DNA from: Kiritimatiellia bacterium
GTDB lineage: Bacteria > Verrucomicrobiota > Kiritimatiellia > RFP12 > UBA1067
Direction of reading: 5' to 3'
DNA: 64,000 nt
Assembly: GCA_017454745.1 (NCBI GenBank)
Contig: JAFTCL010000083.1
Location: 1-64,000, forward strand
Shown here: positions 1 to 64,000 of the stretch, piece after piece
Layout of the letters: the number at the start of each line of letters is the position of its first letter
Numbering within the stretch: position 1 is the stretch's first letter
Program-made: the position numbers and the translations under genes
The notes under the pieces: generated by a model
Told to the model about the DNA's origin: nothing
Seen by the model: the letters and a program-made list of their open reading frames with translations, nothing else
Databases searched by the model: none

Positions 1-61
1 GGAGCGCGTCCCTCCCAACCCTCAACGCTCAATTTAACTTTTTTTAACGGAGGAGAAGGGA

Positions 62-2101
62 ATGACGGAGAGGATAAAGAGCCTTTTGGACAGGACGTTT
101 GACAAGGAGCAAAAGAAGTTCCGGCGCGATGTCGATTGGAAGCCGTTGTTGCAGAAGTTCGTCGAAGAGGATATCGACGACGAGACGCGGGCCCGCATGG
201 GGTTGGAGGCGATGCTTGAGGCGGAGATGCCAGCGTTCATGGAGGGGGAGACCATCCATTTCCTCCGTACGGTCAAACAGATTCCCGACCTGCACACCGA
301 TGAGGAGATAGCCGCCCGCCGCGCGTCCGGCACGGCCTTCGGCGAGAAGGGTGTCATTTTCAATCTGACGGCGGATTTCGGTCCGGCGATACGCGACGGG
401 CTTGATGCGCGTCTCGACGAGATCGCGGTTCGTCTCGCGAAGGCTCGCGCCGTTGGCGATACCGAAGGGGTGAACTTTCTTGAAAACGCGGCCCTCTCCG
501 TGAAGGCCGTTCTTGAACTTGCCGACCGCTACGAAATTGAACACGTCCCACACAAGGGTGCGCGGACTTTTCATGAGGCGTTGCAGTCGCTGCGCATCCT
601 CCACTACGCGATGTGGTGCGAGGGGGAGTACCACTGCGGACTCGGACGTATCGATCAGTATCTCTACCCGTATTACGAGGCTGATATCCGCGAAGGTCGG
701 CTCACCGAGGAGACTGCCCTTGAGGAGATCGAGGAGTTCTTCATTGCTTGTAACCGCGACAGTGACCTTTACATCGGCGTGCAGCAGGGCGACAACGGCC
801 AGTCCGTGATGCTCGGCGGCGTCACGCGCGACGGAAAGAGCGCGTTCAATGACCTTTCGCGTCTTTGCCTGAAAGCGTGCGGAGAACTCAAACTCGTCGA
901 TCCCAAAATCAATCTTCGCGTTGACAAATCGACTCCGCTCTCAATTTTCGAGCTTGGGACAGAACTTACGAAAGAGGGGCTTGGTTTCCCGCAGTACGCC
1001 AACGATGATGTTGTGATTCCGGCATTGACGCGCTGGGGTTACGCGCTAGAGGACGCGCGTGATTATTCCGTAGCGGCGTGTTGGGAGTTTCTGATTCCCG
1101 GATGCGGAATGGACATCAACAACATTGACGCCGTTAATTTTGTGGGGTGTCTCGATACCGCGTTGAGAATTGTAGCGCAGCGGCGCGGAGACACTGAGCT
1201 TTCTTTTGATGATGTCAAGGCGGAGTTTTTTGCGGAAATCCGTCGGCGCGCCGATGCGATCGTCGAGAAGTACCGACACGTGGAGATTCTGCCGGGACCG
1301 TTCGTTTCCGCCATTTCCACCGGATGCGTGGCGAATGCGCGTGACCTCTGCAAGGGCGGCAGGTACAACAACTTCGGAATCCACGGAACCGGCATCGCGG
1401 TCGCGGTGGATTCGCTCGCGTCGGTCCGTGAACTCGTGTTTGGGAAGAAGCTGGTGAAGCTTAGCGAACTCGTGACGCTCCTCGACACCGACTTCGCTGG
1501 ACGTCCCGATATTTTGGCTGCGGCCAAGGCCGCGCCGAAAATGGGCAACGCGAACAACCGCGTGGATGATCTGGCGAAAGAACTTATTGAAGTCTGGGGA
1601 CACGCTTTTGACGGAAAGAAGAACGACCGCGGCGGCGTGTTCCGTCCCGGTACGGGTTCCGCAATGTATTACGTGTGGCACGCCCGCGAGGTGCCCGCTT
1701 CGGCGGACGGGCGGCTCAAAGGCCAGCCGTTTTCGGCCAATTACGCGCCGAGTTTGGATGTTCCCGTAAAAGGGCCGGTGAGCGTGGTGAAGAGTTTTAC
1801 CGAGCCTGATCTGGTGCCGGTCTCGAACGGCGGTCCCCTCACGATTGAGATACACGATTCGGCATTCCTAGAGCCTGACGGGGTGACGAAGGTTGCGCAG
1901 CTCGTAAAGTATTTTATCGATCGCGGAGGCCATCAGATGCAGATCAACACGATTAACCGTGAGACACTTCTTGACGCGCAGGCCCACCCCGAACGTCACC
2001 GCCATCTCATTGTCCGCGGGTGGGGGTGGAGCGGCTATTTCATTGAATTGGACAAGTGCTTCCAGGATCAGATTATCAAGCGGGTTGAGCTTAAGGGTTG
2101 A
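62..2101 (+). CDS. Glycyl radical enzyme (PFL/dehydratase superfamily), substrate unknown
   Basis: This is an oxygen-sensitive glycyl radical enzyme of 679 residues, shorter than pyruvate formate-lyase or glycerol dehydratase. The PFL-like barrel fills roughly residues 1-540 and the glycyl radical domain the C-terminus. The thiyl site reads DYSVAACWEF, giving Cys340 and Glu342; a Cys-X-Glu pair is what known eliminases and decarboxylases carry, whereas pyruvate formate-lyase has Cys-Cys. The radical loop reads VRGWGWSGYF with Gly655 in the position of the G in the usual RVxGY, so Tyr is replaced by Trp. The start has a strong SD (ggaggagaaggg). The next gene is its activase. I infer a lyase/dehydratase rather than formate acetyltransferase; the substrate cannot be named from sequence. 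Confidence 0.9.
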   Translation: MTERIKSLLDRTFDKEQKKFRRDVDWKPLLQKFVEEDIDDETRARMGLEAMLEAEMPAFMEGETIHFLRTVKQIPDLHTDEEIAARRASGTAFGEKGVIFNLTADFGPAIRDGLDARLDEIAVRLAKARAVGDTEGVNFLENAALSVKAVLELADRYEIEHVPHKGARTFHEALQSLRILHYAMWCEGEYHCGLGRIDQYLYPYYEADIREGRLTEETALEEIEEFFIACNRDSDLYIGVQQGDNGQSVMLGGVTRDGKSAFNDLSRLCLKACGELKLVDPKINLRVDKSTPLSIFELGTELTKEGLGFPQYANDDVVIPALTRWGYALEDARDYSVAACWEFLIPGCGMDINNIDAVNFVGCLDTALRIVAQRRGDTELSFDDVKAEFFAEIRRRADAIVEKYRHVEILPGPFVSAISTGCVANARDLCKGGRYNNFGIHGTGIAVAVDSLASVRELVFGKKLVKLSELVTLLDTDFAGRPDILAAAKAAPKMGNANNRVDDLAKELIEVWGHAFDGKKNDRGGVFRPGTGSAMYYVWHAREVPASADGRLKGQPFSANYAPSLDVPVKGPVSVVKSFTEPDLVPVSNGGPLTIEIHDSAFLEPDGVTKVAQLVKYFIDRGGHQMQINTINRETLLDAQAHPERHRHLIVRGWGWSGYFIELDKCFQDQIIKRVELKG

Positions 2102-2109
2102 GGTGGCTT

Positions 2110-2814
2110 TTGACCGGTAGAGTCTTTGAGATACGCGAGTTCACATTGCAGGATGGCCCCGGACCGCGAACGACGGTATTTCTTCAGGGGTGTCCGCTGC
2201 GTTGTGCGTGGTGTCATAACCCCGAAGGACAGGAGTTTGGCGGCGGGCGCGAGATGACCGCCCTTGAAGTCGCCGACGAGGTTGTCAAGACCGCAGACTT
2301 TCTCGTCGGTTCCGGCGGCGGGGTGACTTTTTCTGGCGGCGAACCGCTTTCGCAGGCTGGTTTCGTTTTGGCCGTGATTGAGCGGCTTCGCAGTGCCGAA
2401 TCGCGTCTCACATACGCGATCGAAACGAGCGGATTCGCCTCAGCCGAGGTGTACCGGGAGGTCGTTGCTAAGATGGATCTTGTTCTGCAGGATGTCAAAT
2501 TTCCGGATTTGGAAGGATACCGTCGCTGGACCGGTGCGGACGCTTCATCGATCTTCGCTAATATCGCGTGGTTGAAGGAATCTGGAGTTCCGTTTGTCGC
2601 GCGCATGCCGTGCATTCCCGGTGTAAACGACACGCGAGAGGCGAAAGAGGGCGTGGCGCGGCTTCTTGCCGGTGCGCCGAATCTGCTAAAGGTGGAGCTT
2701 CTTCCGTACAACCGTTTGGCTGGGGCGAAGTACGTGAAACTTGGACGGGGTTATTCGCCCGGCTTTGACGAGGACCGCGACCCGGACTTGTCACCCGTTG
2801 AAATGGTGCCATAA
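2110..2814 (+). CDS. Glycyl radical enzyme activase (radical SAM)
   Basis: It installs the glycyl radical on the partner enzyme just upstream, using S-adenosylmethionine and a 4Fe-4S cluster. The cluster motif CPLRCAWC lies near the N-terminus, followed by FSGGEP. The long cysteine-rich ferredoxin-like insertion found in many dehydratase activases is absent, so it is of the minimal PflA-like size (about 235 residues). No ATG is available. A TTG at 2098 overlaps the previous stop, but TTG 2110 is preferred because gaggtgg (2099-2105) lies at a good SD distance. The pair is translationally coupled. Activase identity is clear; PflA versus another subtype is not resolved. Confidence 0.88.
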   Translation: MTGRVFEIREFTLQDGPGPRTTVFLQGCPLRCAWCHNPEGQEFGGGREMTALEVADEVVKTADFLVGSGGGVTFSGGEPLSQAGFVLAVIERLRSAESRLTYAIETSGFASAEVYREVVAKMDLVLQDVKFPDLEGYRRWTGADASSIFANIAWLKESGVPFVARMPCIPGVNDTREAKEGVARLLAGAPNLLKVELLPYNRLAGAKYVKLGRGYSPGFDEDRDPDLSPVEMVP

Positions 2815-2885
2815 CCGAACTAGACACCAGCCGTTTTTATGGTTTTGGTTACAGTGATGAAGGATAAAATTTCGGTAATTTTCTA

Positions 2886-2914
2886 TTGGTATTCGATTTA
2901 AATTTTGGTACAAT
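2886..2914 (+). promoter_or_regulatory. Predicted promoter of the sugar-enzyme operon
   Basis: The -35 box TTGGTA (2886-2891), a 17-base spacer and the -10 box TACAAT (2909-2914) preceded by TGG form an extended -10. Transcription would start near 2921, about 57 bases before the Gfo/Idh/MocA gene. The T-rich TTTTGG lead-in recurs at other promoters in this window. Confidence 0.6.
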
Positions 2915-2977
2915 GTTTATGTTCAATGTTGGAGAAGTTTTTGATTTTTACGGAAAACACTGAAAGGAGTTCATCTC

Positions 2978-4405
2978 ATGAAGCTTAAAGACGTAGTGGA
3001 CGGCATCACCCGTCGGCGTTTTGTGAAGGCCGCTTCCGCGGGTATGGCCGGAGCAGCGTTGCCGGGGATTTTGCGGGCCCAGCAGGCACCTTCGCTGAAT
3101 GTTACCGGCGCGAATGAGCGCATCCGCGTGGCGTGCGTCGGCTATTCCGACCGTTTCCGCAGCTCGCTGCTGCCATGTTTCCTTGGAAACGCCAAGGAGC
3201 TGAATTTCGATCTGGTTGCCGTGGCGGACCTTTGGAAGAAACGGCTTAACGAAGAGGCAATCCCCAAACTGAAGGAGAAAACCGGTCATGACATTGCTGG
3301 ATACGCCAGCGACGTGGAACTTTACGAAAAGGCGAAGGATATCGACGCAGTGATCATTTCCACCGCCGACTTCCAGCATGCCCAGCACGCCGCCCACGCG
3401 GTGATGGCCGGAAAGGATGCCTATTGCGAGAAGCCGTTGGCTGAGGATATGTACAGTGCCAATATGCTGAAGGATGCCGTGGACGCCAAGCGGAAGGCCG
3501 GTTTCGCGCCGGGCGCGGTCCTGCAGATCGGCTCCCAGCGCCGCAGCGGCAAATCCTATCAGGCGGCGAAGGAGTACATCAACTCTGGCGAATTCGGCGA
3601 CATCTCATACGTCGATCTCCGGTGGAACGTCAATCAGCCGCGGCGTTGGCGCCGCAGCGAGAAACTGATCCAGTCCCTTAAGCAGGAGGATATCGATTGG
3701 GATCTCTGGCTGCTTGACCGCGATCCGAAGAGCTATCCGTTCGATCCGCGCAAATACCTTGAGTTCCGTCTCTTCTGGCCGTTCTCCTCCGGGACTCCTG
3801 GCCAGTGGATGTGCCACCAGATCGACACCGTTGCCTGGTTCACCGGGCACGCCTATCCGACCAGCGCGGTCTCTTCCGGCGGACTCTACCAGTGGGTTGA
3901 CGGGCGGGTGAGCTACGACACCTTCACCACCGTACTCGAATACGGCCAGAGCGGTGTCAAGGGCAAGGGCTTCCAGTGCGTATTCCAGAGCCATCAGCAC
4001 AACTGCGGTGGCGGGTCGAACCCCAACCGCGAGTCGCCGATTGAGAAGTACTTCGGTCCGAATGGCTGTGTCGATATGGGGCGTCGGATGGTCACGAACG
4101 AGGGTGTGGAAGGCAAGAAGTGGGAAGAGAAGGCTCTGCCGGCACCCAAAGAGGTGGTCGTCACCAGCGCGAACACCGGCGCGGACCAGTTGACCAGCGC
4201 GCACATGCGGAATTGGATGGAGTGCGTCCGTGCGCGGAAGAACCCGAACGCCCCGATAGAGGCCGGCTACTCCCACGCGATCGCCCTAATCATGGCCAAC
4301 GCCTCAGCCCGGACCGGGTCCCGCGCGACTTTCGATCCCGCCCGCCGCGAGGTCATCGCCGGCGGCAAGGTCTTCAAGGGCTATGACTCCCGCATCAAAG
4401 CGTAA
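2978..4405 (+). CDS. Tat-exported Gfo/Idh/MocA family oxidoreductase
   Basis: This is an NAD(P)-dependent sugar or cyclitol dehydrogenase-type protein of 475 residues. A twin-arginine signal (TRRRFVKAAS, then a hydrophobic stretch ending near LRAQQ) occupies about residues 10-36, so the protein should be folded with cofactor and exported. The Rossmann half begins at IRVACVGY, and the family EKP motif is CEKPLA with Lys152. The C-terminal half is the usual beta-sheet substrate domain. The SD aaaggag precedes ATG. It is first in a run with a TIM-barrel isomerase-like gene, a pairing common in PVC bacteria and Bacteroidetes for oxidised-sugar handling. Substrate unknown. Confidence 0.9.
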   Translation: MKLKDVVDGITRRRFVKAASAGMAGAALPGILRAQQAPSLNVTGANERIRVACVGYSDRFRSSLLPCFLGNAKELNFDLVAVADLWKKRLNEEAIPKLKEKTGHDIAGYASDVELYEKAKDIDAVIISTADFQHAQHAAHAVMAGKDAYCEKPLAEDMYSANMLKDAVDAKRKAGFAPGAVLQIGSQRRSGKSYQAAKEYINSGEFGDISYVDLRWNVNQPRRWRRSEKLIQSLKQEDIDWDLWLLDRDPKSYPFDPRKYLEFRLFWPFSSGTPGQWMCHQIDTVAWFTGHAYPTSAVSSGGLYQWVDGRVSYDTFTTVLEYGQSGVKGKGFQCVFQSHQHNCGGGSNPNRESPIEKYFGPNGCVDMGRRMVTNEGVEGKKWEEKALPAPKEVVVTSANTGADQLTSAHMRNWMECVRARKNPNAPIEAGYSHAIALIMANASARTGSRATFDPARREVIAGGKVFKGYDSRIKA

Positions 4406-4415
4406 GGTCCATACG

Positions 4416-5309
4416 ATGACACGCAGAACTTTTATGACAACTCTCGCCGCCGCAGGTCTCGCCCGCGCGGCGTCTGCCGAACCGGCGAAGCCGAAGTTCC
4501 TCTTCGGCGCCTGCCAGGGGTTGGACAAGGCCGCGAAGATGAAGGCGGCCGGATTTGACTTCATCGAGCTGGGTGTCGGGGGAACGCTGCGCCCGAATGA
4601 TTCGGACGAGGCCTTCAAGCCGCAGCTCGATAAGCTGTTGGCTTCTCCGTTGCCGATCCGCTCTTGCAATGGGTTCCTTCCCAAAGACCTGAAACTTACC
4701 GGGCCGAACCCGCTCCACGAAAAGGCGCTCGACTATGCCGAGAAGGCCTGCCGCCGGGCGGACCTGATCAATATGACTTGCATCGTGTTCGGTAGCGGCG
4801 GTGCGCGGAACGCGCCCAAAGATTTCGACATCGCGAAGGCGAAGGACCAGTTCATCGACTTCTGCCGTAAACTGGGCGACCGGATCGCGGACTGCAAGGT
4901 GACCGTGGTGCTGGAGCCGCTGAACAAGAAAGAGGCCAACTACCTCCAGACCGTTCTGGAGGGGTCTGAAATGGTGGATATCATCGACAAGCCGCGCATC
5001 CGTCTGCTGGGCGACTTCTACCACATGCGGTGCGAGAATGAGCCTGCGGACGACTTTCGCAAGGCCGGTGCAAAAATCCGCCATTGCCATATTGCTGAGC
5101 ACAAAGGGCGTGTTTGCCCCGGAACGAACGGCGAGGATTTCTCGGACTACTTTGCCGCTCTGCGCGATATCGGCTACACCGGCGGCGTTTCCTGCGAATG
5201 CGGCTGGCCCCAGAAGAAAAACGAGGACGGTTCGCACACTCCGCCGATTGAGGAGCTGTGGGCGAAGGCGCTGGAAACCATGCGCCGTCAGTCGGGTGTA
5301 ACGAAATGA
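4416..5309 (+). CDS. Xylose-isomerase-like TIM barrel (hydroxypyruvate isomerase type), exported
   Basis: This is an AP-endonuclease-2/xylose-isomerase-like TIM barrel. Likely metal ligands sit in VLEPLN, LLGDFYHM, HCHIAEH and SCECGW, the Glu-Asp-His-Glu pattern of hydroxypyruvate isomerase and sugar epimerases. The N-terminus MTRRTFMTTLAAAGLARA is a Tat-type signal. ATG 4416 is chosen because it places the signal at the very N-terminus; an in-frame ATG at 4383 inside the preceding gene would add 11 residues. The gene follows the Gfo/Idh/MocA stop by only 10 bases. It probably acts on the same sugar or keto-sugar as its neighbour; the exact reaction is not determinable. Confidence 0.85.
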   Translation: MTRRTFMTTLAAAGLARAASAEPAKPKFLFGACQGLDKAAKMKAAGFDFIELGVGGTLRPNDSDEAFKPQLDKLLASPLPIRSCNGFLPKDLKLTGPNPLHEKALDYAEKACRRADLINMTCIVFGSGGARNAPKDFDIAKAKDQFIDFCRKLGDRIADCKVTVVLEPLNKKEANYLQTVLEGSEMVDIIDKPRIRLLGDFYHMRCENEPADDFRKAGAKIRHCHIAEHKGRVCPGTNGEDFSDYFAALRDIGYTGGVSCECGWPQKKNEDGSHTPPIEELWAKALETMRRQSGVTK

Positions 5310-6766
5310 ACAGGTTCGGCGGCATTGCGCTGAATCTCGCCGATTGGTATTCCGGAATCCTTACTGGGTTTTTCGGAAGCTCGTGCGGCGAGCGTCAGGG
5401 TGCGTATGTCGCCAACTTTTTCTGGACCGAACGCCATTTGCAGTGCGTTTGGTTTGATTCCCGTTACCGTCCATCGGTTTTCCGTTTGGCCAACGGTGAG
5501 ACTGTGACCGTGCTCAGCCCCGGAGAATGGAATCTTGAGGCTGGGCCGGATTTCTTCAACGCGAGACTGTTGGTGCAGCCGGGAAACCGCCAACTTTTTG
5601 GAGACGTTGAAGTCCACATCCGTCCGTCAGATTGGACGCTTCACGGCCACGGTTCCGATCCCGCTTACCGTAACGTGGTGGCGCATGTCACATGGACCGG
5701 AGGAGTGCAGCCCTCCACTCTGCCGTCCGGCGCGGTTTCGCTATCGCTTTGCGAACCGCTGATGTCGCGTCCGGGATTTTCGTTGGGCGACATCGATGTA
5801 AAGGCTTATCCGCATCAGGTGCTGCCGGAAGCGCCTTGCCCGTGTTCGCGATTGTTGGCGCGTGATCCCGACTTGGCGGTGCGTCTGCTTACCGCCGCCG
5901 GGCAGTACCGTTTGCGTGTAAAGGCGTTGCGAATAGCGCAGCGATTGGAAACGTTGGGCGACCGTTACCAGGTGTTTTACGAAGAAATCATGGCCGCGCT
6001 GGGATATAAGCACAATCAGGAACCGTTCCGCGATTTGTCCCGGCGGTTGCCGTATGCGGTGATTTCCGGATTGTGCCGTGAGGACGCCGAAGCGCGGTTG
6101 TTGGGATTGTCCGGTTTGTTGCCCCAGCCGGATTGCGCGCCCGACGATGCCGGACATCGCGAGCTGCTTGCCTTATGGAACCGCTGGTGGCGGGTGGCGG
6201 GCGAGTATGAGCCGGAGCCGTTGCCGACCTGGTCGTTGGGCGGCATTCGTCCCCAGAACTCTCCGGTGCGGCGGATGGCCGCCGCCGCTTGTCTCTTCAC
6301 CGGCCGCCCCGCTTTGTTGGACTCTATTGATGTCGTGTCGATGGAGCCGGGCCGCCGTTGGCAGTCTCAGGCGGCGGACTGTTTTACGCGGCGCTGCCGC
6401 TGGCCGTTTTGGAACAACCGGCTGACTTTTGCGTCATCTCCTGGCGAGCAGGACATCACCTTGCTCGGCGATTCTCGCGCCGCCGCGATGCTTACCAACA
6501 TTGTGCTTCCGCTTGCGTTGGCTGAAGGACGCTGGCCGGAGGACCAAACCTTGCGCCGGCTGCCGGCCGAGGATTTGTCCGCCCCGATGAAACAAGCCGC
6601 ATGGTATCTATTTGGACGCGATCACAATCCCGCGTTGTATGCGGACAACGGGTTGCTCCAGCAGGGGCTGCTGCAGGTGTATCTGGATTTTTGTTTGAAC
6701 GCTCAACCCGGTTGCGCGGGATGCCGTTTGGCGGCCGCGCTTGAGAAAGGGAAGGAAACGGTTTAA
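5306..6766 (+). CDS. DUF2851 family protein
   Basis: This 486-residue protein is recognisable as DUF2851 from an early block containing LEAGPDFFNARL, FGDVEVHIRPSDW and HGSDPAYRNVVAHV. There is no signal peptide or membrane segment, so it is probably cytosolic. The C-terminus has a compact CxxC pair (PGCAGC). Its ATG overlaps the stop of the preceding isomerase-like gene (ATGA), so the two are translationally coupled; an upstream in-frame start at 5258 lies inside that gene and is rejected. No biochemical function is established for the family. Its place in a sugar-enzyme/transporter operon is the only functional hint. Confidence 0.85.
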   Translation: MNRFGGIALNLADWYSGILTGFFGSSCGERQGAYVANFFWTERHLQCVWFDSRYRPSVFRLANGETVTVLSPGEWNLEAGPDFFNARLLVQPGNRQLFGDVEVHIRPSDWTLHGHGSDPAYRNVVAHVTWTGGVQPSTLPSGAVSLSLCEPLMSRPGFSLGDIDVKAYPHQVLPEAPCPCSRLLARDPDLAVRLLTAAGQYRLRVKALRIAQRLETLGDRYQVFYEEIMAALGYKHNQEPFRDLSRRLPYAVISGLCREDAEARLLGLSGLLPQPDCAPDDAGHRELLALWNRWWRVAGEYEPEPLPTWSLGGIRPQNSPVRRMAAAACLFTGRPALLDSIDVVSMEPGRRWQSQAADCFTRRCRWPFWNNRLTFASSPGEQDITLLGDSRAAAMLTNIVLPLALAEGRWPEDQTLRRLPAEDLSAPMKQAAWYLFGRDHNPALYADNGLLQQGLLQVYLDFCLNAQPGCAGCRLAAALEKGKETV

Positions 6767-6767
6767 T

Positions 6768-8576
6768 ATGCAACTGGGAAAAAGAAATGACGGGATAAAA
6801 ATCAAACCGACGATTTCGGTGGTTTTGGCATTTTGTCTGCCGCCGTTGTTGGCGGCATTGTTCGCTCTGTATTGGATGAATCGCCGCCCCCCTAAGCACC
6901 GCAAACCGTCACCGGCGCTTGCCGTTTTGGAAAATCAGCAAATCGCGGATCTGGATTATGGCATGGACGAGTTGATGGCAACCCGGCAGCATTTGCGTGA
7001 TTCCGGGATTGACACCGACGCAATCAATTTACGGATTTGGGCTGAGTGTGCAGCATCACCGGAGATTCTGGTCCGCGTCGATTCCCCGGATCGTAACGAG
7101 CGTTTGAGCTGGTTGTTTTCCGATGATAGCCGCTACGTGCTGGCGGTCAGCGCCGAAACCGACAACCTCAAAAGAAAATTGGTCGCGCTGTACGATTTTA
7201 GTTCGGAACGCTGGTTGTGGAAACAGCGTTTGGAGTGGCCGGAAGATTACGGCGGGTTAATCGTATGGACCAACAACCATTGTTTTGTTGAATACACCCA
7301 GAACGAACGTGATTTTTGCATCGAAATTGATGAACATGGCAAACCGGCCGACATTCGCCAAATCGCGAAAAGAACGGCGGTTCCTGACAACAATGCCGTT
7401 GCCGGGCCGAGTCGGCAATATCCTGGCGATGTGGTGACAGTCCAAGGCGGAATCGTTTACACCACTGATGTCGGCGGGGCGGTAACCGGATATTCGGAGT
7501 CGGCGTTGCCCGGCTTCTTCTATGCCGGCACCGGGGACGCGTTCACGGTGTTTTCCGGCAACGGAATGTTCAAGTACAACCTTGAGCGCGGCCATATTCG
7601 AGTTTACGATTCGCTTACCCAGGATTTGCTTCTGGATCATCGGGCTTGGGACGGCGCAGACAGTACCGAGGTGCTTTCCACGCTTGCCACCTACACCGGT
7701 GACCAGTTCTCAGCGATTTTACGCAGTACGTTTGACGGGGATTCCGTATCCCGCACTTGGGCGGTGAAGTTGAATCCCGTCACCGGTAAAATGCAACGTT
7801 CGACCGAAGCGAGCGTGTCGGAAACGCCGGACCGTAGCATTTCGCGACAAATAACCGCCTATCAGCGCTGGAAATTGGCCTTGCAAGCAGGAAACAAACT
7901 GGAGATTTCTGATGCGGACGGAAGCGCTGTGGCCCGAACCGTGCTGCCGGTTGGGGAAGGGGAGGTGGATGGCATGAAGTTGCTGGAAGATGGGCATCAC
8001 ATTGTTTTCCGCCGCGGCAAGGATTTCTGGATACTTGATTTCGCCACCGCCATCAGGTATGCCGATTGGAAGGCCAATTTGCGTAACGGGCGCCGGATGA
8101 TTCCGGTTGATTTGGTCGCCAAACTGGAATTGCAGGAACGCCAGTTCCGCGCTTCGTTCTCTTATAACATAACCGCTGCGGAGGCGGCCCGGCTCACCAA
8201 CGGGGTGATGCTGTCCGAACTGAAACGAACCTGCAAAGAAAAACGTGCGCCGGCTTATCTTGAGTTGCGCACGCAGATTTTGGTTGCCAACCGTGCTTGG
8301 CAGTTGGCGTCCGCCTTGATGTTGGACGCGGAGACGTTGCAGGATGGCGACAACCGGTCGTCAAAAATTAATCTGCTCCTGCAAGGACGGGTGGCGGCTT
8401 TGGCCGGTCGCCACCGTCTCGCCGCCGCCGCTATGCGCAATCTTTACACCTCGTTACAGCCGCCCCGTAATTATTACTATTCGTACTATTACTACGGGAA
8501 CCGTAGAGAGGAAACCGTTGACCAGATGCTGAAATTCCACATGGAGCAGCTGTTCCGTTGTCATGTCGACCGTTAA
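6768..8576 (+). CDS. Membrane-anchored protein with propeller-like and helical-repeat regions, unknown function
   Basis: I do not recognise the family. One hydrophobic segment near residues 14-34 (ISVVLAFCLPPLLAALFALY) anchors a large extracytoplasmic part. Residues about 90-430 have repeated short beta-strand blocks (for example SRYVLAV, LYDFSSERWLW, FWILDFATA) suggestive of a beta-propeller. Residues about 460-600 are alpha-helical and TPR-like. Near the C-terminus lies a tyrosine tract (NYYYSYYYYG). ATG 6768 follows the DUF2851 stop by one base; a TTG at 6741 is rejected. It overlaps the next gene by 14 bases, so a partnership with the binding-protein/permease fusion is plausible but unproven. 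Confidence 0.7.
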   Translation: MQLGKRNDGIKIKPTISVVLAFCLPPLLAALFALYWMNRRPPKHRKPSPALAVLENQQIADLDYGMDELMATRQHLRDSGIDTDAINLRIWAECAASPEILVRVDSPDRNERLSWLFSDDSRYVLAVSAETDNLKRKLVALYDFSSERWLWKQRLEWPEDYGGLIVWTNNHCFVEYTQNERDFCIEIDEHGKPADIRQIAKRTAVPDNNAVAGPSRQYPGDVVTVQGGIVYTTDVGGAVTGYSESALPGFFYAGTGDAFTVFSGNGMFKYNLERGHIRVYDSLTQDLLLDHRAWDGADSTEVLSTLATYTGDQFSAILRSTFDGDSVSRTWAVKLNPVTGKMQRSTEASVSETPDRSISRQITAYQRWKLALQAGNKLEISDADGSAVARTVLPVGEGEVDGMKLLEDGHHIVFRRGKDFWILDFATAIRYADWKANLRNGRRMIPVDLVAKLELQERQFRASFSYNITAAEAARLTNGVMLSELKRTCKEKRAPAYLELRTQILVANRAWQLASALMLDAETLQDGDNRSSKINLLLQGRVAALAGRHRLAAAAMRNLYTSLQPPRNYYYSYYYYGNRREETVDQMLKFHMEQLFRCHVDR

Positions 8577-11205
8577 CCGCCATATTTTACATTTCCGTCT
8601 GATGCTGGCTCTACAAGCGCTGTTGGCGGCGGTCTCCGCGTTTTCCGATCCGGTACCGGTGACATTCCTTCAGGGATACGATCCCGACCGACCTGAGAAT
8701 CCGGTAACCACTCAGATAACTAAATTCGCTCGGCAGGAACCCGATCTGATGCCGCAGAAGTGGGGCGGGTTGTCCTTGCCCGGTGCCGGCGGTCGCGCTC
8801 CGTTTATGCTGTCGCTGGCTGGCGGCACCGCGCCAGACATTTATTTCTGCTGGTTTCATATCATCCGCCACGACATCGACCAAGGCTTTATCTATCCGCT
8901 CAACGAATGGATCGGCGAAGATTTGGACGGCGACGGACAGATAAGCGATACGGAAGCCCGTTGGCCGGGGTGGAAGAACGTTCCGGAACTTTGGCGTCGG
9001 GTCGCAACCCGCGACGGGAAGGTTTACGGGGTTCCGGTTTCGGGCATTTGGTATTACGGAATCGTTTACCGCAAGGATCTGGTTCAGCAGGCGTGGATAG
9101 ATCCGGAGTACACGCCGGAAACCTGGGACGAGTTTTATCGTTGGTGCCAGCGGCTTACCTTCCCGCGCCGTCGTATCGCCGGGGCGAAGGTTCAGCGCGG
9201 CCAACGCGCCTTTGGCGCGGAAAACCGCCCTTGGAGCTGGCTGCCCTGGATGCAGTCAGCCGGCGGCTCCCCAATCGTCAACGTGCGCATCTCGCCTACC
9301 ACCGGGAAGAGTTACGTTTTTGCGATGGAAGAGACCCGGTTCATCGCTCCCGATACTGGTGAAGATTTGTCGCAGGTGCAGGGGGAATGGCGGGCAAACT
9401 TCGATTCCGAAGAGGCTTTGGCCGCTGCCGCGTTTTATCGCAAATTAATTTGGGAACCTTGGATCCGTGACCCGGACAGTGGCGAACCGATAGACCTGAC
9501 GCCAGAAGCGATCGCCGCGCACAAGGTGGTTTCCGCGTCGGGGAAGACCGTGGAGTTTACCGATGCCGACATCTTCAAGGGAGTGGTGCGGCCGTTGCCG
9601 CGGCTGACTCAGGAGTTGCCGCAGCTGTTTGCCCAAGGCGAGGTTGTGGCGCTCTTTGCCGGCGCGGAAATGATGGAGCAGCTGACCCAAGATCTCAATC
9701 TGCCGCCAGACATGGTCGGCATTATGCCGTTCCCCGCCGCCAAGCCGGGCATGAAGCCGGTTTTCCAGGCGCATAAACATTTTTACAGCATGACCGAAGG
9801 CGTGGGGAAGCGTCCCAAGTCCGAGCGTGACCTAATTTGGAAATGCGTGGAACAGCTTACCAGCCCAGAGGTGAACGACGAAACCGTCCGGCAGAAAGTT
9901 TTGGAAGGCCATGCCCGGTGGTGTACGCCGTCCGATCTCCACCGGTTGGGGTTCGATGAATATCTGGAAGAAGTACCGGCCGGTATACGCAAGAATTACG
10001 ACCGGTTGGCAAAGGGTGAAATCTTGGCAAGGACTGAACCTTACGCAGGATTTTGGCAGGCGGTTTCGGATTTGGTTGACCGCAGGTTCTTGGGTATTAT
10101 GCTTTCCGACAACGGTGAGGATTTCGATTACGCCGCCGCGCTGAAGGGTATAAATGACGAGGCGAACCGGGGGCTGATGTTTGATATGCCGCGTGAAGTG
10201 TTGGACCGCCGCCGCCCGTTGGCGCGGGTGATTCTCGGAGTGGCGTTGATTTGCTTGCTGGTGTGCGGTTGGATGTGGAACCGGAAAACGAGCGCAACAC
10301 CCTTTGAAGCGTCGTCGGGGCCTTCTAAAAGATTTCGTTTTTCGCCTTGGATGATGCTTGCTCCGGCCGTGCTGTCAATCGCGATTTGGAGTTATTACCC
10401 GTTGTTGCGCGGTGCGGTGATGGCGTTTCAAAATTACCGAATAGTAGGGGAGTCGTCGTGGAGCGGGTTGGACAATTTCATCATGGTCGCCACCGATTCC
10501 GGTTTTTGGAAAGCTTGGGGGAGGACATTGGAATATGTGGCGTTGACCTTGCTTTTGGGGTTCTTGACGCCGATTTTCTTGGCGCTGATGCTGTCGGAGA
10601 TTCCGCGAGGGAAGATTTTCTACCGCACGTTGTATTTTCTGCCGCACCTCACCAGCGCCTTGGTTATTGCGTTGCTCTGGAAACTTATGTACGACCCCAC
10701 CGAAAACGGTATGCTCAACCAGTTGCTGGCCGGGCTTGGAATTGCCAAGCAGAGTTGGCTGCAAGATCCGGCGTGGGCGATGGTGTGTTGCATTTTGCCG
10801 GGAGTGTGGGCAGGAGCGGGAATGTCAAGTCTGATTTATGTGGCGGCATTGCATTCGTTACCGCCGGACTATTACGAGGCGGCGGCGATTGACGGCGCGG
10901 GGATATTTGCCAGGTTCAGGCACATTACCCTGCCGCAACTGTTGCCGCTGATGGTGATTAATTTTGTCGGTGCTTTCATTGCTGCGTTTCAAGGAATGGG
11001 GAGCATATTCCTTCTCACTTTTGGCGGTCCGGGCGATTCAACCAACGTGTTGAGTTTGGCAATCTGGAAAGAAGCGTACAATAATCTCCGTTTCAGTACC
11101 GCCACCACCATGGCGTGGTTTCTGGGGGTTGGATTGATCGCTTTCACCTGTCTCCAGATCCGTTTCCTGCGAAAAGTCGAATTCCGTCAGGCGCAGAGCA
11201 ATTGA
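8563..11205 (+). CDS. Sugar-binding protein fused to MalF-type ABC permease
   Basis: This single 880-residue chain combines two parts of a carbohydrate ABC importer. Residues 1-28 form a signal peptide. About 30-545 is a family-1 extracellular solute-binding domain (GGTAPDIYFCWFH, DGKVYGVPVSG, YTPETWDEFY). A membrane span near 553-572 and a short cytoplasmic linker follow. About 596-875 is a CUT1/MalF-like permease with several spans and the EAA loop EAAAIDGAGIFARFRHITLP (Glu772), which docks to the ATPase. The topology is consistent: binding domain outside, linker inside. No second permease (MalG type) or ATPase gene is nearby, so partners must be encoded elsewhere. The transported sugar is unknown. 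Confidence 0.88.
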   Translation: MSTVNRHILHFRLMLALQALLAAVSAFSDPVPVTFLQGYDPDRPENPVTTQITKFARQEPDLMPQKWGGLSLPGAGGRAPFMLSLAGGTAPDIYFCWFHIIRHDIDQGFIYPLNEWIGEDLDGDGQISDTEARWPGWKNVPELWRRVATRDGKVYGVPVSGIWYYGIVYRKDLVQQAWIDPEYTPETWDEFYRWCQRLTFPRRRIAGAKVQRGQRAFGAENRPWSWLPWMQSAGGSPIVNVRISPTTGKSYVFAMEETRFIAPDTGEDLSQVQGEWRANFDSEEALAAAAFYRKLIWEPWIRDPDSGEPIDLTPEAIAAHKVVSASGKTVEFTDADIFKGVVRPLPRLTQELPQLFAQGEVVALFAGAEMMEQLTQDLNLPPDMVGIMPFPAAKPGMKPVFQAHKHFYSMTEGVGKRPKSERDLIWKCVEQLTSPEVNDETVRQKVLEGHARWCTPSDLHRLGFDEYLEEVPAGIRKNYDRLAKGEILARTEPYAGFWQAVSDLVDRRFLGIMLSDNGEDFDYAAALKGINDEANRGLMFDMPREVLDRRRPLARVILGVALICLLVCGWMWNRKTSATPFEASSGPSKRFRFSPWMMLAPAVLSIAIWSYYPLLRGAVMAFQNYRIVGESSWSGLDNFIMVATDSGFWKAWGRTLEYVALTLLLGFLTPIFLALMLSEIPRGKIFYRTLYFLPHLTSALVIALLWKLMYDPTENGMLNQLLAGLGIAKQSWLQDPAWAMVCCILPGVWAGAGMSSLIYVAALHSLPPDYYEAAAIDGAGIFARFRHITLPQLLPLMVINFVGAFIAAFQGMGSIFLLTFGGPGDSTNVLSLAIWKEAYNNLRFSTATTMAWFLGVGLIAFTCLQIRFLRKVEFRQAQSN

Positions 11206-11222
11206 CGGAAGTCAAAATGCCA

Positions 11223-11252
11223 TTGACTTTACCCCCGCAGATATAGCATAAT
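11223..11252 (+). promoter_or_regulatory. Predicted promoter of the GH2 gene
   Basis: TTGACT (11223-11228) and CATAAT (11247-11252) are separated by 18 bases, in the 110-base gap before the glycosidase gene. This supports separate transcription from the upstream operon. Confidence 0.6.
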
Positions 11253-11315
11253 AACAATTGTTTCAGTTTGTTAATTTGGCGTTCGTCTTTTCGTCCGCCG
11301 CAGAAAGGATAAATC

Positions 11316-13136
11316 ATGAAATCACATTGCTTTATCGCGCTTGCCGCAAGTGCGCTCGCCAGCTCCGGCGTTTTTGGGGCTGACATTCCGCGCCCGGAAT
11401 ATCCACGCCCGCAGTTTGAGCGTGCGGCTTGGGTTAACCTCAACGGCGATGCCTGGACTTACGAATTCGATTTCGGCATGTCCGGTCTTGATGATGGCAG
11501 AACGTTGTTCAAATCGACCGGATTCAAGGACAAGATTATTGTGCCGTTCTGTCCTGAGTCGTCGCTTTCCGGTGTCAAGCATACCGATTTCATTCCCGCG
11601 ATGTGGTATCACCGCAAGTTGGAGATTCCCGCCGCTTGGGCCGGGCAGCGGATTATCCTCCATTTCGGGGCGGTGGATTACGAGGCCGAGATTTACATCA
11701 ACGGCACTACGGTCGGCCTCCATTACGGCGGAACGGTTTCGTTCGCCAACGACATCACCCCTTACGTTGAGGCTGGAAAGACTTATGATTTGGTCGTGCG
11801 TGTGAAAGATGACACCCGCAACGGTTTCCAGCCCGGTGGCAAGCAGTGCACGTCATACAAATCCAGAGGTTGCAGTTACACCCGTACCACCGGAATTTGG
11901 CAGACGGTTTGGATGGAGGCGGTGGCTCCGCAAGGGCTGAAAGAGTGCCAGATCGTGCCTGATTTTGACAACGGCCAGTTTGTATTCACCCCGCTTTATT
12001 ATGCGGACGCGGCATCGGCTAACGAACTCCGCATTCAGGTTAAGACAGCGGACGGCAAGGCGGCGGGCAGTGCCAAAACCCGCATCGGTTCCGGAGTCGC
12101 GGTACCGGTGAAACTGAGCGAGGTGCGCCCGTGGTCGCCCTCCGACCCGCACTTGTACGACATCACCTTCGAAGTGGCGGATTCGCAGGGTAAAGTTATT
12201 GACACCGTTAAGAGTTACGCCGGATTGCGTAAAATCCATGTCGCAGGCGGGCAGGTTTATCTTAACAACCAGCCAATTTTCCTGCGTTTTGTGCTCGATC
12301 AGGGATTTTATCCCGATGGAATTTGGACGGCTCCTAGCGACGCCGCACTTAAGCATGACATTGAGATGTCTATGGCAGTGGGATTCAACGGCGCCCGTCT
12401 CCACCAGAAGGTGTTCGAGGAGCGTTTCCATTATTGGGCCGACAAGCTGGGATACCTCACTTGGGGCGAGACTTCCAGCTGGGGATGCGATCCTAACGAG
12501 GTCGTCGCCGGGCGTAACTTCATCACTGAATGGGGCGAGATTGTCCGCCGCGACCGTAACCATCCCTCCATTATTGCGTGGACTCCGTTTAACGAAACTT
12601 GGGGATACAAGAATGTGCTTCAACATCAGCGTTTGCAGAATGACGCATACGAGTTGGCCAAGGCTTTGGACCCCACCCGCCCGATTAATTCATCCAGCGG
12701 TGATATCCATGCCCGGACCGATCTCTGGACGATCCACAACTATTCCCGTGCCGACAAGTTGGGCGTGATTGACGTTCCTGAAGGCAAGGTGTGGAGCCGT
12801 GATGCCAAGTATGACCGTATTCCGTTGCGTTGTTACACCGGCCAGCCTTATCTGATCGACGAGTTCGGCGGATTGATGTGGATCGGCGCCGACCGTAAGA
12901 AAAATGCCGACAACACTTGGGGTTACGGCAACGCGATTAAGACCGAAGAGGAGTTTTTCAAAATCCTTAAGGATGAGGTGGATGTGCTGTTGAAGATCCC
13001 TCGGCTATGCGGTTACTGCTATACCCAGTTGACCGATGTCGAACAAGAGCAGAACGGCGTTTACTACTATGACCGCGCTCCGAAGTTTGAGGCTGACCGT
13101 TTCAAGGCTATTTTCGGACGCGATCCCCAGCGGTAG
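11316..13136 (+). CDS. Secreted glycoside hydrolase family 2 (beta-galactosidase/glucuronidase-like)
   Basis: This retaining exo-glycosidase has 606 residues. A signal peptide (about 1-21, ending at VFGA) precedes the jelly-roll sugar-binding domain (about 35-205), an Ig-like middle domain (about 210-310) and a TIM barrel. The acid/base Glu427 lies in PFNETWG and the probable nucleophile Glu516 in LIDEFGG. The usual long LacZ C-terminal domain is absent, so it resembles the short Bacteroidetes/PVC GH2 enzymes, whose specificity ranges over galactosides, glucuronides and mannosides. It has its own promoter and terminator, so it is monocistronic. SD agaaagga precedes ATG. Confidence 0.9.
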   Translation: MKSHCFIALAASALASSGVFGADIPRPEYPRPQFERAAWVNLNGDAWTYEFDFGMSGLDDGRTLFKSTGFKDKIIVPFCPESSLSGVKHTDFIPAMWYHRKLEIPAAWAGQRIILHFGAVDYEAEIYINGTTVGLHYGGTVSFANDITPYVEAGKTYDLVVRVKDDTRNGFQPGGKQCTSYKSRGCSYTRTTGIWQTVWMEAVAPQGLKECQIVPDFDNGQFVFTPLYYADAASANELRIQVKTADGKAAGSAKTRIGSGVAVPVKLSEVRPWSPSDPHLYDITFEVADSQGKVIDTVKSYAGLRKIHVAGGQVYLNNQPIFLRFVLDQGFYPDGIWTAPSDAALKHDIEMSMAVGFNGARLHQKVFEERFHYWADKLGYLTWGETSSWGCDPNEVVAGRNFITEWGEIVRRDRNHPSIIAWTPFNETWGYKNVLQHQRLQNDAYELAKALDPTRPINSSSGDIHARTDLWTIHNYSRADKLGVIDVPEGKVWSRDAKYDRIPLRCYTGQPYLIDEFGGLMWIGADRKKNADNTWGYGNAIKTEEEFFKILKDEVDVLLKIPRLCGYCYTQLTDVEQEQNGVYYYDRAPKFEADRFKAIFGRDPQR

Positions 13137-13153
13137 ATTATTGATTATAACCT

Positions 13154-13190
13154 AAAAAAACAGCCGCCGCATTTTGCGGCGGCTGTTTTT
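13154..13190. terminator. Bidirectional intrinsic terminator
   Basis: A 12-base perfect stem (13159-13170 with 13176-13187) and a 5-base loop are flanked by an A-run on the left and a T-run on the right. It can therefore end the GH2 gene on the plus strand and the convergent phosphoesterase gene on the minus strand. Confidence 0.92.
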
Positions 13191-13202
13191 TACATTCGAC
13201 GG

Positions 13203-14174
13203 TTAAGAGAAAGTAACCTCTTGCCCGTGGAACATAAAATTGCCGCCAATCACATACTGCATAGCGGATGGGGAGAAGCGGTCCTGTATCGTGATGTGCA
13301 GGTGTCCGGTCAGGATGCCTTTTAACAGCGGCTCTTTCTTCAGGTAGGCGATGAAATCGCGGGTTACGGGATCTGTTTGCTGCACTTTGTAATCACCCGT
13401 GGCGTCTGGAATCTCGACCGAAGTGAATTTCTTTCCGGCTTGCTTCCAGAACTTGCAATCAGCCCGCCAAATGTTTTGGCTCATAAACGGCACGTGCATG
13501 CACAGCACAATCGGCAAACCTTTTTTTACTTCGGCGGCAAAACGTTCAACCTGGTCGGGGCAGACGTAACCGTAAACGTCATCAATCGTCACGAAATTCA
13601 CGCCGTTGACCACGGTCGACTGCAGACGGATATCGAACGGGTATGCCGACTTCAGCTTGTCTGCGGTCTGAGCTTTGTATTCCTCGGTGTTGGATTGCTT
13701 GGAAAGCCACATGTTTTGGGAAAACTCGTGGTTGCCCATCGAACCGGTCATTCCTTCGCCGAAATATTTCTTCACCAAGTCGAAATTGGCCTCGCTCTGC
13801 CAGTCAATCAAATCGCCGGTATGAATGACATAGTCAACGTTCTTTTTCGCCCAGTCAAGCGAATCCCGCAATGCCTCTTCCTGACGACCGCCAAAAGTTT
13901 TGGTGCGGACATCTTTCAGTTTTTGTTTATTTTCGTCCTCGTTGGGGTAGGCGGCGGTGAGGTGAGTGTCGGAGATGTGCAGCACGGAAAACGGTTTGGT
14001 GGCTCCGGCGTTGATGTGTTGGTAGGCTAGCGCCAGCCGTTCATAACGGCCGCGTTGCGGGAAAACCTCTGGATTGTCCGCTAACGACGGCAGTGCGGAT
14101 GTCGCGACCACGCTGCCGGCTGCGAAAGTTTGGGCAAGGAATGTGCGCCGGTTGATAGAGTTCGGTCTAATCAT
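13203..14174 (-). CDS. Tat-exported calcineurin-like metallophosphoesterase
   Basis: This is a dinuclear-metal phosphoesterase of about 323 residues. The motif series is complete: HISDTHLT (D-x-H), HTGDLIDW, GNHEF, MHVPF and GHLH. The N-terminus has a twin-arginine signal (NRRTFLAQ) with a hydrophobic stretch ending around ALPSLA. ATG 14174 is chosen because it is preceded by a near-perfect SD (aaggagg, minus strand) and gives a normal Tat signal; an upstream in-frame start at 14261 would add 29 unlikely residues. It shares a terminator with the convergent GH2 gene. Its promoter lies back to back with that of the LamG-phosphoesterase pair. Substrate unknown. Confidence 0.88.
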   Translation of the reverse strand: MIRPNSINRRTFLAQTFAAGSVVATSALPSLADNPEVFPQRGRYERLALAYQHINAGATKPFSVLHISDTHLTAAYPNEDENKQKLKDVRTKTFGGRQEEALRDSLDWAKKNVDYVIHTGDLIDWQSEANFDLVKKYFGEGMTGSMGNHEFSQNMWLSKQSNTEEYKAQTADKLKSAYPFDIRLQSTVVNGVNFVTIDDVYGYVCPDQVERFAAEVKKGLPIVLCMHVPFMSQNIWRADCKFWKQAGKKFTSVEIPDATGDYKVQQTDPVTRDFIAYLKKEPLLKGILTGHLHITIQDRFSPSAMQYVIGGNFMFHGQEVTFS

Positions 14175-14209
14175 GGATAACCTCCTTATTTTTGGCTGAT
14201 AACGAGATA

Positions 14210-14239
14210 ATAATACCACAAAGACACCACGTACCGCAA
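14210..14239 (-). promoter_or_regulatory. Predicted minus-strand promoter of the Tat phosphoesterase
   Basis: Read on the minus strand: TTGCGG (14239-14234), an 18-base spacer ending TGG, and TATTAT (14215-14210). This is an extended -10, about 36 bases upstream of the start codon. Confidence 0.6.
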
Positions 14240-14290
14240 CCGTAAAACCTGATTGACGCATTTGGGGGATCGGCGTTGATCGTTTTAACC

Positions 14291-14320
14291 TTTACGCGTC
14301 ATACGAGATTTTGGTATGAT
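14291..14320 (+). promoter_or_regulatory. Predicted promoter of the LamG-phosphoesterase pair
   Basis: TTTACG (14291-14296), an 18-base spacer and TATGAT (14315-14320), with TTTTGG before the -10. It leaves an untranslated leader of roughly 107 bases before the first gene. The same TTTTGGTATGAT string occurs at 34619-34630. Confidence 0.55.
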
Positions 14321-14433
14321 TATATCTGTTAATGGGTGTTGTGTGCTGATTGTCGGTGCGGCATTTCGCTGTTGGACTGGAATGAGTGCAGTGGTATGCA
14401 CTTTTAATTTGGGAAGTTCAAACGGGATTGCAA

Positions 14434-16293
14434 ATGAAGCGATTTCTGTCGTTTATTATTGCGGTATCATGTGTCGCCTTTGGCGCATACGCCGGTTTGG
14501 TGGCGAAGTGGGACTTCAATAACTATGACCAGTCTCATCAGGCATCAACGAACATTCTGGCTGCGACTGTCGGCAGAGCCGGTAGGCCGTGCTATAAAGT
14601 CGGTTCCGGCACCGCCCTCGTGACGGACGGCACGCTCGGTCAAATGTACGTGGTTGCTCCCAACTACACCGGCGCGGATGCATCCGCCACAAACGCCGCA
14701 ACCGGTCTCGGCACTGGCAACTACGCGATCGCGATTCCAAAGTCATCACATATCGCCCTGCCGATTCCCGATGCGGTAAAGAACCACAACTGGGCGATGA
14801 AAATCCGATGCTGGATTGCGGGTAACAATGTTTTGCACACGTTCTTTAACCGCACTAACACCGGGGACGGTGACCTTTTTACCTGTGTATCAAGGGGCGA
14901 TCGTGTGGCGAACGGCGTGGGCGGCGGTGCATTCAGTTCGTACGGCTCGTACCAAAATGCCATGTCACCCGGTGCTTGGCATACACTCACAATTTCCGTT
15001 TGGGATCGGGACTGGAACGTACTTTTAGACGATACTACGGAATGTTGTTATGGCACAAACACCACAAATTCCAACAACAATTGTTTCTTCGCGTCCGCTT
15101 TCGAGCCGCTGACCGTCATCGACGGCGTTGGACATTTGCTCCTCGGAGCCGATAACGATGGCGAGGACAACCTCATTTACATTGACTATGTGGAACTGTA
15201 TGATGAGGTGCCGGCCGTGGCTACTGACACCGAGGCGAAGATGCCCCGTTTCGAGTTCGGCGAGAACGGGACATTCACATTCCTGATGATTTCCGATTGG
15301 CACCGAAAGCGGGGACGGTCTGACACGGCGCGAGAAATCGCCCTGCTCCGTACGGCAATTTCGCGGTTCAGTCCGTCGCTTGTAGTGTTCGGCGGCGACA
15401 ACATCTCACCCGGTGAGAACGGACGCGGCGTTTTTGAGAATCTCATGGCCCCGGTCATGGCAGAGTTCAAGGCGTCTGCCACGCCGCTGTGTGTCGCGTT
15501 CGGAAACCACGATTCGGAGCCGCCGGAGTCCGATCGATCGTTTGTCTCGCGTCAGGAGCAGTACGACTGGTATAAGTCATCGCTCGGCGACCTCTTCGTC
15601 GATCATGACGTGCCGGAGCTGACTGGCGTGGGAACTGGTGTTGTGCCGGTATTCTTGCGCGGTGCGTCGAAGCCGGCCTTCAAGATTTACGTTGCCGATT
15701 CTGGTGACCATCCCAAGCGTGATGCCAACGGCAGGCTCGTCAAGGGAAGCGGCTGGGACAACCCGCATTCCGACCAAATCGCGTGGTACCTTCGGGAATC
15801 GGCGGACGGGGCTCCGCATATCTGGATCCAGCACATCATAGTGCCGGACGCCAACTGCCACGGGCTGTTTGTCCCGGCCGGGGAGGGCGAAGGGAGAAAG
15901 GACTTCCTGATGCCGGACGGCTCTAAGCGGCGCATGAAGCTTGCGGTCGGTGCCGCTGGCATCTGCGCGGAGACGACTTGCCCGCCGTATTGGAACACAT
16001 ACCGCGACGCTGCGCACACTGCGGATTCCTTGACGCTTTACGACGCTTGGCGGAAGTCCCGATGTATGAAGGGCGCGTTCTTTGGCCACGACCACACCAA
16101 CACCTTTGACGGTATGGATGTGAACGGCATCCGCCTTGGTATGACCAAGAGTTTCAACTGCGGTGGCTCGTACGGCGACGGCGAACCGGGCTTCAGGGTA
16201 TTCCGGATCCGGCAGGACGGCTCGTTCGACACGTGGATCGAGACCGAGAAGACGCTTCGCGATAACCGTCGGCAGGGAGTTCGGCGGATGTAA
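14434..16293 (+). CDS. Secreted LamG-like domain fused to metallophosphoesterase
   Basis: This protein has about 619 residues. A signal peptide (MKRFLSFIIAVSC...AYAG) is followed by a LamG-like concanavalin-fold region (about 22-265) starting LVAKWDFNNYD. A calcineurin-like phosphoesterase follows (about 280-600) with SDWH, FGGDN, GNHD, QHI and GHDH. Its first 265 residues closely resemble the N-terminus of the next gene, so the two are tandem paralogues. ATG 14434 gives a clean signal peptide but has only a weak SD; an in-frame start at 14386 lacks a signal and is rejected. There is no visible cell-surface anchor. Probably secreted; the substrate is unknown. Confidence 0.85.
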   Translation: MKRFLSFIIAVSCVAFGAYAGLVAKWDFNNYDQSHQASTNILAATVGRAGRPCYKVGSGTALVTDGTLGQMYVVAPNYTGADASATNAATGLGTGNYAIAIPKSSHIALPIPDAVKNHNWAMKIRCWIAGNNVLHTFFNRTNTGDGDLFTCVSRGDRVANGVGGGAFSSYGSYQNAMSPGAWHTLTISVWDRDWNVLLDDTTECCYGTNTTNSNNNCFFASAFEPLTVIDGVGHLLLGADNDGEDNLIYIDYVELYDEVPAVATDTEAKMPRFEFGENGTFTFLMISDWHRKRGRSDTAREIALLRTAISRFSPSLVVFGGDNISPGENGRGVFENLMAPVMAEFKASATPLCVAFGNHDSEPPESDRSFVSRQEQYDWYKSSLGDLFVDHDVPELTGVGTGVVPVFLRGASKPAFKIYVADSGDHPKRDANGRLVKGSGWDNPHSDQIAWYLRESADGAPHIWIQHIIVPDANCHGLFVPAGEGEGRKDFLMPDGSKRRMKLAVGAAGICAETTCPPYWNTYRDAAHTADSLTLYDAWRKSRCMKGAFFGHDHTNTFDGMDVNGIRLGMTKSFNCGGSYGDGEPGFRVFRIRQDGSFDTWIETEKTLRDNRRQGVRRM

Positions 16294-16353
16294 GTTCTCT
16301 TCTCACTGCCATTGATAATTTTAACATGACCATATTTCGAAAGGAACACGATA

Positions 16354-19300
16354 ATGCATAAGTCGGCAAGCATGAACGGCATCGGCAGGGGATTGTCCTG
16401 TAATGCGCTTACTACGCTTACGGGCGCAGCGGCTATTATAATCTGCGCAACTTTAACGACTTTCGCTGGGCTTGTCGCCAAGTGGGACTTCAACAACTAC
16501 GACCCGTCGAATCCAAGTTCGCCCGATGTGCTACAGGCGACATTGGGCGGTAGCGGTCTGCCGTGTTACTATGTGGGTAAAGGTTCTGCGCTGGTGACTG
16601 ACGGTACGCTTGGGCAGATGTACGTGGTTTCGCCGGATTATTCCGGTTCGGATACAACTGTGGCTACTGCCGCTGCAGGTCTTGGCGACGGCAATTATGC
16701 AATCGCGATTCCGAAGTCATCTCATGTTGCCCTGCCGATTCCCGACGCCGTGAAAAACCACAGTTGGACGCTAAAGCTCCGCTGCTGGTATCCGGGCGAT
16801 GGGCAATGGCATGCCTTCTTCAACCGGAACAACACCACCGACGCAGACCTCTTCCTTACCGTATCAAAGAGCGGACGCGTGAAGAATGGCATCGGCGGAG
16901 GCCCTTTCACCGCGAACAACAACTACAAGTACGCCGTGTCTCCGTCCACGTGGCACACAATCATCGTCTCCGCCGGCGAACAGCGCTGGGACGTGTTCGT
17001 AGATGAAACACACGAAGGCACATACGGCAACAGCGGCGGGAACAAGAACTTCTTCACGGCGGAGGCGCTCACGCAGTACAACGGCACCGACCATCTGCTC
17101 CTCTGCGCCGACGAAGATGGCGAGGATAATCTCATGTACATTGACTATGTGGAGCTGTATGACGAGGCGTCCGTTTACGAGGGCAAGCTGCCGCACTACA
17201 CGAAGGCGGGCCTGACCGGCGAATGGACCTTCCCCGCCGGAAACCCTCTCAAGGCCGCTATCGGCCGCGACATCGAAAGGCACACGCGTTCTGGCCAAGT
17301 CGTCATCTTCGCCGACGGTACGGACGGCGTCCTTCCGGGCGACGGCTACACCCGCGCCGGACAGAACAACGGCCTCAAATGCTATCACGGTCTCACCAAC
17401 AACTGCAACTACACTGTCGTGATGGACGTGCGCGTGCCGGTGAACGACAACACATCGCAAAAATGGCACGGACTTTTCAAGGCTCAGGACGTCAATTCGG
17501 ATGCGGACGTGTTCATCACTACAGACGGCAGTGCCAGTACGCTTAGGATACGTACGCGCGGAGAGCGCTACTCAAATACTGACGTCGCCTTCGGCGAATG
17601 GATGCGCGTGGCAATCACACACCTGAACGGCACCAACAAGAAGATTTACATCAACGGTGTACTGAAGGACACCGCCACCAAGTCTCCCACCATGATGGAC
17701 ACGACGAAGGGCGGTTACTTCCTCCTTCTCAGTGATGATAACGGCGAGGACTACGACACCGATATCTCTTACGCCGCAGTCTATGACAGAATCTTGACGG
17801 ACTCCGAAATCGCGGAGCTCCATTCGCGTCCGCTCGCGCAGAAGTCCGATGAATCGTTCTTGCCTACCGTAGCCCCAGCTGGTGTTTGGACGGCAGACGG
17901 CGAGGGCGGATTTGCGGTTTCGAAAGGCATGCCGCTTGCGGCGGACGGTAACGGCTGGAAATGGACACGTTCGTCGGCTCCCGCCGCCGCCACCTATGTG
18001 GTCGACATCACGCTCCCTGCCGAGCAGACCGAAGGATGCGTGCTGGCGATGAACGCGAGCGGCGTCGCCTCCGGCATATATGGCACCACGAGTACCTACT
18101 CAGGCAGTTTCCATACGACGACGGACGCTTCGACATTCCTCAACAGCACGTACTTAAGCACATGGGGATATTGGAGCGAGAACGCGCTCGACCGCATTAG
18201 CGCGCACCGCGTCGCCGTCGTGTGGTCCACTAGCGGACGCGTCCACTACTACGTTGATGGCCGCGCATGGGGGCAGCTTTTCCCCGCGAACGCTAATGCC
18301 TCGCTGAAGCCCTCCGCCACGATGACGTTCCTCGACGGACTCGCCTCGGGCGCGACGCGCGTTGCCGCGTACGACGCGGCGCTCACGCCGAACGAGGTGG
18401 CTTCGCTCGGTGGCGTGGGTACGGTGCCCTCTGGCACGGCGCCAGCCGCGCCCACGATTGACGCGACGATTACGGAGATGCCAGTCAAGGCACTTGTCGA
18501 TGCGGTCACGTTCACCGTCACCGGGACGCACCCGGACGGTGAATATTTCACGTTCGCGATTGACTTTGGCGACGGCACGGGAGACTGCACGACGGCACTG
18601 GTGCCGTCCGGCTCGTCTGCTACGTTCAGCCACGTCTTCGGCGCGAGCGGCACTTTCACGCCGCGCGTCAAGACGATCTCGCAGAACGGAGTTGAGAGTG
18701 CGTGGACGATGGGCGACCCGATCGAGGTGGAGCTCGTCGACATCGCGGCGCGCGATGTGCTCGTCACCTGGCCGTGGCAGCAGAATGTCTATACGAACCG
18801 TTTCACGATCATGTGCGAGGGCGTGAAGGACGCGGATGACGTCACGCGCTGGGACGGTCTTGAGGTACAGTATGGCGAAGGCTACACGCAGCGCGCGCCG
18901 ATGACGCGAGTTGATAGTAATGGCGACACATGGATATACACTGGTCACATCACAATCGACGGCATGGACGGTCAGATTGTCCCGTACCGCCTTGGCTATT
19001 ACGGCATGCCGCTTACGTTTGACGATCCGGCAGACGATACAGCCGGCACGGTGAAGCTTTGGTCGCAGAATGATGACGAGTCCTTCACCTGCTCCGTATG
19101 GGGAGACAACCAGCAGGGAGGGCGGGACAAAGAATGGGACAGCGACAAATTCGCTTATGTGAAAGCCCTTTTCAAGCACATGGTCGCGCGAGATGTGGAT
19201 TTCGGCATTGCGACCGGTGACATGTCCTCTGGGGCAAAATACGCCGACGAGATACGCCCCTGCATCCTTGACAGCACCGATGTAATATTCGGTAGTTCGC

Positions 19301-22300
19301 GTCCCTACTACGTCGCGTGGGGCAATCACGACACGAGCAATCCCGCGAACAAGACCTACTTTGAGACAGGTGCCGTTGACGAACCCGCCTACGGTTCTAG
19401 CGCGTCCGGAAACTATTATCTCTACCGCGGCAACGTGCTATTCATTTTCATCGACCACAATCTTATGGGGGCCGCCGCCACAAAGACTTGGCTCGCGGAT
19501 TTGCTTGCCACCGACCGCGCGCGTGCGGCGAAGTTCCGCATCATCGCCCAGCATTTTCCGTTCTGGCTCGAATGTTGGGGTGGTAACAACAGTCAGGCGC
19601 TCCTCGACACCGCAAAGGCTGGGGGGATTGATCTCATTTTCTCTGGCCACATGCACGGTTACGAGCGCATTCATAAGGACGGCATCATACAACTCACGAA
19701 CGGAGGTGCCGGTTACCTCGACCATGTGGAGAGCGTGAACGCCAACTATGGTGATGCCACCTTCCTTGGCGGCCATAATGACGTCCCTTACCTTTGGGCG
19801 CGCCAGAAGAGCGTAACGGAAACGGATGTGCTCGGCCCCGCCGAACCCGTGCGCATGGGCTGTATCCACAGCTATGGCGAGTTGAAGGTTGACGGAAATA
19901 CTCTCACCTACACTGCGCATGGCTTCAATGCTGACGGCAGTTACATAGGAGTGTTCGACGAGTTCACCATCACGTCGAAGACGGTTCAGGCATCTGCACC
20001 GGCTCCGACCGATTCCTTGGTGTTCTGCGCCGATTCTTCTTCGTTCGCGCAGTTTACTTCAAAACCCGTCACGAACGCAAAATGGAAGGAATACAAGGAT
20101 GCAGTAGGCGAGGAGTTCACCTTTGCGGAAGGTGCCGGAGACAATCCGGTGGTGAATGTCTCGAAGAACGAAATCGTTAAATTCCTCGCATGGCTAAACG
20201 GTGAAACCGGAGACTACCGGCTCCCGACAGTGGGCGAGCTTGAGACTGCTTTCGGCGGCGAATTGCGCAGGGAAGTTTCTGAATGGACCTCCTCCATTGA
20301 TCCCTACACCGGTTGGTGCCGTATTCTTGGCTCGCCGGCGGTTTCAGCCGAGGGCACGTGGTGTCGTGCGGCGGACAAGCCGTCCATCGCGACGGCGGGA
20401 TGCCACGCGAACTACCTCGGCTTCCGCCTTGCGACGGGCGTGGCCCCTGCGGAGCCTGCTGCGGCTGACGCGCCACTCGTGCCCGCACTTGCTACGTTAG
20501 AAGGAATCGCGAACCCTGCTGTTGTCTATAAGTGGGTGGGCGGCGCGTTAATTGATATCACCGCGGAGTGGACAAATCCTAGGGCAGACCTCGTTTACGA
20601 TGTTCCCGTAATTTTTGCGGGCGAAGGTGTGGTATCGAACAACCCAACGGCGTTCAATGTCACGTTTAATGCCGGTCTTGCCGCGTCGCGTTCGACACTA
20701 CTCATGAAGAGCGGTTCCGGCACTCTTACCGTGAAAGGGGCGGTTAAAGGCGGCGTGTGCAACTCTGCGGGCGGTTGGGTAATCGCCTCAGAAGGTCCGC
20801 TGGTCTTTGATAATGTCGCGTTCGCTGGGCAGGGGGCGCAGTTCCGTTCTGGCGACGGCATGTTGTTGCTAAAGGGTAATAATGACTTTTCTGGCGCGTG
20901 CGTGTATCTTGACGGCACGAACAACAACTGCACCAACTATGTCGCGGCGGCGGAAGAGCCGACGGTGTTCCGCGCGCGGCGTATCACAAACAAAGGCGCA
21001 AACTTCACTGGTATTGGCGATAATGTCTCCGTGACGCTGTCAAAGGACTACCAGTTCGGTGGATCTTACAGAATTTTGCTTAACGGCTCGATTAATGCGG
21101 AGGCGTTCAACTCGCTAGGAAACTATGACCCGATTGTGTTCGGGCCGGGATCTGCTAGTATCGGGTATTTCGGTTGCGCGGTGAACGCTTGGATGCGCTT
21201 CGGCATGGCTAATTTGGAGTTTACGACGGCGCGGCCGTTCAGATCCAATATTCCTTCAACGAAGAATTACTACGGCATCTTCTTCGCGAGAGACGAGATT
21301 CACATTTCTTCGACTTGTGACTGGAGCGTTCCCGTGAAGGATCATTTCGGGATGCCGATATATTTTGTGGCCGACACGCGTGACACGACGATCTGTACCC
21401 GTCCGAAGCTCATATTCGAGGGGGAACACGATGTTTTCTATTCGCCTACGGCTTCCTCGGCCACGTTGAGCAGTACCGCCTTTACCAGCCCTTGGGATAT
21501 TGAGATGGCCGGTACGGGAACCTTGACGATCAAGACCGCGACGAAAGGCGATATCGCTGTGACTGACGGCACGGTCAAGATTTCCGCCTTGCCATGTTCG
21601 GGTACCACCTCCGCCTCCGGAGACGGCAAGTGGGCAATCGACGAGACGCTTGCGCTTTTGGCGGGGCAGATGATCAACGGCGCGTTTGCGCCCGGCGGTG
21701 CGCTGACATACGACTTCGCCGACAACGGCTTTGGCGAATATATGGTCCTCAAGGGCTGCGGCCTTTCGGAGGGTGATATCACGGTTACAACGAGCCTTGA
21801 CGCGGCGGACAGCCTGAGTGTGAGGTGCGACTGGACAGGCGGGGACCTACGGCTTGTCGTGGAGCCTGCTGTGGGCAGACGCATAGCAGAGTGGACGGGC
21901 GGCGGCGCAGACGGAAAGCCGCTCGACCCCGCCAACTGGCGCGTGACGGAAGACGGCGTGGAGGTGCCTGGCGCCGTTCCAAACTCCACAACGCTCATCC
22001 GCCTTGCCGGATCGACCACGCTCAGCTTCCCGCAGACTGACGGGTTTGCGTATGCGGGGTTGATACTTTCCGATGACGTGTCGTTGGGGGCGGACTGCGA
22101 TTGGAGCGGACTCGGTGCGGTCGCCTTGCATGACGGCGCGTTCATCGACTTGCTCGGCCACCGCCTCGACGTTTCCGGTTTTACCGGTATAACGGCGGGT
22201 ATGGCCGGTGTTACCGATTCGACGACCGACACCGAACATCCCGGAGAACTCCATCTTTGCGTTGCCGAAGGTTCCACGCTAATGAACGACAAAGCCGCCT

Positions 22301-23286
22301 TCACGGGGAACATGAAGCTCGTCAAGGAAGGCTTAGGCACATACGTTTCGGCTTACGCCCCGCAAACCTACACGGGCGGAACGCTTGTCGCCGAAGGTGT
22401 CGCGCAACCGCCCGACGGCAACGGCGCGAACACCACGTACAGCGGCGACGCATTCAGGACGTTTGGTCCCACATATGTTGCCGTTGCGTCCAACGCGGTA
22501 TTCGACTTGAGAGCCAACTATGCCTACTACGGGCGGAGAATGGATGACCAGCGTTTCGTGAGGCTTGAAGGCGGCACGATCAGAAACAGCATGGCGGACA
22601 TGACGAAGAGTACATGGGGGGGATCTGGCATCGGCGCACTTACTGCGGACTCCACGCTCGATGTGTCGTATTCAATCGTGTTCCAAAGCGCGTTGTGCGA
22701 CCTCGGCGGATACACGCTCACGATTCCCATCGTTTACGCGAAGCACCTGTACGTCCACGACACGATGTTCACCAACGGTACTATCAACATCACCTCCGGC
22801 GGTTACCTGCACATTACCACCGCGGTTGACGCATCGACGGTCGATTTCAAGGTGGGTTGCGCGTTGTATTTGGAAGGCAGTCTTGATGTGCGCGATTACG
22901 AGCCGGTATGGAGTAATGCGACGTACAACAAAGGCGCTGCCGCGCTGAACGTGCATCGCGCGTTCATACCTGCCGCGCATGACTGCTTCTACGGTTGCAC
23001 GATGATGGAGGGATCCACCATCGATTTGTCCAATCGTACGACGCCGCTACCGCTTACGTCCGTATTCACTGACACTGGTCGCAAGACGTTGTCATTCGAA
23101 GACGGAGCATCCGTCCAGATCAGAATCAAGAATGGGACATTCCTGGAAGAGAATGTGAAGATTATTTCCTGGGATTCGCCTCCTGAAGGAGTCAGTTTTA
23201 TCCCTGAAAGAGTTGATTGCAAGCTGCTGATGGAGGACGATGGCCTATATTTGCAACGGGTTGGCACAATGGTTATTCTGCTCTGA
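16354..23286 (+). CDS. Giant secreted multidomain phosphoesterase with autotransporter-type repeats
   Basis: This is a 2310-residue secreted protein. Approximate order: signal peptide 1-38; LamG-like domains 38-275, 285-500 and 510-690; PKD-like domain 700-800 (DFGDGTGD); purple-acid-phosphatase-like phosphoesterase 905-1215; SUMF1/formylglycine-enzyme-like segment 1240-1370 (YRLPTVGELE, VSEWTSS, LGFRLA); beta-helix with autotransporter-associated strand repeats 1400-2300 (MKSGSGTLTV, PQTYTGGTLVAEG). The phosphoesterase motifs are WGDNQ, ATGDMSSG, GNHD (from residue 990), QHFP and GHMH (from residue 1099); the first has Asp-Asn-Gln instead of D-x-H. No C-terminal membrane barrel is seen; the protein ends GTMVILL. 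SD aaagga precedes ATG. It may be co-transcribed with the upstream paralogue. Confidence 0.85.
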   Translation: MHKSASMNGIGRGLSCNALTTLTGAAAIIICATLTTFAGLVAKWDFNNYDPSNPSSPDVLQATLGGSGLPCYYVGKGSALVTDGTLGQMYVVSPDYSGSDTTVATAAAGLGDGNYAIAIPKSSHVALPIPDAVKNHSWTLKLRCWYPGDGQWHAFFNRNNTTDADLFLTVSKSGRVKNGIGGGPFTANNNYKYAVSPSTWHTIIVSAGEQRWDVFVDETHEGTYGNSGGNKNFFTAEALTQYNGTDHLLLCADEDGEDNLMYIDYVELYDEASVYEGKLPHYTKAGLTGEWTFPAGNPLKAAIGRDIERHTRSGQVVIFADGTDGVLPGDGYTRAGQNNGLKCYHGLTNNCNYTVVMDVRVPVNDNTSQKWHGLFKAQDVNSDADVFITTDGSASTLRIRTRGERYSNTDVAFGEWMRVAITHLNGTNKKIYINGVLKDTATKSPTMMDTTKGGYFLLLSDDNGEDYDTDISYAAVYDRILTDSEIAELHSRPLAQKSDESFLPTVAPAGVWTADGEGGFAVSKGMPLAADGNGWKWTRSSAPAAATYVVDITLPAEQTEGCVLAMNASGVASGIYGTTSTYSGSFHTTTDASTFLNSTYLSTWGYWSENALDRISAHRVAVVWSTSGRVHYYVDGRAWGQLFPANANASLKPSATMTFLDGLASGATRVAAYDAALTPNEVASLGGVGTVPSGTAPAAPTIDATITEMPVKALVDAVTFTVTGTHPDGEYFTFAIDFGDGTGDCTTALVPSGSSATFSHVFGASGTFTPRVKTISQNGVESAWTMGDPIEVELVDIAARDVLVTWPWQQNVYTNRFTIMCEGVKDADDVTRWDGLEVQYGEGYTQRAPMTRVDSNGDTWIYTGHITIDGMDGQIVPYRLGYYGMPLTFDDPADDTAGTVKLWSQNDDESFTCSVWGDNQQGGRDKEWDSDKFAYVKALFKHMVARDVDFGIATGDMSSGAKYADEIRPCILDSTDVIFGSSRPYYVAWGNHDTSNPANKTYFETGAVDEPAYGSSASGNYYLYRGNVLFIFIDHNLMGAAATKTWLADLLATDRARAAKFRIIAQHFPFWLECWGGNNSQALLDTAKAGGIDLIFSGHMHGYERIHKDGIIQLTNGGAGYLDHVESVNANYGDATFLGGHNDVPYLWARQKSVTETDVLGPAEPVRMGCIHSYGELKVDGNTLTYTAHGFNADGSYIGVFDEFTITSKTVQASAPAPTDSLVFCADSSSFAQFTSKPVTNAKWKEYKDAVGEEFTFAEGAGDNPVVNVSKNEIVKFLAWLNGETGDYRLPTVGELETAFGGELRREVSEWTSSIDPYTGWCRILGSPAVSAEGTWCRAADKPSIATAGCHANYLGFRLATGVAPAEPAAADAPLVPALATLEGIANPAVVYKWVGGALIDITAEWTNPRADLVYDVPVIFAGEGVVSNNPTAFNVTFNAGLAASRSTLLMKSGSGTLTVKGAVKGGVCNSAGGWVIASEGPLVFDNVAFAGQGAQFRSGDGMLLLKGNNDFSGACVYLDGTNNNCTNYVAAAEEPTVFRARRITNKGANFTGIGDNVSVTLSKDYQFGGSYRILLNGSINAEAFNSLGNYDPIVFGPGSASIGYFGCAVNAWMRFGMANLEFTTARPFRSNIPSTKNYYGIFFARDEIHISSTCDWSVPVKDHFGMPIYFVADTRDTTICTRPKLIFEGEHDVFYSPTASSATLSSTAFTSPWDIEMAGTGTLTIKTATKGDIAVTDGTVKISALPCSGTTSASGDGKWAIDETLALLAGQMINGAFAPGGALTYDFADNGFGEYMVLKGCGLSEGDITVTTSLDAADSLSVRCDWTGGDLRLVVEPAVGRRIAEWTGGGADGKPLDPANWRVTEDGVEVPGAVPNSTTLIRLAGSTTLSFPQTDGFAYAGLILSDDVSLGADCDWSGLGAVALHDGAFIDLLGHRLDVSGFTGITAGMAGVTDSTTDTEHPGELHLCVAEGSTLMNDKAAFTGNMKLVKEGLGTYVSAYAPQTYTGGTLVAEGVAQPPDGNGANTTYSGDAFRTFGPTYVAVASNAVFDLRANYAYYGRRMDDQRFVRLEGGTIRNSMADMTKSTWGGSGIGALTADSTLDVSYSIVFQSALCDLGGYTLTIPIVYAKHLYVHDTMFTNGTINITSGGYLHITTAVDASTVDFKVGCALYLEGSLDVRDYEPVWSNATYNKGAAALNVHRAFIPAAHDCFYGCTMMEGSTIDLSNRTTPLPLTSVFTDTGRKTLSFEDGASVQIRIKNGTFLEENVKIISWDSPPEGVSFIPERVDCKLLMEDDGLYLQRVGTMVILL

Positions 23287-23327
23287 CGGGTGTGTTTGCG
23301 AAATTCAATCATTGTTTTTGGCAAACT

Positions 23328-23367
23328 AACTGGTGCGCGGGCTAACTCGCCCGCGCACCAGTTGTTT
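23328..23367 (+). terminator. Intrinsic terminator after the giant phosphoesterase
   Basis: A 15-base perfect stem (23328-23342 with 23349-23363) and a 6-base loop are followed by GTTTT. It cleanly separates the giant gene from the lipoprotein operon. Confidence 0.88.
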
Positions 23368-23403
23368 TCACCAACTTCACATTTTATTTTTCGCTATTCA
23401 ACC

Positions 23404-23432
23404 TTGATTGCGGCCATCGAATTTGATATATT
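23404..23432 (+). promoter_or_regulatory. Predicted promoter of the envelope lipoprotein operon
   Basis: TTGATT (23404-23409), a 17-base spacer and TATATT (23427-23432) with TGA immediately before the -10. It lies about 29 bases before the first start codon. Confidence 0.7.
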
Positions 23433-23460
23433 TTAAGGTGTTTTGTTTTGGGAGAGACCG

Positions 23461-24423
23461 ATGAGGAATTGGCGACTTTACGTTCGATCGGGGATATTGT
23501 TTTCGGTGTGCGGCTTGTTGTCAGGATGTGCCGTGTTGGGTATTGTGCGGAGGGTGCCGATGTTGGAGGTTAAAAACGAGGCGGTGGCTGTTTCGGCGGC
23601 AACCGATCTTACTCCAATCATCGTGCGTGCGGCAATAGCCCGGAGATGGACTGCCAAAGAGACCGCTCCCGGTGTGGTAAGATGCCGTTTCGACGCGCAT
23701 TCTTGGAGCATTGATGTTGACGTACGCCATTCTGGGGCCTCTTTCTCCATCGACTATGTGGACAGTAACGGACTGTTCTATCGCCAGGAGTTAGGTGACA
23801 TCCACCGGTCATACAACAAGCAGGTGGAGGCACTGCGCCGCCGTATCCACCGCGAGGCGCAGTCCTTGAGGCCTGGCTTCGTCGCGACTTCAGTGGCGAC
23901 CTCAATGGCAACGGCCCCGGCGGTTGCGGCAAAACCCTATACCATTGAGTCTTTCGCCCGTGAGGCGGGTAACGGTTTTTCTTACAAATTCGTTTTTAAA
24001 TTGAATGATGCCTCGACCGCCGATATGATGTTGTCGCGCCGCATTCAGGATGACGTGCTGGAGTCGGTTCGGAAGGATTATGTGGCGGCTTTCGCGACAA
24101 AGGACACGTCGTCACTACGAATAGAGTTCCCCGAATACGCTATTCGCGACGGGAAGGTTATGGGCCGCGCCACAGTGATCGCGGTTGAGTTGTTGGAGTT
24201 CGTTTACGACCCTGAAACCGCGCACGGGCGGTTGGCGGTGAAGGTTAACCCGCAGCAGTATGAGATTACCCGGCAGTGGGTTCGGAACAATATCGCGACG
24301 TTGGCGAAAGACAAGAGTGCCAAGATCTTGTCATCGCTCTCAAAGACTCCGCGGTTCACTATAGGTCGGGAAGTGCTTCGGGATGACAATGTGCTTGAAG
24401 TCGAATTTCAGGCGGGAGATTAG
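23461..24423 (+). CDS. Envelope lipoprotein of unknown function
   Basis: The product is 320 residues with a lipoprotein signal and lipobox LLSGC near residue 22. ATG 23461 follows the SD ggaga; an in-frame start six codons upstream is less likely because it would overlap the promoter region. Residues about 50-135 (TPIIVRAAIARRWTAKE to IHRSYNKQVEALRRRI) match a pattern I have seen in small proteobacterial lipoproteins of unknown role. The C-terminal half is an uncharacterised mixed alpha/beta region. It is first in a six-gene operon and is followed after three bases by the COG3014 gene. Location is the inner leaflet of the outer membrane or the periplasm. Confidence 0.75.
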   Translation: MRNWRLYVRSGILFSVCGLLSGCAVLGIVRRVPMLEVKNEAVAVSAATDLTPIIVRAAIARRWTAKETAPGVVRCRFDAHSWSIDVDVRHSGASFSIDYVDSNGLFYRQELGDIHRSYNKQVEALRRRIHREAQSLRPGFVATSVATSMATAPAVAAKPYTIESFAREAGNGFSYKFVFKLNDASTADMMLSRRIQDDVLESVRKDYVAAFATKDTSSLRIEFPEYAIRDGKVMGRATVIAVELLEFVYDPETAHGRLAVKVNPQQYEITRQWVRNNIATLAKDKSAKILSSLSKTPRFTIGREVLRDDNVLEVEFQAGD

Positions 24424-24426
24424 TCC

Positions 24427-25818
24427 ATGTCGGGACAGTGGCGGATAGTTCTTTGCTTTGCCATTGGAATAACGTTCTGCGGGTGTAACACTTTGTACAG
24501 AGAGGCGGTCGCGGCACGACATGATTTGATGTACGGAACCGGCGAGGTTGCCTCAAAGCGGGCAGAAAAGATGGCTGCCAGTACAATCAACCGAAAACTG
24601 GGTTGTCTGGAGTTGTCCCGGATCAAGATGCTGCATGGCGATTTCTCCGGCAGTTCCGCCGTGCTTGGCCCGTTGCTTGACGAGCTTTTCGATGAGACGA
24701 ACGAGGGGCAGGTGCTGAAGAAAGGCGAAATCGCGGGTAACATTATGGCCGGCACATTTGGTGATGACAATTCCATCCCCTACGAATTACCGGCGTTCGA
24801 GCTGCTGTTTGGGCTTCAGTATCAGGCGGTTAACCAGCTTTCGCTCGGCGAGCGAGACAATGCCCGCGTTTATCTGCGGCGCGCTACCGCGGTGCAAGAG
24901 CAGCTAAAAGAAGAGAACGAAACGGTTGCGTCGTCGGATGAGGAAAACTCCGCCAACGCGCAGAATGCCGCAACCGCAGCGGAACAGATCGCCACCAGTA
25001 TCGCCCCGGTGGCCGACACCGTGCGGGCATCCTACGAGAATGCGTTGGCGTGGTATTTAATGGGGGCGTTTTTAATGCTGGAGAATGATCCCAGCAATGC
25101 GGAGATAGCCTATCGCGAGGCGGGGCGGATCAATCCCGATATCGCACCATTGACCGCGATTCCAGCCGGATCGGGTCAGGATGTGGCGGTGGTTTACGAG
25201 GAAAACCTTATCGATATGCGCGAACCGATAAAAATCCCGCTTCCGTTTTGGGGAACGCTGTGGTCGGTGGATTTCCCGATTTACAAAGCGCCGGCATATT
25301 CGCCTTCGTCGGTCGCCGTGGAGGCGGGCGGGGTTCTTGCCGCTACGTGCGTTCCGGTAGTAAATGTACAGGCATTGGCCTACCGCGATTTAAAAGACCG
25401 CATACCTGGCATCGCGACCCGTAATGTGACCCGCGCTGCGGTTAAGATCGCAGCCCAGATTGCGGCAAACCAGATTGACACCGGCAGCAATATCGGTAAT
25501 CTGGCGATCAAGCTTGGAACGATGGCATACAATGCCACCAGCACGATTCTGACCGAAGCGGACACAAGGGTTTGGTTGACGTTACCGGAGTATGTGCAGC
25601 TTGCCCGGTTGCGTTTGCAGCCGGAACAGAAAAGCATCGTGATCCGCAATACACAAACCGGGCGTTCGTGCGAGGTGGTGATTCCCGAAGGAGCCGGTCG
25701 CGGCATGTTGCTAATCTGGATTACCGACGTGTGCGGCTTCGCCACCGCAAACGTTATGGAAATCGGCGCGACGGGGCCTTCCGTTTGGCATCGAACGACT
25801 TCGTTGTTAAACCCGTGA
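24427..25818 (+). CDS. COG3014-type lipoprotein with TPR-like region
   Basis: The product is 463 residues with a short signal ending at the lipidation-type cysteine in FCGC (about residue 20). The region from about 30 to 240 is helical with TPR character (LGCLELSRIKMLHGDF, ALAWYLMGAFLMLENDPSNA). The C-terminal half carries the family-like hydrophobic block PFWGTLWSVDFPIY and later LTLPEYVQLARLRL. In gammaproteobacteria COG3014 genes neighbour lpoB and ycfL, and the same partners occur downstream here, which supports the assignment. Its molecular role is not established; by context it belongs to the cell envelope. Confidence 0.78.
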   Translation: MSGQWRIVLCFAIGITFCGCNTLYREAVAARHDLMYGTGEVASKRAEKMAASTINRKLGCLELSRIKMLHGDFSGSSAVLGPLLDELFDETNEGQVLKKGEIAGNIMAGTFGDDNSIPYELPAFELLFGLQYQAVNQLSLGERDNARVYLRRATAVQEQLKEENETVASSDEENSANAQNAATAAEQIATSIAPVADTVRASYENALAWYLMGAFLMLENDPSNAEIAYREAGRINPDIAPLTAIPAGSGQDVAVVYEENLIDMREPIKIPLPFWGTLWSVDFPIYKAPAYSPSSVAVEAGGVLAATCVPVVNVQALAYRDLKDRIPGIATRNVTRAAVKIAAQIAANQIDTGSNIGNLAIKLGTMAYNATSTILTEADTRVWLTLPEYVQLARLRLQPEQKSIVIRNTQTGRSCEVVIPEGAGRGMLLIWITDVCGFATANVMEIGATGPSVWHRTTSLLNP

Positions 25819-25860
25819 TGAACTTCAACAACCCAAAACGACACTAAAGGAGAGAGAAGA

Positions 25861-26505
25861 ATGAAAAAACTGATAACGTGCATGTTGCTGATGGCGTCCG
25901 TCGCCTGTGCGGCAGTTTCGACCGTGCAACAGATCGAGCCGGGCGTGAGACCCGTCTATAATTCCGGGACCGGTGTCATGCCGCGCGGTGCGCAGGAGGC
26001 GATGCCGCAGGCCAGCCGCCAGTTGCAAAAGGACAGTATCAAGGGGGCAGGTTTTACCCCGGTGATGCTTAGCCTCTTCGACCCGATTCAGGTTCCGGGA
26101 TCTGATTACGACGTGGGCGGTTTGCGGATCAACATTCTTTATGGCCGCTGCTGCAACTTCGACGGGCTTGATGTCGGACTAGTTGGCGTTGCCGACAACC
26201 ACGCAAACGGCTGGCTCGCGAATCTGCTGGTTAACTATGCGACAGGCGACGGGGTAGGGTTCCACACCGGTTGCGTCAACTACTTCGGCGGCGATTTTAA
26301 AGGGCTGCAGTTCGGTGTTGCGAACTGGACCGATTCCGGCGATGTGTTCCAGATCGGGGCATACAACGGAGCTTACAACGTTCAGGGCGTCCAGATTGGC
26401 GTCATTAACACCGCCAACAGGATGCAGGGCGTTCAGATTGGGTTGGTTAACGTCATTTCCAACTCCAATGTGCCGTTCTTCCCGATTATCAACTGTTTCT
26501 TCTGA
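25861..26505 (+). CDS. LA_2272-type surface repeat protein
   Basis: The product is 214 residues with a signal peptide (MKKLITCMLLMASVACA). The C-terminal half consists of short repeats of the type GVQIGVIN and GVQIGLVN, preceded by related units (GLDVGLVGVAD, GLQFGVANW). This is the repeat style of the LA_2272/LA_2273 surface family first named in Leptospira. It ends in Phe (INCFF), compatible with an outer-membrane strand, but it is too short for a full barrel unless it oligomerises. SD aaggagag precedes ATG. It lies between COG3014 and the CsgG-like gene, so an outer-membrane location is likely. Confidence 0.75.
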   Translation: MKKLITCMLLMASVACAAVSTVQQIEPGVRPVYNSGTGVMPRGAQEAMPQASRQLQKDSIKGAGFTPVMLSLFDPIQVPGSDYDVGGLRINILYGRCCNFDGLDVGLVGVADNHANGWLANLLVNYATGDGVGFHTGCVNYFGGDFKGLQFGVANWTDSGDVFQIGAYNGAYNVQGVQIGVINTANRMQGVQIGLVNVISNSNVPFFPIINCFF

Positions 26506-26532
26506 TAACTTGCTTTTAATGGAGGAGTAAAC

Positions 26533-27789
26533 ATGAAAGCTACGAATCTTATTCTTGCTGGCATCGCCCTTATGAGCGCGGTGGCGTTCGGTCAGGCTCC
26601 GCAGGTGGTGGCCGAAACTGAGAAACTTGATCCGCAGACCTCTGCCGACCTTAAGGCGTTTAAGGCGCGAGTCGCGGCGGCCAATCCGGGGTTGGACGTG
26701 GTGAAGGTTGAAGCTGACGTTGTCCGTCGCGCCGTATTGGCGCCGCCCCCGCCGCCGCCCGCAAAGACGCCGGTTATGGCGATTTTCGTGAAGAACCACA
26801 CGAAAACGGCCGGTATGGATGATCAGGTGGACGGCATTCGCGACCGCCTTGCCGCGGAAATGTCGGGCATGGACTTTGTAATCATGGATTCGGCCGAAAT
26901 CGGAGCCGCCTTCAACCGTTACAAAATCACTACTGCTGAAGAACGCGCCGGTCTGATTGACGGCCTTTTCACTGGAGGTAGCGTAACGCGGGTGGCCCAG
27001 ATGCTGGGCGCGGACTACATCCTTACGGCATCGATTATCGGCGCGTCCGAGATGCAGCGGGTTGCTGGCGACCGCGAGGTGACCATCTACACTTTGCGCA
27101 TGGCTACTAAGGTGTTGGATGCTACCACTGGCGGCAGCATTTACGGTAAAAACTGGAACAACAAACGTCCCGTTCCGAAAAACAACGGTGACGACCCCAT
27201 GGGGCATTACGACGACCTGATTGATATGTGGGTTCAGGATACCGGTGCGGATTTGACGGCGGCGCGGCCGCGCTGGCGCGCTCCGGTGGCCGATGCAGGT
27301 GAGCTGGCCACGTTCTCCGTCACTACTACCATTGACGCGACGATTGCTCCGCTGGAGGCAACGGTCGATGCTACCAAACCCGTCAAAGACGAGCTTCGTC
27401 TGGTCGCGGGCGGCATTACGGTCGAGGTGGATGGCGCGGCGATCGGTTCGTCCGGCGGCACGTTCCGCGCCCGTCCCGGACTGCACCAGTTGCGCGTCAG
27501 CCGCCAGTGGATGAAGCCGTGGGTCGGTACCGTAAACATCGCCGACGGCGCGGTGTTCAATGTCGCGCTTGAGCTTTCGGATGAGGGCTTTAGGCACTAC
27601 AAGAACAAAGAGGCGTTGCGCGCCGAGGTCGCGCTGGCATATGCCGAAGCGGCATTCCGCCGCGGTTGCCGTATAAACTTCGATACCGCCGCTTGGCAGA
27701 CCGTCACTTTGGCGCCAGGCGCGGACGCGACCGGTGTCTTTACCGAGACCGTCGTTCAGCCGACCGTCAAGGAGAAGGCTGTACGTTAA
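26533..27789 (+). CDS. CsgG/LpoB-fold envelope protein with proline hinge
   Basis: The product is 418 residues. A signal peptide (about 1-21, AVAFGQA) and a short N-terminal region lead to a proline tract (APPPPPPAK, about residue 71). Residues about 78-250 resemble the CsgG/LpoB fold: VMAIFVKNHT, then a helical stretch FVIMDSAEIGAAF, and LGADYILTASIIG, where CsgG-type proteins have GADYLI. The C-terminal part (about 290-350) resembles a PEGA-like strand module (GLHQLRVSRQWMKPW). There is no lipobox, so it differs from its lipoprotein neighbours. SD ggaggag precedes ATG. An accessory role in outer-membrane or peptidoglycan assembly is inferred from fold and context. Confidence 0.7.
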   Translation: MKATNLILAGIALMSAVAFGQAPQVVAETEKLDPQTSADLKAFKARVAAANPGLDVVKVEADVVRRAVLAPPPPPPAKTPVMAIFVKNHTKTAGMDDQVDGIRDRLAAEMSGMDFVIMDSAEIGAAFNRYKITTAEERAGLIDGLFTGGSVTRVAQMLGADYILTASIIGASEMQRVAGDREVTIYTLRMATKVLDATTGGSIYGKNWNNKRPVPKNNGDDPMGHYDDLIDMWVQDTGADLTAARPRWRAPVADAGELATFSVTTTIDATIAPLEATVDATKPVKDELRLVAGGITVEVDGAAIGSSGGTFRARPGLHQLRVSRQWMKPWVGTVNIADGAVFNVALELSDEGFRHYKNKEALRAEVALAYAEAAFRRGCRINFDTAAWQTVTLAPGADATGVFTETVVQPTVKEKAVR

Positions 27790-27815
27790 CGTAATCTTGA
27801 ACGAAAGGGATTCAC

Positions 27816-28229
27816 ATGAAATTGACAACACTACTCGTTTGTGCGTTGGTTGGCGTACTTGCCGCCGGTTGCCGCACATCGGCCGGCACATCGCTCGTGA
27901 CGGATCATACGACGGGAAGTTCCGTCCTTTTTGAGGGTAACACCCGTCTGCAAAACAAGTTGGCGGTCAACGGGGTCACCTATGACAGGGTGCCGTCCGG
28001 TTTGAATCGCGTCAACATCCAGCTGACATCGCTCGTGCAGGGGACGCAACATCTGCAGTATCGCATCGCCTGGTTCAACGCCGAGGGGATGGAGATTGAC
28101 GCTGATTCGCGCACCTACCGTTCGCTTATCCTTCAGGGTATGGATTCAGTCACGGTTACGGGCGTCGCAAACAGTCCTGACGCCGTGACTTCACGGCTCC
28201 GCGTGCGCGAGTGGCGCGCGGCCCGTTGA
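27816..28229 (+). CDS. ycfL: YcfL family lipoprotein (DUF1425)
   Basis: A small lipoprotein of 137 residues with lipobox VLAAGC (about residue 19). The mature part fits YcfL/DUF1425, a beta-sandwich with the recognisable run LQYRIAWFNAEGMEID. In Escherichia coli ycfL lies directly before lpoB, and here the order is the same with a 34-base gap. Function is not established; it is repeatedly linked by context to penicillin-binding protein activation. SD aaaggga precedes ATG. Confidence 0.82.
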   Translation: MKLTTLLVCALVGVLAAGCRTSAGTSLVTDHTTGSSVLFEGNTRLQNKLAVNGVTYDRVPSGLNRVNIQLTSLVQGTQHLQYRIAWFNAEGMEIDADSRTYRSLILQGMDSVTVTGVANSPDAVTSRLRVREWRAAR

Positions 28230-28263
28230 TAAACGTCAACAAAAATTGACAAGGAGAATAATA

Positions 28264-28851
28264 ATGAACGTTAGAAGTTTCTACTGTCTCGCACTTCTTG
28301 CCCTGTTTACGGGGTGTGCCACCGCTCCGAGAATCACCGATTCCGAGCTCGACCGCACTCCTATGACCACCAAGATCGAACCGCAGGACATCCGTCGCAC
28401 GGTGGAAAAGATGGCGGAATCTTTGATCGCGGATCCGGAAGTGGGCGAGTTGACAAAGAACGAACGTCCTGTTCTCGACATCGAACCGATGAAGAATCGG
28501 TCGCAGATAATCGTGGATATGAAGAGCATCACCGATTCAGTCCGGACGCGGCTGATCCGCTCGCGGTTGTTCCGCTTTGTCGATCGTTCTACGGCGGGCT
28601 CGGATATTGCCATCATGGATGAACAGGCCCAGCTGGGATTGACCGATCAACGCAAAGCGGTTCGCCCCGGCCAACAGTCCGCCGCCCAGATGTACCTGAC
28701 CGGGTCGCTGTCGGATATCGTAACGCGCGCCGGAAGGGTGACTGACCACTACTACAAATTCACGATGATTCTCAAGGATTTGAGGTCGGGTGAAATCGTC
28801 TGGACGGATGAGCAGGAAATCCGTAAAACCTCCAACCGCCCGATGTTCTGA
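28264..28851 (+). CDS. lpoB: LpoB-like penicillin-binding protein activator
   Basis: A 195-residue lipoprotein with lipobox LFTGC. The family signature is clear: VEKMAESLIADP, PVLDIEPMKNRSQ, then SITDSVRTRLIRSRLFRFVD and AAQMYLTGSLSDI. In Escherichia coli LpoB sits in the outer membrane and reaches through the peptidoglycan to stimulate the bifunctional synthase PBP1b. ATG 28264 follows a good SD (aaggagaa); an in-frame start at 28246 is upstream of that SD and is rejected. The linker between lipobox and globular domain is short here (roughly 30 residues), which would limit reach compared with E. coli LpoB. A cognate synthase is not in the window. Confidence 0.85.
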   Translation: MNVRSFYCLALLALFTGCATAPRITDSELDRTPMTTKIEPQDIRRTVEKMAESLIADPEVGELTKNERPVLDIEPMKNRSQIIVDMKSITDSVRTRLIRSRLFRFVDRSTAGSDIAIMDEQAQLGLTDQRKAVRPGQQSAAQMYLTGSLSDIVTRAGRVTDHYYKFTMILKDLRSGEIVWTDEQEIRKTSNRPMF

Positions 28852-28878
28852 CGGTTGATTTGCGGTCTTAAATTAAAA

Positions 28879-28904
28879 GCCCGGGTCGGTCTAACCGCCC
28901 GGGC
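28879..28904 (+). terminator. GC-rich hairpin ending the lipoprotein operon
   Basis: Stem of 7 plus 4 base pairs with one bulged T and a 3-base loop, placed 27 bases after the lpoB stop. There is no T-run on the plus strand afterwards, so termination would be weak or factor-assisted. An A-rich run precedes it, which would favour minus-strand termination. Confidence 0.45.
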
Positions 28905-28967
28905 GTAATGTATTCCGCGCCAGCCCCGACCCCAAACGGCGGTTTTTCGTTTTTTACGATTTTGTGT

Positions 28968-28996
28968 TTGAGTTTCCCTGTCGGTTGTGATATGAT
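28968..28996 (+). promoter_or_regulatory. Predicted promoter of the oad operon
   Basis: TTGAGT (28968-28973), a 17-base spacer and TATGAT (28991-28996) with TGA before the -10, an extended -10. It lies about 53 bases before oadG. Confidence 0.7.
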
Positions 28997-29049
28997 TTTA
29001 AATCATTTTTTGGGGGGGAGGTACCCCAGTTTCGCGAGGAGTTTTGTTC

Positions 29050-29277
29050 ATGGAAAACATTCAACAAGGTTTGGTGCTGCTGGTTGCCGGGATGGGTATC
29101 GTGTATGCATTCCTGGCGATTTTGGTCTGTTTTATGAATCTGATGGCCAAGATTATCCCCCGGTTCAATTACGTGCTCCCGGATGAAGAGCCGAAAAAGA
29201 AGCCCCGTCCCGCCATCGCGGCGAGTGACGATGCCGTCATCGCGTTGGCGATTGCCATCGCGCGTTCCCGTTGCTAA
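29050..29277 (+). CDS. oadG: Oxaloacetate decarboxylase gamma subunit
   Basis: A 75-residue protein with one N-terminal membrane span (GLVLLVAGMGIVYAFLAILV), a charged, proline-containing linker (DEEPKKKPRP) and a short C-terminal tail. This is the standard layout of OadG, which anchors and assembles the alpha subunit on the membrane beta subunit. ATG 29050 follows the SD gaggag; a TTG two codons upstream is rejected. It is the first gene of the gamma-alpha-beta order. OadG sequences are poorly conserved, so context carries much of the assignment. Confidence 0.85.
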   Translation: MENIQQGLVLLVAGMGIVYAFLAILVCFMNLMAKIIPRFNYVLPDEEPKKKPRPAIAASDDAVIALAIAIARSRC

Positions 29278-29325
29278 CCCTTTTTTCAATCCATTTTCGT
29301 AACGTTTCATTAAGGAGAATCCACC

Positions 29326-31152
29326 GTGGCCAAAAAACAAGTCAAATTCATGTGTACCGCGTTCCGCGACGGTTTCCAGTCCGTGATCGGCGCCCGCGTT
29401 CTTTCCAAAGATTTCCTTCCCTGCGTGGAAGAGGCTTACCAGGCGGGAATCCGCTGGTTTGAGGCGGGTGGCGGCGCCCGGTTCCAGAGTTGCTATTTTT
29501 ATTGCCAGGAAGACGCCTTTGATGTTATGGACGCTTTCCGCAAGGCCGCCCCGGAGGCGGATTTGCAGACCCTTTCCCGCGGTGTGAACGTGGTGGGGTT
29601 GGAATCCCAGTCTAGCGACATGATCAAGCTGCACGCCCAGATGTTCAAGAAGCACGGGATGTCATCCATCCGTAACTTCGACGCGCTGAACGATGTGAAC
29701 AACCTCAAGTGGTCAGGCCAGTGCATCCATGACGCGGGGCTCAACCACGAGGTGGTCGTGACGATGATGGGTCTGCCTCCCGGGATTGACAATCAGGGTA
29801 CCCACACTCCGGAGTTCTACCGCGACCGGCTGCGCATGATTATGGATGCGGGCATTCCCTTTGACCGCGTGGCGTTTAAGGACGCTTCCGGCACCTCGAC
29901 CCCCGCCACGGTGTACAACACCATGAAGCTTGCCCGCCAGCTCCTCGGCGACGGCGTCCACATCCAGTTCCACTCCCATGAGACGGCCGGTAACGGCGTG
30001 GCCTGTTACCTAGCGGCCTTGCGCGGCGGCGCGGACGGCATCGACCTTTCGTTGGCCCCGATGAGCGGCGGCACCTGCCAGCCGGACATCATCACCATGT
30101 GGCACTGTCTGGACGGAGACCCCGATTTCGGTTTCGACTTCGACATCAACAAGATCAAGAAGGCGGAGGATTCCTTCAAGGCTGCCATGGCCAAGTACTT
30201 CCTCCCGCCTGAGGCGATGAGTGTCAGCCCGCAAATCATCTGGAGCCCGATGCCCGGCGGTGCATTGACCGCCAACACCCAGATGCTGCGTGACAACAAC
30301 ATGATGGACAAGTACGACGACATGATCGCCGAAATGTACGATTGCGTGCGGTTGGGCGGTTTCGGTACCTCCGTGACCCCGGTTTCGCAGTTCTACGCCC
30401 AGCAGGCGATCCAGAACGTGATGTTCGGAAAGTTTAAGAAGTTTTCTCCCGGTTACGCCAAGATGGTGCTCGGTTACTTTGGCAAAACCCCGGTCCCGCC
30501 GGATCCGGAAATCGTCAAAAAGGCGGCGGAGTTCATGGCTTCCAGCGAACTCACCAAGCCGTACTCCACACCGACCGACAAGACGGTGCTGGAGCTTAAC
30601 GATGCCGACCCCAATAAAGGCGGAGCCGTTGCCCGTAAGGCGCTTGAGGACGCTGGATTGCCGGTGACCGACGAGAACATCTTCATCGCCGCCTCCTGCA
30701 AAGAGAAGGGCATTCTCTTCCTAAAGGATCCGTCCAAGGCCCCGATGGGTTGCCGTTTCGCGGAGGAGTCCAAGCCCGCCGCAGGAAGCAAGGGCGGCGC
30801 CTGCACGGTTACCATTAACGGTAAGGCTTACGGCGTGGAGCTGAAGGGCGACAAGGCCGTGGTCAATGGCAAGGAAATCGCTTTCACCGTGGCGGACGGC
30901 ATCCAGAAGTCCGCCCCGGCGGCAGCCGCCACCGGCAACGAAACCGAGGTTAAGGCTTCGGTGCCCGGCTCGATTCTGCGCGTGACCGCCTCGGTGGGCG
31001 CGACGGTCGCAAAGGGCGACGAAATCCTCGTGATGGACGTGATGAAGATGGAGACTCCGGTGGCCGCGCCGTGCGACGGCACGATTAAGGCTATCAATGT
31101 CGCCCAGACTGACAAAGTCAACACCGGTGATGTGCTCGCGTTGATCGGTTAA
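29326..31152 (+). CDS. oadA: Oxaloacetate decarboxylase alpha subunit (biotin carboxyltransferase)
   Basis: This subunit transfers the carboxyl group of oxaloacetate to biotin, releasing pyruvate. It has 608 residues: a TIM-barrel carboxyltransferase domain (about 1-300), the conserved PYC/OADA domain (about 310-470), a linker, and a biotinyl domain (about 540-608) with biotin Lys574 in [10 protein letters not shown]. Metal and catalytic residues are present: Asp15, Lys185 (FKDASG), and His216/His218 (FHSHET). The usual N-terminal RDAHQS block reads RDGFQS, a marked divergence. It starts with GTG after SD aaggaga. A related carboxyltransferase of the same family cannot be fully excluded, but the gamma and beta partners make oxaloacetate decarboxylase most likely. 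Confidence 0.88.
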
Positions 31153-31172
31153 TTAACAAGGAGCCACCGAAC

Positions 31173-32663
31173 ATGAAAAAGTTTTTGACCGTTATGCTGT
31201 CGGCATTGGCGTTGGGTTTCGCCAACGTGGTGTCGGCGGCTGATGACGCGGATACGCACAACCCCAACGTGTCCATCCGGGCCGAGCGCCGGGGTGACGG
31301 GGTTTGGACGCCTGCTACGGTGACCCAAGAGGATGCCGAGTTGGCCAAGGTGCGGGCGGAGGCGCTGGCGCTGGATAAATCCAGCGGAAAAAGCTGGAAG
31401 ACCATGTTGGACAAGGTTAAGAACCTGATTGACAGTACCGGCATCACCGGTTTTGTCAAGGGCGAACCTCCGGCGTACCTTACCAAGGGCTATTACGATT
31501 GGGAAGGGCGTTTTCACGAGGGCCATGAGGTTAAGGTTCTCGGCGGGGCGCTTCCCTACGGCGTTGGACAGCTGGTGATGGTGTTTGTCTGCCTGTTGCT
31601 GATCTATCTGGCGGTGGTGAAGGGCTTTGAGCCGCTTTTGTTGCTCCCGATCGGTTTCGGCGGGTTGCTCTCGAACCTTCCGTTGAGCGGCGTCACTGCG
31701 CCACCGATGATGGATATCGTGACGCACATGACCGAGCCGGGCGGATTCCTGTACTACTTCTTTGATTTCGGCATCAACACCGGTCTGTTCCCGATCATGA
31801 TTTTCATGGGCGTGGGTGCGATGACCGATTTCGGCCCGCTGATCGCCAACCCGAAGTCCGCCCTGCTGGGCGCGGCGGCCCAGTTCGGTATTTTCTTCGC
31901 GTTGTTTGGCGCGTTGATGCTGGGTTTTGATATCAAGGGTGCGGCGTCAATCGGCATTATCGGCGGTGCCGACGGCCCGACCGCGATTTGGCTGACCTCC
32001 AAGCTCGCTCCGGAATTGCTCGGCGCGATTGCCGTGGCTGCCTATTCTTACATGGCTTTGGTTCCGATTATCCAGCCGCCGATCATGAAGCTGTTGGTTC
32101 CGGCCGAGCAGCGCAAGATCAAGATGAAGCAGCTGCGCCATGTGTCGAAGATGGAGAAAGTTTGCTTCCCGCTTACCGTTTTGCTGCTTTGCGCGTTGCT
32201 GTTGCCGAGCGCGGTGCCGTTGGTCGGCGCGTTGATGCTGGGTAACCTCTGCCGCGAAGTCGGCCCGTCGGTGGCGCGTTTGGCGGACACCATGACCGGA
32301 CCGCTTTGCAACATCGTCACCATTATGTTGGGGCTGGCGGTGGGTTCCAAGCTGGCTTGCGAAAAGTTTCTGACGCTCGACACAATCAAGATCCTGTGCT
32401 TGGGGTTGATTGCATTTGCGGTTGGAACCGGTGCCGGATGCTTGATGGCCCGCTTAATGAACCTATTCCTTAAAGAGAAAATCAATCCCTTGATTGGTTC
32501 TGCCGGTGTGTCGGCGGTACCGATGGCGGCGCGCGTCTCCAATAAAGTCGGTTTGGAGTCCGACCCCACCAATTATCTGTTGATGCATGCGATGGGACCG
32601 AACGTCTCCGGCGTTATCGGTTCTGCCGTTGTGGCGGGCGTGCTTTATACCCTTTGCAAGTAG
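31173..32663 (+). CDS. oadB: Oxaloacetate decarboxylase beta subunit (sodium pump)
   Basis: The membrane subunit decarboxylates carboxybiotin and exports sodium. The 496-residue chain has the family signatures [29 protein letters not shown] and [15 protein letters not shown] in a multi-span core from about residue 125. The core is normally preceded by a short helix of the type STGITGF, which here begins near residue 87. The preceding 85 residues include an apparent signal peptide ([22 protein letters not shown]) and a charged stretch, an extension not present in the classical OadB. It follows oadA by 20 bases with SD aaggag. Confidence 0.9.
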
Positions 32664-32689
32664 GTTTGCGCTTCCTGCGGATAAAATTT

Positions 32690-32726
32690 TCCGGGCGGGT
32701 TGGAATCGGACCCGCCCGGATTTTTT
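32690..32726 (+). terminator. Intrinsic terminator of the oad operon
   Basis: An 11-base perfect stem (32690-32700 with 32710-32720), a 9-base loop and a run of six T residues. The left side carries AAAATTTT, so it may also act weakly for the convergent minus-strand gene. Confidence 0.92.
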
Positions 32727-32751
32727 ATTGTCAAGTTGATAGGAAAATCGC

Positions 32752-33879
32752 CTAAGCCAGCGTAAACGTTCGTCCGATTTCACCGGCGTCGCCGGGATAA
32801 AAATCCACCGTAACCGACTGGTCGGAAACGTTCATGCGGAAATGCCCCGCGCCGGGATTAAAGAAACACTCATGGAGGTAAGGGGTAAAGAACGCGATAT
32901 CCTGTTCAAAACGCTTCAACCGTTCGGCGTTGGCCGGTTCCGCTCCCGCGCCATTGCGGTAAACCGAGCCGAAATCCTTGGCTTTGTCATAAACCGGTTC
33001 GGCGGTGGCCAGTTCGGGCTTGCACCAAACGGAATTGGCGGTGAATTCAGCAAACGATCCCACGCCATCTTTTTTGAAAACCCGCCATTCGACCCTATGG
33101 GTATGACCGGAAAGCACAATCGCGTGGCGTTTCAACAACAATTCAAACAGGGTGGACCGGTCATTGGCGCACTTTTTGTTGTCGCCGCCGAGCCGCCACT
33201 GCCAACTGCCATTGTCACCGGGCGTGAACGGTCCGTGCGTAACCAAGAAGGTGTGGCGGACATTCGGGTTCGACTCGATTTCGCTGATGATTGGTTTGAG
33301 GTTACGGGTTTCGAAATCGCAAAACACATACAGGTCGCCGCCGATGATTTGGGAAAACGCGGGGTATTTAACCTGTTTCCCGAGTTCTTTAGACATGAAC
33401 GGCTCGCAAAATTCGTAGTAGGCCCGATGTCCGCCAATGCCCCGGTAGTCGTGGTTGCCCGCAACGGTCAGAAACGGCAGCGAGCCGGGGTAGGGGGAAC
33501 GGAGCATCTTGATGCAGTCGTCGAGCATCTTTTGGTGGGTGGCGTAGTCATCGCAGTCGCCTTGGATAATGTCGCCCATTTGCAGAATGAAGCGCGTCCG
33601 CGATTGTGCCGCCCGTGCGCTGGCGGCCAGCAGGTTGCGGCAACGCTCGCGCCACATCTCGCCGTTGCGGGCGAATTCCTGGCGCTGGACCTTCCATAGC
33701 CATTCGGCTTTGCCCTCGTTTTTGTAGTGCGAGTGGTAAACCGAAGCCGGTTCGGTGTCAAAATGAGTGTCGCCCAGAATCGCCACGGAGTAACGTTCTC
33801 CGCCTTTGGACAGGTATGCGCAGCCGCCAAACGCGGGAAACGTTGCGGCGGACAGTTTTAGGAAATCGCGTCTTTTCAT
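32752..33879 (-). CDS. Tat-exported metallophosphoesterase (possible lipoprotein)
   Basis: A 375-residue calcineurin-like phosphoesterase. Motifs: LGDTHFD, MGDIIQGD, GNHDYRG, THGPF and GHTHRVE. The N-terminus MKRRDFLKLSAATFPAFGGC is a twin-arginine signal followed by a cysteine, so lipidation after Tat export is possible, although the lipobox is imperfect. The last 90 residues form a beta-rich tail. It lies 31 bases downstream of pgpA on the same strand, so the two are probably co-transcribed. This is one of four separate phosphoesterase domains of this superfamily in the window. Substrate unknown. Confidence 0.87.
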   Translation of the reverse strand: MKRRDFLKLSAATFPAFGGCAYLSKGGERYSVAILGDTHFDTEPASVYHSHYKNEGKAEWLWKVQRQEFARNGEMWRERCRNLLAASARAAQSRTRFILQMGDIIQGDCDDYATHQKMLDDCIKMLRSPYPGSLPFLTVAGNHDYRGIGGHRAYYEFCEPFMSKELGKQVKYPAFSQIIGGDLYVFCDFETRNLKPIISEIESNPNVRHTFLVTHGPFTPGDNGSWQWRLGGDNKKCANDRSTLFELLLKRHAIVLSGHTHRVEWRVFKKDGVGSFAEFTANSVWCKPELATAEPVYDKAKDFGSVYRNGAGAEPANAERLKRFEQDIAFFTPYLHECFFNPGAGHFRMNVSDQSVTVDFYPGDAGEIGRTFTLA

Positions 33880-33910
33880 TTTATTCCCCTAGATTCAACC
33901 GGATATGCGG

Positions 33911-34390
33911 TCAAACGAATTTGATGATCAGCGAAAGAACAACCGCCGCGTATGCTGCGTCAACCACATCGTCCAGCAACACGCCGGAGGCGGTGTGGAT
34001 GTTGCGGTCAATGTAGCGGGCGCCGGGCAGTTTGATGATGTCGAAAATCCGGAACAGGGCGAATCCCGCCAACGGGTGCCACCACAAGGTTTCCGGCAAC
34101 GCCAGCAGCGGTACGCACAGATAGCCGACCACCTCGTCAAGCACGAAATGTCCGGGGTCGGGGTCGTTCCAATAGCGCTGCGCCCACGGGGTGAGCCGAT
34201 AGTGGATGATGGAAAACAAAACGATACCGGACAAACACCAAAGCCGGATAATCCAATCGTTCACCCCCAGATACCACGGCACGTAGTGCCAGGCCAAACC
34301 GACCAGAGCCCCGAAAGAACCGGGCATGATCGGCAACAAGCCTAATCCGAAAGCGCTGCCCAAGAAAACTTTTGATTTGTCAGATGCCAC
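33911..34390 (-). CDS. pgpA: Phosphatidylglycerophosphatase A
   Basis: It removes the phosphate from phosphatidylglycerophosphate at the cytoplasmic membrane to give phosphatidylglycerol. Family motifs: LLPIMPGSFGALVGL, DPGHFVLDEVVGY, and FRIFDIIKLPGARYID followed by GVLLDDVVDAAYAA, with several membrane spans. GTG 34390 (about 159 residues) is preferred because gaggag lies six bases upstream; a TTG at 34429 would add 13 polar residues before the conserved start. A weak minus-strand promoter (TTGCTA, 18-base spacer, CATCAT preceded by TGG) may lie between about 34460 and 34490. It is likely co-transcribed with the downstream phosphoesterase. Confidence 0.88.
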   Translation of the reverse strand: MASDKSKVFLGSAFGLGLLPIMPGSFGALVGLAWHYVPWYLGVNDWIIRLWCLSGIVLFSIIHYRLTPWAQRYWNDPDPGHFVLDEVVGYLCVPLLALPETLWWHPLAGFALFRIFDIIKLPGARYIDRNIHTASGVLLDDVVDAAYAAVVLSLIIKFV

Positions 34391-34601
34391 GAAAAACTCC
34401 TCTGCATTATGATCGGAAGATTCCGCCAAAACAAAATACTACTGTTCAAGACAGTGATATGATGCCATTTCCTGCCACCGTTTAGCAAGAACAAAAGTCA
34501 ATATTTGCCAAAACGGGAATGAATATGGGCGGGATGATCCGGTATGGCGGATTATCTAATTCATTGCGTACCATAAATTATCGTCATTACGGTTTAACAC
34601 A

Positions 34602-34630
34602 TTGCGTTTAGAGCCGATTTTTGGTATGAT
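34602..34630 (+). promoter_or_regulatory. Predicted promoter of the nine-gene run 34672-45963
   Basis: TTGCGT (34602-34607), a 17-base spacer and TATGAT (34625-34630) preceded by TTTTTGG, an extended -10. The divergent pgpA side has no comparably good boxes. The rest of the 281-base gap between the two starts shows nothing else I can name. Confidence 0.65.
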
Positions 34631-34671
34631 ATTATTGTTTTTTGGGTGTTTTTTCGATTTTGGAGCTTGCG

Positions 34672-35721
34672 GTGGCGATCAGTCGGTTGTTTTTGGTTCT
34701 TGCTTTAACGGTGGCGGCCTGGGAAGTACAGTCCGGCACCGAGCCGTTGGTTATCGCCAGTTGGAATGTTGAGAATCTGTTTGACTATGAGGATGATCCC
34801 GACAATCCCGGCGATGACGGCTATACGCCCCGCGGTTGGATGCGCTGGAGCGAGCGCCGCTACCGTACCAAGCTGGACCATCTGGCCGGGGTCATCCGGG
34901 AGATGAAACCCCAGGTTTTGTGTTTGGCTGAAGTGGAAAACCGCCGGGTATTGGAAGACTTGACGCAAGTGCTGAAAGAAAAGTACGATTATCCGATGAC
35001 CGCCATCATCCATCGCGAAGGCACGGATTTGCGCGGGATCGACGTTGCCATGTTGTCGGTGCGGAAACCGGAGAAGACAGAGTGGAAGACTCCGGTGTCC
35101 GGGCAGCGTGACGTGCTGGCCGCTTCCTTTGATTTCGACGGTCGCAAGATTACGGTGTTGGCCAACCATTGGAAATCGCAGTTGGGCAACAAACAGGAGA
35201 GCGGGGAATTGCGCCGCAAATGCGCCCAGGCGGCGCGGGGGTTGGTGGACAAGGCGTTGAAGGCCGATCCGTCGGCGGCGGTGGTGGTGACCGGAGATTT
35301 TAACGATGTGCCGGAGTCCGAGGTGCTGACCGGTACCGCCGGATTTGTGCTGGACGAGCAACTGTTTATGACCAACAGTACCGGGAGGTTGCTGTTCAAC
35401 CTTAGCGCGACCGTGCCTGAATCCGAGCGGTTGACCTACTATTACGCCAGCGGTGACAAATGGAGCACGCTGGATATGTTCCACATTTCGCGCGGGATGT
35501 GGAACGGTGATGCGCCGTGGAAGGTGAAACGTGGATCGATGCGGGTGTTTAAAACCCCGCGCCAGTGTAACCGTAAAGGGGAACCGCTGCCGTTCAAGCG
35601 CCAACGCAACAAAACAGTGGGCGATGTCTATTTAACCGGTTATTCCGACCATTTCCCGATTCTGATGGAACTTGAACCCGGAGCAAAGCCGAAGAGGGCG
35701 GATAAAGATGCTGGATTATGA
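34672..35721 (+). CDS. Secreted endonuclease/exonuclease/phosphatase family protein
   Basis: About 349 residues with a signal peptide (about 1-17, LFLVLALTVAAW). The EEP fold motifs are in order: ASWNVENLFD, CLAEVEN, DVAML, NHWKSQ, GDFNDVP and SDHFPI, including the metal-binding Glu and catalytic Asp/His. Family members cleave DNA, inositol phosphates or sphingomyelin; a secreted form with this N-terminus is common in Bacteroidetes and the PVC group, and its substrate is unknown. GTG 34672 is chosen because ggagc lies six bases upstream; TTG codons at 34642 and 34660 are alternatives. It overlaps the helicase gene by 14 bases. Confidence 0.85.
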   Translation: MAISRLFLVLALTVAAWEVQSGTEPLVIASWNVENLFDYEDDPDNPGDDGYTPRGWMRWSERRYRTKLDHLAGVIREMKPQVLCLAEVENRRVLEDLTQVLKEKYDYPMTAIIHREGTDLRGIDVAMLSVRKPEKTEWKTPVSGQRDVLAASFDFDGRKITVLANHWKSQLGNKQESGELRRKCAQAARGLVDKALKADPSAAVVVTGDFNDVPESEVLTGTAGFVLDEQLFMTNSTGRLLFNLSATVPESERLTYYYASGDKWSTLDMFHISRGMWNGDAPWKVKRGSMRVFKTPRQCNRKGEPLPFKRQRNKTVGDVYLTGYSDHFPILMELEPGAKPKRADKDAGL

Positions 35722-37657
35722 AAATCTTTTGAACAATGAGCAGTTTGACGCTGTAACCGCCGAAGACGGACCGCTGCTGGTGTTGGCTGCCGCCGGCACC
35801 GGAAAAACGCGCACTTTGACCTATCGCGTGGCTTATCTGGTGGAACACGGCGTTCCGGCGGAGAATCTGTTGTTGCTGACCTTTACCAACCGGGCGGCAA
35901 AAGAGATGCTGGAACGCGCCAACGCATTGACCGGCAACGCGATATCCTCGCTGTGGGGCGGCACGTTTCATCATGTGTGCAACCGGATGTTGCGCAGGGC
36001 GGCAGACCGTATCGGCTTCCAGCGTGACTTTGTGATTCTGGACCGGGACGACTCTTGCAAACTTATCGAACAATGCATTAACAACATTACGCGCAACAAA
36101 AAAGACTTCCCTAAGAAAAACGTGATTGCCTCGATGATCGGCATGGCGGCAAACCGCGGTTGCGGTATCGAATCGGTGGTGGAAGGGCAGCTCGATTCAT
36201 TAAAGGTCGATCCGGCGGAGATTGTGGCGGTTGCCCGGATGTATGCCGAACGGAAAAATGAGTTGGGGATGATGGATTTTGACGACCTGCTGATCAACGG
36301 TCTGAAGTTGTTGAAAGAACATCAGTTCGTTCGCGAGTTCTATCAGGAAAAGTTCCGCCACGTGCTGGTTGACGAATACCAGGACACCAACCGTATGCAG
36401 GCCGAGATGGTGGATATCCTGGCGGCGCGGAATCGAAGCGTGATGGCGGTAGGTGACGATTTCCAGTGCATCTACTCCTGGCGCGGGGCGAACTTCGCCA
36501 ACATTATGGATTTCCCGACCCGCTGGCCTGACTGCCGAATCATTAAGCTGGAGCGCAATTACCGTAGTGCGCCGGAGATACTTGACGTGGCTAACGCCTC
36601 CATCCGCGGCAACGCGGAGCAGTTCCGGCGTTATCCCAAGGAATTGCGGGCTGTCCGTAATTCCCGCCGTAAACCCAGTTTTTATCTGTTGTATGATGGT
36701 GACGAGCAAGGGATTGCGGTGTCCGGTCTGATTAGGCGGTATCTTGAAGACGGTTACCAGCCTAAAGATATCGCGGTGCTGTACCGTGCTCATTTTCATG
36801 TGGTGGGGTTGGAGTTTCATCTGCGTAACATCGGGGTACCGTATGTGGTGACTTCCGGTGTCGGGGTGTTCGAGCTCGCCCATGTGAAAGACGTGATCAG
36901 TTTTCTTCGGATGTGTGAATTCCAAACCGACTACCTCTCCTTCAACCGGTTGCTGGGCCTGCTCAGCGGGGTAGGGGAAAAGACCATCGAGAAACTTTGG
37001 GCAAAACTCGGTGGCAAGTTCGATGTGACCAGTGGGCAGGATCGCGAAACACTGCTGGGGTTGTTGCGTCCGGCGGCTCGCGAACAGTGGCAGCATATTG
37101 ACCGGCTGATGGGCACTTACCACCTGCCGAGCGGCGATACGATTTCCGGTCCGGATGTGCTGGACCGTTTTCTGGAGGTTTTTTACCGGGGCTATATGGC
37201 AAGGTCGTTTGACAATCCAGAAGACCGGGAAGACGATTTGCGCGAACTAGCGAACCAGTTGCGCAAATCGGCGTCGGTGCGCGAGTTTTTACAGGAGGTG
37301 TCGTTGCTCACCAACGTCGATCAAGAGGCTATGGGCATCGACGGTGATAAAAACAACGCGGTTCGTTTGAGTACCGTCCATCAGGCGAAGGGACTTGAAT
37401 GGCCGGTGGTGATTATCATTTGGGCGGTGGAAGGGATGTTCCCATCGAGCCGGTCGATGGCCGAAAACGACGATGACACCGAAGAGCGTCGGCTGTTTTA
37501 CGTGGCGGTGACCCGCGCCAGAGATGATTTGGTGTTGTGCGCCCCTTCGATGCGTTACACTCGCGACGGCGGAGCTTTCCAGTGTAAGCCCTCGCGGTTT
37601 ATCAAAGAGTTGCCCAAGGGGTTGTTGTCGGAACGGTACGGTTTCCGCAGATACTGA
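35708..37657 (+). CDS. UvrD/PcrA-type superfamily 1 DNA helicase
   Basis: An ATP-dependent 3'-5' DNA helicase of 649 residues. Motifs: Walker A AAAGTGKT, DEYQDTNRMQ (motif II), GDDFQCIYSWRGA (III), LERNYRS (IV), STVHQAKGLEW (V) and VAVTRARDDL (VI). It is slightly shorter than UvrD or PcrA and lacks their C-terminal Tudor-like tail. ATG 35708 lies inside the end of the preceding gene; a further in-frame start at 35672 is rejected because it would overlap more and add no conserved residues. It probably acts in repair or replication restart; UvrD, Rep and PcrA cannot be told apart from sequence alone. Confidence 0.9.
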   Translation: MLDYENLLNNEQFDAVTAEDGPLLVLAAAGTGKTRTLTYRVAYLVEHGVPAENLLLLTFTNRAAKEMLERANALTGNAISSLWGGTFHHVCNRMLRRAADRIGFQRDFVILDRDDSCKLIEQCINNITRNKKDFPKKNVIASMIGMAANRGCGIESVVEGQLDSLKVDPAEIVAVARMYAERKNELGMMDFDDLLINGLKLLKEHQFVREFYQEKFRHVLVDEYQDTNRMQAEMVDILAARNRSVMAVGDDFQCIYSWRGANFANIMDFPTRWPDCRIIKLERNYRSAPEILDVANASIRGNAEQFRRYPKELRAVRNSRRKPSFYLLYDGDEQGIAVSGLIRRYLEDGYQPKDIAVLYRAHFHVVGLEFHLRNIGVPYVVTSGVGVFELAHVKDVISFLRMCEFQTDYLSFNRLLGLLSGVGEKTIEKLWAKLGGKFDVTSGQDRETLLGLLRPAAREQWQHIDRLMGTYHLPSGDTISGPDVLDRFLEVFYRGYMARSFDNPEDREDDLRELANQLRKSASVREFLQEVSLLTNVDQEAMGIDGDKNNAVRLSTVHQAKGLEWPVVIIIWAVEGMFPSSRSMAENDDDTEERRLFYVAVTRARDDLVLCAPSMRYTRDGGAFQCKPSRFIKELPKGLLSERYGFRRY

Positions 37658-37671
37658 TTGGAAGGGTGTTT

Positions 37672-38415
37672 ATGGGAGCGATAAGCGTTACATGGCGCCG
37701 AGAGGTGCGTGCCTTTGGCGGGGCTTATTCCTGCGCGATTCCGGTGGCGGCGTTTTTGGCGGTCTGTGGCTGGAGTTTTGTGGCGGCGTTGCGTCAGGCA
37801 GAGGGCAGCGTGTTGCAACTGCCAACTGTTTGGGGGTTGTCGGTATCGCTTTGGCTGCCGGTGTTGTGCGCGGTGCTTACTATGCGGCTCTTTGCCGAGG
37901 AGCGTTCTTCGGGTATGATCGAGCTGCTGCTTTCGTCGCCGATTATGGAACGGGATCTGGTGATGGGAAAATTCCTTTCGGCAATGACCGTGGTGGCGGT
38001 GTCCATCGGGCTGTCGCTTTTGGCTCCGCTGGCGGTGTTGCCGGCGGTTTCGCCGCCGTTGGCCGCCAGTTGCCGATTGCTCCCGTTCGCGCCGGCATTT
38101 TTGATTCTGCTGTTGCAGGCCGCTCTGTGGTGTTCGGCCGGACTGATGGTCTCCGTCTATTCGCGTACCCAGGCTTCGGCGGCGGTGAGTTCGCTGGTGT
38201 TGTGTTGCGGCTTGCCGGTGGCCTTGTACGTCGCGGTTTTATTCTGGGTGCCGTCGATCCGTTCCGAAACCTCGTCGATGCCCCAGCTGGTGCACGTGTA
38301 CGATTTCTCAACCGGGTTGTATTCCGCAGCAACGGTAGCGGCGTACCTGTTCCCCAGCCTGTTTTTTCTCTTTGCCAGTTCTAAGCGGCTGGCGTGGATT
38401 CGTTTGAAAGGATGA
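37672..38415 (+). CDS. ABC-2 type transporter permease (GldF-like)
   Basis: A 247-residue integral membrane protein with about six spans. The cytoplasmic loop FAEERSSGMIELLLSSPI is typical of ABC-2/GldF-type permeases. Next come a GldG-like gene and a DUF4340 gene, the usual companions of this permease type in many bacteria. The ATPase gene normally found upstream is missing; the upstream gene is a helicase. SD ggaaggg lies before ATG 37672. Role in export or envelope assembly; substrate unknown. Gliding is not implied. Confidence 0.85.
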   Translation: MGAISVTWRREVRAFGGAYSCAIPVAAFLAVCGWSFVAALRQAEGSVLQLPTVWGLSVSLWLPVLCAVLTMRLFAEERSSGMIELLLSSPIMERDLVMGKFLSAMTVVAVSIGLSLLAPLAVLPAVSPPLAASCRLLPFAPAFLILLLQAALWCSAGLMVSVYSRTQASAAVSSLVLCCGLPVALYVAVLFWVPSIRSETSSMPQLVHVYDFSTGLYSAATVAAYLFPSLFFLFASSKRLAWIRLKG

Positions 38416-38419
38416 CGCG

Positions 38420-39955
38420 ATGAAATCAGGAAAAACCGCCGCGCCGGGCGGTCAGAACTATGGAATGCTTCGCGCCTCCTCCGTTTTGGCGGTTATACTT
38501 GGTGCGGCGCTTACGGTGCTTTTGGTTACTGTGGCGTACCGGTTAAACTTCACTTGGGAGAACCCGGTCGATCATTTGCTCAGCGTGTCTGCCCGCACCA
38601 GCAGGATGCTTGCCGAAAGCCAAGGCAGTATCCGGGTGGTTTGTTTTATGGATCGCCGCCATCCGATGTTCCGCCCGGTCTCCAGATTGCTCCGCGGTTT
38701 GAGCGCGGCATCGCGCCGCGTCGCCGGTGCGGAGATTCGGGTGGAATACGTGGATCCGCATTGGGATCTCGCGCGGGCCAGCCAGCTGACTTCGCAGAAT
38801 ATCCCGGAAAATGCCCTGGTTTTCGAGCGCCAGCGCCGTCGGGTGGTGGTTACGCTGGATGATATGCTTACCGAAAAGTCGGCGTTGATGGGGCCGGGTA
38901 ATTCTGACAATCCAGATAACCGAGATAACCGGATGCCGTGGGAAACCAAGCGCGCCGGACGCGATTTGGGAATTTTTCGCGGTGAAAGCGTTTGCGCTTC
39001 GGCGATTGCCCGTCTGGCGTTACCCAACGAGCGAACTGTAGTGTATTGGCTGACCGGCCACGGCGAAGCGCGGATGGACGACTACGACTCCATTTACGGT
39101 TTCTCAACGGTAGCCCGCGAGGTTTCCCGTGACGGCTTCGAGTTGCGGGAACTTGCGTTGCCGGGGCACGATGCAGTGCCTGCCGATTGCAGCGTACTGG
39201 TGGCGGCCGGTCCGCGTAAAGCATTCACGGCCAGAGAGTTGGACATTTTGTCGACTTATCTCCAGCGCGGCGGAAGGCTGTTGCTGTTGTTAAACCCCTC
39301 GGCGGAAAACAATTTCAAGCCGTTGCTGTCGCAATGGGGAGTGGAGCTTACCGATAAAATCGCGGTAAGCGGCAAGACGCTTACCGGTGACGAAGTGTAT
39401 TGCACTCGTTTCGGCGATCACTATGTAACCCGCGATTTGTCGGGCGTTTCGGTGGTTTTCGGTCATCCGCTTTGCGTTGCGGTGCGTCAGGAGGTTACCA
39501 TCGGTCTGGATCGCCCCAAGGTTACGCTGTTGACTTTGAGCGATGATGACGGCTGGGGGGAATCAGAACCCGAAGCCCGGCCGCGGGTGTTTGACCCGGC
39601 GCGCGATCTTCCCGGTCCGGTCGCGATGGCGGCTGCCGTGGAGTGGGGCGGCAACGTCGCCAGCGATGTGGCGTTCCGTCCAACCCGCATTTGCGTTTTT
39701 GGCGAACACGATTTTGTTATGAACGGGATGTTGGCATCACGTGCCAACGCCAACCGTGATCTGTTTGTAAACGCTGTCGCGTGGTTGGCGGGGGTGGAGA
39801 CCGGAACCGCGCCGTCTCTGGGCGGTGACGCTACCTTGTTCACCGGGATGTCTCGCCGGGAGTGGATGTCGTTAACGCTGGCGGCTTCGCTGTTTTTGCC
39901 CTTGGGGTTGCTCGGGGTTTTCTGGTTTTATTCATTAATTAGCAGGAGACGGTAA
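38420..39955 (+). CDS. GldG-like ABC-associated membrane protein
   Basis: 511 residues with an N-terminal span (about 19-41, VLAVILGAALTVLLVTVAY) and a C-terminal span (about 487-507). Between them is an extracytoplasmic region typical of GldG/IftK-like proteins: MLAESQGSIRVVCFM, then VYWLTGHGEARMDDYD, and later DILSTYLQRGGRLLLLLNP. A small Asn/Asp repeat (NSDNPDNRDNR, nucleotides about 38900-38932) sits in a loop. The gene starts four bases after the permease stop. It presumably forms one membrane complex with the permease and the DUF4340 protein. Confidence 0.82.
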   Translation: MKSGKTAAPGGQNYGMLRASSVLAVILGAALTVLLVTVAYRLNFTWENPVDHLLSVSARTSRMLAESQGSIRVVCFMDRRHPMFRPVSRLLRGLSAASRRVAGAEIRVEYVDPHWDLARASQLTSQNIPENALVFERQRRRVVVTLDDMLTEKSALMGPGNSDNPDNRDNRMPWETKRAGRDLGIFRGESVCASAIARLALPNERTVVYWLTGHGEARMDDYDSIYGFSTVAREVSRDGFELRELALPGHDAVPADCSVLVAAGPRKAFTARELDILSTYLQRGGRLLLLLNPSAENNFKPLLSQWGVELTDKIAVSGKTLTGDEVYCTRFGDHYVTRDLSGVSVVFGHPLCVAVRQEVTIGLDRPKVTLLTLSDDDGWGESEPEARPRVFDPARDLPGPVAMAAAVEWGGNVASDVAFRPTRICVFGEHDFVMNGMLASRANANRDLFVNAVAWLAGVETGTAPSLGGDATLFTGMSRREWMSLTLAASLFLPLGLLGVFWFYSLISRRR

Positions 39956-39958
39956 ACG

Positions 39959-41791
39959 ATGGGCAACCGGAGAATAATCATCCTGTTTTTAATCGGTATC
40001 GCGTTCTGTTTGGCCGTGTTGTGGTACACCCGCAAGGGGTTCCGGTGGCTGCCGGCCGAGAATGAAACCCGCGTGATGTTGGTGGATTCGCCTTTGGACA
40101 ACGCGGACGGGTTGTCTGTCAGTCGCGGCACGGAAAGGTTCTCGCTGTTGCGGAGTGACGACGGCTGGGAGTTGCTTGAACCGTTCGTGGCGGCCGCCGA
40201 CGGTTCGGTTGTCCGGCGGTTGTTGGATAGTTTTGAAGACGCAAAAGTGGAGGACGCACTGTTTTTTGACGAGTTACGCCGCCGCGGGCTTTCGCTGTTG
40301 GAGTTTGGTCTGGCACCGCCGAAAGCGAAGGTGACGATTAACGCCGACAAGACTTTGATGACGGTGGCTTTCGGAACTTTCACCCCTTCTAAATCCGGAG
40401 TGTACGCGCGACTTGGGGAACATAACCAAGTGTTAATTCTTCCCGCCTCGCTTTTTAACGTGTTGCCGGTAACGGCGGATGATTTGCGTGTCCGCCGTTT
40501 GCTTAACCCGTTGGCGGGACGGATTAAGTCGATTGAGATTCGTTCGCCAGGCCGCCCGTTCGTCAGTCTGCAGTGGGAAGGCAACCGTTGGATGTTGCGC
40601 CAACCGTCATCGGCGGTGGCAATGGAAACGCGGGTGGCAATGATGCTGGAAGCTGTAGAAACCGCCCGCTCGGAAAGTTTTGTTTGGCCCGTTGCGACGG
40701 CCGAAACGGACGGAAAACAGCAGAATGCGACGTTGGAGACCCGGCGGGGACTGTACGGTTTGGACGAGGAGCGCGGAGTTTTTGTCCAAGTCCAGCAGGA
40801 ACAGTCCGATAACCCGGTGCGTTGGGTGTTTGGCTCCGCTGCGGCGGACCGTCCGAATTGCACATACGTGTTGATGGACGGCGGGCGTTCAATCGGTGTG
40901 GTTTCCAACCGGGTCGCGGAGGTCTTTCAGGTTTCCCCGGACGAATTGCGGGATTGGTCGCTCTTTCCCGAACTCAAAAGCGGGTTGACCAAACTTCGCG
41001 TGACCATGGATGATACGGATTTCGCGCTGACCCAGACCGGCGGGGTTTGGCAGTTGGAATCGCCGTTGCCGGGCCGCGCCGATCAGTCCGCCGTACGTGA
41101 GGCGGTTTCCGGTCTGTTGAGCCTCAAGGCGTCCGGAACCTCTCCGCGCAATGAGGCGTCTCCCGACATCCCCGAAGAATTCGCCGCCAAACAGAAGGTG
41201 ACTTTCAAGGTTGCCGATAACCAGCGCGAGTGGGATTTTACGGTGTCCAATGATACGGCCGAGCCGGACACGCTGTTGTTGGCTTTCGCCGGAAATCCGG
41301 TTTACTACCGTATCGCGCAAACCAATTTCCCGGCAGCGTTGCTGACTGTCGACGGACTTAATTCGCTTCACGACAAGCAGGTGCTGGCGTTGGATCCGGC
41401 CAGTTTGCGACGGATAATCCGCAGTTACGGCGATAGCGTTTCGGAGCAGGCGGAAAGAACGGATGCCAATTCACCGTGGAAACCGGCGACGGTCGAGAAG
41501 ACGTTGGACCGTAAGAGTTTTGACCGGTTCGCCGGTTTGTTGGCCAATCTCCGCGCCGTTCGGGTGGAAAAGCTGGGTGTCGCCGCCGATGATCTTGACC
41601 GGTACGGTTTGCGTCAGCCTTGGATGACCGTCAGTGTGGATGTGGATGCCGAAGACGCGGTACGCAAGATATTGGCGTTGGGCGGCGAGACCTCGGACGG
41701 CGGACGTTTCGCGCTGCTGAGGGGACAGAATCTGGTTTTCGTTTTGGACACCGAAGCGGTTGGGGTGTTGTCCGCCGCCTTGTTTGAATAG
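39959..41791 (+). CDS. DUF4340 domain protein, membrane anchored
   Basis: 610 residues with an N-terminal span (about 5-22, [18 protein letters not shown]). The extracytoplasmic part has two or three DUF4340-type repeats: [17 protein letters not shown] with [15 protein letters not shown], then [17 protein letters not shown], and a last one with [18 protein letters not shown]4340 genes habitually follow GldG-like genes, which is the case here (3-base gap). Function unknown; by context it is a periplasmic component of the transporter. Confidence 0.82.
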
Positions 41792-41801
41792 GGGATGCGA
41801 A

Positions 41802-43004
41802 ATGAACAATGACGATAGTTTCGATTCGGTAGAAGATTGCCTGGAAGAACTTCGCAAAGGCCGGATAATTTTGGTCACGGATGACAAAGATCGCGAAAAC
41901 GAAGGCGACATGATTTGCGCCGCCGAATTCGCCACGCTGGAAAACATCAATTTCATGGCCACCCATGCCAAGGGGTTGATTTGTATGCCGATGACCGCGG
42001 AAATGACTCGACGGCTGGACTTGCGCCAAATGGTGGAGGAAAACACCGACAACCACAGCACCGCGTTCACGGTTTCAATCGACCACATTTCCACCCGCAC
42101 CGGGATTTCCGCCGAGGAGCGTTCCATAACCGCGTTGAATTGCGTACGCGACGATGTGTCGCCGGATGAGTTCCGCCGTCCCGGCCACATGTTTCCGCTG
42201 GAGGCGCGGCCGGGCGGGGTGTTACAGCGTGCCGGCCACACCGAAGCCACGGTTGATTTGATGCGTTTGGCGGGGCTAAAGCCTTGCGGATTGTGTTGCG
42301 AAATCATGAAGGACGATGGTCTGATGGCCCGGTTGCCGGATGTGCGCAAAGTGGCGGACCGGTTCGGACTGAAACTATGCAGCATTGCGGATTTAATAGC
42401 GTACCGCCGTCGTAACGAACGGTTGATTTCAATGGTCGAAGAGGTGGATATGCCCACCGTTTACGGTCATTTCCGGTTGCGTATGTACCAATCGCAACCT
42501 GACGGTTTGCAACATCTGGCCCTGATTATGGGGGATTTGCGCGGCAATCCGCCGCCATTAGTGCGGGTCCACAGCGAATGCTTCACCGGCGATGTGTTTG
42601 GATCATGCCGTTGCGATTGCGGGAACCAGCTGCACGGGGCGATGTCGATGATTGCCAAAGAAGGGCGCGGGGTGTTGCTTTACATGCGTCAGGAAGGGCG
42701 CGGTATCGGGTTGGCCAATAAACTGCATGCGTATAAACTGCAGGAACACGGCTTGGACACGGTAGAGGCCAACCTTAAGCTTGGGTTCGCCCCGGATTTG
42801 CGCGATTACGGCGTCGGGGCGCAGATACTGTCTGATTTGGGGTTGAGCGATATCCGGCTCATGACCAACAATCCGCGCAAGATTATCGGTTTGGTCGGTT
42901 ACGGCTTGAATATCGCCGAGCGGGTGCCGATTGTTATTAAACCGAACCAGTTTGACCGCCACTATCTTGAAACCAAACGGGACAAGATGGGGCATCTGAT
43001 TTAA
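41802..43004 (+). CDS. ribBA: Bifunctional riboflavin enzyme RibBA
   Basis: It provides both entry reactions of riboflavin synthesis: 3,4-dihydroxy-2-butanone-4-phosphate synthase from ribulose 5-phosphate, and GTP cyclohydrolase II. The N-terminal half (about 1-200) has [20 protein letters not shown] and [11 protein letters not shown]. The C-terminal half (about 205-400) has the zinc site [15 protein letters not shown] and [12 protein letters not shown]. Length is normal at 400 residues. ATG 41802 follows aggggatg. No other riboflavin gene and no FMN riboswitch is visible, so its expression follows the operon. Confidence 0.95.
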
Positions 43005-43016
43005 CGCAAGGAGAGC

Positions 43017-44246
43017 ATGTCGATGCGTCGCGTTGTGGTGACCGGTTACGGGTTGGTGAGTGCGTTGGGGTTGGATGTGGCTTCGGCTTTCAACCGTCTC
43101 AAAGTGCCTAAAAACATGGTGAGATGTTCTGACGAATTGGCGCGGATCAAAGGTTTGCAGACGCAACTTTGCGCCCCGATCGATAATTTCGTCTATCCGG
43201 AACGTTATACCCGCAAGGTTATCCGTTCCATGGGCCGTGTTTCCGTGATGGCCCTTAACGCCACCGAACAGGCGTTGGAACAGGCCGGGCTGGCGGAGAG
43301 TCCTGAACTGCGGGGCGGTCGGCTTGGCGTGGCTTATGGCTCATCGTCCGGTAGCGTGGATGCGATAGCCGATTTCTTTACCGTGGTTACCGATGGCGAG
43401 GTGAAAAACGTCACCAGCAACACCTACATCAAGATGATGCCGCAAACGGCGGCGGTGAACCTTTCCGTTCATTTTGGTACCACCGGGCGGTTGTTGCCCA
43501 CCGGTACCGCCTGTACCTCCGGTAGTCTGGCGGTCGGGTTGTCATACGAGGCGATTAAGTTTGGGCTTCAGGAGATTATGATCGCCGGCGGCGGCGAAGA
43601 GTTCAGCCCCACCCAAGTTGCGGTGTTCGACACGCTATTTGCCACCAGCCGCTGCAATGATTTCCCGGAACTGACCCCGCGGGCCTTTGACCGCAACCGC
43701 GATGGTCTGGTAATCGGCGAAGGTGCCGCAACCTTGGTGCTTGAGGAGCGTGACCACGCTTTGGCGCGCGGCGCGGAAATTTTGGCGGAAGTGGTCGGTT
43801 TCGGTACCAACACTGACGGGCGGCACATAACCCAACCGAATCGGGAAACCATGGCCGCCGCGTTGCGGATGGCGTTGGACGATGCCGGGCTGGATGCTTC
43901 GGCGGTGGGTTACGTCAACGCCCATGGTACCGCCACCGATCAGGGCGATATCGCAGAAGGCACCGCTACGGCGGCGGTGTACGGGGCGCATACCCCGGTC
44001 AGTACCATCAAGAATTATACCGGCCACACTTTGGGCGCTTGCGGTGCGCTGGAGGCGATTCTTTCGATCGAGATGATGCGTAACGACTGGTACGCGCCTA
44101 ACCTAAATCTGACCGAACCTGACGAGCGGTGCGGGGAGTTGGATTTCATTACCGGAGGCGGACGGAATTTCCAGTCCGGTTATGTGGCCACCAACAACTT
44201 CGCTTTTGGCGGAGTCAACACTTCATTGATTTTTAGGCGGGTTTAG
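43017..44246 (+). CDS. Beta-ketoacyl-ACP synthase (FabF/aryl-polyene type)
   Basis: It condenses an acyl-ACP with malonyl-ACP. The 409-residue thiolase-fold protein has the triad Cys166 (GTACTSGS), His303 (NAHGTAT) and His337 (NYTGHTLG), and the C-terminal NNFAFGGVNTS. It is followed after one base by a short ketoacyl-synthase-like gene. Such pairs occur in aryl-polyene and related pigment or specialised fatty-acid clusters, but no ACP, ketoreductase or dehydratase gene is adjacent. It could equally be the housekeeping FabF; the context favours a specialised role. SD aaggaga. Confidence 0.85.
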   Translation: MSMRRVVVTGYGLVSALGLDVASAFNRLKVPKNMVRCSDELARIKGLQTQLCAPIDNFVYPERYTRKVIRSMGRVSVMALNATEQALEQAGLAESPELRGGRLGVAYGSSSGSVDAIADFFTVVTDGEVKNVTSNTYIKMMPQTAAVNLSVHFGTTGRLLPTGTACTSGSLAVGLSYEAIKFGLQEIMIAGGGEEFSPTQVAVFDTLFATSRCNDFPELTPRAFDRNRDGLVIGEGAATLVLEERDHALARGAEILAEVVGFGTNTDGRHITQPNRETMAAALRMALDDAGLDASAVGYVNAHGTATDQGDIAEGTATAAVYGAHTPVSTIKNYTGHTLGACGALEAILSIEMMRNDWYAPNLNLTEPDERCGELDFITGGGRNFQSGYVATNNFAFGGVNTSLIFRRV

Positions 44247-44247
44247 T

Positions 44248-44850
44248 ATGTCGGATCGTTTTTCGGTGGTTAGTTTTGCGCAATGGAAGCCCGGTGAAAC
44301 GCCGGATGTTTCCTTTGTCCCGCCGTTAAACCGCCGTCGTCTTTCGCTGTTGCAGCGCGGGACTTTTGCCTTGGGCCATGCGTTGGGAGAGCCCGCCGCC
44401 AAGTTGCCGGTGTTCTTTTCCTCGCGGGATGGCGAGGATACCTTGACCCGCAAGCAGGTGGAGCTTTTTAACGCGACCGGCGAGGTGTCTCCCGGCAAAT
44501 TCAGTTCGTCGGTTTACAACGCCGCGCCGGGATTGTTGTCGATTTCTACCGGGAATGTTGAGCCGTACACTGCGCTGGCGGCAGGCGAGGAAACCGTTGA
44601 GGCGGGGCTGTTGGACGCGTTGATGTTCGGTGGTGAGTGCGTTTGGATTTACGCCGAGGAAACCGGCGGCGGTTACGGTTGCGCCGCGCATTTTGCTCCG
44701 GTTGGCCGGGGTGGCGCGGAGATACGCACCGATTTTTCTGGGCTTGGCGCGACCGGAGCGCCGTTGTATTATTCTGACGCGGTTGGCTTTTTCGCTGGTG
44801 AAAAACAAATTTTAAAAGGGCGGTATCTGACACTTAATCGTTGCGGCTGA
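44248..44850 (+). CDS. Short ketoacyl-synthase-like protein (ketoacyl-synt_2 type)
   Basis: 200 residues resembling the N-terminal half of a ketoacyl synthase: NRRRLSLLQRGTFALGHAL, PVFFSSRDGEDTLTRKQVEL, FSSSVYNAAPGLLSISTGN and TALAAGEETVEAGLLDA. The active-site cysteine position of true synthases is not present (YNAAPG occupies the comparable stretch in this family), so it may be a non-catalytic partner or chain-length factor. Such proteins sit in aryl-polyene clusters. It starts one base after the full synthase and is presumably its complex partner. Confidence 0.78.
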   Translation: MSDRFSVVSFAQWKPGETPDVSFVPPLNRRRLSLLQRGTFALGHALGEPAAKLPVFFSSRDGEDTLTRKQVELFNATGEVSPGKFSSSVYNAAPGLLSISTGNVEPYTALAAGEETVEAGLLDALMFGGECVWIYAEETGGGYGCAAHFAPVGRGGAEIRTDFSGLGATGAPLYYSDAVGFFAGEKQILKGRYLTLNRCG

Positions 44851-44877
44851 AGCCGTGTGGGGTAATGGAGGACGGTT

Positions 44878-45963
44878 ATGGATAAAAATGCTTATGTGGT
44901 GATTTTGGCGGGCGGCAGTGGCGAGCGTTTCTGGCCGTTAAGCACTAAAGCGCGTCCCAAACAGTTTGTCACGCTTTTTGGCGGTAAGACGTTGCTTGCC
45001 CAGGCGGTGGAACGTGTGTCGCCGTTGATACCGCCCGAACGCATTTTCATTATCACCGCCGAACGTTTGGTGCCAGACACCATTGCGGCCGCGACGGGAG
45101 TTCCGCGTCACAACATTGTCGGGGAACCCTGCAAGCGCGACACCGCAGCGGCGATTGCCGTGGCTTGCGGTATGGTGCGTCAACAAAATCCTGACGGGAT
45201 TGTTTGCATCCTGACCGCCGACCAGCTGATGGGTGAAGTGGAGATTTTCCGCCGGACGCTTGCCGACGCGGTGGCGGTAGCCGCCAGCCATGACACGATT
45301 GTCACAATTGGCATCAAACCGACTTATCCTGCCACCACATTCGGATACATTGAGGCGGGCGACGCTGTTCCTGCCGATTTGCCCACCTGTTTCAACCGCG
45401 CTTTGCGTTTTGTGGAAAAGCCGGATGTCCGGGCCGCCGCCGGTTATGTGGCTTCGGGGAAATATTTCTGGAATGCGGGGATGTTCATTTGGAAAGCTTC
45501 GGTAATGCGGGCGGCATTGGCCGAGCATGCTCCGGATCTGGCCGCGCTTTCCGATCGGGTGGCGGAATTGGACGGGTTGGACCCAATTCCGGGTTTGCTT
45601 CGCGAGGCGTATCCGCCGTTGCGGGCCATCTCCATCGATTATGCGGTGATGGAACACGTGAAGAACATCATTATGGCCCGAGGGGAGTTCGGCTGGGACG
45701 ATGTGGGGTCCTGGACGGCGGTTGCGGAACATTTCCCGGCCGACGGTAACGGCAACGTGGCGGTTGGCGAGTGCGTGCCGCTGGATTCCCGGAATAATAT
45801 CGTGGTGTCGGAAGGCCGCCTGACCGCATTGATTGGCGTTTCCGATCTGGTGGTGGTGAACACCGCGAATGCTACGCTGGTCTGCCCCCGTAACCAGCTG
45901 GGCCAGTTAAAGCAGCTAGTCCGGGAAATCTCTTCTCGCCCCGATGGCGAAAAGTTCGTTTAG
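44878..45963 (+). CDS. manC: Mannose-1-phosphate guanylyltransferase
   Basis: It makes GDP-mannose from mannose 1-phosphate and GTP for surface polysaccharide or fucose synthesis. The nucleotide-binding motif LAGGSGERFWPLS is at the N-terminus. RFVEKPD, YFWNAGMFIWKA and FGWDDVGSW are diagnostic. Length (361 residues) matches the monofunctional enzyme, with no fused isomerase domain. SD ggagg lies before ATG. It is the last gene of the long run; I see no terminator in the following 140 bases. Confidence 0.92.
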   Translation: MDKNAYVVILAGGSGERFWPLSTKARPKQFVTLFGGKTLLAQAVERVSPLIPPERIFIITAERLVPDTIAAATGVPRHNIVGEPCKRDTAAAIAVACGMVRQQNPDGIVCILTADQLMGEVEIFRRTLADAVAVAASHDTIVTIGIKPTYPATTFGYIEAGDAVPADLPTCFNRALRFVEKPDVRAAAGYVASGKYFWNAGMFIWKASVMRAALAEHAPDLAALSDRVAELDGLDPIPGLLREAYPPLRAISIDYAVMEHVKNIIMARGEFGWDDVGSWTAVAEHFPADGNGNVAVGECVPLDSRNNIVVSEGRLTALIGVSDLVVVNTANATLVCPRNQLGQLKQLVREISSRPDGEKFV

Positions 45964-46046
45964 CGTTTAGGAATCCCTCGTGGATATTTCGGCTCATTTT
46001 CCGCCTTTTGTGTCATTCGCGATCACCTCGACTGAAAATTGGCGGT

Positions 46047-46075
46047 TTGACTTGCGGGGGGATTTTTGGTAAATT
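46047..46075 (+). promoter_or_regulatory. Predicted promoter of the alkaline phosphatase gene
   Basis: TTGACT (46047-46052), a 17-base spacer ending TTTTTGG and TAAATT (46070-46075). Transcription would start near 46082, which argues for the downstream start codon at 46106. Confidence 0.7.
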
Positions 46076-46105
46076 GTTATGAAATTCAACCGAGGGAGAC
46101 TGTTG

Positions 46106-47506
46106 ATGGAAAATCCGTTTATAGGTGTTTGTTTTGCTTTTACCGCTGCGGTGGCGTTTGCCGCACCGCCCAAGTATGTTTTTCTGTACATCGGCGACGG
46201 AATGTCCACGCCGCAGCGGATGGTGGCGGAGGAGTTCGCACGTAACGCCAACCATGGCGAGCTGGCCATGAATATGTTGCCGTACCACGCCACCACGCGG
46301 ACCAGATCGCTAACTTCGCTGATTACCGATTCGGCGGCTGCCGCCACCGCCATTGCCTGCGGGTCCAAAACCTACAACGGCGCTTTGGGTGTGGACGGAG
46401 ACAACAACCGTATTGAATCCGTCGCCGAAGTTGCCCACCGTAACGGACAGAAAGTTGGTATCGTAACCACCGTAACGATTTGCCACGCCACCCCGGCGGG
46501 ATTTTATGCGCACCGCAAAAATCGCGGTTTGTACTATCAGATCGGGTTGGATTTGATCGCGTCCGGCTTTGAATATTTCGCCGGCGGCGGCCTGGACGGA
46601 GCTTTTGACAAGAAGAAGGATCCGGAATACCGGGGCAATGTTTACGAGTTGGCGGCGCAAGCGGGTTACAAGATGGTTTGGGACAAGCCGGGTTTCACCG
46701 CGCTAAAACCCGGCGATGGCAAGGTGTGGGTACATTGTTGCGAGGGTGAGTTGCCTTATGACATCGACACCGATTTTTCAGTTTATCCCTCTTTGGCGGA
46801 ATTGACCCAAAAAGGCATTGAGCTGCTGGACAATCCCAACGGCTTTTTCATGATGATCGAGGGCGGTACGCTTGACCATTCCGGACACTCAAATGACGCC
46901 GCCGCAAATTTGCGCGACGTTCTGGCGTTGGACAAGGCGGTTCAGGTGGGCTTAGCTTTCGCCAAGGCACACGCCGACGAAACCTTGCTCATTGTTACCG
47001 GCGACCACGAGACCGGCGGCATGGCGATGGGGTTCGCAGGCACCGGTTACGCATTCCACATGGATCGGTTAGTGCATCAGAAGTGTTCGTCCGACGAATT
47101 CGCCCGGATCCTGCGGAAGGCCAAAAAGGAAAAACCGGATTTTTCGTTTGAAGACGCGAAGCCGTTGCTTACCAAATATTTCGGTTTTGTGTTCGAGGCC
47201 AAGGAAGGCGGCACTGACGACAAGGCTGCTGGCGAGAAGTTCGCCAAAGCAAACGCCGGTACCAAAGGCAATCCGATGCTCTTGCGGCCGAACGAGATCG
47301 AACAGTTGAAGGCCGGTTTTAACAAGGGTTCACTGCACCATGCCGCCCGCAAGCTGATCAGCGACAAATCGGGTGTGGGTTGGTCTTCGGGCTCGCATAC
47401 CGCGTTGCCGGTTTTGACCACCAGCACCGGCAAGTACGCCGACCGTTTTATCGGTATGTACGAGAACACGGAAATCGCGAACCGGATCAAACAACTCTAC
47501 CAATAG
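46106..47506 (+). CDS. Secreted alkaline phosphatase (PhoA family)
   Basis: This metal-dependent phosphomonoesterase has about 466 residues. A signal peptide (about 1-20, FAFTAAVAFA) leads to the family motifs YIGDGMSTPQ, ITDSAAAATA (phosphorylated serine), EGGTLDHSGHSND, VTGDHETGG and SGSHTA. Two metal sites are therefore complete. ATG 46106 follows the SD gaggga and lies downstream of a strong promoter; an in-frame ATG at 46079 would coincide with the transcription start. I see no Pho box. It releases phosphate outside the cytoplasm. Confidence 0.92.
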   Translation: MENPFIGVCFAFTAAVAFAAPPKYVFLYIGDGMSTPQRMVAEEFARNANHGELAMNMLPYHATTRTRSLTSLITDSAAAATAIACGSKTYNGALGVDGDNNRIESVAEVAHRNGQKVGIVTTVTICHATPAGFYAHRKNRGLYYQIGLDLIASGFEYFAGGGLDGAFDKKKDPEYRGNVYELAAQAGYKMVWDKPGFTALKPGDGKVWVHCCEGELPYDIDTDFSVYPSLAELTQKGIELLDNPNGFFMMIEGGTLDHSGHSNDAAANLRDVLALDKAVQVGLAFAKAHADETLLIVTGDHETGGMAMGFAGTGYAFHMDRLVHQKCSSDEFARILRKAKKEKPDFSFEDAKPLLTKYFGFVFEAKEGGTDDKAAGEKFAKANAGTKGNPMLLRPNEIEQLKAGFNKGSLHHAARKLISDKSGVGWSSGSHTALPVLTTSTGKYADRFIGMYENTEIANRIKQLYQ

Positions 47507-47513
47507 CCGTTTC

Positions 47514-48650
47514 ATGCGATTGTCAACCTGTAAGGCAAACCTGCTGGCGGTGGCGGTGATGTCGCTGTCGGTGGTGGCGATGTGGTTCATACCGGCACCG
47601 AAACAGCTGGCAAGCGACCACGGCGTTGCGGTGCGGGCCAAGGTGTTGTCAGTTGACAATTCCACGGTGCAGATGTTGGGTTTGCTGCGTTACGGTTCCC
47701 AGCATTTGACGGTTGAAATCCTTGAGGGCGCCGCAAAAGGCAGGACTTACCACGCGGTGAACGAAATCCGGGCGCAAATGGATCTTGACAAGGATTTCCA
47801 TCCCGGCGACACTGCGGTGGTGGTGTTGCAAAGCGGCGACGCCGAACAGGATTCCGCCGCGCTGGTCGCCCGAGACCAGTACCGGATGGGTTGGGGCTGG
47901 ATTTTGTTCGGCGGTTTTTGCGTACTGCTTTGCGTTTTTGGCGGTTGGGTGGGGGCAAAGGCGTTATTCAGCTTTCTGTACAGCTGCATTGTGATATGGA
48001 AGGCCGTGATACCGCTGGCGCTGCACGGCTGGCCGGTGAGCTGGACGGTCTTTGCGGCGGTATGCTGGCTCACTGCTGTCATAATGTATCTGGTGGCGGG
48101 TCTGTCACGCAAGGGCGTGTCGGCTTTCCTAGGCGCGTCGGTGGGGGTTTTGGCCGGATTGGGCCTGGCACATACGTTTGGGCGGCTGATGAAAATCAAC
48201 GGCGCCACCATGCCTTACGTACAGTCGCTGCTTTATTCGGGATTTGAATCGCTTAACTTGCAGGATGTGTTCATTGGGGCGATGGTGCTGGCCAGTTCGG
48301 GCGCGGTTATGGATCTGGCGATGGACATCGCTTCAGGCATTGACGAGGTGGCACGGCACAATCCGGAACTGTCCGGACGTGAACTCTGTCTTTCCGGGTT
48401 GCGTATTGGACGAAGCGTGGTTGGCACTATGACCACCACATTGCTGTTGGCGTACTCCGGTGGCTACATTACGTTGCTGATGGTATTCTGTACCCAGGGG
48501 ACACGCCCTTTGGATTTTTTGAACAACGCCCTGGTTGCGTCTGAAGTCGTGAAGACCCTGATAGGCAGTTTCTCGCTGATTTTTGTCGCCCCCAGCACCG
48601 CGTTGATTGCGGCGTGGATCTTCAGCATGAGAAAAAATTCGGTTAGGTAG
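47514..48650 (+). CDS. YibE/F-like membrane protein
   Basis: 378 residues. One N-terminal span is followed by an extracytoplasmic domain (about 30-120: LTVEILEGAAKGRTYHAVNE, HPGDTAVVVLQSGD). After that come seven or eight membrane spans, beginning WILFGGFCVLLCVFGGW. The run SGAVMDLAMDIASGIDEV within the membrane domain is typical of YibE/F. The family is described as putative multidrug or export-related, with no proven substrate. It starts 7 bases after the alkaline phosphatase stop, so the two are co-transcribed. Confidence 0.88.
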   Translation: MRLSTCKANLLAVAVMSLSVVAMWFIPAPKQLASDHGVAVRAKVLSVDNSTVQMLGLLRYGSQHLTVEILEGAAKGRTYHAVNEIRAQMDLDKDFHPGDTAVVVLQSGDAEQDSAALVARDQYRMGWGWILFGGFCVLLCVFGGWVGAKALFSFLYSCIVIWKAVIPLALHGWPVSWTVFAAVCWLTAVIMYLVAGLSRKGVSAFLGASVGVLAGLGLAHTFGRLMKINGATMPYVQSLLYSGFESLNLQDVFIGAMVLASSGAVMDLAMDIASGIDEVARHNPELSGRELCLSGLRIGRSVVGTMTTTLLLAYSGGYITLLMVFCTQGTRPLDFLNNALVASEVVKTLIGSFSLIFVAPSTALIAAWIFSMRKNSVR

Positions 48651-48680
48651 TTAGGTGGTGCGGTAGTTGGGTAGTTAGGT
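48641..48680. repeat. G/T-rich short degenerate repeat
   Basis: About 40 bases made of near-copies of GGTAGTTAGG, beginning inside the last codons of the YibE/F gene and continuing after its stop. The following bases up to about 48778 show no gene or other named element. Confidence 0.5.
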
Positions 48681-48778
48681 TTGTCCGCCCTCTTGACCTC
48701 CAAAGCGCGAAACGCGGCGGCGGTGGCCTTGGCGAATGCGGATGTTGCGTTGGCGGCGTTAAAATTGCCATTTTCGCC

Positions 48779-48807
48779 TTGAATAGACAAATTTTTTGTC
48801 GTAAAAT
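48779..48807 (+). promoter_or_regulatory. Predicted promoter of the giant GDPD gene
   Basis: TTGAAT (48779-48784), a 17-base spacer and TAAAAT (48802-48807). The spacer contains a small palindrome (gacaaa/tttgtc, 48786-48800). Transcription would start near 48814, about 43 bases before ATG. Confidence 0.6.
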
Positions 48808-48856
48808 ATGTTCCGTTTTGGGTGGTATTTAATTACAATTCATTAAGGAGCAGGTT

Positions 48857-51800
48857 ATGAAAATGCGAAAACTGGTGTTGTGCTTATTGGCCATGGTTGG
48901 TCTGTCCGCGTTTGGCGCGGTCAGCGTCCCTATGATCATTTCACATCGCGGCGAATCTTCCGACGCGCCGGAAAATACGATGGCGGCGTTTCGGTTGGCG
49001 GTGGAACGCGGGGTGGACGCGATGGAGTGCGATGTGTACGTCACCGCCGACGGGGTTCCGGTGATCATGCACGACAAGTCGATGCGGCGCACCACCGGTG
49101 TAAATTCCAACATTACCGACCTTCCGGTTTCCACGGTTACCAACACTGCCGCCACCGCTTTCGGTTCATGGGCAAGCAGCGAGTATTCTGAAGAGAAGGT
49201 CCCGACCTTGGCGCAATATCTGGCGTTGTTGCGCGATTCCGAGATTAAGGCCGTGATTGAACTGAAGGAGGGCAACCCCAACAGCGACACTTTCATAAAC
49301 GCTGTCGCGGCGGCGGTAGTCAGCGAGGCGGCGGCCACGCCGGAGCGAGTGGTCTTCATCTCCTTCGGGGCTGATCTGGTCTCCAAGATTCGCCAGGTGC
49401 TTCCCACCTATCCGGCGCTGTATTTGGTCAGTGCCTGCCCCTCCGACGTCAATAACTTGATTGCCACGATGGCGGAGTGCCATGCGACCGGAGTCGACGC
49501 TTCTAGCGGGTTTAACGCCGATTACGTGGCCGCAGTCCGCGGTGCCGGGTATTCTTTTGTAACTTGGACCGTGGATAGCACGGCAACCGCCTACAACCAA
49601 ACCATGATGGGCGTGGACGGCATCACCACCAACACCGGTAAGGTGCTCAAGGATTACATTACTGACAAGATTGACGAACTTAACGCCGAAGAGGCCGCGC
49701 GGATGGCTGTTTACGCTGAACTTATCGAACGCAATGTCCCGGCTCGCGGCGGGTGGATGCGTGTCGATGCGGATTCTTACGCCGACGGGATGCTGATCAA
49801 TTTTGACGGTATCCGCAACCAAGGTTTGAATCAACCGCACAACGCTTCAGCGGAAAGCTGGGTCAACCTTGGTTCGTTGGGTACGGGAATTAATCTCTCG
49901 TTCACCGGCGCGATTATCTGGGAGGACGACGGTTTCTACTTCAACCAGGCCACCCGCGCGGTCACGGCGGGGAATTGCGCGCTTCCGGCGGTCTTCTCGA
50001 TGCAGTACGCGATGGACATCCCGGATATCGCCACCGCCACCCAAACCACCTTTCCGAACTACTTCTCCGTGGTCAAAAGCAAGCTGGACAATGGCGTGTT
50101 TACCCGCAACGACAACAAGCAGTGCCTGGAGATGAAACTCACCGAGTACGGGGTTTCGGAGAAACCCCGGCTGTTTGTCTACAACTGGGAAGGCCGGTAC
50201 GCGACCTTTATTCTCGATACCGCCACGGTTTACGGTACCCAAACCACCAATCTCGATTATTCGGTGTCGCGCAGTTCCGCCAAGGCGACATCCTACCCGT
50301 GGATGTTCGGTTCTGGCAGCGGTGGCAAAACCGACGGGTCCGGTTTCGCCGACCGTTACGCGAGAGGGACCTACAAGTCCATCCGTTTCTATGACCATGT
50401 GTTGACCACCGATGAGATTTCATGGAACCGGATGATTGATGAGATCCGTTTCCGTGGGGTTGATGATCCGATTATGGTTAAGGTCGCCAGCTCTGACCCG
50501 CGCTTTGAAGGTGTGGAGGGTAACGGAGATTATCTGCTCACTTCCGCGCACACTTTCTCCGCGACCAATATGGTTTACAACGGCGATGTGTTTTCTCCGA
50601 GCGGTTACGTTTTGGAAACCTGGAACCCTTCCACCGAAAGTTGGGTGGCAGCGGATGCGGTGCCTGACACCAGCTATACCTACACTCCGGGCGTTTCGCC
50701 ATCGCGGGTACGTCTGACTTGGCAGTGGACGGGTATTACCCGTATCAATGGCGTTTATGACCTTGCTACGGAGGCGGCTGAGGTTTCCGGAGATGTGCTG
50801 GTCGCCGACGGAGCAAAAATTGTTTCGTCCGCTTTCGACGAAGGGCAGACGGGGCTTACCGCCTCCGGCTCTTTTACGGTTCAGGGTGCGTTGACCTTCG
50901 ACCTGAACGGTTTTTCCGGCGGTACTTATACGCTGGTTTCCGCCGAAAATGTTGTTTTGGAAAATGGTGCCACCGTTGTCCTTTCCAATGTAGGCGAGCT
51001 GACGGGAATAAGGCGGACTTTGACGTGCACGGACAACAGCATTGTCCTGACCGTGGAGCGCGATGGAAGTTTGGACGAATTCGTCTTTAATGGGGACTTC
51101 GCCATGAATGGCACGACGGTGGGGAATGAAAACACTGCTAATGCCGGAACCAACTGGTCGTACGCCTACAATCCGGGTTTTTCTATTCCCTGGTGGAAAA
51201 CTAGTAACACTCAGTGCGGGTTGACCGTAACCAATACCCCCTGGCTGGCAATCGGTCAGACCAACGGAGGAACGTATTCATACTTTGTTCAGAGCACAGA
51301 GTGTGAACTTTCACAGAACCTGGGGACGGTGCCTGCCGGCATCTATCGTTTCTCGTATAATATCGCAGCCAGGCCAAGCCATACCCAATCTCTAATGGAT
51401 GTGACTGTAGGCAAAAACGGTACAGCGATGTTTGAGTATCGCACCGAAGAGCTGACCAATACCCTTTTCGAGTGCTATGAATCCGTCATCGTGCTGACCG
51501 AGGCTGCGAACTACGGTTTGAGTTTCAAACATCTGGTTCCGAGCGGAGACAAGGCGATCATTCTTGACGATGTGTCTTTCCGGCGCGAGGAAACTTCCGG
51601 CTGGTCATTGTCCGGCGGCAGTGCGGTGATTGACGGTACCGGTCTTGGCGCGGCGGTTCCCGGCCGCAGTTTTGTGGATGGCGACGCGACGATTCGTTCC
51701 GGTTCACTGCTAACCTTTACTCCGGTTTACGGAACTGCCACGCTTAATGTCGGCGGCACTCTAGCCGTTGAAGGTTCGGTGGCGGTGAATATCAAAGGCC

Positions 51801-54800
51801 CGGATTCCCTGTTGTGCGGCGAATATTCGCTCATCGAGGCTGGACAGTTGACAATGGCGAACGGTGCCGCGTTCTCGCTGACATCGTCCGTGGTCTTTGG
51901 CGAGAATCGCGCGGGGGTGTTGGAGTTGACCGATACCGGGTTGAAACTCCGGGTTTATCCAACCGGTAACCCGATTTACAAACGTAATAACACTTTGTCT
52001 GGCAACTACATTTTCTGGCAACCGCAGGGCAACCATTACTGGCAGACCAAGTCCAACTGGTCGTCCGGTGCCGTGCCGGGGTTTGATGCCAACCAGCGGA
52101 TTATCTTCACCGTGGCGGATTCTGTGGAAATCAACGCATATTCGAAGTGGACCAGCGGCAACGCCTATCTGTGTTTCTACAATGGCACGAAGACTCCGGT
52201 GGAGTTCTCTGCCAGCAGCGGGGATTTCGGTCTTGACACCACTTCGCAGGGCGCGTCCGGATGGGCAATTGTGCGCGGTTATGGCGTGGGCGGCTACTTG
52301 CGGGTAAACAACGGCACTTACAACGTGTCTTACGTTTATCCCAACGGCAATTCGGACGAGAGCGAATTTTCCTATGCCCGTTTCGAATTGCTCGGCGGGT
52401 CATTAACCGGTACCAAATCGTTCCTGAATTGTAATTTCGATTTGTCGCGTTCCGACGTGTTGATCGATGGTTGTAACGTCAAGTTTACCAATGACTACAA
52501 CTCAAATATCAATGCATTCACCAAACAAGTGTTCAGGTTGGTTTCCGGTTCGCTGTCGGTCAACAACTTCCAGTTGGGCGCGGGAAACTATAGTATGTTT
52601 GACGGCGAGATGTCGGGCGGCGAGCTTACTTGCGCAGGAAACTTCTCCTTTAACGGCGCTAATCCCGATGCGGCGAAATTTGTATTAAAGGGCGGTCGGC
52701 TGATCACTGACACTATCATGCGATCCAACTCCAAGGCGGTGTTTCTGATTGACGGCGGTACGTTGTCGCCATACGGCAACGCCGACGGATGGCTCTATTC
52801 CGCGAACTTCCTTACCGTCACTAAAGGCGGCACGGTGTTAGCTGATACCGACGGCCACAATGTGAGGTGGATGGCTACGGTTGCCGATGACGAGGGCGGA
52901 TATGATTTCAGTCTCAGCAAACGCGGGAACGGCACGCTTACCTTCAATGCCGACCAGTTGTTCACCGGTACTTTGGCGGTTGATTCAGGCACTCTGGCTA
53001 CGGTACACTCGCTGTCTGCCGGAGAGATTACCGTGGCTTCCGGCGCATCGTTCTCGGTGGCTAATGCCGCTATTAATACGTTGACCCTTCCGTCCATCAC
53101 ATTGGCGCCCGGAGCGGTTTTGGAGTTTGACGTCAACCCTGATGGTTGCGATGTGCTTGCTTTCACGTCCATAGACATCACATCGGCCTCGGCGGAACAT
53201 CCGGTGTATATCGACGTTTCGCTGTCCGGCATGGCGACCTTGGATGATGACACATCCTACACCTTGATTTCCCGCGGCGTGACCGATGCCTCTAAATTTG
53301 AGTTGCGCGGCGTGGCGGGATCGCTTTCGGTTAGGAACGGCGCGTTGATAATGACCAAGAGCGCCGCCACCTCCAACGAGTGGAGCGGATTGGCAAACGA
53401 CGGCGGCAAGTGGTCTACCGGCGGCAACTGGCGTAACGGAGAGCCGCCTGTCAGCGGCGGCAGCGCGGTTTTCAATACTTCAGCAGGAACTACACTGTTT
53501 GATATTACGGGGCTGGCTTTGAGCGAAATGTTTTTCGGCGAGGATGCCGGCGCGTTTGTGCACACCGGAGATGATTCGCTTACGATTTATACCTCCATCA
53601 CCAACCTTTCCAATTACGCGCAGGATATAAAAATGCCGGTGACGCTGGGAGTGGACGGGTTAGGGTTCTCGGTTTACTCCGCTGGAGACCTGATTATCAC
53701 CAATACCATTACCCCGGCTTTAAAAACTCTAGTGAAAGACGGTGGCGGCACTTTGCTGATAAACGACAACGCCATTGCTTGCCTGTCCAGATTGGATATT
53801 AATTCCGGAACTGTGAAACTGAATGGCCGCACCGGAACGGTTCTTTCAGCAAATGATGAGGGCGGGGAGATTCACATTGCCGACGGAGCAGGTCTGGACA
53901 TCAACCACGCCCCGGCCGCCAGCGGCATCGCATTGGCGTCTGATGAGGTCACTCACGGCAAGGTGATATATTTCGAGGGCAATGGCCCAGACGGCAACGG
54001 AGCACTCTACAACTCCAACAACAACACCACATGGACCGGCTATTTCAGCCATTTGGTCCTTACCGGCGATGCCAAGGTTGGCGGCGGGCACATGTCGTTG
54101 CGGACGGTTGCAAATTCCGCGTTGAACGACAATGTGATCGAAGGGCCTTATGCTTTGGACATAGCGAATCAAGTTGACGGGTTGGGCTTCACCCAGGTGG
54201 CGGTTAATTTTGATCTAAAGCGAGAGGATATCACCGGGAAGACCCAGTTGGAGGGTGCTCAGACCGGCGTCATTGATGAGGGTGTTCATGTGAAAAACGG
54301 CGGAAATGTGGTTCTCTACGGTACCACGCTTCCGGCTGGCATTCCGGTAACGGTGGACGACAATGCCACCGGTGCGTTCTCGCTGGGCTCCGGAACCTCG
54401 TACATCCAGTCGGCGTTTACCGTAGGGGGTGATGCGACGGCGGCGTTCAGTGCCAACAACACCGCCTACTTGACGGGATCGGTTACAAACAATGGGTTGA
54501 TCTCTTACACGGGAACAGGAAACATCTACTTTGATTGCGTTCCGGTTGTCGGCGGTACCTACAAGAACACCGCCGGTTCGCTTTGGTTCACCCCGGCGGT
54601 TGATTCGCCGGAAAGCCGGATTACCGTAGACTCTTCTTCAACATTGGTGTTTGGCGCCAACAGCGGTTCGGGCGCGTTACCCCGGTTCGGCGCGATTTCG
54701 GCAACCGCATCGAAGAACGTTTATTTCCGTCCGTGCGCTTCGGTGGCACTTGAGAATGATCTGTTCGACGATGTGGTCAACAAGTCCCGTTCGTCCAACG

Positions 54801-57148
54801 GTACGGTTTACATTCAGCATTCCAACCGCGGCGTTTGGATGACGCTCAACGATCGGGTTTGGGATATGTACAGCCTGTCGCTAGGCACTTCGAACATGTA
54901 TGCCAACGTGCGCATCGGCGACGGTTCGTCAATCACGGTAAGCGGTTACCGTTTCACCATGGGCAGCGTCAATCCTAAACCGTTACCCACCCGCGTTGAA
55001 ATAACCGATGGCGGCGAATTGAACTTTACCGCCGCTACAAGGACAGGCGTGTTGATTGGTTTCTATGAAGGGGTTAGCGGTTACCGCCACGAGTTGGTGG
55101 TGGACGGCGGATCGTTCAATGTCCCCAACACTTCCGTTTATGTCGGGTACTGTTCGCAGTACGCATACCTGACCCTGAATGCCGGCCTGGTGTCCGCCAA
55201 AGGCGTTAACGCCAGATGCAATATCGGCGAAAATGGCGGCGCGAACGGGACGTTCTCCACCGTCGCGCACGACGAGCGTTTTTCGCAGTATGGCGGGACA
55301 CTGGAGTTGGGGGGGAGTGGATTCGGCACAACCCACGACAAACAGGGGATGCCGCATCTTGATCTGTCCAACGGCGTGTTGCGGGCAACGGCGGACTTTT
55401 CCAACACCTACGGGATGCTGACCGCGGCGTTTGGCGAGTCGCCGGCCGGAGGCGGTAAATACACCGTTGACCTCAATGGCCATGCGGTAAATTGGAACAA
55501 CGCTTTGCTGGGCGCGGCGGATGTGTCCATCACCGGCGCGGGTTCGTTCAGCACCGACCCCAAGTTGCAGGGCATCCCTACCGGAAAGTGGGCGGTGGAG
55601 AATTCCGCGGCAAATGTTGACCTTTCCGGCGCGGCCGGATTCGCCGGAGGTTTGGAGCTTGGCGAGGATGTAAAGGCCCAGATTGATATCGGGACCACCA
55701 ATCTGGTGGAATATGCGTTGTTTACCTCCAAGACCTTCGCGACTTTGGATGATGCGTTGGCCTGTTCGAACTCTTATCCGTTGGTGGCCAGCTCGTTTAA
55801 GCAGTTGCACACTTACATGTCCGCCGGGACGATTGGCAAAGTTTATTTCTGCTACCGTGGCCAGTTCTACGTTCCGGAAAACAAAGCCGGCACATGGTAC
55901 TTTGGCGGTACTTACGACAACCAGTTGGTGTTTGACATAGACGGCGTTAACCTGATTAAGACCACTACCTACAAAGAAATCGCCACCGCCAGCGTGCAAC
56001 TCGCCGCCGGTTGGCACGATTTCCGGGTGATCGCATGGGATGACGGCGGCGGACAGGGAGCGCATCCGGATGCCGGCAATAGTTGGAGCGGTAATATGGC
56101 TTTGGGATATTCAACCGACGCTTGGTCGGAGGATAATGATCTGGCCACGGTTTATGCCCGTTTCGACACTGACACGTTGGCTATGCGCATTTCACCTGAA
56201 AGTGCTAGCCGGACTGGAGTCCGGATGAGGTTGAAAGGTGAATCCTCTATCGATACATACGCGTTGCCAACCGAGACGTATGTGTCGTATGACAACGAGA
56301 CCAACTCGCTTGACGCGGTCCACTTATTCAACACGTTCGATTTGTCCAAGAGTAATAACGTTCGTTTCGACGGTTGGTTTAAGGTGCCTGAAGAGAATGC
56401 CGGTGTATGGAACTTCACCGGACAGTATGACGACCGCATCTGTTTGGAGATTGACGGGGTCGTCGTGTTGGCGACTACGGCCTACAATGCTTCGAAGTCC
56501 GGAAGTGCCACGCTTGACGCCGGATGGCACCGTTTCGTGATATCGGTTTACGATGGCTCCGGCAGTTGGGGCGGCAAGCTGAAGGATGACAATAACTTGG
56601 TCTGCGCACTCAAGGTCAAAGCCGCAAACGCGGAGAAGACTCTGGCCTTCAACGGCGACAACTTCCGAATCGTGTTCTCGGCGGTTGACACCCAGAAAGA
56701 CCATCTCGCCGGTTTGGATGGCGTCGTTACGCTAGCTGAAGGATCGAAGCTTACCAACAACGCTTTGGGGGCCTGCCCGATTCTTGGCACATTGACCGGC
56801 ACGGGGGCGCTTGTCGGCAGGTTCGCATTCGTCGGATCTAACAGTTGCTGGCGTGTCCAGGGCAGTGGTGGAAGATTGGATGTTGCGGACTATGCCGGCG
56901 TTACCAATACTGACTTCGTAAAGCAACTTGCCAATGTCGATGTTGAGTTCCCGGACGGTGATGCGGCAATGGCGCGTTACACGCTTTGTTCCGCCGGTGA
57001 TTTGACCGCGCCGGAAGCGGAAGCGATCAAGGTTACCGCCACCGGCAAGGACGGTGAGGAGTTGCCGGGGTGGAGTGCGGCGCTGGCGGGGGACAAACTT
57101 GTCCTCATCAACCCGCATCCGCAGGGAACACTGTTCATGCTTCATTAA
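48857..57148 (+). CDS. Giant secreted glycerophosphodiesterase with LamG, beta-helix and PA14-like domains
   Basis: A 2763-residue secreted protein. Approximate order: signal peptide 1-22; glycerophosphodiester phosphodiesterase 24-265 (IISHRGESSDAPENT, MECDVYVTADG, MHDKSM); a short helical linker; LamG-like domain 310-550; a galactose-binding-like domain 735-915 (VFNGDFAMNG to AIILDDVSF); a long beta-helix region 920-2300 with autotransporter-type strand repeats (SKRGNGTLTF near 1353, VKDGGGTLLI near 1625); two PA14-like domains near 2310-2405 and 2495-2580; a final strand region ending GTLFMLH. There is no C-terminal barrel, LPXTG or lipobox. SD aaggag lies before ATG. It may cleave glycerophosphodiesters at the cell surface or in host lipids. 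Confidence 0.87.
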   Translation: MKMRKLVLCLLAMVGLSAFGAVSVPMIISHRGESSDAPENTMAAFRLAVERGVDAMECDVYVTADGVPVIMHDKSMRRTTGVNSNITDLPVSTVTNTAATAFGSWASSEYSEEKVPTLAQYLALLRDSEIKAVIELKEGNPNSDTFINAVAAAVVSEAAATPERVVFISFGADLVSKIRQVLPTYPALYLVSACPSDVNNLIATMAECHATGVDASSGFNADYVAAVRGAGYSFVTWTVDSTATAYNQTMMGVDGITTNTGKVLKDYITDKIDELNAEEAARMAVYAELIERNVPARGGWMRVDADSYADGMLINFDGIRNQGLNQPHNASAESWVNLGSLGTGINLSFTGAIIWEDDGFYFNQATRAVTAGNCALPAVFSMQYAMDIPDIATATQTTFPNYFSVVKSKLDNGVFTRNDNKQCLEMKLTEYGVSEKPRLFVYNWEGRYATFILDTATVYGTQTTNLDYSVSRSSAKATSYPWMFGSGSGGKTDGSGFADRYARGTYKSIRFYDHVLTTDEISWNRMIDEIRFRGVDDPIMVKVASSDPRFEGVEGNGDYLLTSAHTFSATNMVYNGDVFSPSGYVLETWNPSTESWVAADAVPDTSYTYTPGVSPSRVRLTWQWTGITRINGVYDLATEAAEVSGDVLVADGAKIVSSAFDEGQTGLTASGSFTVQGALTFDLNGFSGGTYTLVSAENVVLENGATVVLSNVGELTGIRRTLTCTDNSIVLTVERDGSLDEFVFNGDFAMNGTTVGNENTANAGTNWSYAYNPGFSIPWWKTSNTQCGLTVTNTPWLAIGQTNGGTYSYFVQSTECELSQNLGTVPAGIYRFSYNIAARPSHTQSLMDVTVGKNGTAMFEYRTEELTNTLFECYESVIVLTEAANYGLSFKHLVPSGDKAIILDDVSFRREETSGWSLSGGSAVIDGTGLGAAVPGRSFVDGDATIRSGSLLTFTPVYGTATLNVGGTLAVEGSVAVNIKGPDSLLCGEYSLIEAGQLTMANGAAFSLTSSVVFGENRAGVLELTDTGLKLRVYPTGNPIYKRNNTLSGNYIFWQPQGNHYWQTKSNWSSGAVPGFDANQRIIFTVADSVEINAYSKWTSGNAYLCFYNGTKTPVEFSASSGDFGLDTTSQGASGWAIVRGYGVGGYLRVNNGTYNVSYVYPNGNSDESEFSYARFELLGGSLTGTKSFLNCNFDLSRSDVLIDGCNVKFTNDYNSNINAFTKQVFRLVSGSLSVNNFQLGAGNYSMFDGEMSGGELTCAGNFSFNGANPDAAKFVLKGGRLITDTIMRSNSKAVFLIDGGTLSPYGNADGWLYSANFLTVTKGGTVLADTDGHNVRWMATVADDEGGYDFSLSKRGNGTLTFNADQLFTGTLAVDSGTLATVHSLSAGEITVASGASFSVANAAINTLTLPSITLAPGAVLEFDVNPDGCDVLAFTSIDITSASAEHPVYIDVSLSGMATLDDDTSYTLISRGVTDASKFELRGVAGSLSVRNGALIMTKSAATSNEWSGLANDGGKWSTGGNWRNGEPPVSGGSAVFNTSAGTTLFDITGLALSEMFFGEDAGAFVHTGDDSLTIYTSITNLSNYAQDIKMPVTLGVDGLGFSVYSAGDLIITNTITPALKTLVKDGGGTLLINDNAIACLSRLDINSGTVKLNGRTGTVLSANDEGGEIHIADGAGLDINHAPAASGIALASDEVTHGKVIYFEGNGPDGNGALYNSNNNTTWTGYFSHLVLTGDAKVGGGHMSLRTVANSALNDNVIEGPYALDIANQVDGLGFTQVAVNFDLKREDITGKTQLEGAQTGVIDEGVHVKNGGNVVLYGTTLPAGIPVTVDDNATGAFSLGSGTSYIQSAFTVGGDATAAFSANNTAYLTGSVTNNGLISYTGTGNIYFDCVPVVGGTYKNTAGSLWFTPAVDSPESRITVDSSSTLVFGANSGSGALPRFGAISATASKNVYFRPCASVALENDLFDDVVNKSRSSNGTVYIQHSNRGVWMTLNDRVWDMYSLSLGTSNMYANVRIGDGSSITVSGYRFTMGSVNPKPLPTRVEITDGGELNFTAATRTGVLIGFYEGVSGYRHELVVDGGSFNVPNTSVYVGYCSQYAYLTLNAGLVSAKGVNARCNIGENGGANGTFSTVAHDERFSQYGGTLELGGSGFGTTHDKQGMPHLDLSNGVLRATADFSNTYGMLTAAFGESPAGGGKYTVDLNGHAVNWNNALLGAADVSITGAGSFSTDPKLQGIPTGKWAVENSAANVDLSGAAGFAGGLELGEDVKAQIDIGTTNLVEYALFTSKTFATLDDALACSNSYPLVASSFKQLHTYMSAGTIGKVYFCYRGQFYVPENKAGTWYFGGTYDNQLVFDIDGVNLIKTTTYKEIATASVQLAAGWHDFRVIAWDDGGGQGAHPDAGNSWSGNMALGYSTDAWSEDNDLATVYARFDTDTLAMRISPESASRTGVRMRLKGESSIDTYALPTETYVSYDNETNSLDAVHLFNTFDLSKSNNVRFDGWFKVPEENAGVWNFTGQYDDRICLEIDGVVVLATTAYNASKSGSATLDAGWHRFVISVYDGSGSWGGKLKDDNNLVCALKVKAANAEKTLAFNGDNFRIVFSAVDTQKDHLAGLDGVVTLAEGSKLTNNALGACPILGTLTGTGALVGRFAFVGSNSCWRVQGSGGRLDVADYAGVTNTDFVKQLANVDVEFPDGDAAMARYTLCSAGDLTAPEAEAIKVTATGKDGEELPGWSAALAGDKLVLINPHPQGTLFMLH

Positions 57149-57161
57149 TTCCAAAAATGTT

Positions 57162-57190
57162 GGGAGAATCCGGGATGCCCGGATTCTCCC
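57162..57190 (+). terminator. Perfect hairpin before the chromate transporter genes
   Basis: A 13-base perfect stem (57162-57174 with 57178-57190) and a 3-base loop, 13 bases after the giant gene stop and 13 bases before the chrA GTG start. There is no T-run, so it may be a factor-dependent terminator, mRNA stabiliser or attenuator rather than a classical intrinsic terminator. Confidence 0.55.
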
Positions 57191-57203
57191 GAAGGTTGTC
57201 GGT

Positions 57204-57788
57204 GTGTTTAAAGATAATACGCGCTCAAAACCGGAGCATCGGCTGTTAACGTTGGCTTGGATCTTTTTTTACATTTCTTCGGTCACCCTGGGCGGGGGAA
57301 TGGCGATGTTACCGGTTATGCAAAGGGAATTCGTCGAAAAGCGAGGTTGGCTGACCGACGATGAAATGGTTGACGTGGTGGCGGTGGTGCAATCGCTGCC
57401 GGGAACGATCGCGGTTAACATGGCGGTATTGCTGGGCTACCGGATTTGTGGTTTTCCCGGAGCGGTTGTGTCGGCGTTCGCATCGGTAGTGGTGCCGTTT
57501 GCGGCCATTGTGTTTCTGGCTGCCGGACGTTCGTTGTTGGCTGATTCGCCGACTCTCGACCATATTTTCCTTGGCGTTCGCGCAGGGGTGTCGGCGCTGA
57601 TTCTGCTCTCTGCCGTCAAACTGTCTAAAAGCGTGTTAAAGAAGCCTTTGGCATGGTTTCTGGGCGCGGCCAGTTTTATCGCTTGCGTGATATTTGAAAT
57701 CGATATGACGCTGGTGATTATGGCTGGGTTGGCGGTAGGGTTGGCGTTGCTGGCGGTAAATGCGTTCCGTCGGGGGGTGAAACAATGA
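57204..57788 (+). CDS. chrA: Chromate transporter, N-terminal half (ChrA family)
   Basis: A 194-residue membrane protein with six or so spans. The family signature SSVTLGGGMAMLPVMQREF is followed by WLTDDEMVDVVAVVQSLPGT. Short-chain ChrA proteins are encoded as adjacent pairs; this is the first of the pair. GTG 57204 is chosen because an aagg SD lies eight bases upstream and the conserved region starts about 15 residues in; longer readings run back into the previous gene. The stop overlaps the next ATG (ATGA). Substrate is inferred from family; in anaerobes it may not be chromate. Confidence 0.85.
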   Translation: MFKDNTRSKPEHRLLTLAWIFFYISSVTLGGGMAMLPVMQREFVEKRGWLTDDEMVDVVAVVQSLPGTIAVNMAVLLGYRICGFPGAVVSAFASVVVPFAAIVFLAAGRSLLADSPTLDHIFLGVRAGVSALILLSAVKLSKSVLKKPLAWFLGAASFIACVIFEIDMTLVIMAGLAVGLALLAVNAFRRGVKQ

Positions 57789-58369
57789 GTCTGTTGCAGT
57801 TGTATCTGCTGTTTGCGAAAGTGTCAACGCTGACCTTTGGCGGCGGTTATGCGATGATTCCGTTGTTTCAGGATGAGATTGTGGTAAAGCACGCATATAT
57901 GGACGCGCCAGAATTCGCCAATCTGGTAGCACTGGCACAGGTCACACCGGGGCCGTTAGGGTTGAACGCCGCTACGTTTGTGGGGATGAATCAAGCCGGG
58001 ATCCCCGGCGCGTTGTGCGCAACGCTGGGGATGGTGACACCGTCATTTTTGTTTACTGTAGCCGCCGCAATTTTTTTGCGGCGAATGGCGAAATCGAAAA
58101 ACCTTGGTACGGTGCTTTCCGGTATCCGTCCTTGCGTACTGGGAATCATTGCGGCGGCAGTGGTGTTCTTTGCCGAGACCTCGGTGCTTACCTGCAAGTT
58201 ACGGGAACTGCTGCATAACCCTGCCAGAGGTATCTGCTGGCAGGGTGCGGTTGTTTTCGCGGTGGTGCTGGCCGTACAGTTGCGGTGGAAGCGGCTCAAC
58301 GTGGTGTGGCTGCTGGCAATCTCTGCCGTGCTGGGGTGGCTGCTGTTCCTTTGTTCGCGCAACTGCTAA
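57785..58369 (+). CDS. chrA: Chromate transporter, C-terminal half (ChrA family)
   Basis: 194 residues with the mirrored signature VSTLTFGGGYAMIPLFQDEI and ALAQVTPGPLGLNAATFVG, then several spans. It overlaps the previous gene by four bases and forms the usual bicistronic short-chain ChrA pair, thought to assemble as antiparallel partners. Its 3' end overlaps by four bases the 3' end of the convergent epimerase gene. No terminator is visible between the convergent genes. Confidence 0.87.
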   Translation: MSLLQLYLLFAKVSTLTFGGGYAMIPLFQDEIVVKHAYMDAPEFANLVALAQVTPGPLGLNAATFVGMNQAGIPGALCATLGMVTPSFLFTVAAAIFLRRMAKSKNLGTVLSGIRPCVLGIIAAAVVFFAETSVLTCKLRELLHNPARGICWQGAVVFAVVLAVQLRWKRLNVVWLLAISAVLGWLLFLCSRNC

Positions 58370-59538
58370 AGATCGCGGGTCAGTTCCCAGGTTTTCACCA
58401 GCATCCGCGGAATGTGGAACGGACCTTTGAAGAGGTTGCCCTTTGCGGGTTGCGCCACTGTGCCGTCCCGATGGAGGTAACCGTACCATTCGGGGTGTTT
58501 CAGGTCTTTGAAATGCGCCCACGTCCAATCGCTGACTAGCTGGTGCATCTTGCGGTATTTGGGCTTGCGGGTCAAGCGGTAGGCGTAAGCCGAAGCAATG
58601 ATAGCCTCACAGTGCGGCCACCAGAATTTCATATCCTGCTCGTAGCACTGAGGCGGCAGATTCCGGCAATCCTTGAAGGAAACGATGCCGCCGAATTGTT
58701 TGTCCCAACCCCAAGCCCACGACCAATCCAGTATTTGCAGCGCGGTGGAGAGTAGTTTCTGATCGTTGCGGGCCGTGGCCACCTCCATTAAAAACCAGGC
58801 GGTTTCAATGCAGTGGCCGGGATTGATCACCCGTCCGGCGAGAGTGTCGATGAACTCGCCGTTCGGGCCGACCGTCTCCAGCAGTGCCTTGAATTCGGGA
58901 TGGATGAAGTAACGGGTCAAGGAATCGATGGACTCGTCAATCTGCCGATCCAACAACGGGTCGTCCGAAATCTGCTTGAGCACATTTGCCACGTTGATGA
59001 GAATCATTGTCAGCGAGTGCCCTTGGGCGGCAAATGCCGGTTCGTATTTTGCCGGCATCCATTTGTTAGGGTGCGCGGTGAATTTCCGGATTCGCTTGAA
59101 CAGGTTGACGGCTTTTCTGCCCCATTTACGGTCGCCGCTGGCCAACGAATATTCCGCATAGGCAAGCGCGGCGAAACACTCGGAAAAAACGTAACGGCGT
59201 TTTCTGAGGCCGATGCCGTCGGCGGTGACCTCGAAAAACGCGCGTCCGTCTTGGTCGAAACAATGTTCGTCAAGAAATTCGCAGCAACTGCGACTTGCGA
59301 CCAAATATTCCGGATTCTTTTCCAGCCGGTTGTAGGCATATGCGCAAATCCAGCCGAACCGGCCTTGGAACCAAACGGATTTAGTAGTGTCCATTAACGA
59401 TCCGTCGCGGTTTAGACAGGTATAGACGCCACCGTGCGAACGATCCCATCCGTATTTCAGCCAGAACGGCATGACGTTGTCAAGAAACTCCGTCTTATAG
59501 ACCAAATTCCATTTATGCCAATAGGGGGACTGTTTCAT
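58366..59538 (-). CDS. N-acylglucosamine 2-epimerase (AGE/RenBP family)
   Basis: It interconverts N-acetylmannosamine and N-acetylglucosamine, the step after sialate cleavage. The 390-residue (alpha/alpha)6-barrel protein has family histidines in NPGHCIETAWF, WWPHCEAI and GPFHIPRM, and conserved FQGRFGWICAYAY. In the AGE superfamily cellobiose 2-epimerases look similar, but the adjacent nanA and sialate symporter make the acylglucosamine epimerase role much more likely. It replaces the NanE/NanK route of Enterobacteria. The gene begins 3 bases after nanA and closes the operon. Confidence 0.88.
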   Translation of the reverse strand: MKQSPYWHKWNLVYKTEFLDNVMPFWLKYGWDRSHGGVYTCLNRDGSLMDTTKSVWFQGRFGWICAYAYNRLEKNPEYLVASRSCCEFLDEHCFDQDGRAFFEVTADGIGLRKRRYVFSECFAALAYAEYSLASGDRKWGRKAVNLFKRIRKFTAHPNKWMPAKYEPAFAAQGHSLTMILINVANVLKQISDDPLLDRQIDESIDSLTRYFIHPEFKALLETVGPNGEFIDTLAGRVINPGHCIETAWFLMEVATARNDQKLLSTALQILDWSWAWGWDKQFGGIVSFKDCRNLPPQCYEQDMKFWWPHCEAIIASAYAYRLTRKPKYRKMHQLVSDWTWAHFKDLKHPEWYGYLHRDGTVAQPAKGNLFKGPFHIPRMLVKTWELTRDL

Positions 59539-59541
59539 TGT

Positions 59542-60438
59542 TTACCTATATCCGATTTTTTTCAGTCTGGAGACGCAATCTGCCTTGGCGGCTTCGGAAA
59601 GCGCGACGTTCGGGCGACGGACGTCGCCTAAGTCCAGATCCCAAACTTTCATCATCGCCTTACCTCCGGCGACACCGCCGTACTGCACCAGAATGTCCAC
59701 AATGTCGCAAACCTTCTTCATGCCGGTCTGCGCCTTTTTAAGGTCACCCTTTTTGACCGCGTCCCAAATTTTGTAGTAAACCCCGGCGGCATAATTGTAG
59801 GTCGAGCCGATGGCAGATTGCGCCCCGCACGCCACCGCGCCGGCGAACCATTCATCGATGCCCCAGGTGATATCGTACTTCCCGCCGCAGGCGCGAAGGC
59901 AACGCTGATACATATAGAGGTCGGCGTAGTTGAATTTGATTCCGGCGAGATTGCCGATCTTGCCGTCCGCCTTTTCAAGGAACGCCTGCATATCGAAGTT
60001 AACCCCGGACATTCCGGTGTGGTAGTAGTAAAACGGCAGTTTTGTGCTGGTCTGCAACGCTTCGTTCAGGTAGTCAATCAGAGCATCGATAGAACCCGGC
60101 TTGAAGAAATTCGGCGGAACGATGGAGGTGGCGTCCATGCCGCATTCTACCGCGTGGGCGCCGAGTTCCTGCACGTCCGGGATTGCTAACGCGCCGATGT
60201 GCGCTATCAGGTACAGTTTGCCTTTGGCGGCTGCCGTCCAGGCGTCGAACAGGGCCTTGCGTTCGGCTACGGAACAGCAGATGCCCTCTCCGGTGGTGCC
60301 GGAAATGTAAACGCCGGTAACATTCTGCCGCACCAGCAGGTCGGCTTGCTTGGATACCAGCGCGAGATTGACGCTGCCGTCGGCGTTGAACGGCGTGTGG
60401 GCAGCCGCGATTAATCCCTTAAGTTTCTTGATGGCCAT
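59542..60438 (-). CDS. nanA: N-acetylneuraminate lyase
   Basis: It splits N-acetylneuraminate into N-acetylmannosamine and pyruvate in the cytoplasm. 298 residues of the DHDPS/NAL TIM-barrel family. Residues 47-52 are GTTGEG (carboxylate binding), Tyr139 lies in FYYYHTGMSG, and Schiff-base Lys168 in AGIKFNYAD. The Tyr-Tyr-His-Thr context distinguishes NanA from dihydrodipicolinate synthase. ATG overlaps the symporter stop (TAATG), so they are translationally coupled. The operon context with a mutarotase/symporter and an AGE epimerase confirms the sialic acid assignment. Confidence 0.93.
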   Translation of the reverse strand: MAIKKLKGLIAAAHTPFNADGSVNLALVSKQADLLVRQNVTGVYISGTTGEGICCSVAERKALFDAWTAAAKGKLYLIAHIGALAIPDVQELGAHAVECGMDATSIVPPNFFKPGSIDALIDYLNEALQTSTKLPFYYYHTGMSGVNFDMQAFLEKADGKIGNLAGIKFNYADLYMYQRCLRACGGKYDITWGIDEWFAGAVACGAQSAIGSTYNYAAGVYYKIWDAVKKGDLKKAQTGMKKVCDIVDILVQYGGVAGGKAMMKVWDLDLGDVRRPNVALSEAAKADCVSRLKKIGYR

Positions 60439-63035
60439 TATTGCTCTCCGGATGGTGTTTGCGGTTTCAGGGTTTTAAGGGTAAGACCGTTCAGGTCATG
60501 CCCTTTTTCACGAAAGATGATACTGGTGGTCCAGGCCACGGCCACGCATACCGCCAGCCCGATACCGCCCAGAAGGAACGGATGGAACTTGAGTCCGAAC
60601 ACGTTGCAGTGCAGAATTTCGCAGCTGAAACAGACGAAGTAGTTGGCCGCAAGGCCCAGAACCGCCGCGACACCCTTGATACGCGGCATGAATACGCCCA
60701 TAAAGAAGAGTCCCGTCAAGCCTGCCGTCAACATGGCAATGTACTTGTTGAAGTTGTCGAAAAGCGCGCTCGACTCCATACGTGCGAGTGTGAGCGCCGC
60801 CATAACGCCCATAATGCCGACTACATAGGTGCAGATCTGACCACAACGGATTTGCGTCTTTCCTGGGATGTCGGGTTTGAAGCGCTTGATGAAGTCCGTG
60901 ACGAGTGCCGTAGAAGCGGAACTCAGGTTTGCGGACAAGGTCGAGATCGTCGCCGCGAAGACCGCCGCGATTACGAGTCCCGCGAGCCACGGCGGCATCT
61001 CCGTTGCCATAAAGGTCGGGAGAATCGAATCGCCTTTCGGCATCGTCACGTCCATCGTTTCCGGGTGCGTGTGATAGAACGTAAAGAGGGCCATGCCGAT
61101 TCCGTAGAACACCACTTGCGCGAATACACTCATGCACCCGTTGAACCAGAGTGAACGTTTGGTGGCGTTTTCGTCCGGCGTCGCGATGTAGCGCTGAATA
61201 ACGCACTGGTCGCTCGTGTAGGAAGAGAGATTGGAGATGAGGCCCTGAACCGCTACCACCCAGAAGACTGGTTGCGTGAAGAGAAGGCGGAAATCCCACA
61301 TCGCGGTCTTGTTGTAGGTACTGGCCACGTTCCAGAAAGTCGAGAAATGCGTACCGTCCGAGCCGGTCTTCATGATTAGGAGTACCAGCACCGACACCGC
61401 TCCGCCCATAAGAACGATACCCTGGACGAAGTCGGACCAGATGACCGCCTCAAGCCCGCCGAGCGAGCAATAAATCATCGTGAGAACGCCACAGATGAGG
61501 ATGCAGGCGTCGATGGATATTCCCGTCACGGCGTTGAGCGCGATTGCGGGGAGCAGCGTCACCACAGCGACGCGGCAGACCATGAAGACAACGAACGCAG
61601 CAGAACCGAAGAGCCGCACGCCGAGATTGAAGCGCTTTTCCAGGTATTCGTAAGCGCTCGTAATCCCAAGCCGGCAGAAGAACGGCAGATAAAAGTAGAT
61701 CGCCACAGGTGCCATGCCAATGATGAAGAACGCCATCACGAAGTACCGCCAATCCTGCAAATACGCCTGCGTCGGAATCGCGATGAAGGTGATCGAGGAG
61801 AGCATCGTCGCGAAAATACTCATTCCTGCAACATACCACGGAATACGCTTTCCGCCGCGGAAGTAGTCGTTCACATCCTTCTTCTTGCGGATGAAGTACA
61901 CCGCCATTGCGACCATAAGGAGCGCATAGACGCCGACGACCGCCCAGGCCGCCGCGCCGAACCGACCGGTTTTCTTGAAGCTCGCGACACTTACCGCATC
62001 AGTCCGCATTTTAGGCGCGACCTCGCCACCCGCGATGAGAATAGTGTATTGTTCGGGAGTTTTGCCGGGGCGAATCGCCGTCGCCGCTCCGCAGCGCGGT
62101 TTGTCGCCCGGCGCGATTTTACCGTATTCGCACCACGCATCCGTCACGCAGTTGTAGGCGAGTACTTTCCTCTGCCAACCGAGCTTCACGGGATTGGTTT
62201 CGGTTGAGCCGTTTATCGCGCGGTCAATCCACCCCTTCTCGCCAAATCCGCCGACCAAGAGGATGTGTTGGTGCCCGCTCGGCAGAAACGCCGCGCCGAT
62301 CGATGTGGTGTGCTCTGGGAGCGGCGAAATGGCTTTCTTTTTACCCGACGAAATGGTAATGGCGTAGCCATCGGCAAGCGGCAGCTTTGTCTTTACGTCA
62401 TATCCGCCATATACGACAAGCAGTTTTTCCTTCTGGTCGCCGTTTTGGATGGCGGCAACCATCTGCTCGCGTGCCGGGTCGGCGATTTCGCTGACAAGCA
62501 CCCACTCCCCATGCTTTCGAATCGCCGGATCGGGGTCTAACGCCTTGAGCATTTCGAGAGACCACACCTTCTTCGACGCAACGACATAGACCTTCTCGCC
62601 GTCGGCCGCCGCCGCACCCATCGACAGCGGCATGTGAAGAGACGGAAGACTTGAGACGCGAGGAGTGCCGTTATCTATAGTAAGCAGAAACGCCTCTGTA
62701 AAAACCGTCTTTCCGTCCGTTCCCCCCGCGCAGAAGATACCCTTTGGTGTCTCGCAACAGACTCCTTCGGCGACGGGATACGGAAGCTCACCGATTTTCT
62801 TCCACGTCCCGTCCGGTTCACGGACAGTTATTTCCGAGTTATACACCTTCTTCCCGTCAACGAAATCGCTGCCACCAGCGACGACGAACCTCCCGTCCGG
62901 CAGAAAACCGTGGAACGGGCGGGCGACGGTGGCTGGCATAGTCTCCGTCGCTTTCCATTCAATGCGTACCGGAGCCGGAAAAACCGGCCATGACATCGCC
63001 ACGGCAAAAAAACAGCCTAAAAGAAATTTTCCCAT
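60438..63035 (-). CDS. Sialic acid mutarotase (kelch) fused to sodium/solute symporter
   Basis: An 865-residue fusion. The signal peptide (MGKFLLGCFFAVAMSWPVFPA) precedes a kelch-type beta-propeller (about 25-370: RPFHGFLPDGRFVVAGGSDF, IFCAGGTDGKTVF, HILLVGGFGEKGW) of the cyclically permuted NanM/YjhT mutarotase type. After that come about 13-14 spans of the SSS family (DYFRGGKRIPWYVAGMSIFA, SLGGLEAVIWSDFVQG). The mutarotase would sit outside the membrane and present the preferred sialate anomer to the transporter. ATG 63035 follows SD gaggga; an in-frame start at 63071 lacks this. Sialic acid specificity is inferred from nanA downstream and the mutarotase domain. Confidence 0.88.
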   Translation of the reverse strand: MGKFLLGCFFAVAMSWPVFPAPVRIEWKATETMPATVARPFHGFLPDGRFVVAGGSDFVDGKKVYNSEITVREPDGTWKKIGELPYPVAEGVCCETPKGIFCAGGTDGKTVFTEAFLLTIDNGTPRVSSLPSLHMPLSMGAAAADGEKVYVVASKKVWSLEMLKALDPDPAIRKHGEWVLVSEIADPAREQMVAAIQNGDQKEKLLVVYGGYDVKTKLPLADGYAITISSGKKKAISPLPEHTTSIGAAFLPSGHQHILLVGGFGEKGWIDRAINGSTETNPVKLGWQRKVLAYNCVTDAWCEYGKIAPGDKPRCGAATAIRPGKTPEQYTILIAGGEVAPKMRTDAVSVASFKKTGRFGAAAWAVVGVYALLMVAMAVYFIRKKKDVNDYFRGGKRIPWYVAGMSIFATMLSSITFIAIPTQAYLQDWRYFVMAFFIIGMAPVAIYFYLPFFCRLGITSAYEYLEKRFNLGVRLFGSAAFVVFMVCRVAVVTLLPAIALNAVTGISIDACILICGVLTMIYCSLGGLEAVIWSDFVQGIVLMGGAVSVLVLLIMKTGSDGTHFSTFWNVASTYNKTAMWDFRLLFTQPVFWVVAVQGLISNLSSYTSDQCVIQRYIATPDENATKRSLWFNGCMSVFAQVVFYGIGMALFTFYHTHPETMDVTMPKGDSILPTFMATEMPPWLAGLVIAAVFAATISTLSANLSSASTALVTDFIKRFKPDIPGKTQIRCGQICTYVVGIMGVMAALTLARMESSALFDNFNKYIAMLTAGLTGLFFMGVFMPRIKGVAAVLGLAANYFVCFSCEILHCNVFGLKFHPFLLGGIGLAVCVAVAWTTSIIFREKGHDLNGLTLKTLKPQTPSGEQ

Positions 63036-63083
63036 TCCGTTCCCTCGGAGAAACCAAAAACAAACCAACATTTACTATTTACA

Positions 63084-63111
63084 ATTATACCTGATATTTT
63101 GCCGATGTCAA
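63084..63111 (-). promoter_or_regulatory. Consensus promoter of the sialic acid operon
   Basis: Read on the minus strand: TTGACA (63111-63106), a 16-base spacer and TATAAT (63089-63084). Both hexamers match the sigma-70 consensus exactly. Transcription would start near 63077, about 42 bases before the start codon. A promoter this strong suggests either constitutive expression or control by a repressor; no clear operator palindrome is seen. Confidence 0.85.
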
Positions 63112-63127
63112 GGCGTAGCCGTAAGGT

Positions 63128-63150
63128 CGCAAAGGCGTAAAGGCGCAAAG
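63128..63150. repeat. Short tandem repeat of the type CGCAAAGG
   Basis: Three near-copies of an 8-9 base unit (CGCAAAGG, CGTAAAGG, CGCAAAG) between the divergent sialic acid and YbjQ promoters. Similar CAAAGGCG-type microrepeats occur in intergenic DNA of several environmental bacteria; no function is known to me. Confidence 0.5.
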
Positions 63151-63158
63151 TTTTCGTG

Positions 63159-63187
63159 TTGACGCGTGAATGTCAAAATGTTATCCT
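63159..63187 (+). promoter_or_regulatory. Predicted promoter of the YbjQ genes
   Basis: TTGACG (63159-63164), a 17-base spacer and TATCCT (63182-63187). It leaves a leader of about 75 bases before the start codon. Confidence 0.6.
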
Positions 63188-63269
63188 TGTTTCCGGTTAT
63201 GAGTTTTGGGTTTCGTCTTGCCGCCGTTGTGGCGGAAGGCCGCGTTAAAAAGCTTTGGAGGTTACAGCC

Positions 63270-63593
63270 ATGTTTGTTGTCAATACCGATTCCATCCCTG
63301 GGTTCCGGATTGTTGAGATTAAGGGACTGGTTCAAGGGAACACCGTTCGCGCCAAGCATATCGGGCGGGATCTTGCCGCCGGAATTAAAAACATTGTTGG
63401 CGGCGAGCTGAAGGGATACACCGAGTTGCTTACCGAATCCCGGCGCGAGGCAACCGTGAGAATGATGGAACAGGCCAAGCAACTTGGCGCGAACGCGATT
63501 CTTAACGTCCGCTTCTCCACCAGTGCGATCACCGCCGGTGCCTCCGAGATTATGGCTTACGGAACCGCCGCGACCGTCGCCCCGTTAAACTGA
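63270..63593 (+). CDS. YbjQ family protein (DUF74, putative heavy-metal binding)
   Basis: A small cytosolic protein of 107 residues. The family pattern is complete: RIVEIKGLVQGNTVRAKHIG, then IVGGELKGYTELL, and a helix REATVRMMEQAKQLGANAILNVRF. YbjQ proteins form pentamers; a metal-binding role is annotated but unproven. ATG 63270 follows ggagg; an in-frame start five codons upstream would overlap that SD. It pairs with the membrane-anchored homologue just downstream. Confidence 0.88.
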   Translation: MFVVNTDSIPGFRIVEIKGLVQGNTVRAKHIGRDLAAGIKNIVGGELKGYTELLTESRREATVRMMEQAKQLGANAILNVRFSTSAITAGASEIMAYGTAATVAPLN

Positions 63594-63632
63594 CCTTGAT
63601 TACGAGCAAGTTAAAAAGAAAGGCGGTTTCGC

Positions 63633-64000
63633 GTGATACAAACTGATTCTGAAGCCACCACTGCTCTTATCATCACATTTCTGCAGATTGGTCTTCCGAT
63701 TCTTTTGCTCTTTATTTGGTGGAGCGTGGGCATGGTGATTGAGAAGAAGCACCTTAAGAGCCTTCTCGCCCGGGAATCGAAGATCGGCGATATCCAGCTG
63801 ACTAACCTTAAGGGGTTCTCTGCGTCCGTCAATCCCGCTCATCCGGTGGCGTTGGTCTGTGGCGAGGTCGCTATTGCCAGCGACGCATTCAAACGTTTCG
63901 TTTTCGGTTTTCGGAACATATTTGGCGGCGAATCGGCCTACTACTGCCGGTTGTTTGCCCGTGCCCGGCGGGAGGCGCTGTTACGGATGATCGATCAGGC
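63633..64000 (+). CDS. Membrane-anchored YbjQ-like protein, truncated by the window end
   Basis: It begins at GTG 63633, 39 bases after the previous gene, and runs off the window (122 codons visible). Residues about 10-37 form a membrane span (ALIITFLQIGLPILLLFIWW). After a charged linker (EKKHLKSLLARESKIGD), residues about 70-122 resemble YbjQ/DUF74: VCGEVAIASDAFKRFVFGFR, NIFGGESAYYCRLFARARRE. A second YbjQ copy tethered to the membrane next to a soluble one suggests a mixed or paired assembly. The SD aaagg is modest. Confidence 0.75.
   Translation, partial: MIQTDSEATTALIITFLQIGLPILLLFIWWSVGMVIEKKHLKSLLARESKIGDIQLTNLKGFSASVNPAHPVALVCGEVAIASDAFKRFVFGFRNIFGGESAYYCRLFARARREALLRMIDQ

Follow-up and report, generated by a model that had tools for sequence, protein, structure and literature searches.

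How does a giant β-solenoid protein that lacks a translocator barrel leave the cell, and what would it do outside? The question is raised by a 2310-aa protein (P0001) encoded in the window, by which we mean the whole stretch of DNA analysed, 64,000 nucleotides from a Kiritimatiellia bacterium. Kiritimatiellae are found in ruminant guts and have been little studied, and our literature search returned no account of how they place giant β-solenoid proteins outside the cell. P0001 ends in a short C-terminal tail that recurs on many other proteins and that, judged from sequence, is a probable undescribed sorting tag.

Layout and relatives of the 2310-residue protein

P0001 is encoded by a single intact open reading frame (ORF) with an ATG start, no internal stops and an AAAGGA stretch just 5' of the ATG. 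Its parts, and the evidence for each, are the following.

16354-23286, + strand: P0001, purple acid phosphatase (PAP)-like phosphoesterase/β-solenoid protein, 2310 aa (ORF, Pfam, single-ORF relatives L021, L022, L025 and L029)
16354-16467, + strand: putative N-terminal export-signal region, basic and then hydrophobic, ending TTFA-G (read from sequence)
16471-17208, + strand: LamG-like domain 1, residues ~40-285 (58% identity to the start of the neighbour P0002; weak Laminin_G_3 match, E 0.0078)
17377-17814, + strand: Laminin_G_3 domain, residues 342-487 (Pfam, over the cut-off, E 3.7e-13)
18445-18708, + strand: PKD-like domain, residues 698-785 (PKD_4 at E 5.5e-5, under the Pfam cut-off; PDB 4xed_A, E 1.9e-4)
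18724-19065, + strand: PAP-type N-terminal beta domain, residues ~791-904 (plant PAPs are aligned by VIA from model residue 20-36 onwards)
19066-19998, + strand: Metallophos catalytic domain, residues ~905-1215, with D918, D956, N991, H1067, H1099 and H1101 (Pfam, relatives alignment, structure comparison)
20068-20322, + strand: SUMF1/FGE-like segment, residues 1239-1323 (Pfam profile positions 62-142 of 255)
20449-23061, + strand: β-solenoid stalk, residues ~1366-2236, with a PATR-like stretch, read by eye, near 1995-2030 (fold model of residues 1830-2310)
23077-23283, + strand: conserved C-terminal module, residues 2242-2310, closing with the tail GTMVILL (genome-wide profile matches)
23328-23363, + strand: strong terminator-like hairpin 3' of the P0001 stop (region at -38.3 kcal/mol, z -9.6)

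The hairpin was absent from the output of the consensus scan, and the NCBIfam scan of P0001 gave no match. A first-pass annotation had read LamG, PKD, phosphoesterase, SUMF1-like and β-helix parts in this one protein, which was borne out by Pfam and by folding. It had also called the domain combination unlike any described family. This stands in so far as no paper on P0001 as a whole, or on its tail, was found among the titles and abstract openings that we judged, but it does not stand for the parts, and uncultured genomes encode relatives laid out in the same way. Each part is of a known kind and the combination is new.

A scan of genome contigs returned 13 related loci (L021-L033) from metagenome-assembled genomes (MAGs) labelled as uncultured bacterium, Verrucomicrobia, Lentisphaerae or Kiritimatiellae; where the titles give a source, it is ruminant rumen, omasum or rectum. 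Four of these loci contained one uninterrupted, nearly full-length ORF, with best-segment identities to P0001 of 76% (L021), 66% (L022), 66% (L025) and 45% (L029). These full-length relatives ruled out a gene-prediction artefact or a chance ORF. Among the others, L028 was split into three reading frames, six were partial (L023, L024, L026, L027, L030 and L032), L031 was a paralogue without the enzyme and L033 matched the C-terminal part only. The 354-aa phosphoesterase part was present in 6 of the 59 genomes searched (own genome counted), all of one family. In L023 and L026 (UBA1200), a relative of P0001 is split across two contigs that overlap yet disagree in residues 1049-1351; the start of L026 matches L021 and not the window; in L023, one residue next to a repeated stretch is undetermined. 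The disagreement may reflect either an assembly chimera or strain recombination.

The SUMF1-like segment matched FGE-sulfatase (PF03781) over the Pfam cut-off, with an E of 5.3e-6. Formylglycine-generating enzymes carry their active-site cysteine pair, C-x4-C, near the C-terminus. The P0001 segment, which reads GTWCRAADKP...AGCHANYLGFRLA, differs from them in covering about a third of the profile and in lacking such a pair near its end, and it may be a structural or binding remnant. SUMF1-like folds also serve as targets of diversity-generating retroelements; we have rejected this role here, the two RVT_1 matches of the genome lying on other contigs and the segment being 83% identical to that of L021.

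The phosphatase-like head and its genomic surroundings

The catalytic domain matched Pfam Metallophos (PF00149) over residues 930-1103, with an E of 2.8e-10 and 41.4 bits against a curated cut-off of 21.5. The single sequence reached 6git, titled wheat purple acid phytase (E 9.7e-4), and a profile of 11 relatives reached kidney-bean PAP (E 1.9e-5). The structure prediction that the first-pass annotation had proposed for the phosphoesterase was run on residues 780-1225 and gave a PAP-like fold, but at a mean pLDDT of 51.3, a low confidence that leaves the geometry of the metal site unproven. With this low-confidence model, the top Foldseek row was sweet-potato PAP (1xzw_B, E 1e-11) and the top VIA-align rows were PAPs as well (7ov8_A, Z 19.8, rmsd 3.3, 233 aligned residues). 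The plant PAPs in VIA-align (Z ~19) were aligned over model residues ~20-434, so that the beta domain preceding the catalytic domain shares the resemblance; Pfam gave no PAP N-domain match in P0001.

The motifs of P0001 are G917-D918-N919-Q920, G955-D956-M-S-S959, G990-N991-H992-D993, H1067 and H1099-M-H1101. We have followed them in an alignment of 11 rows. One row ends before motif IV, another lacks everything up to and including motif III, and one shares 99% identity with the window. GDNQ, GDM[AS]S and GNHD were each found in 10 of the 10 rows covering them, as were the motif-IV His and GHMHGYER. Like plant PAPs, including the wheat purple acid phytase (4dhl, 1xzw, 6git), P0001 combines an N-terminal beta domain with Metallophos and has GNHD (the GNH(D/E) of PAPs), the His of VxxH (with a leading residue often other than Val) and GHxH followed by YER. 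Unlike them, it has GDNQ where PAPs have GDxG at motif I, the Asp being retained, Ser in all ten rows (GDMSS/GDMAS) where GDxxY has its tyrosine, and an invariant Tyr four residues on; moreover, its enzyme is embedded in a 2310-aa solenoid protein. As given in PMC6515233, PAP metal ligands include the tyrosine of GDxxY. Because two Asp, the Asn and three His are kept and the PAP tyrosine is replaced by Ser, we describe the head as PAP-like and not as a strict PAP. Gln920 or the invariant Tyr963 may stand in for the tyrosine, and the head is predicted to bind a binuclear metal centre and to catalyze phosphoester cleavage. The early comparison of the phosphoesterase with PAPs was thus upheld by Foldseek, VIA-align, the profile search and the six retained ligand positions; the accompanying statement that WGDNQ replaces a D-x-H motif was misplaced, as PAPs carry GDxG there.

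Phosphoesterase genes are frequent around P0001, the nearest ones, and one with a similar ending, being the following.

13203-14261, - strand: third adjacent Metallophos gene (Pfam)
14386-16293, + strand: P0002, 635-aa neighbour 60 bp upstream of P0001, likewise LamG-like at the N-terminus, with a distinct Metallophos domain (DWH, GNHD, GHDH) and without the tail
48857-57148, + strand: 2763-aa giant with GDPD and beta-strand repeats, ending GTLFMLH; its phosphoesterase head is the second in the window to go with such a tail (Pfam, tail reading)

Residues 28-294 of P0001 are 58% identical to the first ~270 residues of P0002, and the two genes are probably on the same transcript. Overall, the window holds seven phosphoesterase genes of four families (four Metallophos, Alk_phosphatase, EEP and GDPD) at 13203-23286, 32752-33879, 34642-35721, 46079-47506 and 48857-57148, which include 4 of the 29 Metallophos matches of the genome and its sole Alk_phosphatase match. 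Among the window genes scanned, neither a Pst transporter nor a Pho regulator turned up. The window also holds a GH2 gene and a GlcNAc 2-epimerase gene. Two fusions were observed in addition: an 880-aa protein with solute-binding and ABC permease domains (8563-11205), which has a relative of similar length in L023, and a sodium:solute symporter domain joined to an N-acetylneuraminate epimerase (NANM) domain (60438-63071).

When 18 window neighbours were compared with the ORFs of at least 150 aa in L021-L033 (several of which have short flanks), all except P0002 had matches only in L023 and L026, which by identity belong to a same-genus MAG, or none. With P0002 as the query, the matches in other loci were mainly due to the LamG part that it has in common with P0001; a 377-aa ORF in L030 matched as well. 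A conserved operon is thus a weak clue to function here.

The solenoid stalk and the C-terminal tail

The solenoid region spans ~940 residues. We have modelled its last 481 residues (1830-2310), which formed a β-solenoid with a mean pLDDT of 81.6; values below 50 were confined to the first eleven residues, three loops and the final five residues, so the tail is not confidently packed. The best Foldseek rows were mostly autotransporter passengers, weakly matched (best E 2.9e-3, none reaching E 0.001). P0001 resembles the type V autotransporter passengers with PATR repeats (PF12951/TIGR02601) in its long β-solenoid, and its paralogues have PATR matches; it differs in having a short conserved tail instead of the C-terminal translocator barrel. 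The first reading of this region, autotransporter-type strand repeats without a C-terminal barrel, was right about the solenoid and the missing barrel but overlooked the conserved tail in the barrel's place.

The C-terminal part is widely duplicated in the genome, where P0001 had 42 matches, mostly to its C-terminal ~500 residues. One paralogue, L001, has residues 27-782 and the solenoid end in common with P0001 and lacks the Metallophos/SUMF1 middle. A 26-row profile built from the last ~75 residues gave 30 matches in the genome, 22 of them to the profile end and 8 shorter. In the fetched ORFs, terminal copies (n = 19) reached profile positions 76-77 of 77, whereas internal copies (n = 7, leaving out three weak matches at E 0.6, 8.6 and 13) stopped at 66-72 and continued into the next module without the short tail.

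The tail itself consists of Gly, Thr, four hydrophobic residues, Arg and the stop, and appears in P0001 as GTMVILL (23263-23283). The corresponding DNA pattern (Gly, Thr, four codons with a middle T, Arg, stop) occurred 15 times in the genome and 0 times in both the reversed and the permuted controls; at one match (C23:16788) there was no tailed ORF of at least 100 aa. A looser expression (last residue R, K, H or L) gave 29 matches in the ORF pool against 0.26 expected, an excess biased by the pool having been fetched for the module or the tail and by the looser expression itself, and hence the pattern count is the unbiased test. As the match in L010 is to an antisense ORF and was judged false, 28 plausible tailed proteins, P0001 included, were read in the genome, which are large, mostly signal-bearing and end in Arg, His or Leu. 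The tail also closes proteins outside the module matches, namely the GDPD giant (GTLFMLH, 57125-57145), L042, L043, L044, L047 and L049.

We have then followed the tail through 387 genomes of the phylum. The 18 genomes of the own family gave 145 matches (2 in the control) and the 25 genomes of other families of the order gave 45 (3 in the control). In the 88 genomes of other orders of the class there were 82 matches against 25 in the control, 29 of the 82 coming from a single genome (G158), and in other classes 56 matches were spread over 46 of 256 genomes, by eye about the control rate there. In L052, a protein of G158 and hence of another order, residues 1159-1202 (of 1213) form a choice-of-anchor Q domain, with the tail behind it. 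In other bacteria, the choice-of-anchor domain precedes known anchors. The succession of this domain and the tail in L052 is the strongest sign that the tail would be a sorting signal.

We have compared this ending with known export routes. The autotransporter barrel (PF03797) had no match in P0001 or in its 92%-complete genome, and was found in 3 of 14 control genomes. SprA_N of the type IX system gave none in the own genome, and likewise none in the 14 control genomes; the NCBIfam type IX C-terminal domain had no match in P0001. More generally, no NCBIfam C-terminal sorting model matched any of nine proteins scanned, eight of them tailed. We had expected exosortase to be absent, wrongly: the genome encodes an EpsH exosortase (G000:C31:62641-63405, E 5.8e-49), so another sorting route exists in this organism. 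The tail has neither the PEP motif nor the transmembrane span of PEP-CTERM. It is like the choice-of-anchor, PEP-CTERM and type IX signals in being C-terminal and common to many different proteins, and unlike them in having just four or five hydrophobic residues and, as a rule, a single Arg, with no LPXTG.

Proposed role and alternative readings

Taken as a whole, we lean slightly toward P0001 being an exported phosphoester hydrolase on a solenoid stalk with a C-terminal sorting tag, likely serving phosphate scavenging. Its substrate, surface location and tag function are what we infer from these data. In rumen or gut Kiritimatiellae, the protein would be exported and built as a cassette: the LamG- and PKD-like modules would bind a surface or glycan, the PAP-like two-metal domain would cut phosphate esters and the β-solenoid stalk would hold it at a distance from the cell. 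The last ~8 residues (Gly-Thr-hydrophobics-Arg/Leu-COOH), common to ~27 other proteins, would act as a sorting tag replacing the autotransporter barrel, and the purpose would most likely be to scavenge phosphate from organic phosphate. Surface phosphate release is favoured because phosphoesterase heads recur on like-ended proteins and phosphoesterase genes crowd the window. Beyond the GDPD giant, a Phosphodiest head was found in L010, which leaves its contig before any tail, and in L011, where it also matches Sulfatase, a related fold. No other catalytic family was above the cut-off among the further tail- or module-bearing proteins scanned. Several points count against this reading: most of the proteins scanned had only LamG, PATR, F5/8C, PKD, DUF2341 or PA14 parts, or nothing; the head of L011 is shared with Sulfatase; Metallophos in 4 of the 20 fetched regions is just a slight excess over the ~1.4 that the genome density predicts; and the scanned window genes include no Pst or Pho gene. 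The proposal of a surface-displayed phosphate or phospholipid hydrolase made at first reading is best kept for phosphate esters, given the PAP-like fold, the ligands, the signal-like N-terminus and the other phosphoesterase heads; its phospholipid part found no direct support.

The domains that precede the enzyme could also be read as directing it to glycans. It would then strip phosphate from LamG-bound host, plant or microbial glycans or glycolipids so that these can be degraded, not to supply phosphate, and the GH2, the solute-binding/permease fusion and the GlcNAc 2-epimerase of the window would fit such a role. We consider this unlikely, since with so many unrelated phosphoesterase families close together in the window a general release of phosphate is the better fit. 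Still more improbable, in our judgement, is a role of P0001 as an adhesin or surface-layer element in which the phosphoesterase domain has lost its catalytic activity. The missing PAP tyrosine and the paralogue L001, which does without the Metallophos/SUMF1 middle, point that way, but the Asp, Asn and His ligand positions are all kept down to 54% identity, which is unexpected for a dead enzyme.

As for the tail, it could be no more than the final strand of a C-terminal β-helix cap that has been duplicated many times, with no sorting role: the module is shared by descent in many tail proteins, and the last strand is replaced wherever another module follows. This we hold to be somewhat unlikely, as the tail ends proteins that the module profile does not match, comes after the choice-of-anchor Q domain of L052, from another order, and is not confidently packed in the model. 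A sorting tag is our preferred reading of the tail. Whether it is an undescribed Kiritimatiellae sorting or secretion signal that would feed an outer-membrane export machine for barrel-less β-solenoid proteins, with P0001 as a cargo bearing a PAP-like phosphatase of altered metal site, is in our estimate evenly balanced.

The phosphatase head offers a concrete candidate enzyme whose predicted metal site departs from the textbook PAP pattern. The tail is the part most deserving of follow-up: being present on dozens of proteins, it would provide a sequence-based predictor of the cargo set and could lead to the export machine.

Follow-up and report, generated by a model that had tools for sequence, protein, structure and literature searches.

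A glycerophosphodiester phosphodiesterase (GDPD) domain heads a protein of 2763 residues at positions 48857-57148 (+; coordinates exact) of the window, by which we mean the whole 64,000-nucleotide stretch of DNA analysed here. Is the domain still an enzyme there, what does the scaffold behind it do, and where is such a protein sent? An earlier note had read it as an intact enzyme on a very large exported protein of surface type and had set it against GDPDs that are normally compact. Both statements were borne out, the surface location as a prediction from sequence: among the best 80 loci, the nearest GDPDs outside the lineage had open frames with a median length of 263 aa, and a few were multidomain proteins that reached about 1090 aa.

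The enzyme head and its scaffold

The following parts were distinguished in the protein:

48857-48925, +: N-terminal Sec-type signal peptide, aa 1-23 (MKMRKLVLCLLAMVGLSAFGAVS); start positions align in the orthologues
48926-49660, +: GDPD catalytic TIM barrel, aa 24-268 (PF03009, invariant residues, AlphaFold2 and Foldseek, dN/dS)
49754-50476, +: LamG-like (concanavalin A-like) domain, aa 300-540 (PF13385, weak)
50477-50746, +: small beta domain, aa 541-630, ending x-L-T-W-x-W
51062-51586, +: galactose-binding-like domain, aa about 736-910 (sequence reading)
51587-55426, +: long beta-repeat region of beta-helix type, aa about 911-2190 (TIGR02601/PATR repeat)
55796-56086, +: PA14-like domain 1, aa about 2314-2410 (YDNQLVFDIDG-type motif; fold match)
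56321-56656, +: PA14-like domain 2, aa about 2489-2600 (YDDRICLEIDG-type motif; fold match)
57125-57145, +: C-terminal tail GTLFMLH, aa 2757-2763, immediately 5' of the stop codon (tail pattern)

The barrel matched PF03009 over aa 30-259 (E = 2.1e-41; 143.1 bits against a cut-off of 23.6), and its closest solved structures by sequence were those from O. antarctica (3qvq) and T. tengcongensis (2pz0). A complete active site had been claimed, and all seven key residues (H30, R31, E57, D59, H72, E135 and K137) were found in place and invariant in the 19 aligned sequences; in the PF03009 family these residues serve catalysis and metal binding, and none had been lost in the close homologues. AlphaFold, run with the 19 aligned sequences, modelled the barrel with a pLDDT of about 80-97, and Foldseek aligned it with 3qvq at E 4e-16, a target TM of 0.88 and an rmsd of 2.2 Å. 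Values of dN/dS of 0.10 and 0.11 between orthologues indicate that the domain is under strong purifying selection. At the level of sequence and predicted fold the barrel is catalytically intact, and enzymatic activity is predicted for it. The domain might instead serve mainly as a binding or structural module, a lectin-like pseudo-enzyme head on an adhesin, as could be suggested by its place at one end of a long scaffold that resembles an adhesin and contains LamG- and PA14-like domains; however, the conservation of every catalytic and metal residue across divergent homologues and the strong purifying selection both speak against such a role, which we regard as very improbable.

The scaffold was more difficult to assign. 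The region described earlier as LamG-like gave E 0.034 and 14.7 bits with PF13385, below the cut-off of 27.6, and a profile search of the region against PDB sequences gave no match. The same model matched the domain in 12 of 14 homologues, weakly in each case (best 3.7e-4), and one relative of the same family (L057) combines a GDPD with three clear LamG_3 domains (E 4e-62). The resemblance therefore stands, whereas the window copy falls short of PF13385 membership. The LamG-like domain and the small beta domain together form one repeating unit, present in three copies in L039 and L044-L046. The long beta-repeat region was confirmed by a TIGR02601 repeat at aa 1352-1380 (or 1381) with 24.9 bits, above the cut-off of 19.85; a PATR match in the region reached 18.4 bits, under the PATR cut-off. 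With 45 PATR matches, the protein's own genome makes prominent use of giant beta-repeat proteins. No HMM matched the galactose-binding-like domain, in which AlphaFold2 placed strands at a pLDDT of about 40-70. The two PA14-like domains named in the earlier note likewise had no HMM match; what stood was a fold match of a low-confidence model (pLDDT 46) to an anti-sigma factor domain of C. clariflavum (6qe7/6qdi, E 4e-6). We take 6qe7 to be a PA14-type domain pair. The PA14-like and galactose-binding-like assignments are weak, as are the models from which they were drawn.

Relatives, module exchange and gene neighbourhood

Full-length orthologues that keep the whole architecture were found in two genomes, one of the same genus (91% identity) and one of another genus (75%). 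In the comparison with the latter, the GDPD was 86% and the LamG-like domain 85% identical, and most of the scaffold 67-79%. The own genome (1335 aa) and several relatives (up to about 2300 aa) hold further GDPD-LamG fusions, with identities of 36-41%; three LamG-like units are the rule among them, and the longer ones have a different beta scaffold. GDPD-LamG heads thus sit on at least two different scaffolds, and the scaffold of the window protein (aa 727-2763) was found without a GDPD in L052 and L053, so that head and scaffold are exchangeable modules. In the window protein, an enzyme head that is conserved yet replaceable is mounted on a surface-type scaffold that also carries other heads; it is a new version of a known design. 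Across 84,980 scanned species genomes, all such fusions among the best 80 loci belonged to this lineage, and by these sequences the GDPD-LamG fusions are a small family. The named relatives of the closest loci were genomes labelled Verrucomicrobia, Kiritimatiellae or Lentisphaerae, many of them from ruminant rumen, omasum and rectum; the host is an uncultured member of the Kiritimatiellae (Verrucomicrobiota) of ruminant-gut type. Our literature search for GDPD-PA14 or GDPD-SLH fusions returned nothing relevant.

The own genome holds 10 GDPD matches altogether. On sequence reading, one lies behind an apparent nitrilase/carbon-nitrogen hydrolase-like domain (L002 529-2217; 562 aa), and another is followed by an apparent HAD/phosphomannomutase-like phosphatase domain (L005 718-2310, -; 530 aa).

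Two genes precede the GDPD gene:

46079-47506, +: alkaline phosphatase gene (PF00245, E 1e-69), a neighbour outside the system
47514-48650, +: gene of a YibE/F-family membrane protein (PF07907, E 7e-72), between the phosphatase and GDPD genes

An alkaline phosphatase had been reported immediately upstream. The phosphatase is genuine, but it is not immediately adjacent, as the YibE/F gene lies between. The two enzymes could form a phosphate-scavenging pair, induced together on phosphate limitation, in which the surface GDPD would free glycerol-3-phosphate and the phosphatase would release its phosphate. Such a pair would agree with the export signals on both proteins and with the common strand of the two genes, which holds for the window as well as the same-genus genome. 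However, outside the window's own genome the linkage was seen only in the same-genus one (L040/L059) and was missing beside the 75% orthologue of the other genus and at every other GDPD-LamG locus examined. The YibE/F gene and a gap of 206 bp that holds promoter-like sites (consensus matches only) separate the genes, and the three PhoB-box-like matches in the window equal chance level (3.2 expected). We consider the pair unlikely, and on these grounds the two-step release of glycerophosphate and then phosphate proposed in the earlier note is not supported. A conserved operon with the alkaline phosphatase was rejected, the linkage being restricted to the genus.

Directly downstream of the GDPD gene lie two chromate-transporter half genes (57054-58369). 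As the ORF called mechanically from 57054 overlaps the GDPD gene, its actual start probably lies further inside. They are followed on the reverse strand (58366-63071) by a catabolic cluster of sialic-acid type, with members of the GlcNAc 2-epimerase and DHDPS/NanA families and a sodium symporter fused to NANM-like repeats.

A C-terminal tail shared by giant proteins

The window protein ends in HPQGTLFMLH, and its last seven residues fit the pattern G-T-(hydrophobic)4-R/H/K/Q-stop. Similar C termini follow different last domains in other proteins (GTLMMVR, GFIFILR, GTVFIIR and GFTVFVR, beside GTLFMLH here). At the DNA level, a pattern of G-x-four hydrophobic codons-R-stop occurred 22 times in the own genome, against 2 occurrences of the reversed pattern. 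At the ORF level, 852 kb of the own genome with 544 mechanical ORFs were counted, using a crude signal-peptide rule. The strict tail was present in 13 of the 45 ORFs of at least 1000 aa, in 4/88 of those with 600-999 aa and in 1/411 shorter ones (Fisher p about 2.5e-10 for ORFs of at least 600 aa against the shorter ones, with counts that are not independent, as some ORFs are paralogues). Among the internal heptamers of large ORFs it was found once in 128,866. In these 0.85 Mb, a looser rule gave about 27 other large ORFs, with unrelated domains, outside the window's own contig. Beside the window protein, tail-bearing loci include G000 C7, C18, C22, C26, C31, C67, C72 and C76 (L147-L186) and L187-L205.

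The window encodes another giant exported protein (16354-23286; 2310 aa), which ends in VGTMVILL, a variant of the tail. Elsewhere in the own genome (G000 C18 26412-31766; L186/L184), a tail-bearing protein of 1784 aa begins, on sequence reading, with an SGNH-esterase-like domain, so that an enzyme appears to head a second giant protein of this kind.

The stricter G-T pattern was not confined to the own genome (13 cases). It was counted 18 times in G001, 32 times in G019 and 22 times in G035; members of other families in the class had it too (G159, 27; G257, 19; G269, 9), with 0-1 for the controls in those genomes and 0-1 in most other Verrucomicrobiota genomes. We tentatively propose that this seven-residue tail is a previously undescribed sorting or anchoring signal of Kiritimatiellae, one that would replace PEP-CTERM and autotransporter barrels at the end of giant exported proteins, the window GDPD protein among them, and be recognised by some as yet unknown machinery for secretion or attachment.

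The main rival to this proposal is that the tail is no signal at all and represents the last beta-strand of a common end-domain, with which it would have been inherited. Many tails of the own genome do follow similar-looking beta-rich ends (…L-x-L-x-x-x-x-G-T), and some tail proteins are related across their C-terminal halves. In G159, however, the tails follow unrelated domains, one of them a choice-of-anchor Q domain and one a LamG domain, and some are reached through Pro-containing linkers (YESPPPAGTLILIR, YELPPQKGTFILIR); within the GDPD-LamG family the tail comes after either LamG units or beta repeats. In addition, T at -6 (21/29) and R at -1 (15/29) recur in the tail set, although neither played a part in its selection. 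On this evidence an inherited end strand seems to us less likely than not, while still a serious candidate. The C-terminal structure prediction (pLDDT 46) was too poor to show how the tail is placed.

The signal reading was also examined against the sorting systems already described. No Pfam or NCBIfam model matched the tail, and none for a Por_Secre_tail or TIGR04183-type domain of the type IX system (T9SS) matched the protein or the isolated C termini, in searches up to E = 10. SprA was searched for in four genomes with no match, and the control genomes gave none either. PEP-CTERM identity was rejected for the window protein, which has no PF07589 match (the four PEP-CTERM matches of its genome are all elsewhere); such proteins are rare in tail-rich genomes. 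Ten tail-rich Kiritimatiellae genomes had 0-5 PEP-CTERM matches, against 7-71 in ten tail-poor ones (Mann-Whitney p = 8e-5, kinship ignored). A classical T5a autotransporter was rejected as well, there being no C-terminal PF03797 barrel in the window protein or its genome; this barrel was matched in five of the ten tail-poor genomes and in none of the ten tail-rich ones. The exosortase PF09721, the obvious candidate for a reader of the tail, was present in all twenty genomes, tail-rich and tail-poor alike; its occurrence is therefore unrelated to that of the tail and says nothing for or against such a role. The literature search returned nothing relevant on such a tail or on Kiritimatiellae sorting signals.

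Proposed function and comparison with known systems

We judge it reasonably likely, from sequence, that the protein is an exported glycerophosphodiester phosphodiesterase displayed at the surface. The surface location is what we infer for a protein in which no known anchor (T5 barrel, PEP-CTERM or T9SS tail) was found. The signal peptide would carry the protein across the inner membrane, and the GDPD would use a divalent metal to hydrolyse glycerophosphodiesters, releasing sn-glycerol-3-phosphate and an alcohol, as expected for its family from UgpQ/GlpQ enzymes. Attachment to glycans or cell-wall material is the probable role of the LamG-like, galactose-binding-like and PA14-like domains, and the beta-repeat region would be a long stalk. 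Likely substrates would be the glycerophosphodiesters of other gut organisms, with glycerol-phosphate teichoic acid, glycan glycerophosphate groups and deacylated lipids among the candidates. The C-terminal tail may direct the protein to a sorting or anchoring route that it would share with dozens of other giant proteins.

That uncultured gut Kiritimatiellae mount a phosphodiesterase of phospholipid/teichoic-acid type on a giant, putatively glycan-binding scaffold suggests that they use glycerophosphodiesters outside the cell. The tail is of greater consequence than the GDPD part and is most worth following up, in gut bacteria that appear to lack the customary C-terminal signals for exit and anchoring. 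Should the tail prove to be a sorting signal, it would define the surface-protein set of these poorly understood bacteria and allow a direct search for the machine behind it.

As in the PEP-CTERM/exosortase system (PF07589, PF09721), the tail would be a C-terminal signal common to many exported proteins of one genome, but it lacks the PEP box, the membrane helix and the basic cluster. T5 autotransporters have the same TIGR02601/PATR beta-repeat passengers, whereas their C-terminal PF03797 barrel is missing in the ten tail-rich genomes.

For the head, the closest known systems are the GDPDs of UgpQ/GlpQ type (PF03009; 3qvq, 2pz0 and B. subtilis GlpQ, 5t9b), with the same fold, the HRG, PENT, ExD, HD and ELK motifs and the same metal site; the 3qvq structure contains bound sn-glycerol-3-phosphate. 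These are stand-alone enzymes of about 250 aa, in contrast to the window GDPD at the head of a 2763-aa exported protein. A GDPD head on a giant exported protein is an unusual design, yet an explicable one. Precedents for multidomain extracellular GDPDs exist. The beta-1,3(4)-glucanase 7ww4/7wwc also places a GDPD-fold domain in a multidomain protein and is GDPD-like in its N-terminal part (sequence match over the first 235 residues; Foldseek alignment of 554 columns). It differs in its length of 480 residues and its named glucanase activity, and we know of neither a beta-repeat nor a PA14 scaffold in it. The gp155 spike of phage phi812/K (9euf, 9f5m) likewise bears a GDPD on a large extracellular architecture, but it is a virion protein of a staphylococcal phage with other domain neighbours, and its GDPD is C-terminal, whereas that of the window protein is N-terminal.
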